Part shown: positions 1 through 64,000 of the stretch, piece by piece
Layout: each line of letters begins with the position of its first letter
How positions within the stretch are numbered: position 1 is the stretch's first letter
Assembly: GCA_003024785.1 (NCBI GenBank)
Contig: PUQB01000035.1
Coordinates: 558,001-622,000, forward strand
Direction: 5' to 3'
Length of the DNA stretch: 64,000 bases
Origin: Selaginella tamariscina
Lineage: Eukaryota > Streptophyta > Lycopodiopsida > Selaginellales > Selaginellaceae
The notes under the pieces: model-generated
What the model was told of the DNA's origin: nothing
The model's database searches: none
The model's input: only the letters and a program-made list of their open reading frames with translations
Position numbers and translations under genes: made by a program

Positions 1-93
1 GGATCAGTCTTCACTCCACTTGGCGTCACAATGTGACCCAAATACTCCACTTTGCACTGAGCAAATGCACATTTGCTCTTCTTTGCATAGAGT
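1..93 (-). pseudogene. Ty3/gypsy reverse transcriptase fragment
   Basis: On the minus strand this reads the stretch just after the RT active site, with the family motif YLGHIVTPSGVKTDP. It is nearly identical to 63,776-63,868, where the same sequence continues into a longer pol gene. Only about 30 codons remain before the match stops, so this is a broken fragment at a rearrangement edge. The first base of the window may cut it further. Confidence 0.8.
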
Positions 94-224
94 TTGTTCC
101 CCCAAACTGTCTCTAGTCTCCACACACTGCTCTCCAAAAAGGTTTTCCATATTAGGTGTCCTTAATTCTCTCTTAGATCTAGGTATAGCTCTTTAGGAAT
201 ATTCTAAATTATACCTTTCTGGGA
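94..224. repeat. Non-coding flank related to 62.64-62.77 kb
   Basis: The stretch carrying CTGTCTCTAGTC and TTAATTCTCTCTTAGATC matches 62,641-62,772, although there it lies on the other side of the pol gene. It is probably LTR or downstream sequence of the gypsy element. Here it joins directly to block R1 at the motif GGGAACCGTATAG. Confidence 0.55.
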
Positions 225-260
225 ACCGTATAGTCAAGATTCCAGAGTCAATTGGGTACA

Positions 261-299
261 TATGCGAAGCGATCGCTCTACCGTCTGAGCTACACCCTC
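261..299 (-). pseudogene. tRNA-Ala-like 5' half
   Basis: On the minus strand this has the acceptor start, an intact D arm (TAGCTCAGACGGTAGAGC) and half of the anticodon arm with CGC in the anticodon position. The sequence then runs into unrelated DNA, so the 3' half is missing. It is the most decayed of the three tRNA-like copies in this block. Confidence 0.6.
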
Positions 300-394
300 A
301 TTTGTTAAAAAATAAATAAATTTAAACCTTTTCATCCCGACATCTACACATAAAACATATATTTTAAGGCATATAGTATAAACCAAAGTTATAT

Positions 395-450
395 TTCCCC
401 GTATCATTAGCATATTCGTGAATAGTTCACTAGACATCTTTATTCATTGT
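395..450 (-). pseudogene. Decayed phosphorylase last-exon remnant
   Basis: In one minus-strand frame this reads TIHEYAN, the motif found in the intact last exon at 2,827-2,943, with stops and frame changes around it. It lies about 100 bp upstream of the tRNA-like half at 261-299. That is the same order as in the other two copies of this block, which makes descent from a phosphorylase-tRNA unit likely. Confidence 0.5.
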
Positions 451-1003
451 ATAACACATAAGTATATGTAACATATAACGACGTATATCCATTACTAAGA
501 AGAAGCATTAAAATATAGAAAATTATATGTCAACATTTTATGCATTTGTATTAAATATATACACATTATGTACATAAAATTGTGTGTCTATACGTTAAAA
601 ATTGTATACATCAAAAAACGGCCAGACACAGCACACACACACATATACGCACATATATATGTGTGTGTGGTGTATAGAGAGATGTATATAAACCTACACA
701 TCTATAAAAACAGACAATAATACACATATATAAACATAATGTGCGAGAGGATATGCGAGTGCATCAATATACATGTAGATGTCATATATATGTATGTAGT
801 ATTGTGTCTGTGTGTATGTACGTATTATATAGCATGTATATTCCAGTCATACGGCTATATTGTATGTAAACACCATGAGTTCATAATCAATGTAGAGCAC
901 TTTATATATATATATATATATATATGAATTTAATATGTACACTTAATATATTTATGTACTGTTTAAAATCTTAAACCATAAGACAAGAAAAATAAGTACT
1001 AAG

Positions 1004-1128
1004 AAGGTGAGGGGTATGAATCCCCTTACCTATCGCCAAGAAAAATAAGTACTAAGAAGGTGAGGGGTATGAATCCCCTTACCTATCGCCTGCAAAGCGA
1101 TCGCTCTACCATCTGAGATACACCCCCA
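1004..1128 (-). pseudogene. tRNA-Ala(UGC)-like sequence with duplicated 3' half
   Basis: The complete copy (about 1,058-1,128) has a D arm altered to TATCTCAGATGG, an anticodon loop with TGC and a T arm. Its 3' half is repeated at 1,004-1,036 as part of a 54-bp direct duplication. The broken D stem and altered anticodon stem suggest it is not functional. Confidence 0.6.
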
Positions 1129-1214
1129 TTTGTTAAGAGTTTATGTATAAAATTTTCATGTTTTGTAATCATGCATAAAACACGTATATCCAAACCAAAC
1201 TTACTATATGAAAC

Positions 1215-1822
1215 TTAATCAACTCAACGCACAGCCATCCCCATATTCAATATAGTTCTGCTAAACTTTGAAGAGACATCTTTATCCATTGTATAGCATA
1301 AACACATATGTATACATACATGTGCGTTTGTGTGTGTATCTGTTCCACTTCATCTTGGCATTCTATTTAATCTGGAAAATCTTTGCATTTCATATCCACT
1401 GTTATCCTCCAGAGTACTTAACACATAATCACCAAAAGCACCATTAGTTAAACATATTACTAATACTAAAGATATACTGAAAATACTGAAAAGCAATATT
1501 TTAATATTTAAAACTTTAATGTTAATTTAATGTAAAGGAAATTCTTCAAAACTATAAATTTGTTATGCAATTTATAAGGATTTCAAACATTAAATAGTTT
1601 ATATAAGTTTATATTTTTAGATGTGAAAATTCAACGTTTTTACATGAAAGTAGACTACTGAATTCAATTTCATAAGTAAATTTAATGGAGTGTAGAATTA
1701 CTAATAATAAAATGTTTACTAAAGGTTACATTTTAGCAATATTTATATAAGAAGTGTATATCAATAAAAATTTACCTTTCCTTCAGCTCTTTCTTTTCTT
1801 AAGTTTGACACTTCATGAGCAA
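1215..1822 (-). pseudogene. Decayed phosphorylase exons
   Basis: Three exon relics lie in gene order on the minus strand. At 1,776-1,822 there is [15 protein letters not shown], at 1,337-1,435 there is GAFGDY...TLE.NSGY, and at 1,215-1,290 a last-exon relic (KFS.RTI). All have frame changes, and the middle exon lacks its ends. The first relic matters because it keeps residues (AHE before VSNL) that are missing from the better copy at 3,493-3,602. This is a second, older copy of the same 3' end. Confidence 0.6.
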
Positions 1823-2044
1823 ACACACACACACACACACACACGTCGTTATATGTTACATACATGCATAACATAACATAACACAAGTATGTAGTGTGTG
1901 TGTGAGTGTGTTATGTATTGCTATAAATGTACATGTTAAATACTATGTCATTTGCTTTTACATCTTATTATATATTTAATAATGATAATACTCATTTTCG
2001 GTTTCTATTTACTATGTGTCAGCAACTTAATATTATTATCTCTT

Positions 2045-2148
2045 TATCACGATAAGCTATTCTATGTATGAACCTTCCATATGACTTAACAAAGGAAGCC
2101 CCACTCTTAACATAATCAATGGTTTCAATAAACCTTGGATCAGGTTTA
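2045..2148 (-). pseudogene. Decayed phosphorylase exon
   Basis: On the minus strand this reads FKPDPRFIETIDYVKSG and then loses similarity until an AYRDK-like end. It corresponds to the 5' part and last codons of the exon at 3,183-3,383, with about 90 bp deleted from the middle. Copy 3 carries the same relic at about 52,085-52,195. Confidence 0.6.
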
Positions 2149-2159
2149 AACTGCATTAA

Positions 2160-2600
2160 AAAATAGCAAATATTAATATATATTTTTAATCATATTAATA
2201 ATACATAAGATATACCAAAAGAATATATTTAAAAATCACTAAATAGTTAAATGTTAAAGTAAAGTCTTAGAAAGTATATATGTGTGAAAAAACAGCAAAT
2301 ATTAATATATATTTTTAATCATATTAATAATACATAAGATATACCAAAAGAATATATTTAAAAATCACTAAAAAGTTTAATGTTAAAGTAAAGTCTTAGA
2401 AAGTATCAGTTTAAAAAAACAGCAAATATTAATATATATTTTAAAATCACTAAAAAGTTTAATGTTAAAGTAAAAAAATAGCAAATATTAATATATATTT
2501 TTAATCATATTAATAATACATAAGATATACCGAAAGAATATATTTAAAAATCACTAAAAAGTTTAATGTTAAAGTAAAGTCTTAGAAAGTATATATGTGT
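2160..2600. repeat. AT-rich tandem repeat, about 60-130 bp units
   Basis: A unit containing AGCAAATATTAATATATATT, TAATACATAAGATATACC and TTAATGTTAAAGTAAAGTCT is repeated four times with internal deletions. Copy 3 of the block has only two units (52,205-52,445), so the array has changed length since the duplication. Confidence 0.8.
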
Positions 2601-2657
2601 GCAACAACACAGCTACAAACTTAATTCATTATGATCTTATGTGTGAGTATACACACA

Positions 2658-2728
2658 TGGAGGCGAGGGGCATCGATCCCCTTACCTATCGCATGCAAAG
2701 CGATCGCTCTACCATCTGAGATACACCC
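2658..2728 (-). pseudogene. tRNA-Ala(UGC)-like sequence
   Basis: It is equivalent to the complete sequence at 52,513-52,585. The anticodon arm (ATCGC TTTGCAT GCGAT, anticodon TGC) and T arm are intact. The D stem is broken by G to T (TATCTCAG) and the 5' acceptor end is changed. It lies about 100 bp downstream of the phosphorylase stop codon on the same strand. Confidence 0.6.
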
Positions 2729-2826
2729 GTGTAAGCTTTAGATATTTTTTAATTATTTATATTATTCATATTAAAAAATAATAGTTATACAAATCAGACT
2801 TATTATTTCATAATTAATTATTTAAT

Positions 2827-3788
2827 TCAAGGCACAGGCATAGGCTTGATTCCCCATATCTCATTAGCATATTCGTGAATAGTTCGATCACTGCTAAACT
2901 TTGGAGAGCCTGCTGCGTTCATTATCGACATCTTTATCCATCTCTGCATAACATAAACACAAATGTGTGTATGCATGCGTGCGCATATAAACTATTGCAT
3001 ATATGTAGTTTATAGAAATACATAATAGTTTCTATAAATAGTTATTGCATTATAGTTTATATAAACACACACACACACACACACACAAATAAACTTTGCA
3101 TATATAGAAATACATAACACCATGTCATACGCTTTTAATCTTTCTAAAACACGCACACGCACACACACATTAATATTGTTACCTCTTTGTCGCGGTAAGC
3201 TTGTTCGACTTTCTCTTGGCATTCTATATAAGCAAGAAACTCTTTGCCAACCAAGAAATAATCTCCCCTTCCATATCCACTGTTACCCTCCAGAGTATTT
3301 AACAAAGGCTTATTATCATAATCACCAAAAGCACCACTCTTAACGTAATCAATGGCTTCAATAAACCTTGGATCAGGTTTAAACTGCATAAAAAAACAAC
3401 AAATATTATTATATATTATTTAAACATATTACTAATATATATATGTTTAATAAATTAATTAATATTAAAATGAATTTTAACATTATACTATACCTTTCCT
3501 TCGGCTCTTTCTTTTCGTAAGTTTGACACTGTACCGATTAAAACAGCCCCATTCATAGAAAACTTCATATTACTCGTTCCACTTGCTTCCATTCCTGCTG
3601 TACTATAATAATCATAATTATATGTATTAGTTAATTATGTATTATCACTTAAAAAAACACACTTAACATATTACTAATTAATAAATCTAGTTTTTTGTGT
3701 GTTTTCTTATCTTATTTGTTCAGAGAGCTCACTTCCTGGAATAAGAACCTCTGCAACACTCACATTATAATCAGGCACCATTTATAAC
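2827..3788 (-). pseudogene. Alpha-glucan (starch) phosphorylase, last four exons
   Basis: Minus-strand exons lie at 3,711-3,788 (PDYNVSVAEVLIPGSEL), 3,493-3,602, 3,183-3,383 (FKPDPRFIEAIDYVKSG ... VEQAYRDKE) and 2,827-2,943 ([18 protein letters not shown] ... VP, stop). The second exon carries the pyridoxal-phosphate signature [13 protein letters not shown], whose lysine binds the cofactor. The enzyme phosphorolyses alpha-1,4-glucan to glucose-1-phosphate. Defects are visible. IGT runs straight into [12 protein letters not shown], losing roughly 25-30 residues including the usual DGANVE stretch. An extra base puts a stop near the first exon's start. The donor after the first exon reads AT instead of GT. 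No upstream exons exist, so this is a truncated pseudogene. Confidence 0.85.
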
Positions 3789-3826
3789 CTGTAATTAGTG
3801 GGCCAGCACGCACACACACCGAGCTG

Positions 3827-3832
<6 letters not shown>

Positions 3833-3923
<91 letters not shown>
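3833..3923. repeat. (GT)n-(GA)n compound microsatellite
   Basis: About 25 bases of GT repeat are followed by about 65 bases of pure GA repeat. The equivalent site in copy 3 (53,655-53,712) is much shorter and interrupted, so the locus is variable. Reading frames across it encode only dipeptide repeats and are not genes. Confidence 0.95.
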
Positions 3924-3925
<2 letters not shown>

Positions 3926-4639
3926 CGTTTATAGGTATGTATGTGTTATCTATGTAGCACAGATGAAGCTCAATTGCAATATATTTCACAACAAGTGCGT
4001 GCGTGCGTGTGTGAGTGGTGATCATAAACACGCTGTATGCAGATACATATTATGTATACGTGGTGATCCATATACTCAACGACGTACATATATTGTCGTC
4101 AATATGTCCAAATACATACGTGTACCAATGTGTGCATGTATACATATAAATATATATATATATACATATGTGTGTGTGTGTCTACATATATATACCTTCA
4201 TTAAATCGCTAATATCTGGGTCATTGTTTTTATTTAAATAGCTAATAATGATAAAAAAAATAATAACAGTAATAATTTTATTTAATAATTAATTTTTATT
4301 TTGAATAGCTAATAATGAAAACAACTAAAATTTGTTGAAATAAACATCTTTAAACTATTATACAAAAAATATGTTTCATTTATTTTAAAATTTAAAGACA
4401 CTCGTTATGGGTATAATAATAACAATCTCGTTTTTTAATTTTAAAACTAAGTTAACTTAAGTGAATTCAAATAAATGATTAATATTGTGGTGGATGCCAA
4501 TTACAAAAGCAAAATTAAAAATTTATTATGATTAATATATCTCTTAAAATAATGATTAAATAAATTTATCAGTAATTCAAATAATTGTTCAATAAAAGAT
4601 GTATGTCATTACAGCTTAATCATAATATTATTTAAAAGT

Positions 4640-4925
4640 TTATGTAGCATTTATCTCCCTTATCATGGTGAGTATATGGGTAAGCAACAGTGGCAACCAA
4701 CTGAAGAACAATGTCAAGGCCCCCCGGAAGAAACACTGAAAATAGAGATCTGCACATCACCAGAAGTAGCAAAGAAATCCCCAACCCCTCCAACTATGGC
4801 AACTCGGCTAGGTATGTTACAACCAAGTGTGTTCTGCCCAACCAGGCTGATAATTCCAGTGAAAGGAGAAACAGATGACTTTGTGAAATTAAGTGTGTTC
4901 ACAATAAGCTCGGTGTCGTTCTGAT
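4640..4925 (-). pseudogene. Dirigent-like protein, truncated 3' half
   Basis: The minus strand encodes NTLNFTKSSVSPFTGIISLV and the dirigent-type end SRVAIVGGVGDF, as in the fuller copy at 54,504-55,054. Dirigent proteins are secreted beta-barrel proteins that steer stereospecific phenoxy-radical coupling. The coding sequence stops abruptly at about 4,925, where block R2 is joined, so the signal peptide and first half are absent. Confidence 0.6.
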
Positions 4926-5026
4926 TGGAAATTTGTATACAAATGTGACAAAGTATTTACAGAAGTATATACATAATATTTATTTAAGTATATGTACATA
5001 AACACATTATACTCAAATAACAATGA

Positions 5027-6318
5027 TTAAACCCATGAACCTTTAAGTAGTTTAGCCTGGAGCACCCCGCAGCCTTGAGCAATACTATCCACGCATGAGT
5101 TAAAATCAACAGCTCGAAGTTCACCTCTGTAGTTGCAAGTTACAGGCATTCTCCCATTAATCTCTATCCATTTCAAAGCCTTCCTCACTCGAAGTTCCTG
5201 GCCTCTCTTGAATGATCCAAAATGTAAATGCTCGTTGTCAATGAAGTTGTAGTAAGCATGATTCTCAGGGTCCATAAATGTCTTAATGCAAGCTCCATTC
5301 ACATGATGCTCCACATAAGGACTTCCAACTTGAATTATGCCACTTATGTCCTTCCTGTTCTTTTCTAGAGTTGTATTTCTGAGTATATTGTAATCATCGT
5401 TCGAAAGATGCATATCTGGATTGAGTTCGGTAGGTTCCTCCAACTCTCGAATGTCCTCTCCAAAGTGGTCGCATTGGACTCTCCAAATACTAAGATGCTT
5501 TCGTTCTTTCTTATGTAGTAGAAGTTCCTAAACACCTGATCTGAATATAACAGCCTTGGACTTATAGTAGACAGAAATATTGACACGAATCTCCTGGTTT
5601 CGAATCTGCTAATCTTGCTAATCATGTACCTACCCATGCTTACAAGCGTGTCTTGGAATGCCCTCCAGACAGTGTTTGCCGGATAGCTGAGCTGATCAAG
5701 AACTATGATGAAAAGGGAGAAATATACTGAGACATCATCAAAACCTTTAGCTTGAAGCATGAGGGGGATGATGGAGAGGAGCCTCAAGAAGTTTTGGTTG
5801 AGGAAGTGCTCCCGGCTGCTCATGAACAAGGCACGAGCCTCATGAGTAGTAGGCTTTGCACCACTTTGCATGAACTTGTCGATTCCTTCCGCCCAGTGGT
5901 ATGCGTCAGCAATGAAGAAATCTGGCCAAATGAGATCAACACTGCTACAAAGGACTTCAGTTTTGTGCCGTCAAGTATATACATGTCCTGTGCCCCTTGA
6001 TAAGTCACTATGTACTTGCAACCGTTTCTCTGAGCAAGTAGTGCCTACTATTGCCCAGTTCCCCTTGCGGCAAATGCGGGGACGTCCACTTCTACCTTGA
6101 ACCACGACTGTGAAAATCTTCTTCTTTGAGAATGGCAACCCAGCGGCTGGGTTGTTGTTATTGCCAAAGAAGCGACTTATGAACCACATCCATGTGTGGT
6201 AAACTATAGCAGAGGGAATCCTGAAAAACTTGGCAACTCTCACAAATTGCCAAACAGAGTATGCAAACTGAAGCCACAATAAAACACTAGTACGCATTTT
6301 GGATTCACTTCGTTCCAA
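5027..6318 (-). pseudogene. 424-residue uncharacterised family, frameshifted copy
   Basis: This is the same protein as the open copy at 15,546-16,820. Here it is split over three frames. A base missing near 5,470 changes the frame at the ESNADHF segment, and further indels near 6,040-6,120 break the part after the N-terminal hydrophobic stretch. Everything else aligns closely, including the N terminus with SESKMRTSVLLWLQFAYSVW and the C terminus LLKGSWV. I do not recognise the family. Confidence 0.75.
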
Positions 6319-8122
6319 GGTAGCTTTTCAGGGAGGGTTGCCCACCGGACTGGCCTCGAACACTCTCGTGGGTTCGGGTAACTGGAAAGGTGTATATTGG
6401 GCAAGCTCCTCGTGACCTGGTCCGCTCGGGTTGGAATAGGCAATGGTGCGGACGAGAGGACAGCGATAGGATGAGATCACTATGGAGGAGCCTTGCCGGC
6501 TTGAGCAAGTTGGACGAAACTGGCATGCGAAGTCAAGTCCTCGAATGAGAGTCTTGTCATGTTGGTGACCCCTTATGACTTTGTTTTACCGGCTAAAGAG
6601 ACTGTTCTGTGAGTCTCTTTCTGAGCCCCTCGAGGAAGTACACATGCATTGTGTGTGTTTGTGTGTACGTGTAAGTTCTGTACATATATGAAGACGTAGC
6701 TACATACGCAACCAGCACCTTTACGGACATTATGTAGCTCATAACATATGCTATGCTTATAAACGTGTCAGTTGCATGTTTGCTGTACATAAATAGAATA
6801 CATCACGCGTATTGACATCATTGTTTAAATTTGACTTTAATTTTAAATTTTAAATTAAGTTTGTTTATTTTTATAAGATTAGATTTAATTTTGAGGAAAT
6901 AACTTATAAAATTTAATATATGTATTCTTTTTGTTTTTTATTTATTTGTTAATTTTTATACTGAAGACGGTCGTTATCAAGGAACTTGACTTTCATATAA
7001 AACTTGTTTTTGTTATAAACATTAAATATTTCGTAAATATCTAATTATGTCGAATATTGAATTTTAAATTTGTTGTCATAACTATTGAGTATACATAAAC
7101 TTCAAAATAACTTGTAAAGTAAATAATAAAACTTTAATAAATTTTAGCAAAGTACAGTTAATAATGTATTTGACTCTACATTAAAATATAAAATAAATAA
7201 TATTATGTAAGCATGTTTAGACTAACGCAATGATTATAATTTAGCAGGATAATTCCCCTATTAAGGATAAAGAGTAAAAATTTGATTTGACATCACAATT
7301 TTTTTATAAAATTATAAAATATGTTTATGCATTGTTTCAGCTTTCTTTTGAGAACCAACCATGTTCTGAAAAATATGCTTTTGGGATCCACAGCACTACA
7401 ATCATGTATGCACACATATATCCATACAATCTATTTATTCTTAAAGCACATATTTAATATAATTATTATACAAATATCAAACAGTATTCTAAATGTGTTC
7501 ATTGTTAAATGATTTGATATTATATATGCAGCCATGACTATCTTAGCTTATCATCGGAACATAATCTTCCATCAGTTTATATTTTAAAGTGGGATACAAC
7601 ATGCACATGCATTTTAAAACTCTTACACATTTATTAATTAATTCCTCAATGTCATCCGCATATCCCGTTTTCTACGAGGCATGCACACACACACACGCAG
7701 CGTTATGCGTATATGCTGTAAAGAAGACGATGAATATTTATTTTCATGAACTATATACATACCATAATTGAAATATTTTTGTTGGATAAGGTGCTGGTAT
7801 GCTCATGTTTATCCTGATATTGCGGTTTTACGTCGTATATTTACATTAGATTTTATTTATGTTAATATATATTATATATTGGTTGTTTCACCTTGTAATA
7901 TATAATAATTACTTTTATTAAATACCACAGAGCAATTACTTCAATCAAAATCGTTTGATTCCTTATTTTTGGTTTCTACAGCTATCTAGCAATATATATG
8001 TGTCTGTGTGTGTGTGTGTGTGTGTGTGTTGAGATGGTCTGATGTGTCAATTGCCGCCCCAACAGACGCACACACATACCTTAGAGAGTTGTCTGTATAT
8101 ATCTCATTCTTTGACTTTCCAG

Positions 8123-8795
8123 CTCCTAAAGTTCAACAGTCGGTGCCTGTTGAATCTAATGATACATCAGATGCAAGGTTTTATGCTTATTTATGCATAT
8201 AGTTAAGAATCAAGGTTCACTTGAGTCAACCAATAGTATAATTGTTTTAAATATATACATAATTCATCTTAATGATGACTTAGTTGTTTAAGATGTCCAT
8301 TTTTTATTGAATTTTCAGCTCCGAAGGTTCAACAACAAGTCCCAGATACATCTCCAGGCGTGTATTAGTATAGTTAATAATATACAATTTATAAATAAGT
8401 AACACTAGTTAAATCTAATAACAGAAAGTTTACATTTGAAGTGGTTGATACGTGTTAGTTCATTGTTTCTGACTTCTTGTCGACTCAGAAATAGTTAGTA
8501 GTAGTCATAAAACAGGTGTAAGTAATATATATACATATATATATATTATATAAAATATATATTAATTAATTTTACTATGCTTAAGAGGTAAAGCTTCTGT
8601 AGCAGATACGGTGCATTTTTAGCTGCTTTAAACTCCGAGGAATTAATAATTACTGACACTTTTATCCGGGACAAAACACTAATGCTGGACACATTCGGAC
8701 GGTTGACAACTCTAGGGGAACCGTATAGAGAAGAATTGGGTACATTTGACCGTGTTGGACCTCCAGTCTACCGGTTCACCAGAAAGTATGGAAAG
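8123..8795 (+). CDS. Unrecognised exon-like segments (partial gene)
   Basis: Three open segments are bounded by AG and GT. 8,123-8,177 reads PKVQQSVPVESNDTSDA, 8,319-8,359 reads PKVQQQVPDTSPG, and 8,623-8,795 is 57 codons including EELIITDTF and VGPPVYRFTRKYGK. The first two look like duplicated small Pro/Ser/Thr-rich linker exons. Blocks at about 17,957-18,780 and 49,470-49,690 carry the same segments. There the third exon is degraded (17-18 kb copy) or deleted (49 kb copy). No start, stop or upstream exon could be fixed and no family is recognised. Preserved frames and splice-like edges are the only support. Confidence 0.35.
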
Positions 8796-9785
8796 GTAGG
8801 AAACTCACACACAAGCACAGAGTATTGTCACGTGAATGATATGTGGTGACCATTATCAAGCGATCAAACAATGGTACATAAGATTTTCCATAGAAGAATT
8901 ACGATTGGACTCAAAGATTCACGACATGAGTTCAAGGAGTTCAATGTGTTATGAATACCTGCCATTGTAACATCTCTTCTTATATAATATTCTTTATTTG
9001 AATACGCATTTATTTCAATATACATTGAGTTTAATTATTGAATTGCACTTACATAACATTTAATAATTTAATGAATTTATTTATTGCATGGGAATAAACA
9101 AAAAAAATAAAGAAAATAGTTATAAGAATGAAACAAATTTAAACTATGGAAAAGTTAGATTTAAAAAAATAAAAATAATAAAAAAATTAAATTTTAAAAA
9201 ATAAAAATATTTATAAAAACAAAAAAGACAAACCCGAACGTCCACAACGACCGTTTTCACAAATTTGAAATTTCAAAATACAAAAATGTACATATTATAT
9301 TAATTCAAAATCGTAACTTATATATTAACAAATGATCTAAATTGAAATCACTAAAATTTCACTACCTTAATAATAGTCTATAATATTGTAGCCATACGCC
9401 AATAATAATAGCCAGACACATGGACATTACAGTGTGTATGAATATAAAAAATCAAAAGAAAGTCAAATACATTCATTAAGTATCTTTTTAATTAAATTAA
9501 TAATAACAACACATGGTTGAATGATTACTACAGTTGGTATATGTTATATTATTATGACATGGTTTTGGAATATTAACTCTAAAATGCTTTTCTTATAAAA
9601 AAAAAAAATTGAAATTATGTGGTGTGCGTTGAGCCTAGCACACAGCCAAGCTCGGGCTCCCGTGCTTGATTCTAAGTGCGGTTATGGTTAAGAGAGTTGT
9701 GATTACTGTACATGTGTGAGAAGACATGGTTCTGTATGAGGTGGCATTTGCTATGAGTATGGCAAGCATGGTCTCATTCTTGTGG

Positions 9786-10090
9786 GCATCTACTGTGAGA
9801 AGTGGGTTTTTGCTTTGTGTTTGGGTCGTTTAGCTTTGAGACGTGTGTGGTTGCTTTAGGTGGATCCTTAGGCATCTGCTGTAGAGTGTTTGATCTTCCA
9901 TGGTTTCTTTTATGTAGCTTTGTTTGTTTGGAGGCATCTGCTGTAGAATTCTTGGTTATCCGTTTGCTTGGGTTGCTAAGCTTTTAGACGTGTGTGGTTG
10001 CTCTAGGTGGACGTTACTTGTGGCTTCTAGGCATCTCTTGATGGGCTTCCTTGGGCATCTGCTGTATAGTGTTGATCTTCTATGGTTTTT
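9786..10090. repeat. Degenerate tandem repeat, about 150 bp
   Basis: GACGTGTGTGGTTGCT and GGCATCTGCTGTAGA recur two to three times at similar spacing, and TTGATCTTC.ATGGTTT follows twice. The G/T-rich plus strand keeps open frames, but they translate to low-complexity hydrophobic sequence with no motif. The surrounding 9,625-10,260 is moderately GC-rich compared with its neighbours and may be a different insertion. Confidence 0.5.
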
Positions 10091-10259
10091 CCATTTGCTC
10101 TATTTGTTTGGACTAAGGTTGGAGTTTGAAGACCGAAACAGTATCCGAGCGAATCAGTTACTTCTTACTTCGGACACTCGGTGGATTTGGGTTTTTTTTA
10201 GTGGGATGGAAAATAAAGTAAATGTATACAAAAAATCCTGGGGACGTGTAGATTGTATT

Positions 10260-10865
10260 TACTTATTATAAACATGGTTCTTTATGACAACATTGAGTGC
10301 ATTAAGATGAACTATATCGTTGAAAAACTTAAATAAACAATATATGTGTGTGTGTAAATACAGCGTATATACAACCCATATACGTTGTTTAGACACACAT
10401 ACCACACAAACGTACAAACATATATATACATATATAGACATGTATGCATAAATAATAAATAAATAAATATATATATATACAGAGTCTAATACATTTACAG
10501 AGTCACGTGAATCTGTTTTATACGTATGTGCATCTACACAAAGAGACACACATATATATGTGTATAGAATTTGTAAAATAATGTCACGCTGTCACTTATA
10601 CAGATATAGAAAACCACATATACACACAGACATATATGTGTTGACATATATGTGTGTATGTATAATCTACCATTACCATCTATTTGGAAGAAGAATATGA
10701 GCTTCCTAGTGACCATCAATGAAATTCTACAGATCCGACAATTGCATTTGCATCTCGCACTCTCAATACTTCGATGAGAGTCGTGCTTTGCTCTTAACTG
10801 TTCTCCCTAAGTACATTGTTCTTATCCTGCTAACACACACACACACACATATACGCATGTGTGTG

Positions 10866-10899
<34 letters not shown>

Positions 10900-11024
10900 A
10901 ACGCTTCTATCTTGTGTGTTCTTTTAAGGTAATCCTTCTTCATACGTTCATCCTCCAGATTTCCAACACGCACCTGTACAACTCTATGTAAGTTTGTAAA
11001 CACATATTAACATATCTAAGTATG

Positions 11025-11103
<79 letters not shown>

Positions 11104-11560
11104 ACTCCTTTAAGAAAATATTACAAGATTGTATACTCACGTTTTGTTTGCAAAGTATAAGATAGAATATAGAAGAAAATACGAACTTCCTTAACCTTTT
11201 TCCATCTACTGTCTGACGTGAACCGTCTGTCTCGTTGCCTATGAATTCTCCTTTCTTTTCGTAGTTATCTGCCACACACGCACACACATATATAGAGAGA
11301 GAGAGACAGACAGACAGACAGGTACATGAGTATACAATATAGTAATACAGACATACACATATATATGTATTACACGTGAGTGATATGTGTTGCCTATATA
11401 GATAAGAAACCTTGTAATGGTGAGAAGACAGAAGAGAAGAAAGCTCCTGACACTGCTGAAGGAAGTGAACAAACGGAAGCGTTAATTTGTGAGAAGGATG
11501 AATGAGGAGAAAGCGAGCAGGTGAAGGAGACTGCTCGCAAGTTCTCTGTATAGGTGACTG

Positions 11561-11601
<41 letters not shown>

Positions 11602-11740
11602 GTAGGATGGCATAATTAAATGTGCAAAATAAATAATAATAATATTATATATATAATATATATATATATAGACAGAGAGAGAGAGAGAGAGAGGTATATA
11701 TTAAGTATGAAGCAGCTTGTTTAATTAAATAGTAATAAAC
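10260..11740. other. Microsatellite-rich stretch without a supported gene
   Basis: TA, CA/TG, GA and GACA repeats recur, for example GA at 11,055-11,100 and TA at 11,565-11,600. Short exon-like pieces occur near 10,925-10,988 and 11,400-11,500 but cannot be linked or recognised. The long frames here are dipeptide repeats. Confidence 0.7.
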
Positions 11741-12180
11741 ATAATACAATAGTTCATTATGCCTGATGTTTTAATATCCATGGCTTGGTTAACTGATAAT
11801 CTCTTGTTAATATCCATATCAACCATTTGTAATATGAACTTCTTCGCATCATCGTTAACACTTATCCAACGTAGCTTTGTTTGAGGCAAGTTTTCCCACA
11901 CGAAGAACCAGTCGTGTATTTCATGGGGACATATGTGCTTAAACGGTATATGTTTAAATAAAACTTTATATAAGACCATTTCCAAACTCCATACATCCAT
12001 TTTCTCTGTATAATACCTTCGCGTTACTTTTGGAGCTTTGTAGTTACTACCCACGCTTTCGTAACAATGCCCTAAAGGAGGAACTCAACTCAAAGTCCAC
12101 CAACTTCCAATAAGTTTTTTCACACGTGGACGAAAGAAGAATATTTTCTAACTTTATGTCTCGGTGTAGTCTCTTTAGTG
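11740..12180 (-). pseudogene. Serine/threonine protein kinase, C-terminal lobe relic
   Basis: On the minus strand the catalytic loop HRDIKLENILL is followed by KLVDFEL (normally DFG). Next come YKAPKVTRRYYTEKMDVWSL (normally APE and a glycine after SL) and DDAKKFILQMVDMD near the end. This is subdomains VIb to XI. The DFG glycine and APE glutamate are both changed, and a stop or frame break separates the two halves near 12,055-12,090. The N-lobe is not found upstream. The spacing fits a CDPK/CaMK-like kinase, but the subfamily is a guess. Confidence 0.75.
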
Positions 12181-12399
12181 TGCACACCCTTAATAGCCTC
12201 TCAACTTGAACGATCAATTTTGCGGCTTCTTTCTTGTCAATCTTCCACCATGGTTAACCATGTGCTCACGAAGATTTTTAGGGTACGAAGTGATAAGTAC
12301 CTCCTTCCTCTTCTTGTATGAGCTCTTCCAATGGATTACACCCTTATGAGCTCTCAAGAACGTTAACCTTATGAAAAGCATTACCAAGTGACTTATGAA

Positions 12400-13790
12400 T
12401 GGTTTTATAAGCCATTTACTATTCTCTCCACTCTATAAATTGTGGATTCAGATCCTTTGTTTATAGTAGAGAGACTGGGTACTTGCACAAGAGATTTGAT
12501 GTCAGCTTACTTGTCTTGTTACTAACTTGGAATCTTCGAGTAAGCTTGTTTTTCTCTTCGTCTTCCTTAGCTCCATCATTTTTTACCTAATCATCTTCTA
12601 ACCATCATCTTTGCTAAACCCTAATAATAAAATGAGAACTTGCCTAAGTCAAGATTAAAGGTAACTCAATTAAAGGTAATTTAGGTTAAAAGGTTAAGAG
12701 CAAATTAGCTACTCAAATTTTGCCACGTGGATTATTAATGGGTATGGTCCACGTGTCATATACTATATACTATATATTTGTGTGTATTATAATCTTAAGC
12801 TGTTCATATATAGATAGAAATAGTAGCACAGAATGTTCCAAGGAACAATAACGTAACTATTATATATATATAATACAATTTTATAATGTTTTCATATGTA
12901 TTTTGTACTACTGTTTATTTAGTTCACCAAAACTCACAAACACAGTTTATTGTAATTATGGTTGTACACCCAATATATTAATTTTAAATTACATAACTTT
13001 ATTAAATAATGTGATGGATAAAAAATTTAATATAGTTAATATAGATTTTTATATATAGTCACGAGGTTCGTCAATACCATAATCCCAACTAATATATACA
13101 TGTATTGTTCTTTGACTATTTTAAATAAAAAATCTAAGACAATACATAATTAAAATAAAATACGTTAAGAATGATCTAATGACAAAGCCTGTATAACAAC
13201 AGATGCATTCCCAACAGCAATGTACCCACTGTGTGGACTAAAATAACCTAATCTCATTAGCAGAAACCATATTATGAGACACCTATGTACTTATGATTAC
13301 CAAACTTAACCTTGGGAGTTTGCTTAATAAAACACTTATGTTTGCATATGGCACACACTCGTGTTCTAATTAAATATTATCATAAGTCTAGGTATAACTT
13401 GACTACTTAAACTCTTAGGGTTAGTCGTGGTTTAGGGTACTCCTTGTCACCTTAAAGATTGTATTCTTGTCCTCGAGGGGTAAGTGATAATTCTTTAACT
13501 CTGTCATAGGGGCAGGTGTGAGACACATCTCCTTTATAAGGTTAAGGCACGAGCCTGTTTAGGTCTATTAAAATAAGATCTTAAAGTACTTGGGATATCC
13601 TCTAGGGTTCGAGAATGGTCATTCTAAGGACTTAAGGTAGGACTATAATCTTTTGTTTAACTATGCATCTGAGTTAGGCTTTTAAAATCATCTTAAAAGA
13701 CTTAGCATCGTTCACATAAGGAATTGATGTCAAAACCACTTAACAACTACGTGTTGTCACGTGTTAGTACTCTGATTAAAACTCTGACAA
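12400..13790. other. Intergenic sequence, no gene seen
   Basis: The sequence is AT-rich up to about 13,200. From 13,300 to 13,790 it is more balanced and repeats short motifs such as CTTAGGGTTAGTC and CTCTAGGGTTCGAG. This may be part of an LTR ending in TCTGACA at 13,788, exactly where similarity to 44.84 kb begins. I could not find a convincing matching left end. Confidence 0.4.
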
Positions 13791-15450
13791 TTACATTTGT
13801 ATTTTAGAACTTTATGTTTTTTTGCATTTATGGATCATAACTTTGGAATGTATTTTTTTTATATTATGTTTTGTTGTTGTATGGTATTGTTGGTGTTAAA
13901 ATCGTATATATGCTTATTCATAATGAAAGAACTTAGCAATTATTCTCTCAAATACGTAGACCTCTTAAACATTTTATTAAACAGATCCAACATTACTTTT
14001 TCTTTTCCACGTACATGTGGAGGTCATATTTAATAAAGTATTATATTTTAAAAAATAATAATCTTTGCTAAGAAATCTAAATAAAAATAGAATATTTATA
14101 TTATGTATATTTTAGTATTTAATATAAATGCCATATGTTAAATGGTAACATTTATTGTAAGTTATAATTTTAATTTTAATCAAGTATTCCTTTTATACTA
14201 ATCTAATAGTTTTAGGGATTAACTTAGACTCAGGGCGATTTCATTCACAACAATCCTAGAGAGGGTCTCACCTATGTTTGGGTGTGTATGTGTGTATACA
14301 AAAACAGGGTTCTTGAGGAAGATGATGTGTGTGTGTTTCCAGCGGTGCCATGTTCTTATTTTCAATCTAATTAACATTGAAAACTTTGAACTGAGTGATA
14401 TTATGCGTATGCATATTCTACTTAATTGGCTATCTAATATAATGTGTTATATTTGGTGCATATGTAGTTCTATTCACATGTATAAAGTGGTTAGTAGGAA
14501 CTTACCTATGGTTGACCACAAGGCATTCCATAATGTGTCAGCTGTATACACTAATGCAATACGTATATAATTGGCAAAGGGAATAATTCAAAATTTAGCA
14601 AAGTATAAATTTCAAAATACAAAAACTATATAATATATTAGTTGTTTATTAATTTATTACATGTATATTCATGGATTTACATGCTTTGTATAAAGCTCAA
14701 TTCTTTAATAATGTATTTTTTAAAATATTTTATATTTTATGAATAAAATAAATTATTAATTTTATTTATTTATTTATTTTGAGTTAAATGAGGAAATATT
14801 TTAATCTGATCGTACAAATGCAATCATGGAGATGGCACAAACTATCTGATACCATGTGGACGGCTAGGATTAGGTAAAGGGGCAGAATATATATAATTGA
14901 TTTACTTCAACTTTAGTTAGTGTATATAAATTATGGAAACAGGTTATTGATGTATTCATAGAAAAACAAGCTCAATATATATAAGAGACGTGTGTGTGTC
15001 ATATGTACATATGAAATTATAAATGTAACAACAATGCATCAATTATATACGCAGACCATGTGTGTATGTGTGTGTGTGTGTGTGTGCGGCACATCAAAAA
15101 TATGGATGTGTCAATATCGACTTTTTGACTTTGTCCTAAGAATATCTACCCAAAGAATATATATATATATATAAAATTGCTATATAAATAACAGATTTAG
15201 TTACATGAATAATATGCACTTGGATTATTATTTATTATGCAACGTCTACACGGTGGGATCATCACTTGATTGAAATTGCCACACATTATAAAATTTAATG
15301 ATATATCCTAATTTTATAATTAACCATCAGTTGTGAACAATATTTTAAATTTAAATTTAATTCTTCTGGTATATTCACATGTATAAAACCGTGAATGTTA
15401 ATTTTCATATGGTAATTAACTTCTTCATCAAATCATTTGCATTAAGGGAA
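13791..15450. repeat. Segmental block R3, copy 1
   Basis: This block aligns with 44,840-46,660 throughout. Shared landmarks include CCACGTACATGTGGAGGTCA, CAATCCTAGAGAGGGTCTCA and TACACGGTGGGATC. It is AT-rich with CA and TG microsatellites. No coding frame is conserved between the two copies, and I see no gene. Confidence 0.8.
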
Positions 15451-15545
15451 ATTTATATACAAATGTGAACAAAGTATTTACAGAAGTATATAAAGTATTT
15501 ACATAAGTATATGTACATAAACACATTATACTCAAATAACAACGA

Positions 15546-16820
15546 TTAAACCCATGAACCTTTAAGTAGTTTAGCCTGGAGCACCCCGCAGCCTCGAGCA
15601 ATACGATCCACGTATGAGTTAAAATCAACAGCTCGAAGTTCACCTCTGTAGTTGCAAGTTACAGGCATTCTCCCATTAATCTCTATCCATTTCAAAGCCT
15701 TCCTCACTCGAAGTTCCTGGCCTCTCTGGAATGATCCAAAATGTAAATGCTCGTTGTCAATGAAGTTGTAGTAAGCATGATTCTCAGGGTCCATAAATGT
15801 CTTAATGCAAGCTCCATTCACATGATGCTCCACATAAAGACTTCCAACTTGAATTATGCTCTTCATGTACTTCATGTTCTTTTCTAGAGTATCGTAATCA
15901 TCGTTCGAAAGTTGCATATATGGATTGAGTTCGGTAGGTTCCTCCAACTCTCGAATGTCCTCTCCAAAGTGGTCCGCATTGGACTCTCCAAATACTAAGA
16001 TGCTTTTGTTCTTTCTTATGTAGTAGAAGTTCCTAAACACCTGATCTGAATATAACAGCCTTGGACTTACAGTAGACAAAAATATTGACACGAATCTCCT
16101 GGTTTCGAATCTGCTAATCTTGCTTATCATGTACCTACCCATGCTTACAAGCGTGTCTTGGAATGCCCTCCAGACAGTGTTTGCCGGATAGCTGAGCTGA
16201 TCAAGAACTATGATGAAAAGGGAGAAATATACTGAGACATCATCAAAACCTTTAGCTTGAAGCATGAGGGGGATGATGGAGAGGAGCCTCAAGAAGTTTT
16301 GGTTGAGGAAGTGCTCCCGGCTGCTCATGAATAAGGCACGAGCCTCATGAGTAGTAGGCTTTGCACCACTTTGCATGAACTTGTCGATTCCTTCCGCCCA
16401 GTGGTATGCGTCAGCAATGAAGAAATCTGGCCAAATGAGATCAACACTGCTACAAAGGACTTCAGTTTTGTGCCTTTCAAGTATATACATGTCCTGTGCC
16501 CCTTGATAAGTCACTATGTACTTGCAACCGTTTCTTGAGCAAGTAGTGCCTACTATTGCCCAGTTCCCCTTGCGGCAAATGCGGGACGTCCACTTCGTAC
16601 CTTGAACCACGACTGTGAAAATCTTCTTTGAGAATGGCAACCCAGCGGCTGGGTTGTTGTTATTGCCAAAGAAGCGATTTATGAACCACATCCATGTGTG
16701 GTAAACTATAGCAGAGGGAATCCTGAAAAACTTGGCAACTCTCACAAATTGCCAAACAGAGTATGCAAACTGAAGCCACAATAAAACACTAGTATGCATT
16801 TTGGATTCACTTTGTTCCAA
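15546..16820 (-). CDS. Uncharacterised 424-residue protein, intact copy
   Basis: One open frame runs from ATG at 16,820 to the stop at 15,546. Residues about 8-50 are hydrophobic and aromatic (LLWLQFAYSVWQFVRV ... YHTWMWFINRFFG), and a second hydrophobic stretch follows VSVYFSLFIIVLDQL. A cysteine pair lies near residues 85-100. The C-terminal half is charged, with FDDVS, DHFGEDIRELEEP and VEHHVNGACIKTF. The start was chosen because all three copies begin in the same place after a shared stop-containing leader. I recognise no family. Two sister copies in this window are broken, at different positions, by frameshifts and in one a nonsense codon. This is therefore the best candidate for function, but no introns, promoter or expression evidence is visible. 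Confidence 0.6.
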   Translation of the reverse strand: MEQSESKMHTSVLLWLQFAYSVWQFVRVAKFFRIPSAIVYHTWMWFINRFFGNNNNPAAGLPFSKKIFTVVVQGTKWTSRICRKGNWAIVGTTCSRNGCKYIVTYQGAQDMYILERHKTEVLCSSVDLIWPDFFIADAYHWAEGIDKFMQSGAKPTTHEARALFMSSREHFLNQNFLRLLSIIPLMLQAKGFDDVSVYFSLFIIVLDQLSYPANTVWRAFQDTLVSMGRYMISKISRFETRRFVSIFLSTVSPRLLYSDQVFRNFYYIRKNKSILVFGESNADHFGEDIRELEEPTELNPYMQLSNDDYDTLEKNMKYMKSIIQVGSLYVEHHVNGACIKTFMDPENHAYYNFIDNEHLHFGSFQRGQELRVRKALKWIEINGRMPVTCNYRGELRAVDFNSYVDRIARGCGVLQAKLLKGSWV

Positions 16821-17956
16821 GGTAGCTTTTCAGGGAGGGTTGCCCACCGGACTGGCCTCAACACTCTCGTGGGTTGGGCAACTGGAAAGGTGTATATTGG
16901 GCAAGCTCCTCGTGACCTGGTCCGCTCGGGTTGGAGTAGGCAATGGTGCGGACGAGGGACAGCGATAGGATGAGATCACTATGGAGGAGCCTTGCAACCT
17001 GAGCAAGTTGGACGAAACTGGCATGCGAAGTCAAGTCCTCGAATGAAAGTCTGTCATGTTGGTGACCCTTATGACTTTGTTTTACCGGCTAAAGAGACTG
17101 CTCTGTGAGTCTCTTTCTGACTCCATATTGAGCCCCTCAAGGAAGTACACATGCATTGTGTGTGTTTGTGTGTACGTGTAAGTTCTGTACATATATGAAG
17201 ATGCGCTACCAGCACCTTTACGGACATTATGTAGCTCATAACATACTATGTTTATAAACGTGTCAGTTGCATGTTTGCTGTACATAAATAGAGCATACAC
17301 ACATACATCACGCATATCCTACATATTGACATCATTATTACTTTATTTTATAATAATAGTAAGATAGCTAATAATGTATTTGACTCTACATTAAAATATA
17401 AAATAAATAAATATTATGTAAACATGTTTAAGACTAACGCAATGATTATAATTTAACAGGATAAACGTATTCCTTCAGACAGAGGCACGCACACACACGC
17501 AGCGTTATGTGTGTATAATATTCATTTGCATGAACTATATACATATGAAATTTTTTTGTTGGATAAGGTACTGGTATGCCAACTATAAATATTGTTTGTT
17601 TAAGCTCATGTTTATCCTGATATTGTGGTTTTACGTCGTGTATTTACATTAGATTTTATTTATGATATATATATTGGTTGTTTCACCTTGTAATATATAA
17701 TAATTACATTTTATTAGATACCACAAAGCAATTACTTCCATCAAGATCGTTTGATTCCTTATCTTTGGTTTCTACAGCTATCTAACAATATATATGTGTC
17801 TGTGTGTGTGTGTGCGTGTGTGTTTTGAGAAAGATGCTTGTATAACTCTTTCATTCTTCAGACCCCCGGGGGTCTGATGTGTCAATTGCCGCCCCAACAG
17901 ACGCACCACGCACCTTAGAGAGTTGTCTGTTTATATCTCATTCTTTGACTTTCCAG

Positions 17957-18780
17957 CTCCTAAAGTTCAACAGTCGGTGCCTGTTGAATCTAATGATACA
18001 TTAGATGCAAGGTTTTATGCGTATATGCATATATATGCATATAGTTTGTATGTGTGAAGAATCAAGGTTCACTTGAGTCAACCAATAGTATAATTTTTTT
18101 AAATATATACATATTAATTCATCTTAATGATGACTTAGTTGTTTAAAAAGTCCACGTTTTATTGAATTTTCAGCTCCCAAGGTTCAACAAGTCCCAGATA
18201 CATCTCCAAGCGTGTATTATTATAGTTAATAATATACAATTATAAATAAGTAACACCAGTTAAATCTAATAACAGAAAGTTTACATTTGAAGTGGATTGT
18301 TTCTGACTTCTTGTCAACGCAGAAATAGTTAGTAGTAGTCATGCATATACATAAAACAAGTGTAAGTAATATATATATATACTATATATCTTAGTATAAA
18401 ATATATATTAATTAATTTTACTATGCTTAAGAGGTAAAGCTTCTGTAGCAGATATGGTGCATTTTGAGCTGCTTTAAACTCCGAGGAATCAATAATTACT
18501 GACACTTTTCTCCGGGACAAAACACTAATGCTGAACACATTTGGACGGTTGACCAACTTACTTGTCCTATAACTCAGGGGAACCGTATAGAGAAGATTCT
18601 GGAGTCAATTGGGTACATTTGACCGTGTTGGATCTCCAGTTTACCGGTTCACCAGAAAGAGAAGATTCCGGAGTCAATTGGGTACATTTCACCGTGTTGG
18701 ACCTCCAGTCTACCGGTTCACCAGAAAGTATGAAAGAAATAGGAAAGTCACACAAACACCAATTATTGTCATGTAAATGA
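17957..18780 (+). pseudogene. Second copy of unrecognised exon-like segments
   Basis: The two PKVQQ linker-like segments (near 17,960-18,012 and 18,175-18,215) are kept. The third segment, ALNSEE...ITDTF, breaks after FGRLTN because extra bases shift the frame near 18,555. Its end (YRFTRK) is duplicated in tandem. Compare 8,123-8,795. Confidence 0.35.
18585..18722. repeat. Two tandem copies of a 66-bp unit
   Basis: GGAGTCAATTGGGTACATTT and CTCCAGTCTACCGGTTCACC each occur twice, 66 bp apart. Copy 1 of the block (8,717-8,782) has a single unit. The duplication therefore followed the block duplication. Confidence 0.85.
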
Positions 18781-19901
18781 TATGGCGATCATTATCAAGT
18801 AATCAAACAAATGGTACATAAGATTTTCCATAAAAGAACTACAATTGGACTCAAAGATTCACAGCATGAGCTCAAGAAGGAATCCCATGTGTTGTGAATA
18901 CATGTCATCGTAACATCTCTTCTTATCTAATTTTTTTATTTGAATATGCATTGATTTTAATTATTGAACTGCACTTACATAATATTTAACAATTGCACGA
19001 AGAGTTGGTGTACGGTTAATGGAGAAGAGTTGATGTACGGTTAATGGATTTACCTGTTGCACAGGCATAGATAAAAAGAATAAAGAGATAATTACAAGAA
19101 TGAAACAAATTTAAACAATGAAAAAGTTAGATTTAAAAAAATAAAATTAATAAAAAATTAAATTTAAAAAAATAAAAAATATTTATAAAAAAAACACAAA
19201 TCTAAACGCTCTACAAAGAGAGATGCTCCTAGTTTTCACGAATTTAAAATTTTAAAATACAGAAATGTATATATTATATTAACTCAAAGTTCGTAACTTA
19301 TATATTAACAAGTGGTCTATATTGAAATCACTAAAATCTCACTACTTTAATAATAGTCTATAATACGCTGATAATAATAGCCAGACACATGGACCTTGCA
19401 GTGTTTATGAATATAAAAATTCAAAAAAAGTCAAACACATTCATTAAGTATCTTTTTAATTAAATTAATAATAATAACACGCTACAATTGGTATATATTA
19501 TATTGTTATGACATGGTTTTTGAATATTAACAATCTATGTATAACTCTAAAATGCTTTTCTTATAAATAAATTGAAATTATGTGGTGTGTGTGTGTATAG
19601 ATTAAGTATCTTTTTAATTAAATTAATAGTGACAACCTATGGTTAAATGATTACTACAACTGGTATATAATATCTTTTTAATTAAATTAATAGTATGATA
19701 TATTGTTATGACATGGTTTGGAATATTAACAAGCTATGTATAACTCTAAAATGCTTTTCTTTAAATAAATTATGTGGTCTGTGTGTGTATAGATTAAGTA
19801 TCTTTTTAATTAAATAATAGCTACAACCTGTGGTTAAATGATTACTACAACTGGTAAAAAGATCTTTCTGAATATTACATAAATTTGAATACAGAAACAT
19901 T

Positions 19902-19970
19902 CATGAGGGGCATCGATCCTCTTACCTATCGCATGCAAAGCGATCGCTCCACCCTCTGAGCCACACCCTC
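19902..19970 (-). pseudogene. tRNA-Ala(UGC)-like sequence
   Basis: The anticodon arm is intact (loop TTTGCAT). The D loop is altered (TGGCTCAGAGGGTGGAGC) but its stem still pairs, and the T stem has one mismatch. The 3' acceptor strand is degraded (TCATGA instead of TGGAGG on the plus strand). Confidence 0.55.
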
Positions 19971-20277
19971 ATTTGTTAAGAAAAAAAATTAAATTATTAA
20001 ACCTTTCATTCAGACATCCACACATAAAACATGTATTTTAAGGCATATAGTATAAACCAAAGCCGTATCATTAGCATACTCGTGAATAGTTCACTCGACA
20101 TTATTCATTGTATAACACATAAGTATATAAGTATATGTAACATATAACGACGTATATCCATTACTGAGAAGAAGCATTAAAATATAGGAAATTATATATC
20201 AACATTTTATGCATTTGTATTAAATATATAACATTATGTACATAAATTTGTGTGTCTATATATTCAAAATTGTATAT

Positions 20278-20455
20278 ATATATGAACGTTGAAAAAATGG
20301 GAATATCTGTAATTCATTTTCTTTATAATTAACAATTTTAATTATTTAATTAATATTTTTTAATAAAAAAATAATGTTTAGAATAATTTACATTTAAAGA
20401 AAGAATATTCTTTAAAATGTATGTTTAAAATATTTTTCATATTCTTTCATATATT
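20278..20455. mobile_element. Insertion of about 175 bp, MITE-like
   Basis: Copies 1 and 3 of block R1 read straight through from AAAATTGTATACATC to AAAAAACGGCC. This copy has about 175 extra AT-rich bases at that point. The insert contains AAAATGGGAATAT near one end and AAAGAATATTCTTTA inside, like the ends of the 14.5-kb element at 29.15-43.69 kb. It could be a small non-autonomous relative or a relic. Its own terminal repeats are not clear. Confidence 0.45.
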
Positions 20456-20832
20456 AAAAAACGGCCAGACACAGCGCGCGCGCACACACACACACACATT
20501 ATGCTTATATATGTGTATTATTGTCTGTTTTTATAGATGTGTACGTTTATATACATCTCTCTATACACCACACAGAGAGGATATGCGAGTGCATCAAGAT
20601 ACATGTAGATGTCATATATATGTATGTAGTATGTGTCTGTGTGTGTATGTACGTATAATATAGCATGTATATTCCAGTCATATGGCTATATTATATGTAA
20701 ACACCAATAGTTCATAATCCATGTAGAGCACTTTATATATATATATATATATATATGGATTTACTATGTACACTTAATATATATATGTACACAAAACACT
20801 GTTTAAAATCTTAACCCTAAAATAAGTATTTA

Positions 20833-20891
20833 TGGAGGTGAGGCATCAATCCCTCACCTATCGCATGCAAAGCGATCGTTCTAACCCCCAT
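20833..20891 (-). pseudogene. tRNA-Ala-like sequence with D arm deleted
   Basis: The 3' acceptor strand (TGGAGGTG on the plus strand) and the anticodon arm with TGC remain. The D arm is lost and the T arm shortened, so it cannot fold as a tRNA. Confidence 0.5.
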
Positions 20892-21779
20892 TTGCCAAGA
20901 GTTTCTGTATAAAATTTTGATGTTCTGTATCCATGCATAAAACACGTATATACAAACCAAACTTACTATATGAAACTTAATCAACTCAACGCACAGCCAT
21001 CCCCATATTCAATATAGTTCTGCTAAACTTTGAAGAGAACATGTGCGTTTGTGTGTGTATCTGTTCCACTTCATCTTGGCATTCTATTTAATCTGGAAAA
21101 TCTTTACATTTCATATCCACTGTTATCCTCCAGAGTACTTAACACATAATCACCAAAAGCACCATTAGTTAAACATATTACTAATACTAAAGATATACTG
21201 AAAATACTATTTTAATATTTAAACTTTAATGTTGCTTTAATGTTAATTTAATGTAAAGGAAATTCTTCAAAACTATAAATTTGTTATGCAATTTATAAGG
21301 ATTTCGTGTATATAAGTTTATATTTTTAGATGTGAAAATTCATTTTTACATGAAAGTAGACTATTGAATTCAAGTCCCAGGTATTTCATAAGTAAATTTA
21401 ATGGAGTGTAGAATTACTAATAATAAAATGTTTACTAAAGGTTACATTTTAGCAATATTTGTATATCAATAAAAATTTACCTTTCCTTCAGCTCTTTCTT
21501 TTCTTAAGTTTGACACTTCATGAGCAAACACACACACACAGACGTCGCTATATGTTACATACATGCATAACATAACATAACACGTAAGTATGTAGTGTGT
21601 GTGAGTGTGTTATGTATTGCTATAAATGTATATGTTAAATACTATATCATTTGCTTTCACATCTTATTATATATTTAATAATGATAATACTCATTTTCGT
21701 TTCTATTTATTATGTGTCAGCAACTTAATATTATTATCTCTTTATCAGATAAGTTATAACAAAATTATCTAATATTTGC

Positions 21780-21850
21780 TGTTTCTTATGCAGATCCAAG
21801 GTTATTGAAGGCATTGATTTCGTGGTTGATTATAAAACTTTGTTAAGTAT
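21780..21850 (+). pseudogene. Phosphorylase exon start, inverted
   Basis: The acceptor-like TTATGCAG is followed by GATCCAAGGTTATTGAAGGC, which matches the start of the exon PDPRFIEAIDYV with one base lost. It lies on the plus strand, opposite to every other phosphorylase exon here. Upstream sequence (TAATATTTGCTGTTT) matches the intron on the same side, so the piece was inverted as a unit. A nearly identical piece sits at 56,148-56,190. Confidence 0.55.
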
Positions 21851-22019
21851 ATTAACTATTGTTAGCATCAGTGACTCTGTTCAACAGAAAAAAGTCTTCC
21901 ACAATTAATCAGAATTAATTAAAATTAAATTTTTTACTTATTATAATCCATTTTCACCTTTTCGGATTTTTTTACATTTTTCTAATACAGTGAAAGTGAA
22001 GCTTGTGAGTGAGATTGTG

Positions 22020-22300
22020 AAAATGGCGGACAGTGACATCGATGTGAGGCAGTATTGTGTATTCAAGAACAATGCTTACTATTATAAACATTGTGATTAC
22101 TGCTATGGTTAACATTTTAGGCCTTAGCAAGTGATCAAACACATTCTGAAAACTCATCCATCTATTAGAAAGAGATGTAAATCTTTAGGAACTAAAAAGA
22201 AGCTCGCTATAGTGGTTTTAATACTAAAGGAATATAACTTTTACATAGATGATAAAAGGGGGAAACATATTGCACGACAAGAGGCATTCTAGGGTTTCAA
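22020..22300 (+). pseudogene. Decayed frame with a CxxC...H...H pattern
   Basis: The plus strand reads MADSDIDVRQYCVF, then HCDYCYG, a stop, and QVIKHILKTHPSIRKRC. CxxC followed by H-x5-H is the spacing seen in BED-type or related zinc fingers of transposases, with at least three stop codons in the frame. I would not name the element. Confidence 0.3.
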
Positions 22301-22595
22301 GAGCTGGACAAGAAGCCGTGGCAATAGCAGCTGATGCAGCAAGGGTGCCAAAATATCCAATTATCCTTTACAGAATATAACAAAGAATATAATATAGTAC
22401 AGAATATTCTATAGTAAATTACTTGGTAATATGAAAGCAAATTTGCTTTCAAATCACTGTTCGGCCACAAATTTAATTACAACTGAATTCGTTAGTTAGC
22501 ATAAGTCTAAATAATGTAATTTTTGTTTGTTTTAAAATACATATGTTTGTGTGGATATACAAAATAAAAACTTTGTATAAAACTTCTTAGCATGT

Positions 22596-22668
22596 GGGGG
22601 TGTAGCTCAAATGTTTGAGCGATTGCTTCACATGTAATAAGCAAGGGGATCGATGCCCCTCACCTTCA
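22596..22668 (+). tRNA. tRNA-like sequence with CAC anticodon
   Basis: The 73-base cloverleaf pairs in every stem: acceptor GGGGGTG with CACCTTC (two G-T pairs), D stem GCTC/GAGC, anticodon stem ATTGC/GTAAT, T stem AGGGG/CCCCT. The anticodon position reads CAC (valine codon GTG). The body is the same as the Ala-like sequences in this window, including G3:U70, the alanine identity pair. The D loop AAATGTTT lacks the usual GG, and T54 is A. It may be a tRNA-derived repeat or pseudogene. Confidence 0.45.
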
Positions 22669-23399
22669 AAGTGATTTTTTATAAGGCATATCTAAATTAG
22701 ACATAATATGATCATATTTTATATAATTGTTTTAGTAATGAATACACACTCTGCATGTAATTTCTTTTCGAAATATTATTACAATTAGTGTGTGTATATA
22801 TATATAAAGTATGTGCATATTGTAGTCCAAAACCCTAGCTTATATACATGAGTGAGTGATCTACATTGAAACTAATACTATGGTTATTAAACTCCCATTA
22901 CGCTAATAATAGTATATGGCATTAATAATAGTATATGGCATAGTAGCAAGACACTTGGACATTACATCATTGAAAGGATGGAAGGTTGTTAAGGTTTTAT
23001 GGTAGATGGGCTCTGATATGGAGGAACATTAGGAGGAAGCACCTGTGGATCCGTAAGTGGCACCACTTGTTCTTAACCCCATTGCATAAATACTTTAAAC
23101 GTTGCACATGCACAATCTTTAAAGGATCGAGTTGAATGTCATGTTGAACCTCATAAACTTACGACTCTACTTGCCATAACACTTGATATGATCCCTTTCA
23201 TTGAGCAAGGAGATTCTTAGCCAAACCACATATCGTAAGCTTGGGGAAATGAACCAACACTAGTTCATCCACTTTATACTCCATAGGTGGATAATGATGA
23301 GAGTTATAACGTCGATGTTGTCTCACTTGTACACGTTCTTTAGACTCCACTCAGACTAATAGAAGAATGCCCGTCGAATACCGATCCTAAGACCTAGCA

Positions 23400-23639
23400 T
23401 CAGCAACTTGTGGCATTAAGAAGAAAGTGGTCAATAGAAGAAACAATCACATGAACAAGAGCACCAACTTCCACCCAATAAGTCAGATAGTTAAAAATAA
23501 TAATAATGTACTCATTACCAACAATTGACTGTGGAAAAGGCCCCATCAAATCAAATGTCACTAACTCAAATGGATGAGAAACCGCAATTAATTCCAACTG
23601 TCCTTCCGAAGTACAAGGGGAGTACAAGCTTGACACCAT
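23400..23639 (-). pseudogene. Ty3/gypsy integrase core relic
   Basis: Reads PFELVTFDLMGPFPQS followed by GNEYIIIIFNYLTYWVE. The first catalytic aspartate (FDLMGP) is present. The second, usually in a D-x-F/L-T/S-K-W context, is replaced by asparagine (FNYLTYW). No full DDE set can be assembled. Confidence 0.75.
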
Positions 23640-24089
23640 ATATAACTACGCACATACCAGATTACATCTCTTTACAACTCTAGCCAATAGAAGATCTATG
23701 TAACTTCTCAATCACACAACAATGACCCATGTGCCCATGCCCATTAAGAACATGAGAGTCATTGTAAGCGTGGAGGAAGCATGGAACAAAGACCAAAGGC
23801 ACCACCAACCGCAAATGATTATCCAAATCAATCTTCACAAAATAAAGAAGGTCGTCCTAAAGGTGGTATTGAGAATGTAAGTGCCTAAATGATAAATCAT
23901 CAGAAAGCGATTTAGGATTCTCAAACCTATCATAAAGCCGTTGGATCCACAGCTCAACCTTTTGAACTTCATGAACCTTATCCAAATAAGGCAAATCCAA
24001 CTCTACACCTTGCAAACACTAAATGTCAAGCACCACAACTATTGACGGCACTAAATCTTCATCTAGAAAAGTTATTGATGCTGAAACAA

Positions 24090-25085
24090 CTGACTCCTCG
24101 GGAGCAAAAGGTGGAAAAGAAGCTTAAGAAAGAGCGTCAGCATCATCCATAGAACTCCCTGGGCGATGAATAGATAGATTTGAAGCTTCAAGACCCACTG
24201 AGCAATATAGCTAACCGAGTTCTTCTGCTTCAACAATGAAGTGATCGTAACATGATCACCTTTCAATAGCGTCTGAGAACCATGCAAGTAGTCATGAAGC
24301 TTCTCAAAACCTCATACTGCTACTAGACACTCCTTTGTCGTGAAGTAGTTCACCTCCGGTGGTTGCAATTTACGGTTAATGTATGATGTTGGCTAGGCAC
24401 ACTCGTACTATCTTACATTAACACACCCTCGAGATTAATCTCTGAAGCATCCACATCAAGCTAAAGGGACAAGTGTAATCATGATACACCAAAACTGAAG
24501 GAGCCGTCAACAGTTCCTTCAAATCTGCAGACGCATGCTCGCAATTCTTACACTAGACAAAAGATGATGTTGATGACTTCAGCAATACCCACAATGGTAC
24601 AGTACAATTTGAAAGATGAACAATAAAAAGGCCAAGATATTGTACCTTGCCAAGAAAGCATTGCACATCATTCACACACTTTGGCATAGGGAACTTTAGA
24701 ATTGCGACAAGTTTATTAGGATCAACTTGTAAACCTTCTCAAAAATGCAATATCTAAGGTAAGTGGTGTCATTGGATCTAAATACACACTTAGACTACTT
24801 CAATTTCAAATCAACTTCCCATAACCGATCCAAAACTTTGTGTACATCACAAACATGCTCCTCCCATGTTCCTTCCGAATGAATAAAAACATTGTCGATG
24901 AAATCAGTAGTCATCTTTGGTATATCGTAAAGAACTTTGTCCATCATACACTAGAAAGTCGCTGAAGCATTGTTCAATCTGAAAGGCATCACTAAGAACT
25001 CATATAAGTAAAATGGTGTTCGAAAAACAATGTCCATGTTGGCCAATGGAACTTGCCAATATCTAGAAGTCAGATATATCCCTCT
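24090..25085 (-). pseudogene. Ty3/gypsy RT (3' part) and RNase H relic
   Basis: At 24,780-25,085 the minus strand reads MPFRLNNASATF and then DFIDNVFIHSEGTWEEHV, the region of the RT active site where YxDD is now FIDN. At 24,090-24,290 it reads DHVTITSLLKQKNSVSYIAQ and a frameshifted SSMDDADALS, the C-terminal RNase H part. Many stops lie between. Confidence 0.7.
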
Positions 25086-25095
25086 TCTTTTAAGC

Positions 25096-26330
25096 CAACA
25101 AGGCAAAGGGCCAATGGGTGTTTATAAGAGGGCCCCTTGGTCATGATGATCCAATTATGTTTGGTTCTTTCTCACATATCCCACAAGCTTTACCCATGTG
25201 GTCAACCTAGAGACGCTTGGTTGTACACATATCACATATCTTTACAACCATCCCACATATCCCACAATCTTTACCTAAGTGGTCAACCCACATAAGGTTG
25301 CTACTATGCCTTCCTCCAAGGGTCATACAACTATCCCACATACCTAGGTGGTCATCCCACATATCCACAATCTTACCCAAGTGGTCATCCCACATAGGGT
25401 GGCTATTATGCCTTCCTCCAAGGGTCATACAACCATCCCACATATCCCACAATCTTTACCTAGGTGGTCTGTACATAAGGGTTGTTACTATGCCTTCCTC
25501 CAAGGGTCACTTTGATAGGCTATACACAAGGTTTGCTACTACAAGGGTCACTCATGATAGGCTTTAGCGCTTCCTCCAAGGGTCATACAACCATCCCACA
25601 TATCCCACAATCTTTACCCAGGTGGTTAATCTAGAGATGCTTGGTTGTACACAAGGGTTGCTACTATGCCTTTCTCCAAGGGTCATATAGCCATCCCACA
25701 TATCCCACAATCTTTACCCAAATGGTCAACCCAGAGACATTGGTTGTACACAAGGGTTGCTACTATGCCTTCCTGGCTGTACACAAGGGTTGCTACTATG
25801 CCTTCATGGCTATACACAAGGGTTGCTACTATGCCTTCCTCCAAGGGTCACTCATGATAGGCTTCAACGCTTCCTCCAAGGGTCATACAACCATCCCATA
25901 TATCCCACAATCTTTACCCATGTGGTCAACCTAGAGATACATGATAGGCTTCAGCGCTTCCTCCAAGGGTCATACAACCATTCCACATATCCCACAATTT
26001 ATCTCATGATAGGCTTTAGCGTAGGATCTAGTTAGGTAAGGACACTCATGATAGGCTTTAGCGTAGGATCTAGTTAGGTGAGTGTCCGAGATACATGATA
26101 GGCTTTAGCACAGGATCTAGTTAGGTAAGGACACTCATGAGGATAAGTGCGCTAACCTTAGTGGCCTGAGCTGGCCTGAATGGAAATCGAACTCAAGACC
26201 ACTCTAATACCAAATGTTAAAACCTTTTCTTATCCCCTTAAGCCAACATGGTAAAAACCAATTGTGTTTATAAGAAGGCCCGTGGTCATGATGGCCTAGT
26301 TATGCTTGGGTCTTTCCCACATATCCCACA
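25096..26330 (-). mobile_element. TRIM-like element with internal tandem array
   Basis: Two direct repeats of about 100-116 bp, starting TGTGGGATATGTG on the minus strand, lie at 26,215-26,330 and about 25,096-25,185. The upper one ends TTTTAACA and is followed after two bases by a primer-binding-site-like TGGTATTAGAGTGG. The roughly 1-kb interior is non-coding. It consists of tandem 40-100 bp units with CCCACAATCTTTACCCAGGT, CTTCCTCCAAGGGTCAT and GATAGGCTTTAGCG. Very short LTRs with no coding interior fit terminal-repeat retrotransposons in miniature. It sits inside the gypsy RT. Confidence 0.6.
26199..26212 (-). other. Primer binding site, initiator tRNA-Met type
   Basis: TGGTATTAGAGTGG on the minus strand differs in few positions from the common plant PBS beginning TGGTATCAGAGC. 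It lies two bases from the LTR end ACA. The same arrangement occurs at 58,702-58,715. Confidence 0.55.
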
Positions 26331-26344
26331 ATCTTTACCTCTGG

Positions 26345-26580
26345 AATAGTCACAACATTCAATGAGCAATAGTCTGAATGCTCCCATTTGACTTCGTCAC
26401 AAGATGAGGTTTGCACACCCAAGAACTTCAAGACTTTTGAATAATACCCTTCTCGAACATCTCTTTAACATTTGTCCGCAAGATCTAAGCTTCTTCAGTG
26501 ATCGACGCTGAACATGTACTTTAACTAGCCTAGCATCCCTAATTGGAATAGGGTGATGTGTTGAAATCTTGGCCCTAAAT
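26345..26580 (-). pseudogene. Ty3/gypsy RT, first part
   Basis: Reads MFEKGIIQKS, stop, SSWVCKPHLVTKSNGS, which corresponds to the conserved opening of gypsy RT (EKG-I-x-S-SPW ... V-K-K-DGS). It continues to NVVTIP and then meets the TRIM-like LTR. The next RT segment (WQVPLANMD) resumes at about 25,085, about 25 residues later in the family. Confidence 0.65.
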
Positions 26581-26879
26581 GACAAGTTGAAGTCAAAAAG
26601 ATCAGCATACTCCTTAAGCTAATTAACGGTTGCATCACGACAATAATCTAAAGGATCCAAAGAAGGAATTGAAGAGCATGAAGAAAAGACAGCATGAAGT
26701 AAGGGTGAGACAAAAATGATGAAAGCAGAGGTAGAAGCAGATGGATGAAGTGAAATAAAGAAGAGGAATGAAACAAAGATGAGGAGAGTTAAATAAGGGG
26801 AGACTTGTTAAAGTCACAATTTGCATGATTGTGAGTCAACCAATTCATACAAAAAATAAGGTCAAAAGCTTCCTTAGCA

Positions 26880-27197
26880 TCACCCACAAAAATTAATGTT
26901 CAAGCTCACGACTATCCAACGAATGATTATATCAGTCTCATCCCATGAACAAGCATGAGTGTGTCCATTGCCATAAAGAATGAATATTGACTCTACCGCA
27001 CGGCGCAAATGAAGACGGCAACATATAGTAATAATCTGAGGAATATTAGACAAACTCGAGCCTATATCAACTAACACTGAAAGAAAAACATAATGTGTTG
27101 TATTACCAAATTGAGCTTGAAAAGTAAAGACATGATGAATTGGTGCCAAGTGAACCCCTTGATGATACTCCCGAAAAAAAGATGGAGGGATCACCAA
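26880..27197 (-). pseudogene. Ty3/gypsy aspartic protease relic
   Basis: The motif VLVDIGSSLSNI matches retropepsin DTGSSHNFI with T changed to I. The downstream IVVSLNINFCG fits the second strand of the fold. This frame is open for 105 codons, but the neighbouring frames needed for gag and RT are not. Confidence 0.65.
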
Positions 27198-27344
27198 CTT
27201 ATTCAGACGAGGACCCTCCTTTACTCGTGTGATTTCTCATTTTTCAAAAGATCCGCCGCATCAAGATTTTCCATTATAGCAGCACCAACTGGACGTTGTT
27301 GACACCAAGGCCTCCCTGGAAATGAAGGATGCCAATCGGGAAAA

Positions 27345-27990
27345 CGTCAACAGCATCGATATGTATGGCCAACCTCATCACACACCCAACAATGGACTGG
27401 ACTGCCACGTCCACATCCACGTCCTTGGTTAGGAGGGGGGCTACCTTCCGCCTGTTCCTCTATTGACTCCGGGGGTCATGGCTGCTCCTTACGGTTGGTA
27501 CATGGGTAGCAATAGCATCAACCTCCATCAAAGTAGAACCATCCCCAACATGAAGTGAACCTAAAGCACACGAAGTTGCAAGTGGGAGAGTCAATGTTTC
27601 ATATTGTTGTGCCAGCCACATAGCATCATCAAGGGTCATTAGAGCCAGTGCATGCACAAGCCCCACAAGGTCTTAACAAAGTGTTGGGCACAACATAGTA
27701 CCTAATTTAATATGTTCCGACATGTTAAGTTCTACATAAAGCAAAAGGTTCTAAAAGTAAACACCAAACTACATCACTGACTCAGATGGCTCCTAACAAA
27801 TACAATGCAATGGCTAGAAAGCATCATCACAATCGCCCAAATGCGCGTTTGAAGACCGTTGGAAGAGTATTCTAATCCCTACGAGTTGCTGTGTCCAAAC
27901 CATTGTACCACTACAACACCATCCCTTGACACAAACCATATGTTCCATTTTTAACTTCATTTTCCTTGACCAGTTATTTCATTGTTACAA
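27345..27990 (-). pseudogene. Gag with CCHC zinc knuckle, relic
   Basis: The knuckle CWVCDEVGHTYRC (C-x2-C-x4-H-x4-C) lies at about 27,360-27,400. Upstream, 27,460-27,666 reads LALMTLDDAMWLAQQYE, the typical end of the gypsy gag domain before a linker. Frameshifts separate the pieces. In copy 2 (59,861-59,900) a two-base deletion destroys the knuckle. Confidence 0.65.
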
Positions 27991-29152
27991 GTATAAATTA
28001 ATACACATGAGGCATTGCAAACATAAACATTAACAATGAAGAAACACCATATTTTAGGAAAAAAAAACATTAATAACATATAATGAAGAGGCATACAACA
28101 CATAAAGGCAATCAAAGAAAACATATATACAACTAAAAGTAAAAAGCATCCTTTATAAGCTGTGACATAGGGACATGGGTATGAAACATCACAATACAGT
28201 AGAACATGTATAAATTAAACATGTTAGGACTGGGGAAAATATTTAATTTAGAGAGGGTTTTAAATAAGGGAGGGCAGAACACAATAGCGTACAATAATAA
28301 TATATACAGTGGGGATCATGATTTTTATTTAATTTAAAGAGGGTTTTAATTTATACAAGTTTAATTTATACAGGTTTTACTGTAAAGCAGTCCAAAATAA
28401 ACATAAAACCAAGAAAAAGTATGTTTACATACTCAAGATACATAAAATCCTTAATCTTAATACTTAACTATAAATTAAAGAATGGCTACATAAAAGAAAA
28501 TATGTTTTCATATAAGAGAAACAAATGTTATATATTGAGAGTGAAACTAGAGGCAATGCAATATGTAGTAACATCCACAAGTAAGGAGCTACATTTATTA
28601 AATTCTATATGAACATAAAAAAAATGAAGAGAAAATTCAATTCTTATAATTTTAAGAAAATAAATTGAGTATCTACAATTTAAGATTTAATAATTTTATA
28701 CTGATATGTGAGTATGTCTCATTATTTCTATCTTTACCAGAATTTTCTGCATTTTTGTGTGTGCATGATTTTTTTAAAAACTAATTATGTTCTTCCTTAT
28801 TTATAATTATTTTAAGTTTATTTCTTTAAATGTTCCCTTATATGTAAATTCCCCATAAATTAACTATAATTTTTACATACTTAATTTAATTAAATTTTAG
28901 TTTAATTAAAATAAATATATTTACTATTTCTATTTACTATTTAGTTTAATATATATTATTTGTACATTTATTCACTATATTTTGAATAGTTTGATTTAGT
29001 TTATTTTTAGTTTTAATAATAAATATATATAAACCAATTTAACCACACTTGTTAATTAATATAGATGTTTGCTAGAATTCACACTATGTCACACTAATAT
29101 ATTATCATATGTATAAACCTATAATAAATAATGGTTAACATACATATATGCA
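27990..29152. other. Non-coding flank shared with 60.4-61.45 kb
   Basis: AT-rich sequence, no gene seen. It aligns along its length with 60,400-61,450, apart from about 80 extra bases near 28,205-28,380 here and about 110 extra near 61,255-61,360 there. It may contain the gypsy 5' LTR. The last shared motif, ATGGTTAACAT, directly precedes the 14.5-kb insertion. Confidence 0.7.
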
Positions 29153-29173
29153 GTTGTAACTAAAATGGGCATG
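29153..29173 (+). repeat. Left terminal inverted repeat
   Basis: The 21 bases match the reverse complement of 43,670-43,690 with a single A/G difference. Beyond it the two ends diverge, apart from a TCCCATT/AATGGGA-type motif about 15-20 bases further in. Confidence 0.85.
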
Positions 29174-29943
29174 GCTATAGTCCCATTTCCTAATAATTAG
29201 CAATTTTAGCTATTTAATTAGCATTTTCTAATATTAAAGGAATATTCTTTAGAATATATGTTTGAAAAGAGAATATTCTTTAGAATATTCTATTTTGTAT
29301 TCTACCTTTAATAAATTATAGCATTCATTGAACAAAAATTAATAACATTATAAAAGTAGAAGTATTAAATTATATAATATATTGCCTAATATAACAATTA
29401 AGGAAGTAAGAGGTACATTATATAAATATTGATGTTGTTATTAAAATATTAATATTTAAATATAACATTATTAATTAAAAATTTGTAGTAGTAATAATAT
29501 ATATAAAATCCTATAATAATATAGTCAATCTTCCATATCATTTTTTAAATTTATATAGTTAAGTATACAATTTGGTACTATTATTAAAGAGTTTATAATA
29601 ATTATGAATATTAAATATATGATATTTTATAATTTTGTAATTGCTTTAAGCTTCAGAAAACATACATTCCTTGCAGTTTTGTTAATCGTGACTTTATCAA
29701 CGCTTCTTGACATCCACCTATCGAATGGATTTAACATTTATAAAATGCTGGGTCTTTTTGATTGGGAGACCATGTTTTTCTAGGCATCCATTATATCTTT
29801 CGCTCTCCTTCTCGTGTCGCCTTTTTTGTGGTTTGAACATGCAACCTTAACAATATTTTTTGTGATTACTTCAGGTGTGTCGATAATTTGACCCATCCAA
29901 ATAGGCTGATTATATGACGCATCTGGAGTAATGAGAACCATCA

Positions 29944-32733
29944 TTAGTTTTTGAAGATCCTTGCAGCAATCAAAGTATGCTTTAGGTTTTTGGTTCCTTT
30001 GTCAACAAAGTGTGGGGTTTGCACTTCCACATCACTACTGGCTTCTATGTCGTCTGTGCTCAGTGATGTCATTTCAATCTCCTCTCGCCACCTTGTTTTA
30101 GGCCAGAAAGGGTGTTGCAATTCTGTACTTGTGACAGTAGGCCCTTCCAACTCTCGAACAACAGTCTCCCAATAGTCGACCATGCTTATATAGTTCTGAG
30201 TAACCAGTTGCCTTATCAGAATTCTTTGGCATCGATTTTTGAACCATGCCACATATTTTTTGATGCCATCAATAATAACCTCTTGTTCCTTGAGCTGGGC
30301 ACTCAATGGAATAGGGTCTGGTTGTCCTTCTGGGAGAAGTGGCTTTCCATCCTCCACTTTTGAAGAGCATTAACCCTCTTTCGGTAACCACTCCTGCTCT
30401 GATGGCCGTAACTTGTACTGCATAATAGGTATACCATCTCGTATGGAGAAAAAGAATTGTAGCGGCACAAGGTGACCAACTAAAGAATCACTCCCTTTTT
30501 ATATACTCCTTGAGAAATTTTTTGAAGTCTGGCACCTCAGTCACAAGCAAAGCACAACTTTTTTTGGAGATGCAATTTTCAAAAAGATTCATCATATGCG
30601 GTAAGGTAAGTGCACTTGTCCTTTTTGTAGAGTTGGAGACCTTGCTGAAGAACGCATCAATATCTTCATGAGTGTGACCAACCATAAGGAAACTGAGCGT
30701 GATTGTTTCAAACACACCTTTGGCAACAAGCATTGACAAGTATGCTAGCACATATCTAGAAAATAAAAGTAAGTATGAGCTTGAGAAACCTTAAGTAAAA
30801 TGATTTACCTATTTTTGTTCTCGCCTGCACAATTATCCATCTGTAAAAGCAAATGACGAGGAAGCTTATTTGATGTTGAGGACACATGTACACTATTTGA
30901 GCTAGATCCTCCACTGAACCTGAACTCTCAACAGGGCATCTGTTTTTGTGCAGGTTGCTGACAATGCCTCTCATATTCCCAAGTAGCCTCAAGTGCAGAC
31001 GTGTTCATGAGAGCATTATGTAAAGGTTGAAGGTGTTGTTTCTTCACTTTGAGATCACTGATAGGACTTGTCTGTGAGTGGGCTTCAAGGTTTCTGAAAC
31101 ACATGGCTAACGACCAATAGTGAAATTGGAGTCGCTAGACCAATGTGGAAGTGAAAAGTGTCCATATGATCACAACCGTGTCCATGTGTTAGCACTGTCA
31201 ATGAAATCGGAAGTTTCATGACATTTCCAAGGCACTTTGGTGTTGCAAAGAGCTTTGGAATGCTGGTCTTTGAATGATCCATCTTGTCATGGATCAAGCA
31301 CAGGTACTCTGATGGGTGACACAGAAAGCATGCGGTGTGCATAGTACTGAGACCGGCAAGTTTGTTGTGCAATCATGTGGGCCTCCATCTTCTTTGAATG
31401 GCAGTGTCTCCACCAAGGTTTTTGCACAAGCCTCTGCAGCCTTCAATGATGTACAAGTGTCACACTTGGAAAAGCTAGAGTGTTTTGCAATCTCCACATC
31501 CTTAAAATGAGTATTCATATGTTGTTGAAGGTACAGTGCAGATTGCTTGGAGCCCATCAAACTGAGGCACTTGTTCACATGTTCACACAGTTTCAATTGA
31601 GTGTAGATTGAAGGTAAAACCTTGAGATTTTCCCTGACCCCTGCATTTGTGGTTCGGCATTTGTGAGGCATCCTGTCTGCATTTGCTTCCACAAAAGCCT
31701 TGAGTATCTCTATGGCTGCCATGATGTGAGAGCGGGTTTTGACCAAGCGTGTTCCCATGAACTGAGGTTCGCGCTCCATCTAGCCACTCATCCCTCCGAC
31801 GGTAGAACGTGGTCTTTGGGATCCCGTATATACTGTACCAAGCTTTGAAGCAGATGGCCACCTTATTAAATACCATGGATGTACTCTGATAACCTGTGTC
31901 CGAGGCCATTCCATCAATACACCCAGTTAGTGCAGCATATACAAACTCATGCCTTTGCTTTTGGGTGAGCATACGAAAGACATGTCTACATTGGGTAATT
32001 TCATTCCGGTCTGCCATCTGACAACACTTCTTCTTGCAACAGTCAATCGTGGAAATGCTCGTAACACTTTCGGAAGATGTAGGATCCATCTTTACCCTCT
32101 TGCTGAAACTTGCAGGGGAAGATCTACAACCCATGAATCGCCTTTTTCTTACAATAGGACCAATGCAAGGAACCTCTTCAAATATGAGTTGTTCTTCCGG
32201 GTTGTTATTATTGAAATCCAACCCAGAATATGTTGAACCATCTTGCCGTCTTAATTCAGATGTTCGCCACCTCACGAGGGATCCAGGATACAATGTGCCA
32301 TTAGGTGAAACCTCTGTCACAACTACACCCACGAAGTCGGACCCTAGTTTCTCTTCTGACACTGCTTCCATTGGATTTATAGCTGTGATGATGCCTCTTC
32401 CGACTTCAATCTCACGAAGAAAGAGAATCACCTCATCCATCACAGCAGGCAAGCCATCATCTGGTAAACTCGTGCTACTATTTGTTTGTGACTCTGCATA
32501 TTCTGTGTCAGCCTTGACTTCATCCAAATTCCACAATACAGGAGAACCCTCCTCAAATTCCATTCCCAGAACCTCAACATGCTTGTAAATGGTGTTCACC
32601 CATACGTACACACAAGATCCTTGGGAATATTGTGACATGATGCATTATTATCTCGAACTTCCACAGTTCCAGTGCCAACTATCTCGTTGTTCCGAAGAAG
32701 ACATACTTTATCTCCAGTATTAAACATATTGTC
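29944..32733 (-). pseudogene. Transposase-like gene with GHTHEDID motif (DUF7869-like)
   Basis: Minus-strand segments in several frames join into one protein. It starts with an upstream exon ending at AG, 32,733 (FNTGDKVCLLRNNEIVG). Next is a long part to about 31,600 with a CCKKKCC cysteine patch and YGIPKTTFYRRR, probably helix-turn-helix. A helical part with CDTC follows, then DKMDHSKTSIPKL, QMDNCAGENKN and FLMVGHTHEDIDAFFSKVS, and a tail with MQYKLRPSEQEWLPKEG. The 53-bp intron at 30,756-30,808 has GT and AG ends and restores the frame. The spaced D, DN and H-x-ED residues suggest an RNase H-type catalytic core. At least four frameshifts (near 32,625, 31,780, 31,370, 30,490) break this copy. 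The DUF7869 name is from memory. Confidence 0.75.
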
Positions 32734-32880
32734 CTGCACATAAATAATTGTATTATTTATGATATCTGTTTATGCAATATTTTAAGAAATCTGAATTACG
32801 GTTACTTAATAATATGCATATGCAATAATACATAATTATGTTTAGAGATAATATCTCATGTTTGATTAATACAACTGATG

Positions 32881-33790
32881 GGCGGGATTAATCCCGCCCA
32901 CGAATCCCTCCGACGAGGAACGGTCGGCGGGATTAATCCCGCCGCCGACTCAACCCCTTCGGAGAGAGTCGGCGGGATTAATCCCGCCTTGGACTCCCTC
33001 CGACAAGGAAGAGCCGGCGGGATTAATCCCGCCGCCTCTTCCTCCTCGGGGGGAGTCCGGCGGGATTAATCCCGCCGACTCTCTCCGACGAGGAAGGGAG
33101 TCCGGCGGGATTAATCCCGCCGCCGACTCAACCCCTTCGGAGAGAGTCGGCGGGATTAATCCCGCCTTGGACTCCCTCCGACAAGGAAGAGCCGGCGGGA
33201 TTAATCCCGCCGCCTCTTCCTCCTCGGGGGGAGTCCGGCGGGATTAATCCCGCCGACTCTCTCCGACGAGGAAGGGAGTCCGGCGGGATTAATCCCGCCG
33301 ACTCATCCTCGCCGGAGAGAGTCGGCGGGATTAATCCCGCCGGACTCCCCGAGGAGGAAGAGGCGGCGGGATTAATCCCGCCGGCTCTTCCTTGTCGGAG
33401 GGAGTCCAAGGCGGGATTAATCCCGCCCACAATTCTTACGACGGGGAATGGGTGGCGGGATTAAACCCGCACATAACTCTCTCCAAAACTATGATTTCAA
33501 AGAGATCTCGGGATAAATCCTGTCCCCAAATCTTTAAAACAGGGAAGTGGTGGCGAGATTAATCCCGCCACCCCTTCCCTGCCTCCTAAAATGGTTGGCG
33601 GGATTAATCCCGCCGACAACTCTTTCTAATAAATTCTGGTAACTCTTCATCAGTTGAGAAGGTTATCGACGGGATTAATCCCGCCACTCTTTTTCAGTGG
33701 CGGAGAAGCATTGCCCGGAGATGGTGGCGGGATTAATCCCGCCACTCTTCAAGAGGCGAAAAAGAAATGGCCGGATTAATCCCGCCGCCC
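32881..33790. repeat. Palindrome array 1 (about 19 copies)
   Basis: The perfect 18-bp palindrome GGCGGGATTAATCCCGCC, or a 1-3 base variant, occurs about 19 times at roughly 30-50 bp spacing. Spacers are GC-rich (for example CTCTCTCCGACGAGG). A section of about 130 bp is tandemly duplicated (from about 32,928 and 33,105), and 33,150-33,290 is inverted at 33,300-33,430. The array starts about 150 bp upstream of the transposase-like gene, so it probably lies in its promoter. Open frames over it read GGINPA on both strands because of the palindrome and are not genes. Confidence 0.95.
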
Positions 33791-33799
33791 CGTTAACCT

Positions 33800-35200
33800 A
33801 GAATATTAAGTTAAAAGGATATTTAAACGGATAAATCCCTAACGGAATATATTATAATCCTAATGCATTTCTAAACCCCTAAATTGTAATTTTAAGAGAG
33901 AATGTAAGAGAGTGAATCTTATAAGTATTTTTAAATTTGTTTATAATACTTACTTGTAAACAGCACTGAAGGCGCCGTGCTTTCCTATAAAGAATAGCAC
34001 CCAATTTAATCTCGCTCCTGAGATGATCACTATGAAGAAAAAAGAAGATCTAAAGAGTGAAAAATACAGAAATGAAGAAACCCTTGCCGGAGAAAGAACC
34101 AGATCTGAATTTGAGTGGGAAATTAAATGCATTTTCAAATTTACATGTCAGACCGACAATACATATGTCAGAAATTCAAATTTTTTAAAAAGAACAGAAA
34201 ATAAAATTTAAGATGAGTTGACACAAATATCCGACACTCTGACATATATACTCTCCAGTTCCAATGAGTATTTTAAAATTGCATTTAATGTTATTCAAGT
34301 GATTCAAGCTGTTTAATATTACGAAATTTTAGACTATATTCTACATTCTTAGTATTCAAGTATATTTATATTATATATATATATATATATACTTATACAA
34401 TAAATAAATTGATATATTATTATGTATCATTTAAAATATATTCATAGTCTGTTTATTATTATTATTTTCTTAATTACTCGAGTATTTAGTTTTCATTTCC
34501 TAGTATCAATGGGATATTCTTTAATATTTTATTAATATTTGAAGAATATTCTAATATTAAACCTGATTATCATAATTAAATTAGTCTTGTTCTTAATTAT
34601 TGCAGTAATTATTCTACATTTGTATATATTAATGGGATTTTCTCAATTAATTTGTTATTATTTCAAGAATATTCATGTGTTAAACCTTATTATCAATATT
34701 AAATTAATACACACTATGAACATATTTTAAATTATACATAATAATACATCATTTTATCTAATATATAGTCATATATAGTTTTAATAATATATATATTAAT
34801 ATCATTTCCTTAATTACTTGAGTAATTAATCTTCTTTATATTAATGGGATATTCTTTATTATTTTCTTAATTATTCCAAGAATATTCCAATATTAAACAT
34901 GATTATGATAATTAATTTAGTTAATTATTTGAGTACTTAATTTACATTTGTATATATTAATGGGATTTTCTCAATTAATTTCTTATTATTTCAAGAATAT
35001 TTCAATGTTAAACCTTTTTATCAATATTAAATTATATATATTATTAAAACTATATATGGCTATATATTAGATAAAATCATATATTATTATGTATAATTTA
35101 AAATATGTTCCTAGTGTGTTTATTAATATTATTTTCTTAATTATTCGATGTTTGTTTTGCACACATATATAAACACAATCATAAATTTACACACGCATTA
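33800..35200. other. AT-rich core with about 150-bp repeats
   Basis: No gene is seen. The motifs AATGGGATATTCTTTA, CAAGAATATTC and TATTAAACCTGATTATCA recur three to four times (from about 34,505, 34,630, 34,845 and 34,960). They resemble the GAATATTC-rich ends of the element. A short reading frame at 34,023-34,211 is Lys/Glu-rich and not supported. Confidence 0.6.
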
Positions 35201-35426
35201 CAAGAACTTACAAAAACACATATGCACACACATGCACAACCCTAAACCAAACTGAAGAAATATGTTGCTTCTTTATTGAAAACATCATGTTCAACGCATG
35301 TATGATATATGTACTCAATCTGTGTGTATGTCATTGAATTTACATGTGTAATATTTATATTAAGCTTGTTGGGAGCAAACTAAATGTGTATACATGTGTG
35401 TAATATTTTTAACTCTCTTTGGGAGC

Positions 35427-35852
35427 AAACCCTAAACCTAAACCCTAATATGTAACACAATGAATTTACTCGTAATATGTATGTATGTCTGTGTGTATAC
35501 ACGTGTGTATGTATATATGTGTACTCTGTATGTATATGTGTACTTTTGTCTTCTTCTACATACACACCATGCATGATCTATAATATATACTCGGTCTCTC
35601 AAATATTATGTACTAATATGTATGTATGTCTGTGTGTATAATACACACCATGCATGATCCATAATATGTACTGTCTCTCTTCTCTCATATACTATGTATG
35701 TATATCTGTGTATAATATGTGTAAGTATATATGTGTACTAATATATGCAATGTGTACAAAAATAATTTTTCAACACTCTCTCTTCTCTCATACATACACA
35801 CCATGCATGATCCATCCTAAATCCAAAACCCTAAACCCTAAACCCTAAACCC
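35427..35852. repeat. Interstitial telomere-like repeats (CCCTAAA)
   Basis: CCCTAAAC/CTAAACCCTAA occurs at 35,427-35,449, and four head-to-tail CCCTAAA units lie at 35,825-35,852. The sequence between is TATG/TGTA-rich with repeated CACCATGCATGATC. These match the plant telomere unit on the C-rich strand. Confidence 0.85.
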
Positions 35853-36063
35853 ATGTAATATGTATGTATGTCTGTGTGTATACACGTGTTTGTATATATT
35901 ATGTGTATTAATATATGCAATGTGTATGTATGTACTGATACACATGAAACTTTAACACTCTCATGGACACACACATGTTAAATCCTGCATGATTTATATT
36001 TTTGGGGTGTATGTGATACACCCACGCACATGCACGCGCTAATAATATAATGAAAGAATATTC

Positions 36064-36182
36064 GTTTAGGGCGAATCTATATTTTATTCTTTTTAGGGTT
36101 TAAGTATATTCTCAGAAAAGATATTCTATTAGGGTTAATATATATTTATTCCTTTAGGGTTTAGGTATATTCTTAGGGTTTC
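36064..36182. repeat. Dispersed TTTAGGG motifs
   Basis: Five TTAGGG or TTTAGGGTTTA motifs lie within 120 bp on the opposite strand to the CCCTAAA run 210 bp upstream, separated by AT-rich sequence with ATATTC motifs. They could act as telo-boxes (AAACCCTA promoter elements) or be degraded telomeric DNA. Confidence 0.7.
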
Positions 36183-36235
36183 AAGAGGCGGCGGCTATGA
36201 AATCGGCGGCGGCGGCTGTGCACACAGGTGAGATC

Positions 36236-36239
<4 letters not shown>

Positions 36240-36268
<29 letters not shown>

Positions 36269-36530
36269 ATATGTATAGGAGTGTGCGTATAATTTTATTT
36301 ATTAGTTTTATCTCTCGCACACACACGCACACTCCTGTGTATGTATATGTGTGTGTGGGTGTGTGTTTGTTTATCTGTATGATTTTATTTGTTTCGCTCA
36401 CACACGCATACACACGATATACATATACACATATATATATACCTATATACATATATACATACATATATTATGTGTACCAGTATCTATAAAAAATTTTATT
36501 GATCTATCTCTCCACACACACGCACACTGC

Positions 36531-36593
<63 letters not shown>

Positions 36594-36930
36594 CAATCAT
36601 ATTAACAAATAGTATACAACACTAGTTTATATATATGCTTATATATTCATATGGGTTATATATATACACACATATATATATGTGTGTGTTTATCTGTATA
36701 ATTTTATTTATTTATTAGTTTTATCTCTCGCACACACGCACACTCCTGTGTATATATATGTGTGTGTGTGTTTGTTTATCTGTATGATTTTATTTGTTTC
36801 GCTCACACACGCATACACACAATATACATATACACATATATATACCTATATATATAATACATATATTATGTGTACCAGTATCTATATAATTTTTTTTATT
36901 GATCTATCTCTCCCACACACACGCACACTG

Positions 36931-36970
<40 letters not shown>

Positions 36971-37312
36971 CATGCATATAACAAATAGTATACAACACTA
37001 GTTTATATATATGCTTATATATTCACAGACTCTCTATATCTATATACACACATATATATGTGTGTGTTTATCTGTATAATTTTATTTATTTATTAGTTTT
37101 ATCTTTCGCACACACATGCACACTCCTGTGTATATATATGTGTGTGTGTGTTTATTTATCTGTATGATTTTATTTGTTTCGCTCACACGCATACACACGA
37201 TATACATATACACACATATATATACCTATGTACACACATATATTATGTGTACCAGTACTGTATAATTTTATTTATTTATCTATCTCTTGCACACACACGT
37301 ACACTCCTATAC

Positions 37313-37359
<47 letters not shown>

Positions 37360-37430
37360 TATATATGTGTGTGTTTTTATCTGTATAATTTTTTTATTTA
37401 TTAATTTTATCTCTCGCACACACGCTAAGC
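36240..37430. repeat. Threefold tandem unit of about 390 bp, microsatellite-rich
   Basis: The order TTTTATCTCTCGCACACAC, TTATCTGTATGATTTTATTT, TTCGCTCACAC, TATTATGTGTACCAGTA recurs with starts near 36,280, 36,690 and 37,075. CA, TA and TG runs inside vary between units. The long reading frames here only read these repeats. Confidence 0.85.
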
Positions 37431-37435
37431 CCTCG

Positions 37436-39030
37436 AGCGGCGGATTAATCCCGCCACTATAGGTTTATGGCCTCGGCGGCGGGATTAATCCCGCCGCTAT
37501 ATGGTTGGGGCCATGGCGGCGGGATTAATCCCGCCACGAGGCCTTCACACAGCTATGGGCGGCGGGATTAATCCCGCCGCTCTAGGACAAACCGAAGAGC
37601 GGCGGGATTAATCCCACCGCCCATGGCCTGTGGGGCCTCGGCGGCGGGATTAATCCCGCCGCTCACCCATGCCCTGGCGGAATGCGGCGGGATTTATCTC
37701 GCCGGCAATGGCCTGTGTGAAGGCCCTAATGGCGGGATTAATCCCGCGGATTCCGCGCAGGGCATTTACAGGGGATGGGCGGCGGGATTAATCCCGCCGC
37801 TCATGAGGCTAACCGAAGAGCCTGCATCAAAGATCCTGCACGGAAGGCTAACCGAAGAGCCTGCATGACATGTCCTGCGCGTAAGGCGGCGGGATTAATC
37901 CCGCCGACCAGGGAATTCACGCAGGACATGAACGGCGGGATTAATCCCGCCCCACGCTCATGCCCTTCGCGGAGGGCGGCGGGATTAATCCCGCCACTCA
38001 GGCACTTCCGCAGGATATAAGCGGCGGGATTAATCCCGCCCCATCCCTGTTCAAAATGCGCAGCCAATATATATGTGTAAGCGCATGATTTACGAGAGGG
38101 CGGCGGGATTAGTCTCTCCGAACCTTCATTGCCCGGTGGCGGGATTAATCCCGCCACCCTTCTTTTTTTCCTCCATTGGTATGTTGAATCAATCCCGACT
38201 AACTCTGTCTGAGACGGAGAAGGTTTACAAAATACCAATGGAGGGAACTGAGAAGGGTGGTGGGATTAATTTCACCATCCCTTACATGGTGGGCGGGATT
38301 AATCCCGCCGCGTACGCATGCCCTACACGGAATGGGCGGGATTTATCCCGCCGCCATTGGCCTGCCTGAAGGGCCTAGGCGGCGGGATTAATCCCGCAAG
38401 ATTTCGCACAGGGCATTGGCGTTCGGCGGGATTAATCCCGCCGACTAAGGCCGAGTGAAGGGCCTGGGAGGCGGGATTAATCCCGCCGGACGCCAATTCC
38501 CTGCGCGGAATCGGGGGATTTATCCCGCCGCCATTGGCCTGTCTGAAGTGCCTAGGCGGTGGGATTAATCCCGCCCGATTCCGCGCAGGGAATTGGCATC
38601 CGGCGGGATTAATCCCGCCGCATAGGGACCGAGTGAAGGCCCTGGGCGGCGGGATTAATCCCGCCGAGTCTTCAATGCTGTTGGAGGAATGAATCCCGCC
38701 ACCCTTCGCTTTTTTCTCCATTGGTGAGTCGGACCAATCCTAAACGTTTCTGTCTGAGACGTAGAAGGTTTTCAACATACCAATGGAGAGAATTGGGAAG
38801 GGTGGGGAAATTCATTTAACCATCCCTTACATGGTGGGCGAGATTAATCCCGCCCCTTTCTGGAGTCACTGAAGGGGTGTGAGAAATAAATCCTGCCCAG
38901 TTCTCTCTGAGACCGAGAAGGGTGGCAAGATTAATTCCGCACTCCCGTTCAAGGCCTCCAGAAAGGTGGCGAGATTAATCCCGCCCACTCTTTCAGGAGG
39001 CATTGAAGGGGTGGCGAGATTAATCGCCGC
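37436..39030. repeat. Palindrome array 2 (about 29 copies)
   Basis: About 29 copies of GGCGGGATTAATCCCGCC or near variants (GGCGAGATTAATCCCGCC becomes common after 38,830) are separated by about 30-55 bp spacers with motifs such as CCTGCGCGGAA and GCCTGTCTGAAG. Two larger hairpins (CCATTGGTAT paired with ATACCAATGG, about 38,172-38,241 and 38,712-38,787) lie within it. The array ends about 340 bp upstream of the right-hand gene, mirroring array 1. Confidence 0.95.
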
Positions 39031-39142
39031 ACCTTCCATGTGAATATATATGTGTATTAGTATATATAAGTTGCATATCTCATTTTATTTACTTTTATCA
39101 TCTTATTATAATATTTCGAGTAAAAGCTAGGAATCTATGTAA

Positions 39143-39228
39143 AACTGTCCAGAGCTCACATTTGTGGTGGTTCTAAAACGAAATGTTATTTTCTTTTGCA
39201 CTAGCACAAATGTAAGCTTCGGACAGTT
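39143..39228. other. Foldback: 24-bp inverted repeat
   Basis: AACTGTCCAGAGCTCACATT at 39,143 (24-base arm) pairs with 39,205-39,228 (CACAAATGTAAGCTTCGGAC, continuing AGTT) with three mismatches and a 38-base loop. It lies between palindrome array 2 and the first exon of the right-hand gene. It could be a small-RNA precursor, a leader hairpin or a protein-binding site. Confidence 0.6.
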
Positions 39229-39370
39229 AATTACGTCTACTTCTCTCTGTGTATTATTTTTGTATATTCGGGTTTATACAAGTGTGTGTGCGTTTTTATA
39301 TGATTTGTATTCATAGTGTATTATTTTGCAGAAGGACGATTTGATCAAACAAGGAGATCGAGTCATTAGT

Positions 39371-42300
39371 ATGGAGTCGTCGTCAAATTCTGGGTAAGAA
39401 TTAAAATAAAATTGTTATACTCGGATACTTGAACTAATCATTTTTGTATTCAGATGTGGAATTGAGGTGACATTAAAGACAAGAGCAGGAGAAGAGATGG
39501 GCAGGGGGATTCTGGAATCAACTTGGCCATATTTTAAGATAAATGGGAAGCGCATTGGAGCAACCATGGCTGCTGTCAAATTAACCTCTGTCACATCTCA
39601 TGGACAAGCAAAACAATGGAAAGTAGATTCGCTAGTCAAGCACCCGAAAGCAGGCTGCGAACCCAGATTGGACGATTCTCGACACATATGCCTTGTTCCA
39701 TCCAATGTCACGTTCTCGGATCCAGAGGTCGTCAGTTACAACATTAATTTCGGGTGGTTTTGTCGACTTGTGGATAATGACGTTCACGTGTTCACTAATG
39801 ATGTTGACCTTGGAGTTCTTCTTCAACTCAACGAAAGCCCATCTATGGAGGGGATCCATCTGATGTCTACTTCGAAAATCTTCAGACTCATCGAGTAGGT
39901 GTATTGTCAGGAGATATTGCTTCACAATACAGAAAATCAGCAAGTGAAGCAATCTTCCCTCTTCACATTGAAGAAGAACACAGCGACATCATAATGGAGA
40001 TTGAGAGGGTGGCTCGGTCTCAGGTTCTCTACAGATCACGTTCAATTTGCTTAGGGAGCTTTGGGAGCTGGAAGAGTGTACCGAGAACACTAGAACAGCT
40101 GCAGTCGGGGATCACACATGTTGATTCGGATCGCAAAAGAAAATCATCAATCGTTTTGTCAGCTGCACCTGTGGCATCTCATGCTGCAATAAGTCACAAG
40201 GAAATGATGTTGGATGATAAGATTTATCCTTGTAGGTTAAATATTGCAGCGTCAACCCAAACTTCAATTACAGGCCACTCAACCAGGAACGTGTAGCTGA
40301 GCTCATGGAGAAGATGAAGGACGACAATTCTTATACCGTTCCACATAATGCTGTTTTGTGTCCATACTATGAAAGAAGGAAGGGCGCTGACAAAGTCTGG
40401 ATCACAACACCAGAACAACTCATGAAGATTCAGACAGAGAATAGAAAATCTATCAAGTACTACATCATTAGTGGCCAGCACACAATAACGGCATCCCAAC
40501 GACTTCTCGATGAACACAACAAAGGAACGATGGCAACAAAACTTTCCGAGCATACCCGTGAGAAGCTGACAAAAAGATTGGCGTTTTTAGCTAAGCCGAA
40601 TCTCACAATCGAGCAGTACCATAAGTTATCGGCGGAATGGGACACTGCCGACACCAACCACTACAACAGCAAAATATGGGAGAAGTTTAAACACACGCGA
40701 GCCGTGTGGGAATCTCTTCAGCGACCACAAAGAGCTACCGCAGGGAATACACAATCTGCAGAATACCGGGTAAGCAAATTGTTTGGGCGGGATTTATCTC
40801 GCCGGTATATTAATCTGTCTTTTTCCTCAGAGAGTTGAAGAAATTGCAGTAGTTGATTTTGCCCAGGTGGGCGGGAAGGAAACATCCTTTCTGATGATGT
40901 TGATTTCTTGCCCCGAAGATAGGATCTTTGCCAAATGGTTGGGGATTATGGAATCCTTTTCAAAAGGAACACTGAAGAATAAGCAGACAAGTGAAGGGGA
41001 GCCCTCAGAAAAGTCTGCGAAGAAACCCAGTAAGACGCCGAAGGCTAAGTCTGTTCAATCTACAAAGGATGTAGACAACGATTTCAAGCTCACATGGTTG
41101 AAGCCTTTAAATGGAACAACGATGGAGGAGATGGAAGTCTTGGCTGATTTGGTGATCGATGGCAAACTACAAATTAATAACAGCAGCCCAACCTCTGCTT
41201 TTCATCTCAAGGCAATGGAGTTGAAGACGGTCAGGCATTTAAGGAGTGGTTGGGAATACACTGCCACAAATTGGGTTGGACCTCGACTTCAACATATGAA
41301 GAGGTCAGCAAATATTTGCATGTGACGAACGATGATATGCTTGTCGAATGGGTGAACCAATTGGAAGATCTAGGCAAGAATCTATTGCACGCCAACGCCA
41401 AAAAGGAGAACATTGGGATGACGCCTTCTCTTATGGCAGTCCTTCAACAGCGGAGAACCGAATTGAACTTTATAAAGGAGGATGCTACGAATCACGACAA
41501 GCCCAAATGTTTGTTGTTAGATTCGGAGACTTTATGGGGTAACATCACTGCTTGTAGGAAACCGTTTCAATTGTTCGTGATGGATCGGCGGGTGTCAAAA
41601 AATCTTTCGACAGATAGGGCACTAGAGGATCTGGTGGAGAAACTTAGCCGTGCAAGCATATACATAAAGGTATTTATTATTGAATTCATGCTTGCGCTCT
41701 TCACTGATACCTACTTTTTCAGGTATTTATTTCTTGATTCTTGCTCATGTCACCGATACTTTTGCCTTCGCCTTCGCCAAGAAGAATAGACATCGTTGGA
41801 CAGGATTTTATATGAACGATGCTAATCCCAAGTGCATTGATAGCGTTGTTCACTTGGTTGTTAGGAATGCGCCAAACAATTTCAAGCAGATGCAGAAGAT
41901 CTTGAACCATCTCACAAGCGGCTTAGACCTTCTGCGCCTCACTCAGAAGGTAATAGCGAAGAAGAATTGATAATGAATTGATAGAGTGATGAATAGTTGT
42001 AAATGAGTGTAACATAAGGCATTTTTGTATTTTTTTATATTTGTACAGAAAATAAATTCTCAAGGATTAATGAAGCTTTTAGTTCAAACATGGGTCACAC
42101 ATTAACAAGGTAAATAATATACCTTGATAATTTTAAGGTCAGCTAATTATCATTTTGCAGATGTAATGAAATAATTAAGAACATGGATTTTCAGCATTGG
42201 CATGAGGTAAGAGAGGGGTTTGGCGACAATTTCTTGTGCCACATGTCAGGATGACAGAGTTCATGCAGGAAATGGATAATAATGCAGCTCAAAACATCAT

Positions 42301-42394
42301 TACCATGGGGCCACTTCATCATCATTTTTATTGGCGAAATCAATTTCTTCAGCGCATGCAATATCTGAATCTTGTAAGGATGATGTACAATTAA
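39371..42394 (+). pseudogene. Multi-exon gene with ParB-like SGQHTITA motif
   Basis: Seven exons with GT/AG borders can be drawn: 39,371-39,393, 39,454-40,769, 40,831-41,669, 41,723-41,949, 42,049-42,109, 42,161-42,206 and 42,250-42,394 (stop TAA). The start is ATG at 39,371 (MESSSNSG, joined to CGIEVTLKTRAGEEMGRG). Exon 2 has NPNFNYRPLNQERVAELMEK, then IKYYIISGQHTITASQRLL. This resembles the ParB/sulfiredoxin-fold pattern in which a G-Q-H/HR loop binds nucleotide. Exon 3 has a basic low-complexity linker (KPSKTPKAKS). Single-base losses near 39,852, 40,247 and 41,215 shift the frame, and exon 4 needs another shift. A partner of the transposase is my inference from the shared element. Confidence 0.6.
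40788..40806. promoter_or_regulatory. Degenerate palindrome inside an intron
   Basis: GGGCGGGATTTATCTCGCC, in the 61-bp intron between exons 2 and 3 of the ParB-like gene, differs from the array palindrome at three positions. It is the only clear copy outside the arrays in this element, so it may be a chance outlier or a bound site. Confidence 0.5.
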
Positions 42395-43407
42395 ATAATG
42401 AAGGGATAGGCAACGAGATAGTGGCAACGGATAAATGTGAAAGGGAGCAAACAAGTGATTTGCAAAGTATTCAAGAGGCAACGCCATCTCATGTTACTCA
42501 TGGCCATATTGTGTTGTTGGATGTTAATGGTGTTCTGCTTCATCGACAAAGGCCCCAGGATAGAAAAAAAGAAATCAAACAAGGAGATTTCATTTCTTGT
42601 CATGGTAAATTTCGATATGATATTATTTTTCGTCCAGGGTTGGATTGTCTCTTTCAAAAGCTTAAGGAGATGGGTGCGCTTGTGGGGATTTGGTCATGCA
42701 TGCAGATTCATAACTTAACACCGCTGTTGAATTTACTTAAGAAACATTGTAGTGTTGCATAAGAGATGATTCGTAAAGATTGAATTTTTGACCAGCGAAT
42801 GTGTCATAAACCTCTCGAATTTCACAATATAAGAAAGGAAAGCAAGCCATACTTCTTCAAGAATGAAAGAATAATTGGGACTCATGGGGAGATCAGTCGC
42901 TTAAGGATAACGAAGAATGCACATATCTTAGTAGTAGATGACTCTCCTCAGAAGGCTATGCTCAACCAAAACATTGCTTGTATTCATCCAATCACTTTCG
43001 ATCCATATTCTGATACCGATATCATGGATGAGCTAGTGAACTACTTGGATACGTGCCTCAGAAAGAAGAATCTCGAAAATTTTTGTGAGCAGTATCCACC
43101 GTATCATACATTTCCTGAAGTTTTTCTTTCTCGTGATATTGAATTTTATAAAATGAAGGATAGCAACCGGGCGCTTTATAATATTATTCTTAAGGAACGT
43201 CAGTTTTTAGATGAGCCTTTATGCAGACCTTCTCTTATCACATCTTATGTATTAACAAGGATGGCAACTCCCAATTGCATTCGTGAGAGTGTTAAGTGGT
43301 GGCAACAACATCAAGATATTGACCAAAATGATTTGATTAATCCGGAGAGTGATGATTTAGACAAAATGAAAAGATTTCTTTGTATGATAGAAAGAAAGTA
43401 TTTATAA
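42331..43407 (+). pseudogene. FCP1/HAD-type phosphatase-like gene with two stops
   Basis: One frame runs through. Residues about 62-75 give GHIVLLDVNGVLLHR, the HAD motif I with nucleophile D and N in place of the second D. LGALVGIWSC-type motif II follows (MGALVGIWSCMQIHNL), then ILVVDDSPQKAMLNQN as motif III, and FDPYSDTDIMDEL. Stops at about 42,760 (TAA) and 42,780 (TGA) interrupt the frame between motifs II and III. The C-terminal part ends at 43,407. FCP1-like enzymes dephosphorylate serine residues of nuclear proteins. The DxNG form seen here is, from memory, common in plant relatives. The 5' end overlaps the last exon of the preceding gene in another frame, so its true start is uncertain. 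Confidence 0.75.
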
Positions 43408-43669
43408 AAAATTAACATGTTGATAAGAAAATGATTTCATTTGTAATTATGTTTGATAGTATTTCTTCATTATTGTAAACTATTTTTTAGAATAATATGA
43501 ATATTCTAAGATATTTTAGGAATATTCCTTACTAAGTAAGGTTATTGAAGGATTAATTAATTAATTAATTAATATTTAAGGCTTAATTACATATTAATTA
43601 AATAATTAATTAATAATTAAAACTTAAGTATTAATTAGTAATTTATTTTATATTCCCATTTTCACGTAT

Positions 43670-43690
43670 CATGCCCACTTTAGTTACAAC
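43670..43690 (-). repeat. Right terminal inverted repeat
   Basis: It is the reverse complement of 29,153-29,173 with one difference. Shared flank sequence resumes about 11 bases later (TTAGCCAACAT at 43,701). Confidence 0.85.
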
Positions 43691-43700
43691 GTGCATATAT

Positions 43701-44840
43701 TTAGCCAACATACAACCGTATATGCAACGCTAGTGACATCTAATTTATATACACCCCTCTAACCAAAACACATTACATATAACCTTGAAATACACATATT
43801 AACTTACACCTTTGAACATACATTAAGAAATGGTATTAATAAAAAATATATATATATTTCTTATATCTAACATGAAAATACAAGGAAAAAATATATGTAT
43901 TCCCCTTTACACCTTAAACATACCTTAATAAATGGTATTGATAAAATATATATATCTTTTTTCTATATCTAACATAAAATATATAGAAAAAATATATGAA
44001 TTGCATTTGAAATGCATTGTTTCTTTGTATTTCCAAATTTGAAATTCTTCTTTTAAATTAATCTTTTAATTATCTTATGTCAAAACTATAGACTTTAAGT
44101 TTGATAAGATATTCAAACAATTTCAACTAACATGCTTAAAGGCAGGACAAGTGTGGAGGGAATAAGAAAAAAATTCTCTAATGAACTATGTGAAATATAA
44201 CAAAAACGAAAAGCCTATGTTCTTTTTTTATTTGAGTCACTATGTAATGTTCTATGTAGACATTGTTCATAGTACATGTTATTATTTAACTTAAAACTTA
44301 AATATAAAGTAAGCTTGTTAAGTGCAAAAGGAACAACAAATTTAAGAAAGGCCTATAAGAGATCTGTAAAGAAAATTTAAAACATAAGTAATTCAACCTT
44401 TAAAAAGTGTGTCCAATAATGAATGTATTTGGTTAGTTATTGACTACCCTACTATAAAATCATATATACAAGGCCTTATTTTTCAAACATAAAAAAAAGA
44501 TATACATTTAAGAATTACATGTATTTTGATTTTGTATTTTTTACCTTTGTATATTTATAAAATATATATATTTTTGTATACAATTATTCCTTATATCCTT
44601 AATTCTCATCTTATTGGACGTTAATTAGATAAATCACACCAACAACTATGACTCTTCTTTGATACCAAAGAGATTTATCCTATCGAACACTTTTTAACCT
44701 CCATGAATCGAGAGGGATTTATCTTTGTTTGTTAAGGATTTATCCTACCCAACCATTGTTACTTTTTAATGCCCACACAAATGGTCAATAATTTTTAACA
44801 TGCAAAAGGAAAACATTTTTGTATTTATTTTGTTGTTGTA
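43701..44840. other. Non-coding sequence shared with 61.45-62.58 kb
   Basis: It aligns with 61,450-62,575 (CAACGCTAGTGACAT, GAAATGGTATT, AATGAACTATGTG). No gene is seen. Near 44,620-44,760 it has several GGATTTATCCTA-like motifs that recall degenerate halves of the palindrome, also present at 62,370-62,500. Confidence 0.7.
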
Positions 44841-46660
44841 TGTTTTTGTTATATTTGTATTTTAGAATTTTATGTTTTTTTTGCATTTGTGAATCAAAAT
44901 TTTGGAATATATTTTTTCTATATTATTATGTTGTTGTATTGTTTGATGTTAAAATCATATATATGCTTGAAAGAACTTAATAATTATTCTCTCGAATACG
45001 TCAACCTCTTAAACATCTTATTAAACATATCCAACATTGTTTTTTCTTTTCCACGTACATGTGGAGGTCAAGTATTATATTTTTAAAAAATAATAATCTT
45101 TGCTAGGAATTAAAAATATAAATATAATATTTATATTACGTATATTTTAGTATTTAATATAAATGCCATATGTTAAATGGTAACATTTATTGTTAAGTTA
45201 TAATTTTAATTTTAATCAAGTATTCCTTTTATACTAATATAATAGTTTTAGGGATTAACTTAGATCTAGGTACACGATTTCAACAACAATCCTAGAGAGG
45301 GTCTCACCTATGTATGTGTGTGTATGTGTGTATGTTTGTATACAAGAACAGGGTTCTTGAGAAAGATGATGTGTGTGTGTTTCTAGCGGTGCCAATGCTC
45401 TAATTTAGATGTTCTTATTTTTCATCTAATTAACATTGAAAACTTTGAACTAAGTGATATTATACGTATGCATATTCTACTTAATTGGCTATCTAATATA
45501 ATGTGTTATATTCGGTGCATATGTAGTTCTATTCACATGTATAAAGTTGTGAGTAGGAACTTACCTAAGGTTGGCCACAGAGAATCACTAATGCAATATG
45601 TGTATATAATTGGGAAAGGAAATAATTCAAAATTTAGTAAAATATAAATTTCAAAATACAAAAACTATATAATATATTAGCTATAAAGCTCATGGAAAGT
45701 AATTCTTTAAAAATGTATTTTTAAAAATATTTTATATTTTATAAATAAATAAAATTATTAAATTTATTTATTTTGAATTAAATGATGTAATTTTAACATT
45801 AAATTTATTAAATTTACATTAGGGTCTATATTATTTATATGATGCATAAGCGATATGCATTGTTTCTTTATTTATTACAGGAAATATTTTAATCTGATCG
45901 TATAAATGCAATCATGCAGATGGCATAAACTATCTGATACCATGTGGACGGCTGGGATTAGGTAAAGGGGCAAAATATATATAATTGATTTACTTCAAGT
46001 GATATATAAATTATGAAAACAGGTTATTGATAACAAGCTCAATACATATAAGAGACGTAGATGTGTGTGTGTGTGTGTCATATGTACATATGAAATTATA
46101 AATGTAACAACAATGCATCAATTATATACGCAGACCATGTGTATGTGTGTGTGTGTGCGTGTGCGGCACATGTCTACATGTCAAAAATATGGAGGTAGAT
46201 ATATGTCTATTCGTGAAGATATGTCAAAAATAATGGAGTCAATATTGACTTTTGACTTTGTCCTAAGAATATCTACCAAAGCCAAATGTTAGGAATATAT
46301 AAATATTTTTTAAAATTATCATGTGCCTGGTGTGAAAGTCAATGTTAGGAATATATTTTAAAAAATTACTATATAAATAACTAAATAACAGATTTAGTTA
46401 CATGAATAATATGCACTTGGATTATTATTTATTATGCAACGTCTACACGGTGGGATCGTCACTTGATTGAAATTGCCACACATTATAAAATTTAATGATA
46501 TATCCTAATTTTATAATTAACTATCAGTCGTGAACAATATTTCAAATTTAAATGCTTAATTCTTCTGGTATATTCACATGTATAAAACCGTGTGAGTGTT
46601 AATTTTCATATGGTAATTAACTTCTTCATCAAATCATTTGCATGTATAAAATTAAGGGAA
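44840..46660. repeat. Segmental block R3, copy 2
   Basis: It is collinear with 13,791-15,450, with an extra stretch near 46,165-46,370 that contains a repeated GTTAGGAATATAT. It is AT-rich with TG repeats at 46,062 and 46,144. No gene is seen. Confidence 0.8.
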
Positions 46661-49600
46661 ATTTATATACAAATGTGAACAAAGTATTTACAGAAGTATA
46701 TACATAGTATTTATTTAAGTATATGTACATAAACAATGATTAAACCCATGAACCTTTAAGTAGTTTAGCCTGGAGCACCCCGTAGCCTTGAGCAATACTA
46801 TCCACGCATGAGTTAAAATCAACAGCTCGAAGTTGACCTCTGTAGTCGCAAGTTACAGGCATTCTCCCATTAATCTCTATTCATTTCAAAGCCTTCCTCA
46901 CTTGAAGTTCCTGGTCTTTCTTGAATGTTCCAAAATGTAGTTCCTCGTTGTCAATGAAGTTGTAGTAATCATCATCACGCTCAAGGACCATAAATGTCTT
47001 AATGCAAGCTCCATTCACATGATGCTCCACATAAGGACTTCCAACTTTAATTTTGCCACTTATGTCCTTTCTGTTCTTTTCTAGAGTTGTATTTCTGAGT
47101 ATATTGTAATCATCGTTCGAAAGTTGCATATATGGATTGAATACGGTAGGTTCCTCCAACTCTCGAATGTCCTCTCCAAAGTGGTCTGCATTGGACTCTC
47201 CAAATACTAAGATGCTTTCGTTCTTTCTTATGTAGTAGAAGTTCCTAAACACCTGATCTGAATATGACAGCCTTGGACTTATAGAAGACAAAAATATTGC
47301 CACGAATCTCCTGGTTTCGAATCTGCTAATCTTGCTAATCATGTACCTACCCATGCTTACAAGCGTGTCTTGGAATGCCCTCCAGACAGAGTTTGCCGGA
47401 TAGCTGAGCTGATCAAGAACTATGATGAAAAGGGAGAAATATACTGAGACATCATCAAAACCTTTAGCTTGAAGCATGGGGGATGATGGAGAGGAGCCTC
47501 AAGAAGTTTTGGTTGAGGAAGTGCTCCCGGCTGCTCATGAACAAGGCACGAGCCTCATGAGTAGTAGGCTTTGCACCACTTTGCATGAACTTGTCGATTC
47601 CTTCCGCCCAGTGGTATGCGTCAGCAATGAAGAAATCTGGCCAAATGAGATCAACACTGCTACAAAGGACTTCAGTTTTGTGCTTGTCAAGGATATACAT
47701 GTCGTGTGCCCCTTTATTAGTCACTATGTACTTGCAACCGTTTCTCTTGAGCAAGTAGTGCCCACTATTGCCCAGTGGTTTATCCCCTTCCTTTAACTTC
47801 GTGTCCGGGTATCTCCACTTCTCACCTTGAACCACGACTGAGAAAATCTTCTTTGAGAATGGGAACCCAGCGGCTGGGTTGCTGTTATTGCCAAAGAAGC
47901 GATTTCTGAACCACATACATGTGTGGTAAACTATAGCAGAGGGAATCCTGAAAAACTTGGCAACTCTCACAAATTGCCAAACAGAGTATGCAAACTGAAG
48001 CCACAATAAAACACTAGTACGCATTTTGGATTCACTTTGTTCCAAGGTAGCTTTTCAGGGAGGGTTGCCCACCGGACTGGCCTCGAACACTCTCGTGGGT
48101 TGGGGCAACTGGAAAGGTGTATTATATTGGGCAAGCTCCTCGTGACCTGGTCCGCTCGGGTTGGAATAGGCAATGGTGCGGACGAGAGGACAGCGATAGG
48201 ATGAGATCACTATGGAGGAGCCTTGCCGGCTTGAGCAAGTTGGACGAAACTGGCATGCGAAGTCAAGTCCTCGAATGAAAGTCTGTCATGTTGGTGACCC
48301 CTTATGACTTTGTTTTATCGGCAAAAGAGACTGCTCTGTGAGTCTCTTTCTTTGAGCCCCACGAGGAAGTACACATGCATTGTGTGTGTACGTGTGAGTT
48401 CTGTACATATATGAAGACGTAGGAACCAGCACCTTTACGGACATTATGTAGCTCATAACATATGCTATGCTTCAGTTGCATGTTTGCTGTACATAAATGG
48501 AATAAATCACGCATATCCTACATATTGACATCATTGTTTAAACTTTAATACTAGTAATATAGGCACTCAGAATTTAATAATTTTAAATTTTAAATTAAGT
48601 TTGTTTATTTTGATAAGATTAGATTTAATTTTGAGGAAATAACTTATAAAATTTAATATATGTATTCTTTGTTGTTTCTATTTATTTGTTTATTTTTATA
48701 CTGAAGACAGTCGTTAATCAAGAAAGGAACTTGACTTTCATATAAAACTTGTTTTTGTTATAAACATTAAATATTTCGTAAGTATCTAATTATGAATTTT
48801 AAATTTGTTTTCATAACTATTGAGTATACATGAACTTCAAAATAACTTGTAAAGTAAATAATAATAATAATATATACTTTAATAAATTTTAGCAAAGTAC
48901 AGCTAATAATGTATTTGACTCTACATTAAAATATAAAATAAATAAATATTATGTAAACATGTTTAGGACTTATAATTTAGCAGGATAAACGTATTCCTTC
49001 AGACAGAGGCACGCACACACACGCAGCGTTATGTGTGTATAATATTCATTTGCATTATATACATATGAAATTTTTTGTTGGATAAGGTGCTGGTATGCCA
49101 ACTATAAATATTGTTTGTTTAAGCTCATGTTTATCCTGATATTGCGGTTTTACGTCGTGTATTTACATTAGATTTCATTTATGATATTATATATTGGTTG
49201 TTTCACCTGTAATATATAATAATTACATTTTATTAGATACCACAAAAGCAATTACTTCCATCAAAATCGTTTGATTCCTTATCTTTGGTTTCTACAGCTA
49301 TCTAGCAATATATATGTGTCTGTGTGTGTGTGTGTTTTGAGAAAGATGCTTGTATAACTCTTTCATTCTTCAGATCCCCGGGGGATCTGATGTGTCAATT
49401 GCCGCCCAACAGACGCACACACACACACACCTTAGAGAGTTGTCTGTATATATCTCATTCTTTGACTTTCCAGCTCCTAAAGTTCAACAGTCGGTGCCTG
49501 TTGAATCTAATGATACATCCGATGCAAGGTTTTATGCGTATTTATGCATATAGTTTGTGTGTGTGAAGAATCAAGGTTCACTTGAGTCAACCAATAGTAT

Positions 49601-49770
49601 GAATTTTTTTAATATATACATAATTCATCTTAATCCACTTTTATTGAATTTTCAGCTCCCAAGGTTCAACAACAAGTCCCAGATACATCGTGTTAGTTCA
49701 TTGTTTCTGACTTCTTGTCAACTCAGAAGTTGTTAGTAGTAATCATGCATATACATAAAACAGGTGTAAG

Positions 49771-49819
<49 letters not shown>

Positions 49820-49950
49820 TTAAACTCGGAATTAATAATTACCGTTGATTGTTTCTGACTTCTTGTCAACTCAGAAGTTGTTAGTAGTAGTCATGCATAT
49901 ACATCAAACAGGTGTAAGTTAATATATATATAAATTAGTCTAGTCAAGAT
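46660..49950. repeat. Segmental block R2, copy 3
   Basis: It contains the third copy of the 424-residue gene and the tail with PKVQQ exon-like segments (49,473-49,530 and 49,657-49,690). The third exon seen in copy 1 is deleted. A TA microsatellite of about 45 bp lies at 49,775-49,817. Bases 48,520-49,300 show no gene. Confidence 0.8.
46744..48045 (-). pseudogene. 424-residue uncharacterised family, broken copy
   Basis: It is the same protein as at 15,546-16,820. A two-base deletion near 47,478 shifts the frame in the segment SIIPLMLQAKGF. A TGG-to-TGA change at about 46,880 stops the frame at ALKWIEING. An extra segment DTKLKEGDKPL near residue 80 is not in the 16-kb copy, where there may be a deletion. 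Confidence 0.75.
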
Positions 49951-49959
49951 TTCAGAGTC

Positions 49960-50300
49960 AATTGGTCTTTCCTGGAACTCTCGGGAACCGTATAGTCAAG
50001 ATTCCAGAGTCAATTGGGTACGTACATTCGACCGTGTTGTTTAAACTCCGAATTAATAATTACCGTCGGACACATTCGGATGGTTGACCAACTTACTTTC
50101 CTGGAACAGTATAGTCTAGATTCCAGAGTCAATTGGTACGTACATTCAACCGTGTTGATTAAACAACTTACTTTCCTGGAACTCTCGGCAACCGTATAGT
50201 CAAGATTCCAGAGTCAATTGGGTCTTTCTAGGGAACCAATTGACCAACTTACTTTCCTGGAACTCCCGGTGAAACCGTATAGTCAAGATTCCAGAGTCAA
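49960..50300. repeat. Cluster of CCGTATAGTCAAGATTCCAG repeats
   Basis: The unit (also seen once at 227 and altered near 8,720 and 18,585) recurs about five times with GAGTCAATTGG and AACTTACTTTCCTGGAAC in varying arrangement. It marks the junction of blocks R2 and R1. Confidence 0.85.
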
Positions 50301-50334
50301 TGAACAATGAATACACCACCAATGTGCTTACAGC

Positions 50335-50393
50335 AGGCATCGATCCCTTACCTATCGCATGCGAAGCAATCGCTCTACCGTCTGAGCTACACC
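50335..50393 (-). pseudogene. tRNA-Ala-like sequence, truncated 3' end
   Basis: The anticodon arm has CGC (loop TTCGCAT) and the D arm is intact. The T arm is shortened and the 3' acceptor strand is missing. It is equivalent to 261-299 but longer. Confidence 0.55.
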
Positions 50394-51093
50394 CTCATTT
50401 GTTAAAACATAAATAAATTTAAACCTTTTCATCCCGACATTTACACATAAAACATGTATTCTAAGGCATATAGCATAAACCAAAGTTATATTTCCCCGTA
50501 TCATTAGCATATTCGTGAATAGTTCACTCGACATCTTTATTCATTGTATAACACATAAGTATATGTAACATATAACGACGTATATCCATTACTGAGAAGA
50601 AGCATTAAAATATAGGAAATTATATGTCAACATTTTATGCATTTGTATTAAATATATACACATTATGTACATAAATTTGTGTGTCTATACGTTAAAAATT
50701 GTATACATCAAAAAACGGCCAGACACAGCACACACACACATATACGCACATATATATGTGTGTGTGTGTATAGAGAGATGTATATAAACCTACACATCTA
50801 TAAAAACAGACAATAATACACATAATAAGCATAATGTGCGAGAGGATATGCGAGTGCATCTAGATACAGGTAGATGTCATATATGTATGTAGTATTGTGT
50901 CTGTGTGTATGTACGTATAATATAGCATGTATATTCCAGTCATACGGTTATATTGTATGTAAACACCATGAGTTCATAATCAATGTAGAGCACTTTATAT
51001 AATATATATATATATATGAATTTAATATGTACACTTAATATATATATGTACTGTTTAAAATCTTAAACCAGAAAATAAGAAAAATAAGTATTA

Positions 51094-51164
51094 TGGAGGT
51101 GAAGGGCATCAATCCCCTTACCTGTCGCATGCAAAGCGATCGCTCTACCATCCGAGGTACACCC
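51094..51164 (-). pseudogene. tRNA-Ala(UGC)-like sequence
   Basis: All arms are recognisable and the anticodon is TGC. The D stem is mispaired (TACCTCGGATGG), the anticodon stem has one mismatch (GCGAC), and the acceptor has one base fewer. Confidence 0.55.
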
Positions 51165-52512
51165 CATTTGTTAAGAGTTTATGTATAAAATTTTCATGTT
51201 TTGTAATCATGCATAAAACACGTATATACAAACCAAACTTACTATATGAAACTTAATCAACTCAACGCACAGCCATCCCCATATTCAATATAGTTCTGCT
51301 AAACTTTGAAGAGACATCTTTATCCATTGTATAGCATAAACACATATGTATACATACATGTGCGTTTGTGTGTGTATCTGTTCCACTTCATTTTGGCATT
51401 CTATTTAATCTGGAAAATCTTTGCATTTCATATCCACCGTTATCCTCCAGAGTACTTAACACATAATCACCAAAAGCACCATTAGTTAAACATATTACTA
51501 ATACTAAAGATATACTGAAAATACTGAAAAGCAATATTTTAATATTTAAACTTTAATATTAATTTAATGTAAAGGAAATTCTTCAAAACTATAAATTTGT
51601 TATGCAATTTATAAGGATTTCAAACATTAAATAGTTTATATAAGTTTATATTTTTAGATGTGAAAATTCAACGTTTTTACATGAAAGTAGACTATTGAAT
51701 TCAAGTCCCAGGTATTTCATAAGTAAATTTAATGGAGTGTAGAATTACTAATAATAAAATGTTTACTAAAGGTTACATTTTAGCAATATTTATACAAGAA
51801 GTGTATATCAATAAAAATTTACCTTTCCTTCAGCTCTTTCTTTTCTTAAGTTTGACACTTCATGAGCAAACACACACACACACACACGTCGTTATATGTT
51901 ACATACATGGATAACATAACATAACACAAGTATGTAGTGTGTGTGTGAGTGTGTTATGTATTGCTATAAATGTACATGTTAAATACTATGTCATTTGCTT
52001 TTACATCTTATTATATATTTAATAATGATAATACTCATTTTCGGTTTCTATTTACTATGTGTCAGCAACTTAATATTATTATCTCTTTATCACGATAAGC
52101 TATTCTATGTATGAACCTTCCATATGACTTAACAAAGGAAGCCCCACTCTTAACATAATCAATGGTTTCAATAAACCTTGGATTAGGTTTAAACTGCATA
52201 AAAAAAATAGCAAATATTAATATATATTTTAATCATATTAATAATACATAAGATATACCAAAAGAATATATTTAAAAATCACTAAAAAGTTTAATGTTAA
52301 AGTAAAGTCTTAGAAAGTATCAGTTTAAAAAAACAGCAAATATTAATATATATTTTTAATCATATTAATAATACATAAGATATACCAAAAGAATATATTT
52401 AAAAATCACTAAAAAGTTTAATGTTAAAGTAAAGTCTTAGAAAGTATATATGTGTGCAACAACACAGCTACAAACTTAATTCATTATGATCTTATGTGTG
52501 AGTATATACACA

Positions 52513-52585
52513 TGGAGGCGAGGGGCATCGATCCCCTTACCTATCGCATGCAAAGCGATCGCTCTACCATCTGAGCTACACCCCC
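52513..52585 (-). tRNA. tRNA-Ala (anticodon UGC), best copy
   Basis: The 73 bases fold into a full cloverleaf: acceptor GGGGGTG/CGCCTCC with G3:U70 (the alanyl-tRNA synthetase identity pair), D arm GCTC-AGATGGTA-GAGC, anticodon arm ATCGC-TTTGCAT-GCGAT, variable AGGTA, T arm AGGGG-ATCGATG-CCCCT, discriminator A. The A-box-like TAGCTCAGATGG is good. T54 is replaced by A, which weakens the B box. It lies about 80 bp downstream of a phosphorylase stop codon. It may be a true gene or the least decayed of eight related sequences on this strand. Confidence 0.65.
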
Positions 52586-52667
52586 ATTTTTTAATTATTT
52601 ATATTATTCATATTAAAAAATAATAGTTATACAAATCAGACTTATTATTTCATAATTAATTATTTAA

Positions 52668-53612
52668 TTCAAGGCACAGGCAGGCTTGATTCCCCATATC
52701 TCATTAGCATATTCGTGAATAGTTCGATCACTGCTAAACTTTGGAGAGCCTGCTGCGTTCATTATCGACATCTTTATCCATCTCTGCATAACATAAACAC
52801 AAATGTGTGTATGCATGCGTGCGCATATAAACTATTGCATATATGTAGTTTATAGAAATACATAATAGTTTCTAGAAATAGTTATTGCATTATAGTTTAT
52901 ATATGCAATAGTTTATATAAACACACACACACAAATAAACTTTGCATATATAGAAATACATAACACCATGTCATACGCTTTTAATCTTTCTAAAACACGC
53001 ACACGCACACACACACATTAATATTGTTACCTCTTTGTCGCGGTAAGCTTGTTCGACTTTCTCTTGGCATTCTTTGCCAACCAAGAAATAATCTCCCCTT
53101 CCATATCCACTATTACCCTCCAGAGTATTTAACAAAGGTTTATAATCATAATCACCAAAAGCACCACTCTTAACGTAATCAATGGCTTCAATAAACCTTG
53201 CATCAGGTTTAAACTGCATAAAAAAACAATAAATATTATTATATATTATTTAAACATATTACTAATATATATGTTTAATAAATTAATTAATATTAAAATG
53301 AATTTTAACATTATACTATACCTTTCCTTCGGCTCTTTCTTTTCGTAAGTTTGACACTGTACCGATTAAAACAGCCCCATTCATAGAAAACTTCATATTA
53401 CTCGTTCCACTTGCTTCCATTCCTGCTGTACTATAATAATCATAATTATATGTATTAGTTAATTATGTATTATCACTTAAAAAAACACACTTAACATATT
53501 ACTAATTAATAAATCGAGTTTTTGTGTTTTCTTATCTTATTTGTTCAGAGAGCTCACTTCCTGGAATAAGAACCTCTGCAACACTCACATTATAATCAGG
53601 CACCATTATAAC
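52668..53612 (-). pseudogene. Alpha-glucan phosphorylase, last four exons, copy 3
   Basis: Exons lie at 53,536-53,612 (VIMVPDYNVSVAEV, in frame here, unlike copy 1), 53,322-53,430 (PLP signature [13 protein letters not shown]), 53,031-53,213 and 52,668-52,783. Six codons (FLAYIE) are deleted from the third exon, and four bases near the end turn KPMPVP into KPA with a different tail. As in copy 1, the segment between IGT and VSNL is missing and the first donor is AT instead of GT. No upstream exons exist. I read it as a truncated pseudogene. Confidence 0.85.
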
Positions 53613-53679
53613 CTGTAATTAGTGGGCCAGCACGCACACACACCGAGCTGAAACTGTGTGTGTGTGTTGTGTGTTGTGT

Positions 53680-53714
<35 letters not shown>

Positions 53715-54503
53715 TACGTTTATAGGTATGTATGTGTTATCTATGTAGCACAGATGAAGCTCAATTGCAATATATTTCACAACAAGTGCGTGCGTGCGTG
53801 TGTGAGTGGTGATCATAAACACGCTGTATGCAGATACATATTATGTATACGTGTGTGATCCATATACTCAACGACGTACATATTGTCGTCAATATGTCCA
53901 AATACATACGTGTACCAATGTGTGCATGTATACATATAAAATATATATATATACATATGTGTGTGTTTGTCTACATATATATACCTTCATTAAATCGCTA
54001 ATATCTGGGTCATTGTTTTTATTTAAATAGCTAATAATGACAAAAAAAAAAATAACAGTAATAATTTTATTTAATAATTAATTTCTATTTTGAATAGCTA
54101 ATAATGAAAAACAACTAAAATTTGTTCAAATAAACATCTTTAAACTATTATACAAAAATATGTTTAATTTATTTTAAAATTTAAAGACACTCGTTATGGG
54201 TATAATAATAACAATCTCGTTTTTTAATTTTAAAACTGAGTTAACTTAAGTGAATTCAAATAAATGATTAATATTGGTGAACCCACAAACAACATAAAGC
54301 CAACAACACTAGTTTATATATTTTTTCATGTGGTGGATGCCAATTACAAAAGCAAAATTAAAAATTTATTATGATTAATATATCTCTTAAAAATAATGAT
54401 TAAATAAATTTACCAGTAATTCAAATAATTGTTCAATAAAAGATGTATGTTGGTAGAAATGTCATTACAGCTTAATCATAATATTATTTAAAAGTCCCTT
54501 ATC

Positions 54504-55054
54504 ATGGTGAGTATAATGGGTAAACAACAGTGGCAACCAACTGAAGAACAATGTCAAGCCCCCCGAAGAAACACTAAAAATAGAGATCTGCACATCACCA
54601 GAAGTAGCAAAGAAATCCCCAACCCCTCCAACTATGGCAACTCGGCTAGGTATGTTATAACCAAGTGTGTTCTGCCCAACCAGGCTGATAATTCCAGTGA
54701 AAGGAGAAACAGATGACTTTGTGAAATTAAGTGTGTTCACAATAAGCTCGGTGTCGTTCTGATTGGAATCAACAAGGGAGCTCTGCAGTATTGTGCACCT
54801 GTAATCGCTGAACCATAGTAAATGGGAAACAAAGGTGTGCTAAGTAAACCCACAGAGTTAGATTGAAGCGGTGCACTTGCAGGAGAAAGGAGAGCATGGC
54901 AGAAGAATTTCAGTGTTTTTACACTGGGACGTGGAACACATGAGACATTGCAGGATTGAGCAGCACTATGTACGAAGATGTAAGAGACTAGGAGCAGGAA
55001 TGCAGAAAGCTTAATAAAGAAGAACCCATTGTTATTTCTTTGTTTACGAGTCAA
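54504..55054 (-). CDS. Dirigent-like secreted protein
   Basis: The ATG at 55,054 starts a 105-codon frame with a signal peptide (FFIKLSAFLLLVSYIFVHSA), then VKTLKFFCHALLSPASAPLQ, which fits the dirigent N-terminal strand. The frame ends at about 54,737. An overlapping frame continues from about 54,790 with QSSLVDSNQNDTELIV, SSVSPFTGIISLVGQ, SRVAIVGGVGDFFATSG and perhaps LDIVLQLVATVVYP. Together they make one dirigent domain with a frame change near 54,790-54,850. No obvious intron explains it. Dirigent proteins guide stereoselective lignan or lignin-type coupling outside the cell. The product is supported by the VGG-G-DF signature and secretion signal only. Confidence 0.6.
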
Positions 55055-55059
55055 GGAGT

Positions 55060-55680
55060 ATTTATAACTTATAAGAGTGTAGCTGCAACTTGCAGATTAA
55101 GGTGTCTTAAATGTCAATAATTTAATCCATATGCTTACGCATATTGTTCAAGCATTTATTCCAAACGTCATTGTATATCATAAAAAATTATCAAAAAAAA
55201 CATAATCCTTATAATCATATAGTAAAAATCTAGCTTAATGCTGTAAGCTTGTAATGCAGAGGACTCTTAAGATATGTATGTGTTATTTTATTAAAAATAA
55301 ATAATAATTTAAAAGATAAGAGTTATCTTTTTTGTTATATATAACTTAAGAGAAATAACAAATAAAATACAACTTTTTTAATACAATATAATGGTATGCA
55401 TCTATGTAATTATGTTTTTTATTTTATTATGCTATGTTGAGGCCTCTCCCATTTCTCATATTTTGTTAATAATTCTAAAGAACACTAAATTAATATTAAA
55501 AATATACTTAATATATAATCTATATACTAATTTATTTTAAATTTCTGTACCTGGTTGTATTAATTGTATTAAAGAAGATCTTAAACATAAAACCCCAACT
55601 AATACTGCCATCAGAAAATAATTAACCTATCACCACCTTAGTGTAGCACGTAAAAATCCCGTATATTGTATTTTTGCAAG
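55060..55680. other. Intergenic AT-rich sequence
   Basis: No coding frame, tRNA or repeat family could be supported here. Confidence 0.6.
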
Positions 55681-56100
55681 CAAAATATTTTATAATGTTA
55701 ACTTGATGTGATGGAAAGTCTTCAAAATTAGAATCTTGTTATGTAATTTCAAATATTAAATATTTTATGTTAGATTATATTTTCTTTTGTGAAAATTCAT
55801 CCTTACGTGCTATTTATATGTTTAACTAATGTATAATAATATTTCCCGTTTGCTGTTTCTATTGTTAAAATGCTATATTTAGCAAACATTTAATTGTTAA
55901 TAGTTTAAAATTTATTTTAAAATATGTCAGTTTATTATTTATTATTTTACTCTCTTATAAAATCCTATTAAACATTGAATTTTCACAAAATATAATCTAA
56001 TAGAATAGAATCAAGATTTGCATAACAAAAATTTTAATCCTATACATTAAGTTAACATTAAACTTAAATATTAAAAATATTTCTTTTTAATATATCATTA
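55680..56100. repeat. Imperfect inverted repeat of about 120 bp arms
   Basis: The left arm (about 55,690-55,805: GATTATATTTTCTTTTGTG, AAAATTCAT) is matched in inverse orientation by 55,970-56,090 (AATTTTCACAAAATATAATC). About 165 AT-rich bases lie between. Part of the arm also resembles 1,545-1,650. It may be a MITE or an inverted duplication. Confidence 0.5.
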
Positions 56101-56189
56101 ACACACACACGTGTCGTACTTAACACTTGATATAATTCTTTATCAGATTCAAGGTTATTGAAGGCATTGATTTCGTGGTTGATTATAAA

Positions 56190-58837
56190 CATTCCTCCAA
56201 GGGTCACTCATGATAGGCTTCAGCGCTTCCTCCAAGGGTCACTCATGATAGGCTTCAACCTTTCCTCCAAGGGTCATATAGTCATTCCATATATTTCACA
56301 ATCTTTACCCAGGTGGTCTCTGCCAAGGGTCATATAACCATCCCACATATCTCACAATCTTTACCCAGGTGGTCTCTGCCAAGGGTCATATAGCCATCCT
56401 ACATATCCCACAATCTTTACCCAGGTGGTCAACCCAAAGACCCACATATCCCACAATCATTCCACATATTCCACAATCTTTACTCAGGTGGTCAACCCAA
56501 AGACTCACATATCCCACAATCTCTCTTACATATCCCACAATCTTTACCCAGGTCGTCAACACAGAGACCCACATTGTCATAGTTTTTACTATGACTCGAC
56601 CCTTCACTTTGGGGTTTGATTGTTGTTACCTACTGGATTATGTGAGGAACCTTAGAGTAGAAGAAACAGGCCCGCATAGTGCACTTGGGTATCTAGTGAT
56701 GGTTCGATCGGGTGTCATTAGGTATTTGCAAGAAACTCTAGGCGAAGCTAGCACTTCCATTTAAGAACCCTCCTCGTTTTGACGTTCCAGGTTAGGTTCT
56801 TGCAAAATATAGCTTGTCAAAAAGGGTTAGGGACACCCCTAGGGTTGACCTAACCCCACGTCCTAAACCCCCCCCCCCCCCCCCCCGCCGCCATGGGTTA
56901 GGTTTAGGATTAGGTTAGGACAACCATTTTCTCTAAGGGCTGGCATTTCCGTGCCAGCCCACTTACTCACTTAGGTAAATAGGGGGGGGGTGTCCGTCAC
57001 ATAAATAAGGTAGAGTATATGTAGTGAGGCTTACTGGGTTCAAAGAGACCTTGTTAACCTCCTATCGATGCAAGCTAAGCTTGTGTCGTTAAGGTGCAAC
57101 CCTCCGTTGTGCCGCCTTAACTTCCACACGACAGGGGTACAACCCACCCTAGGATTAGACTATCCTTATCGTTGGTAGGATCACGCCTTTGAGATAGGGG
57201 CACGTCACTTCCAAGGAGTTAGTCAGATTCCTTGGTCCGAAAACCTGCTCGTAAGCTCAAAGGCATTGCCCGAGTTCACGTTCCGTAAAACTAGTGGTTG
57301 AGGCCTTGCCTCAACCATACCAAGCTAGGAACGACACCTAAGGCTCGGCTAGTCCGTGCATCCTGATTACAAGGTGAGTCTCATTCGTGGACTTAGTCAG
57401 TTAGGGGTTTGAGTTCCTAGGGCTTGAGTTCCTAATACGGGTTATTTTACCAGATTCCGTGGGGTTTCCAAAGAGGGATTCCAGGGTTGGCACCTGGCAA
57501 GCCGCCTTTGTGGCACCAGGTAAAAACTCTGACACACATATCCCATAATCTTTACCTAAGTGGTCACTGCCAAGGGTCATACAGCCATTCCACATATCCC
57601 ACAATTTTTACCCAGGTGGTCAACCTAGAGATACATGATAGACTTTAGTGCAAGATCTACTTGGGTAAACCCAGAGACTACACAAGGGTTGCATGTTAGG
57701 CTTTAGCGCAGGATCTACCTAAGTAAACCTAGAGACTACACAATAGCGCTTCCTCCAAGGGTCATACAGTCATTCCACATATCCCACAATCTTTACCCAG
57801 GTGGTCAACCTAGAGACCCACATATCCACAATCTTTACTCAGGTGGTCAATGTCAAGGGTCATACAGCCATCCCACATATCCCACAATCTTTACCCAGGT
57901 GGTCAACCCAAAGACCCACATATCCCATAGTCATCCCACATAACCCACAATCTTTACCTAAGTGGTCAACCCATAGACCCACATATCCTACAATTTTTAC
58001 CCAGGTGGTCACTACTTTGGGATCCCATAATCTTTACCCAAGTGGTCAACTCAGAGACCCACATATCCCACAATCTTTACCCATGTGGTCAACCCAGAGA
58101 CCCACATATTCCACAATCTTTACCCAGGTGGTCACTGCCAAGGATCATACAACCATCCCACATATCCCACAATCTTTACCCAAGTGGTCAACCCATAAAC
58201 CCACATATCCACCGTCATCCCACATGGTCAACCCAAAGACCACATATCCCACAATCTTTACCCAAGTGGTCAACCCATTAACCCACATATCCCACCGTCA
58301 TCCCACATGGTCAACCCAAAGACCCACATATCCCACAATCTTTACCTAAGTGGTCACTATTAAGGTCATATAGCCATCCCACATATCCCACAATCTTTAC
58401 CCAGGTGGTCCGAGAGATACATGATAGGCTTTAGCGCAGGATCTACCTGGGTAAACCCAGAGACTACACAAGGGTTGCTACTATGCCTTCTTCCAAGGGT
58501 CATATAGCCATCCCACATATCCCACAATCTGTACACAAGGCTTTAGCATAGGATCTAGTTAGGCAAGGACACTCATGAGGCAAGTCCCACAATCTGTACA
58601 CAAGGCTTTAGCATAGGATCTAGTTAGATAAGGACACTCATGAGAACAAGTGCGCTAACCTTAGTGGTTTGAGCTTTACTAAATGAAAATCAAATTCAAG
58701 ACCACTCTAATACCAAATGTTAAAACCTTTCCCTCTCCCCCCTTAAGCCAATAAGGTATAGGGCTAATTGGTGTTTATAAGAAGGCCCGTGGTTATGATG
58801 ACTCAATTATGCTTGGGTCTTTCCCACATATCCCACA
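56190..58837 (-). mobile_element. TRIM-like element, copy 2, expanded array, one LTR
   Basis: The LTR at 58,718-58,837 (TGTGGGATATGTGGG ... TTAACA, minus strand) and the PBS-like TGGTATTAGAGTGG at 58,702-58,715 match copy 1. The interior is a much longer tandem array of ATATCCCACAATCTTTACCC and GGTGGTCAACCCA.AGACC units, about 45 bp each. The far LTR is missing. The array joins an inverted phosphorylase exon fragment at about 56,190. A solo LTR interrupts it. Confidence 0.6.
56575..57534. mobile_element. Solo LTR with CACAT target duplication
   Basis: The 960-bp insert begins TGTCATAG and ends TCTGACA, so its ends are the inverted pair TGTCA/TGACA typical of LTRs. The 5-bp CACAT occurs directly before (56,570-56,574) and directly after (57,535-57,539). 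Base composition is much more balanced than the surroundings and includes a run of about 18 C at 56,869-56,886. No coding domain is seen, so an intact element probably recombined to one LTR. Confidence 0.85.
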
Positions 58838-60400
58838 ATCTTTACCTTTGGAATAGTCACAACATTCAATGGGCAATAGTCCAAATGCTCTCATTTGACT
58901 TCGTCACAAGATGAGGTTTGCACACCCAAGAACTTCAAGACTTTTGAATAATACCTTCTCCAACATCTCTTTAACATTTGTCCAAAAGATCTTAAACTTC
59001 TTTGGTGATCGACGTTGAACATGTACTTTAATGAGCCTAGCATCCCTAATTGGAATAAGGTGATGTGTTAAAATCTTGGCCCAGATGACAAGTTGAAGTT
59101 AAAAAGATCAGCATACTCCTTAAGCTAATTAACGACTACATCATGACAATAATCTAAAAGATCCAAAGAAGGAATTGAAGAGCATGAACGAAAGATGGCA
59201 TGAAGTAAGGGTGAGACAAAATGATGAAAGCAGAGGTAGAAGTAGATGGATGAAGTGGAATAAAAGTAAAAAAAATGAAAAAAAAAATGAGGGAGAGTCA
59301 AACAAGGGGGAGACTTTTTAAAGTCACACTTTGCATGATTGTGAGTCAACCAATCCATACAAAATAAGGTCAAAAGCTTCACTCGACACCACCCACAAAA
59401 ATTAAAGTTCAAACTCACGACTGTCCACACGAATGACTATATCAATTTCATCCCATGAACAAGCATGAGTGTGTCCATTACCGTAAAGAATGAATATTGG
59501 CTCGACCGCATGGCGCAAATGAGACGACAACATGTAGCAACAAACTAAGGAATAGAAGACAAACTTGAGCCTATATCAATTAACATTGAAAGAAAAACAT
59601 AATGTGTTGTATTACCAAATTGAGCTTAAAAGTAAAACATGAAAATGGTGCCAAGTGAACCCCTTGATGATACTCTCGAAAGAAAGATGGAGGGATCACC
59701 AACTTATTACGAGGACCCTCCTTTACTCGTGTGATTCCTCATTTTCCAGAAGATCCACCGCATCAAGATTTTTCATTGCAGCAGCACCAACCGGACGTTG
59801 TTGACGGCAAGGCCTTCTTGGAAATGGAGGATGCCAATCGGGAAAACGTCAACAGCATTGATATGTGTGGCCAACCTCATCACGCCCAACAATGGATTGC
59901 ACGTCCATGGCTCCAACCTTGTCTTGGTACATGAGTAGTAACAACATCAACCTCCATCAAAGTAGGACCATCCCACATGAAGTGAACCAAAGTTGCAAGT
60001 GGGAGAGTCGATGTTTCATATCGTTGTGCCAGCCGCAAAGCATCATTAAGGGTCATTGGAGCTAGTGCATGCACAAGTCCCACAAGGTCTTGACAAAGTG
60101 TTAGGCATAACATACTTAATTTAATCCGTTTCGACATGTTAAGTTCTACACAAAGTAAAAGACTCCAACCAAACTACATCACTGACTCAGATGGCTCCTA
60201 ACAAATACGATGCAACGGCTAGAAAGCATCGTCACAATTGTCATGATGCCCAAAAGTGTGTTTGAAGACCATTGGAAGAGTATTCCAATCCCTACGAGTT
60301 GCTATGTCCAAACCATTTACCATTACAACACTTCCCTTGACACAAACCATATGTTCCATTTTTAACTTCATTTTCCTTGACCACTTATTTCATTGTTACA
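58838..60400 (-). pseudogene. Decayed Ty3/gypsy retrotransposon, copy 2 (gag to RT start)
   Basis: It matches 26,331-27,990. RT opening relic lies at 58,870-59,100, protease region at 59,400-59,670 and gag at 59,880-60,330 (MTLNDALRLAQRYE). A two-base loss destroys the CCHC knuckle seen in copy 1, and further indels break the protease frame. The 3' part of RT, RNase H and integrase are absent, because the array ends in rearranged DNA. Confidence 0.75.
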
Positions 60401-62575
60401 AGTATAAATTAATACACATGAGGCATTGCAAACATAAACATTAACAATGAAGAAATACCATATTATAGAAAAAAAACATTAATAACACGTAATGAAGAGG
60501 CATACAACACATAAAGGCAATCAAAGAAAACATATATACAACCAAAGTAAAAAAGCATCCTTTATAGGCTATGACATAGGGACATGGATATGAAACATCA
60601 CAATAAAGCAGTCCAAAATAAACATAAAGACCAAGAAAAGGTATGTTTACATACTCAAGATACTTTACTTTATCCCCAATCTTAATCTTATTATTTTTTT
60701 AAACCCTAAGTCAATTTTACTTAACTATAAATACATAAAAGGAAATGTTTTTCATATAAGGGAAACAAATGTTATATATTGAGAGTAGTGAAACTAGAGG
60801 CAATGCAATATGTAATAACATCCACAAGTAAGGAGCTACATTTATTAAATTCTTATATGAACAAAAAAAAATGAAGAGAAAATTACTCAATTCTTTATAC
60901 TTTTAAAGAAATTAAATTGAGTAATTTACAAATTTAAGATTTAATAATTTTATAATTGGTATGTGAGTATTGTCTCACTATTTCCTATCTTTACTGGAAA
61001 TTTTTTTAAAATAATTATGTTCTTCCTTATTTATAATTATTTTAAGTTATTTCTTTAACCGTTCCCTTCTATGTAAATTCCCCATAAATTAACTTATTTT
61101 CTACATAACTTAATTTAAATAAATTTTATTTTAATAATAAAAAGTAAATATATTTACTATTTATTATATTGTACATTTAGTCACTATATTTTGAATAGTT
61201 TGATTTAGTTTATTTTACTTTAATAATAAATATATAAACCAATTTAACCACACTTCATATTATTTAATATAACTCTATATATTTATTTATATAATTTAAG
61301 TTATACATATACTTTTATATATACATCATTATATACATATATAATTTACTAATTAATTACATAGATGTTTGCTAGAATTCACACTATGTCAACACTATAT
61401 TATATATGTATAACACTATAATAAAATACATGGTTAACATATACATATTTAGCCAACATAAACCCTATAAGCAACGCTAGTGACATATAATTTATATCAC
61501 CTGTCTAACCAAACATTACATATAACCTTGAAATACACATATTAATTTCTTTGAACATACATTAAGAAATGGTATTGATAATATATATATATATATATTA
61601 TAATATTATATATTATATATATATTTCTTATATCTAACATGAAAATAAGGAAAAAATATATGTATTCCCTTTTACACCTTTACCTTAAGAAATGGTATTG
61701 ATAAAATATATATATCTTTTTTATATCTAACATAAAATATATAGAAAAAATATATGTATTGCATTTGAAATGCATTGTTTCTTTGTATTCCCAAATTTGA
61801 AATTCTTATTTTAAATTAATCTTTTAATTATCTTATTTCAAAACTGTAAACTTTGAGTTTGAAGATATTAGAACAATTTCAACCACATGCTTAAAGAAGG
61901 AAGGACAAGTGTGGAGGGAATAAGAAAAAAATTCTCTAATGAACTATGTGGAATATAACATAAACATGTTTTTTTTTTTGAGCCACTATGTAATGTTCTA
62001 TGTAGACATTATTCATAGTACATGTTATTATTCAACTTAAAACTTAAATATAAAGTAAACTTGTTAAGTGCAAAAGGAACGACAAATCCAAGAAAGGCCT
62101 ATAAGAGATCTGCAAAGAAAATCTAAAATATAAATAATTCAACCTTGAAAAGTGTGTTCAAGAATGAATGCATTTGGTTACTTATTAGCTACCAATCATA
62201 TACACAATGCTTCATTTTTCAAATATAAAATAAGATTACATTTAAGATTACATGTATTTTAATTTTGTATTTTTGACCTTTGTATATTTATAAAATATAT
62301 ATATACATTTTGTATATTATTATTATCTTATATTATTCCTTATATCCTTGGATTCTCATCCTTATTGGACGTTGATTGGATAAATCAGCAACAACTGTGA
62401 CTCTTCTTTGATATTGGGGAGATTTATCCTACGAATATTTCTTACCCTCCATGGATCCAAGGGGATTTATTTGTTTGTTGAGGATTTATCATGCCCAATC
62501 ATTGCTGCTTTTCAATGCCCACACGAATGTTCAACAATTTTTGGTATGCAATCGTCAAAATGAACATTTTTTATT
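60400..62575. other. Non-coding flank; empty site of the 14.5-kb element
   Basis: It aligns with 27,990-29,152 and then with 43,701-44,840. The two parts meet at about 61,440-61,452 (TGGTTAACATATACATATTT, then AGCC) without the insertion. No gene is seen. Confidence 0.8.
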
Positions 62576-62579
62576 TATT

Positions 62580-62800
62580 TTGTTGAACTTAGGTGTTGTT
62601 AGGCACCACTCGTACATCTAGAGACCCTCACAAGACCACCAACCTCCCCCGAGCTGTCTCTAGTCCCACACGCTGCTCTCTAAGAAAGGCTTCAAATAAT
62701 AGTGTGCCCTTAATTCTCTCTTAGATCTAGGTATAGCTCCTTAGGAATATTCTAGCTTATACCTTTCTGGGGAATATTCTTTGATTCGTTAAGTTTTAAG
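62580..62800. repeat. Possible LTR end of the gypsy element
   Basis: TGTTAGGCACC, CTGTCTCTAGTCCC and TTAATTCTCTCTTAGATC precede the pol gene at its 3' side and recur in part at 94-224. Boundaries and a target duplication could not be fixed. Confidence 0.4.
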
Positions 62801-62806
62801 GGCATT

Positions 62807-63980
62807 TTAAGGGCACACTATTATTACACAAGTCTTGCAATACTCTATGATATCAATTTTCATATTCCTCCAGTAGAATCTTCTCTTGATCAGCTTATAC
62901 GTTTTCCTCCCCCTAAAATGATTAGCCTCCAGGCGATCATGATAAAAATATAGTACCTGGTTGATCAAATGGTCCACACGAGGAAGGTACACACGACCAT
63001 TGTAATACAAACCCCCATCTTAAAATGAGAATGGTGGCTCTAGCTGTCCTCTGAGCTCCTACACCTCGGCGTCTTGTGCTTGAGCATGTTGAACTACTTG
63101 GCTAAACTCACTGACCGTCCTTGTTAATGCATTACATAAGCGTGTTTGGTATTCTCCCACTACTGTGGCTCTCCTAACGCGTGACAAAGCATCTGCCACC
63201 ACGTTAGCCTTTCCTGCGCGATGCTCAATAGGAAATTCGCCAAACTCCATGAGCTTAACCATCCAGTGAGCTTGCCGAGAATTTAACTCTTTCTGTGTGA
63301 ACAGATACACCAAAGGCTTGTGATCTGTAAACACCTTGAAACTTGCACCATAAAGATAATGCCTCCAAACTCGTAATGCATTAACAATAGCCAGTAGTTC
63401 TTGCTCATATGTTGAGTACCGTTGCTCTGCAGGATTCAAAGTACGACTCTCATAAGCAATAGGCCTTCCCTCTTGCATAAGTACAGCTCCAATGGCCACT
63501 CCACTTGCATCACACGATACCTCATAAGGCTTAGAGGGATCTGCAATACATAAAATTGGTGCACGTACCAAAGCTTGTTTTAAAGCTTGGAAACTGCTCT
63601 CCTCTGAAGCACTCCCATGCAAAGGGAACGTCCTTCCAGCAACCTAGTTAACGGAGAAGCTTTCTTGGCATAATCCTTGACATACCGCCGGTAATAACCA
63701 GCCATGCCCAAGAAACTCCGTAACTCTTGTGCATTGCTAGGAACTGGCCATTGCTCCACCACTGCCACCTTCTGTGGATCAGTCTTCACTCCACTTGGCG
63801 TCACAATGTGACCCAAATACTCCACTTCGCACTGAGCAAATGCACATTTGCTCTTCTTTGCATAGAGCTTGTTCTCCTCAGCAATTGAAGAACTCTCCGC
63901 AAATGCTCCACATGCTCCTTCATATTCTTACTGTAAATAAGAATATCGTTGAAAATATCTCCATAAAATCATGCAAGTAG
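62807..63980 (-). pseudogene. Ty3/gypsy pol: RT end, RNase H, integrase zinc finger
   Basis: Reading down the minus strand: ILIYSKNMKEHVEHLRRVL with the active site changed to FND (about 63,940), YLGHIVTPSGV, and FLGMAGYYRRYVKDYAKKAS. RNase H follows with all four acidic residues visible (SCDASGVAIGAVL, YEQELLAI, FTDHKPL, VVADALSRV). The integrase HHCC finger is last (HDRLEANH ... CKTC). A frameshift lies near 63,620 between RT and RNase H, and stops separate RNase H from the finger. RNase H is open for 187 codons, so this copy is younger than those at 23-28 kb and 58-60 kb. Confidence 0.85.
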
Positions 63981-64000
63981 TCACCAAACACCTCAGTCAT

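What the first reader, a model, noticed from the sequence alone, without database searches (positions are those of the whole stretch)
29153..43690. A 14.5-kb mobile element with its empty site in the same window
The sequence to the left (27,990-29,150) and right (43,701-44,840) is continuous at 60,400-62,575, so 29,153-43,690 is an insertion. Its ends are 21-bp inverted repeats with one mismatch. The gene set (GHTHEDID transposase-like, ParB-like, FCP1-like) and central palindrome arrays do not match a plant transposon superfamily I know (hAT, MULE, CACTA, PIF, Helitron).
Basis: partly seen in the sequence, partly recalled or inferred. Interest (0 to 1): 0.95.

Follow-up and report, generated by a model that had tools for sequence, protein, structure and literature searches.

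The report
Abundant 14.5-kb DNA transposon family
A 14.5-kilobase jumping DNA element, present in many near-identical copies in this genome, carries a transposase-like protein from a family without a given function, two further genes and dozens of copies of one 18-base palindrome, which makes it a good place to test whether a transposon binds or marks its own DNA.

Summary
The insertion is 29,148-43,696 (14,549 bp), with 26/27-bp inverted ends and a 4-bp target duplication, ATAT. The 21-bp end occurs 2,926 times exactly in the 300.7-Mb genome, control 0. One fetched copy lies inside another copy's gene 1 and gives a second empty site. So it is an abundant, recently active DNA transposon family.

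Gene 1 (minus strand) is a DUF7869 protein (PF25273; 17 relatives; invariant Asp in three motifs; purifying selection). Gene 2 (plus strand, about 968 aa) has ParB-like and perhaps methyltransferase-like motifs, by eye only: no Pfam, PDB or database hit. Gene 3 is FCP1/NIF-like. An 18-bp palindrome recurs 43 times, mostly in two arrays upstream of genes 1 and 2.

The closest precedent seen in print is Sola1-1_Ec32 of Ectocarpus, with a ParB-methyltransferase gene opposite its transposase (PMC12477816). Sola membership and the transposase fold could not be tested. I judge it a new variant of a known kind, and infer that the palindromes are binding sites of the element's own protein.

The parts
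29144..29147 (.). left target-site duplication ATAT
29148..29173 (+). left terminal inverted repeat, 26 bp
   Evidence: 92.6% over 27 columns to 43,696-43,670; 21-bp core exact
29780..32727 (-). gene 1, DUF7869 transposase-like protein; frameshifted in this copy; approximate 3' end; an intron between ...MDNCAGENKNR and YVLAYL... is inferred from GT/AG and frame
   Evidence: PF25273 E=1.2e-26 for the exon at 30,488-30,790; frames; longer frames in other copies
32881..33786 (.). palindrome array 1, 19 sites, upstream of gene 1
35816..35852 (.). 7-bp telomere-like tandem repeat (CCTAAAC, 5.3 copies)
   Evidence: the label is recalled
36294..37425 (.). internal duplicated, microsatellite-rich stretch
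37478..38985 (.). palindrome array 2, 23 sites, upstream of gene 2
39332..41970 (+). gene 2, ParB-like motifs at about 40,240-40,520; exons inferred by frame and GT/AG; one further palindrome at 40,786 in an intron; 484 bp missing at about 41,886 in this copy
   Evidence: deletion; no database hit
42283..43407 (+). gene 3, FCP1/NIF-like; broken by a stop between the two frames in this copy
   Evidence: PF03031 E=6.4e-05 for the first frame; 7.1e-13 for a protein joined from two other copies
43670..43696 (-). right terminal inverted repeat, 27 bp
43697..43700 (.). right target-site duplication ATAT
60604..62585 (+). empty site in a diverged duplicate; junction at about 61,440

Best explanation
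A large cut-and-paste DNA transposon family, amplified recently. Shown: inverted ends, 4-bp target duplication (mostly ATAT), empty sites, very many exact ends in the genome, three genes and two palindrome arrays. Inferred: the DUF7869 protein is the transposase (three conserved Asp motifs, probably a DDD catalytic site), cutting at ATGCA/TGCAT and joining to A/T-rich 4-bp targets. Inferred with less support (about 0.3-0.4): the plus-strand ParB-like protein binds the 18-bp palindromes upstream of genes 1 and 2 and so regulates or marks the element. The FCP1-like gene is a passenger or accessory gene.
For: Ends: 2,926 exact, control 0. Identical 4-bp flanks in 8 of 8 copies with both ends found (of 10 used) and in 3 of 10 further end pairs. 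Empty sites: and the nested copy. 21 adjacent left/right pairs among 100 listed ends, 17 of them 13.8-15.4 kb apart. DUF7869: 17 relatives, invariant Asp, 16 of 23 variants synonymous, p=1.3e-5. Palindromes: 43, all inside the element, 0.00 expected; sharp information borders. Precedent for a ParB-methyltransferase gene opposite a transposase: PMC12477816.
Against: Five of ten arbitrary end pairs have no matching 4-bp flanks. The fold and activity of DUF7869 are untested. No solved-structure relative by sequence. Gene 2 has no profile or database hit, so ParB and methyltransferase are motif readings; its C-terminal exon shows no clear selection (4 of 12 synonymous). In the one other DUF7869 family looked at, 4 kb showed no repeated perfect palindrome.
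Confidence: 0.85

Rival explanations
1. It is a member of the known Sola superfamily (Sola1-like), hence a large but ordinary member with a known kind of accessory gene.
For: 4-bp duplication and three invariant Asp motifs agree with Sola as I recall it; Sola1-1_Ec32 has the same layout, a ParB-methyltransferase gene opposite the transposase.
Against: No Sola sequence was at hand; bivalve Sola1 elements average 5,445 bp (passage of PMC10294476), far shorter; DUF7869 and Sola are not linked in anything I saw.
Confidence: 0.45
2. The palindromes are sites of the DUF7869 protein or of a host factor (for example E2F-like GGCGGG sites, recalled), and gene 2 has nothing to do with them.
For: Both arrays lie upstream of genes, as promoter elements would; gene 2's ParB reading has no profile support.
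Against: No test was possible; nothing observed speaks directly against it.
Confidence: 0.45
3. The gap at 61.44 kb is a deletion of an ancestral sequence.
For: The two loci are diverged duplicates (81.7-88.3%), so they alone do not give the direction.
Against: The junction equals the filled site minus element and one ATAT apart from two bases; the same ends lie at many loci; one copy is nested in a known sequence.
Confidence: 0.01
4. It is a viral or virus-derived insertion.
For: Large size and several genes.
Against: No relative of DUF7869 confirmed in viral contigs (33 pattern matches, 0 confirmed); no viral family in the Pfam scans; inverted ends with 4-bp duplications.
Confidence: 0.02

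Closest known systems
Sola1-1_Ec32 of Ectocarpus (PMC12477816; section 5 read in full, other passages)
   Same: Giant DNA transposon (21.5 kb) with, on the strand opposite the transposase, a long gene for a ParB-like plus methyltransferase protein (1,104 aa there; about 968 aa here, where both domains are motif readings).
   Different: Here the transposase is assigned to DUF7869, not to Sola; an FCP1-like gene and 18-bp palindrome arrays are present, which that section does not mention; sequence relation untested.
DUF7869 proteins (PF25273), for example Physcomitrium patens A0A2K1IP11
   Same: Same Pfam family; 17 of 17 relatives found carry it.
   Different: 27-49% identical; the element structure around those proteins was not seen.
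ParB-methyltransferase proteins of green and red algal transposons (cited in PMC12477816 as references 50 and 51; those works not seen)
   Same: Accessory protein said to bind and modify its own transposon.
   Different: PMC12477816 reports giant EnSpm elements in red algae (passage); no sequence compared.
KDZ, Plavaka, EnSpm and other elements with TET/JBP genes in fungi (PMC12730594, passages)
   Same: DNA transposons carrying a gene that acts on DNA modification.
   Different: Other transposases and termini; Zisupton makes 8-bp duplications (passage).
bacterial ParB-parS (recalled)
   Same: A protein with ParB-like motifs and clustered palindromes of similar length.
   Different: No partition function, no ParA seen, resemblance by motif only.

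Membership tests
TIR DNA transposon (class II) | terminal inverted repeats | tested here: met
TIR DNA transposon (class II) | fixed-length target-site duplication | tested here: met
   4 bp in 8 of 8; exact in 3 of 10 further pairs, five of ten without match
TIR DNA transposon (class II) | encoded RNase-H-like transposase | not tested
   fold prediction never ran (21 requests, machine busy); conserved Asp motifs only
DUF7869 (PF25273) | Pfam match above the curated cut-off | tested here: met
   93.9 bits against cut-off 26
Sola superfamily | 4-bp duplication (recalled) | tested here: met
Sola superfamily | homology to Sola transposases | not testable with these tools
   no Sola sequences held; the defining paper is not held
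EnSpm/CACTA (CMCT group) | 5'-CA..TG-3' termini in most cases (PMC12730594 passage); CACTA ends (recalled) | tested here: not met
   termini ATGCA..TGCAT; the 4-bp duplication lies within the group's 2-5 bp; Transposase_23 12.4 bits against cut-off 21
PIF/Harbinger | 3-bp TNA or ANT duplication (PMC12477816 passage) | tested here: not met
   4 bp
hAT | 8-bp duplication (recalled) | tested here: not met
   4 bp
MULE | about 9-bp duplication (recalled) | tested here: not met
   4 bp
KDZ (Zisupton) | 8-bp duplication (PMC12730594 passage) | tested here: not met
   4 bp
Helitron | no inverted ends, no target duplication (recalled) | tested here: not met
   both present
ParB/sulfiredoxin domain (gene 2) | profile match | tested here: not met
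   no Pfam family at E<=5; motifs by eye only
amino-methyltransferase (gene 2) | profile match and catalytic DPPY-type motif (recalled) | tested here: not met
   no Pfam family at E<=5; a motif-I-like stretch only, no DPPY seen by eye in the sequence
FCP1/NIF phosphatase (gene 3) | PF03031 above cut-off | tested here: met
   49 bits against 21.8; 23.1 bits for the window's first frame
FCP1/NIF phosphatase (gene 3) | intact DxDx(T/V) loop (recalled) | tested here: not met
   reads DVNGV

The most novel reading that the evidence does not exclude
A eukaryotic transposon with its own parS-like system: arrays of an 18-bp palindrome upstream of its divergent genes are bound, and perhaps base-modified, by its own ParB-like protein, a self-made chromatin or epigenetic island that controls the element, in a DUF7869 superfamily not yet described as transposons.
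Probability: 0.3. Interest if true: 0.85.

Novelty: new variant of a known kind. Interest (0 to 1): 0.62.

Why it matters
DUF7869 is a Pfam family without assigned function; here it is tied to defined element ends and target duplications, which gives it a testable role as a transposase. The ParB-like gene together with palindrome arrays makes the published suggestion that such proteins bind and modify their own transposon (PMC12477816) directly testable, because a candidate site is in hand. The family may fill several per cent of this genome: 2,926 exact ends in 300.7 Mb would be about 21 Mb if all were paired full-length copies, and about 9 Mb if the 42 of 100 listed ends that form left/right pairs are typical (rough estimates of mine; the 100 listed are the first by position, not a random sample).

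Tried and rejected
Rejected: deletion instead of insertion; hAT, MULE, PIF/Harbinger, CACTA, Zisupton and Helitron; viral origin. Reading all of the window's frameshifts as decay: doubtful, because gap bases exceed mismatches in 44 of 45 pairs of copies and reach 6.9 against 0.9 per kb in the closest pair, as assembly indel errors would give; gap bases also count longer true indels. The 484-bp loss in gene 2 of the window's copy is in none of the 8 other copies covering that stretch (c671b itself being the query; c113 does not cover it).

Led nowhere: homologue searches with gene 2 (7,905 candidates) and gene 3 (1,259 candidates), none at E<=1e-3; PDB by sequence (0; one chance-level hit, E=1.2; three chance-level hits, E 0.45-0.61); viral contigs; papers for DUF7869 (0 papers); three papers wanted are not held. 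The fold of DUF7869 never ran. A genome-wide count of the palindrome did not complete, nor a genome search with the empty-site region. A search for other DUF7869 families found 7 places with another codon; 4 kb around one of them hold a 35.5%-identical DUF7869 stretch and no repeated perfect palindrome of 12 or more bases, so palindrome arrays are not shown for other families. The host was not identified; relatives named Physcomitrium and a CCTAAAC repeat only hint at a plant.

Dropped rows: of 10 copies asked for one (C1048) was cut by its contig end and left out of the ten-copy set; of the 9 others plus the window, c1120 and c113 showed no right end in the stretch fetched and are outside the 8-of-8 count. 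Of 30 right-end loci, 14 (the window's own among them) matched in the orientation scanned, flank ATAT in 11 of these 14; the other 16 were not examined. Of 8 left-end loci, 4 matched in that orientation.
Full report
WHAT WAS CLAIMED AND WHAT IS THERE. A self-comparison shows the flanks continuous at 60.6-62.6 kb: 28,383-29,050 matches 60,604-61,255 at 81.7% and 43,697-44,835 matches 61,445-62,585 at 84.3%. The two 21-bp ends are the only matches in the window at up to 3 mismatches, 0.00 expected.

EXACT BORDERS. Other copies settle the borders. In the eight copies in which both ends were found (the window's and seven of nine fetched and used) the element begins ATGCA and ends TGCAT, and the next four bases are the same on both sides: ATGT, ATAT, ATAT, ACAT, ATAT, AAAT, ATGT, ATAT. 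In the window this gives 29,148-43,696 with ATAT on both sides. Removing the element and one ATAT gives the empty site apart from two bases in a TA run (my reading). A second, cleaner empty site comes from copy c1004a, which lies inside another copy's gene 1: the uninterrupted gene reads TTCAACATATTCTGGG, the interrupted one TTCAACATAT, element, ATATTCTGGG. In contig C716 a further copy, adjoining a gene of another DUF7869 family, matches from window position 29,148 on.

RESULTS AGAINST A SIMPLE PICTURE. Ten further end pairs, taken from the list, gave three identical 4-bp flanks (ATGT, AAGA, TAGA); two (ATTA, ATAT) fit if a base in or next to an end changed, by my reading; five did not match. 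The first set came from the best-scoring matches and is biased to young copies. Recombination between copies, misassembly or wrong pairing could explain the five; none of these was shown. Of 14 right ends readable in the orientation scanned (of 30 loci), the next four bases are ATAT in 11. So ATAT is preferred but not required.

COPY NUMBER AND AGE. The 21-bp end (A or G at position 13) occurs 1,482 times forward and 1,444 reverse in 300.7 Mb; the reversed-letter control occurs 0 times. Among the 100 places listed (the first by position), 21 adjacent left/right pairs converge within 25 kb, 17 of them 13.8-15.4 kb apart; 11 adjacent pairs diverge within 25 kb. Searches with 401-461 bases from the left end, gene 2 and the right end each scored 40 places, their cap, at 95-100% identity. 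Pairs of copies differ by 0.9 to 22.6 mismatches per kb, against 12-18% between the duplicated host blocks, so the insertion is younger than the duplication. Gap bases exceed mismatches in 44 of 45 pairs, which suggests indel errors in the assembly; the frameshifts in the window's genes should not all be read as decay.

GENE 1. On the minus strand, 32,727 down to about 29,780, lies a protein of the Pfam family DUF7869 (PF25273, E=1.2e-26 for one exon). A search of 5.77 billion proteins found 17 relatives at E<=1e-3 among 3,052 candidates, 27-49% identical, two of them named as Physcomitrium patens; 17 of 17 match PF25273. Asp is invariant at DKMD (17/17, two positions), QMDN (16/16) and HTHxDID (15/15, two positions). 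A DDD nuclease would show this, but the fold could not be predicted: the machine was busy at all 21 requests. Over ten copies the coding variants of gene 1 are 16 synonymous and 7 amino-acid-changing, plus one stop, where about 26% synonymous is expected by chance (p=1.3e-5): source copies are under purifying selection. A Transposase_23 resemblance at the N-terminus is below its cut-off and is not claimed.

GENE 2. On the plus strand, 39,332-41,970, lies a gene whose exons, joined from two fetched copies, give 968 residues. One stretch reads like the ParB/sulfiredoxin domain (VNPNFNYRPLNQERVAELMEKM ... YYIISGQHTITAAQRLL); near the C-terminus AWVFDYCTRGSVLKECYLRHTCVFAVEKD resembles motif I of amino-methyltransferases. 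Both resemblances are recalled, not profile hits, and I see no DPPY-type motif. There is no Pfam match at E<=5, no PDB match at E<=10 and no relative at E<=1e-3 among 7,905 candidates. Variants are 56 of 125 synonymous (p=2.8e-6), plus four stops: clearest in exon 3 (24 of 40), weak in exon 2 (28 of 73, p=0.023), not in exon 4 (4 of 12, p=0.51). The window's copy lacks 484 bp at about 41,886, the methyltransferase-like motif among them; the 8 other copies covering the stretch keep it.

GENE 3. At 42,283-43,407 lies an FCP1/NIF-like gene (PF03031, 23.1 bits for the window's first frame, 49 bits for a protein joined from two other copies). Its catalytic loop reads DVNGV, so the second Asp is Asn. 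Variants look neutral (5 of 29 synonymous, three further stops; p=0.66). No relative was found at E<=1e-3 among 1,259 candidates.

PALINDROMES. GGCGGGATTAATCCCGCC occurs 43 times in the window at up to two mismatches, all within the element, 0.00 expected: 19 sites at 32,881-33,786 upstream of gene 1, 23 at 37,478-38,985 upstream of gene 2, one in an intron of gene 2. Over 50 sites (up to four mismatches) each of the 18 positions carries 1.38-2.0 bits and none of the 12 positions on either side more than 0.61; 35 spacings are 40-46 bp. The copies compared hold 9 to 45 sites (the 45 of c1004a include one outside its element; c837 with 15 and c1248 with 9 have lost part of the arrays). Sharply bounded, evenly spaced palindromes are what a dimeric DNA-binding protein would select. 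Whether the 18-mer also occurs outside the element elsewhere in the genome is unknown, as that search did not complete.

HOW IT MOST LIKELY WORKS. Shown: a repeated element with inverted ends and 4-bp duplications. Inferred from established knowledge of such elements: cut-and-paste movement by the DUF7869 protein. Inferred with less support: gene-2 protein binds the palindromes, so that the element controls or marks itself. That step has a suggestion in print: in the 21.5-kb Sola1-1_Ec32 of Ectocarpus a 1,104-aa ParB plus N4C/N6A methyltransferase protein is encoded opposite the transposase, and the authors write that such proteins may bind and modify their own transposon (PMC12477816; section 5 read in full; other passages). 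That section mentions no palindrome arrays.

WHERE IT BELONGS. It meets the features of a TIR DNA transposon that could be tested. It fails the duplication length of hAT, MULE, PIF/Harbinger and Zisupton and the termini of the CACTA group, and is no Helitron. Sola is possible (4 bp and DDD as recalled; same layout as Sola1-1_Ec32), but no Sola transposase was at hand, so membership is neither claimed nor excluded. No paper of the held library contains the word DUF7869; that says nothing about Repbase, where the family may stand under another name.

OTHER DUF7869 ELEMENTS IN THE GENOME. A coding pattern that excludes this family's codon found seven further places; one of them encodes a stretch 35.5% identical to gene 1. 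Only 4 kb there could be read, without a repeated perfect palindrome, so the idea that each family has its own palindrome is untested.

VERDICT. Real, abundant and well defined; a new variant of a known kind. The unusual parts are the unnamed transposase family, the orphan ParB-like gene and the palindrome arrays.

Noticed in passing
window 20,294-20,418: A stretch 75.8% identical over 128 columns to positions 15-139 of the element's left end: perhaps an old relative or remnant of the family.
   Followed up: partly
window 1-9,500, 13.8-21.8 kb and 44.8-54.8 kb: Several blocks of the window are repeated to one another at 82-97% identity (for example 1,038-2,406 with 51,077-52,447 at 96.8%), so the host region itself is multiply duplicated.
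   Followed up: no
L078 and L079 (G000:C716:64,600-68,600): A second, 35.5%-identical DUF7869 gene with a copy of this element adjoining it; seven such codon variants in the genome.
   Followed up: partly
gene 2 exon 2 versus gene 1 exon 1, ten copies: Gene 2 exon 2 holds 77 variants in 1,293 bp, gene 1 exon 1 only 15 in 1,719 bp: uneven diversity along the element, unexplained; subfamilies or recombination.
   Followed up: no
copies c113 and c837 (L015/L016, L019/L020): Frames resembling a retrotransposon polyprotein lie inside these copies (for example FLGMAGYYRRYVKDYA in c113; resemblance recalled), that is, later insertions into the element.
   Followed up: no
window 35,816-35,852: A plant-type telomere-like repeat, CCTAAAC x 5.3, inside the element.
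   Followed up: no
window 43,552-43,647: An imperfect palindrome next to the right end that matches itself in reverse in the 40 right ends scored.
   Followed up: no
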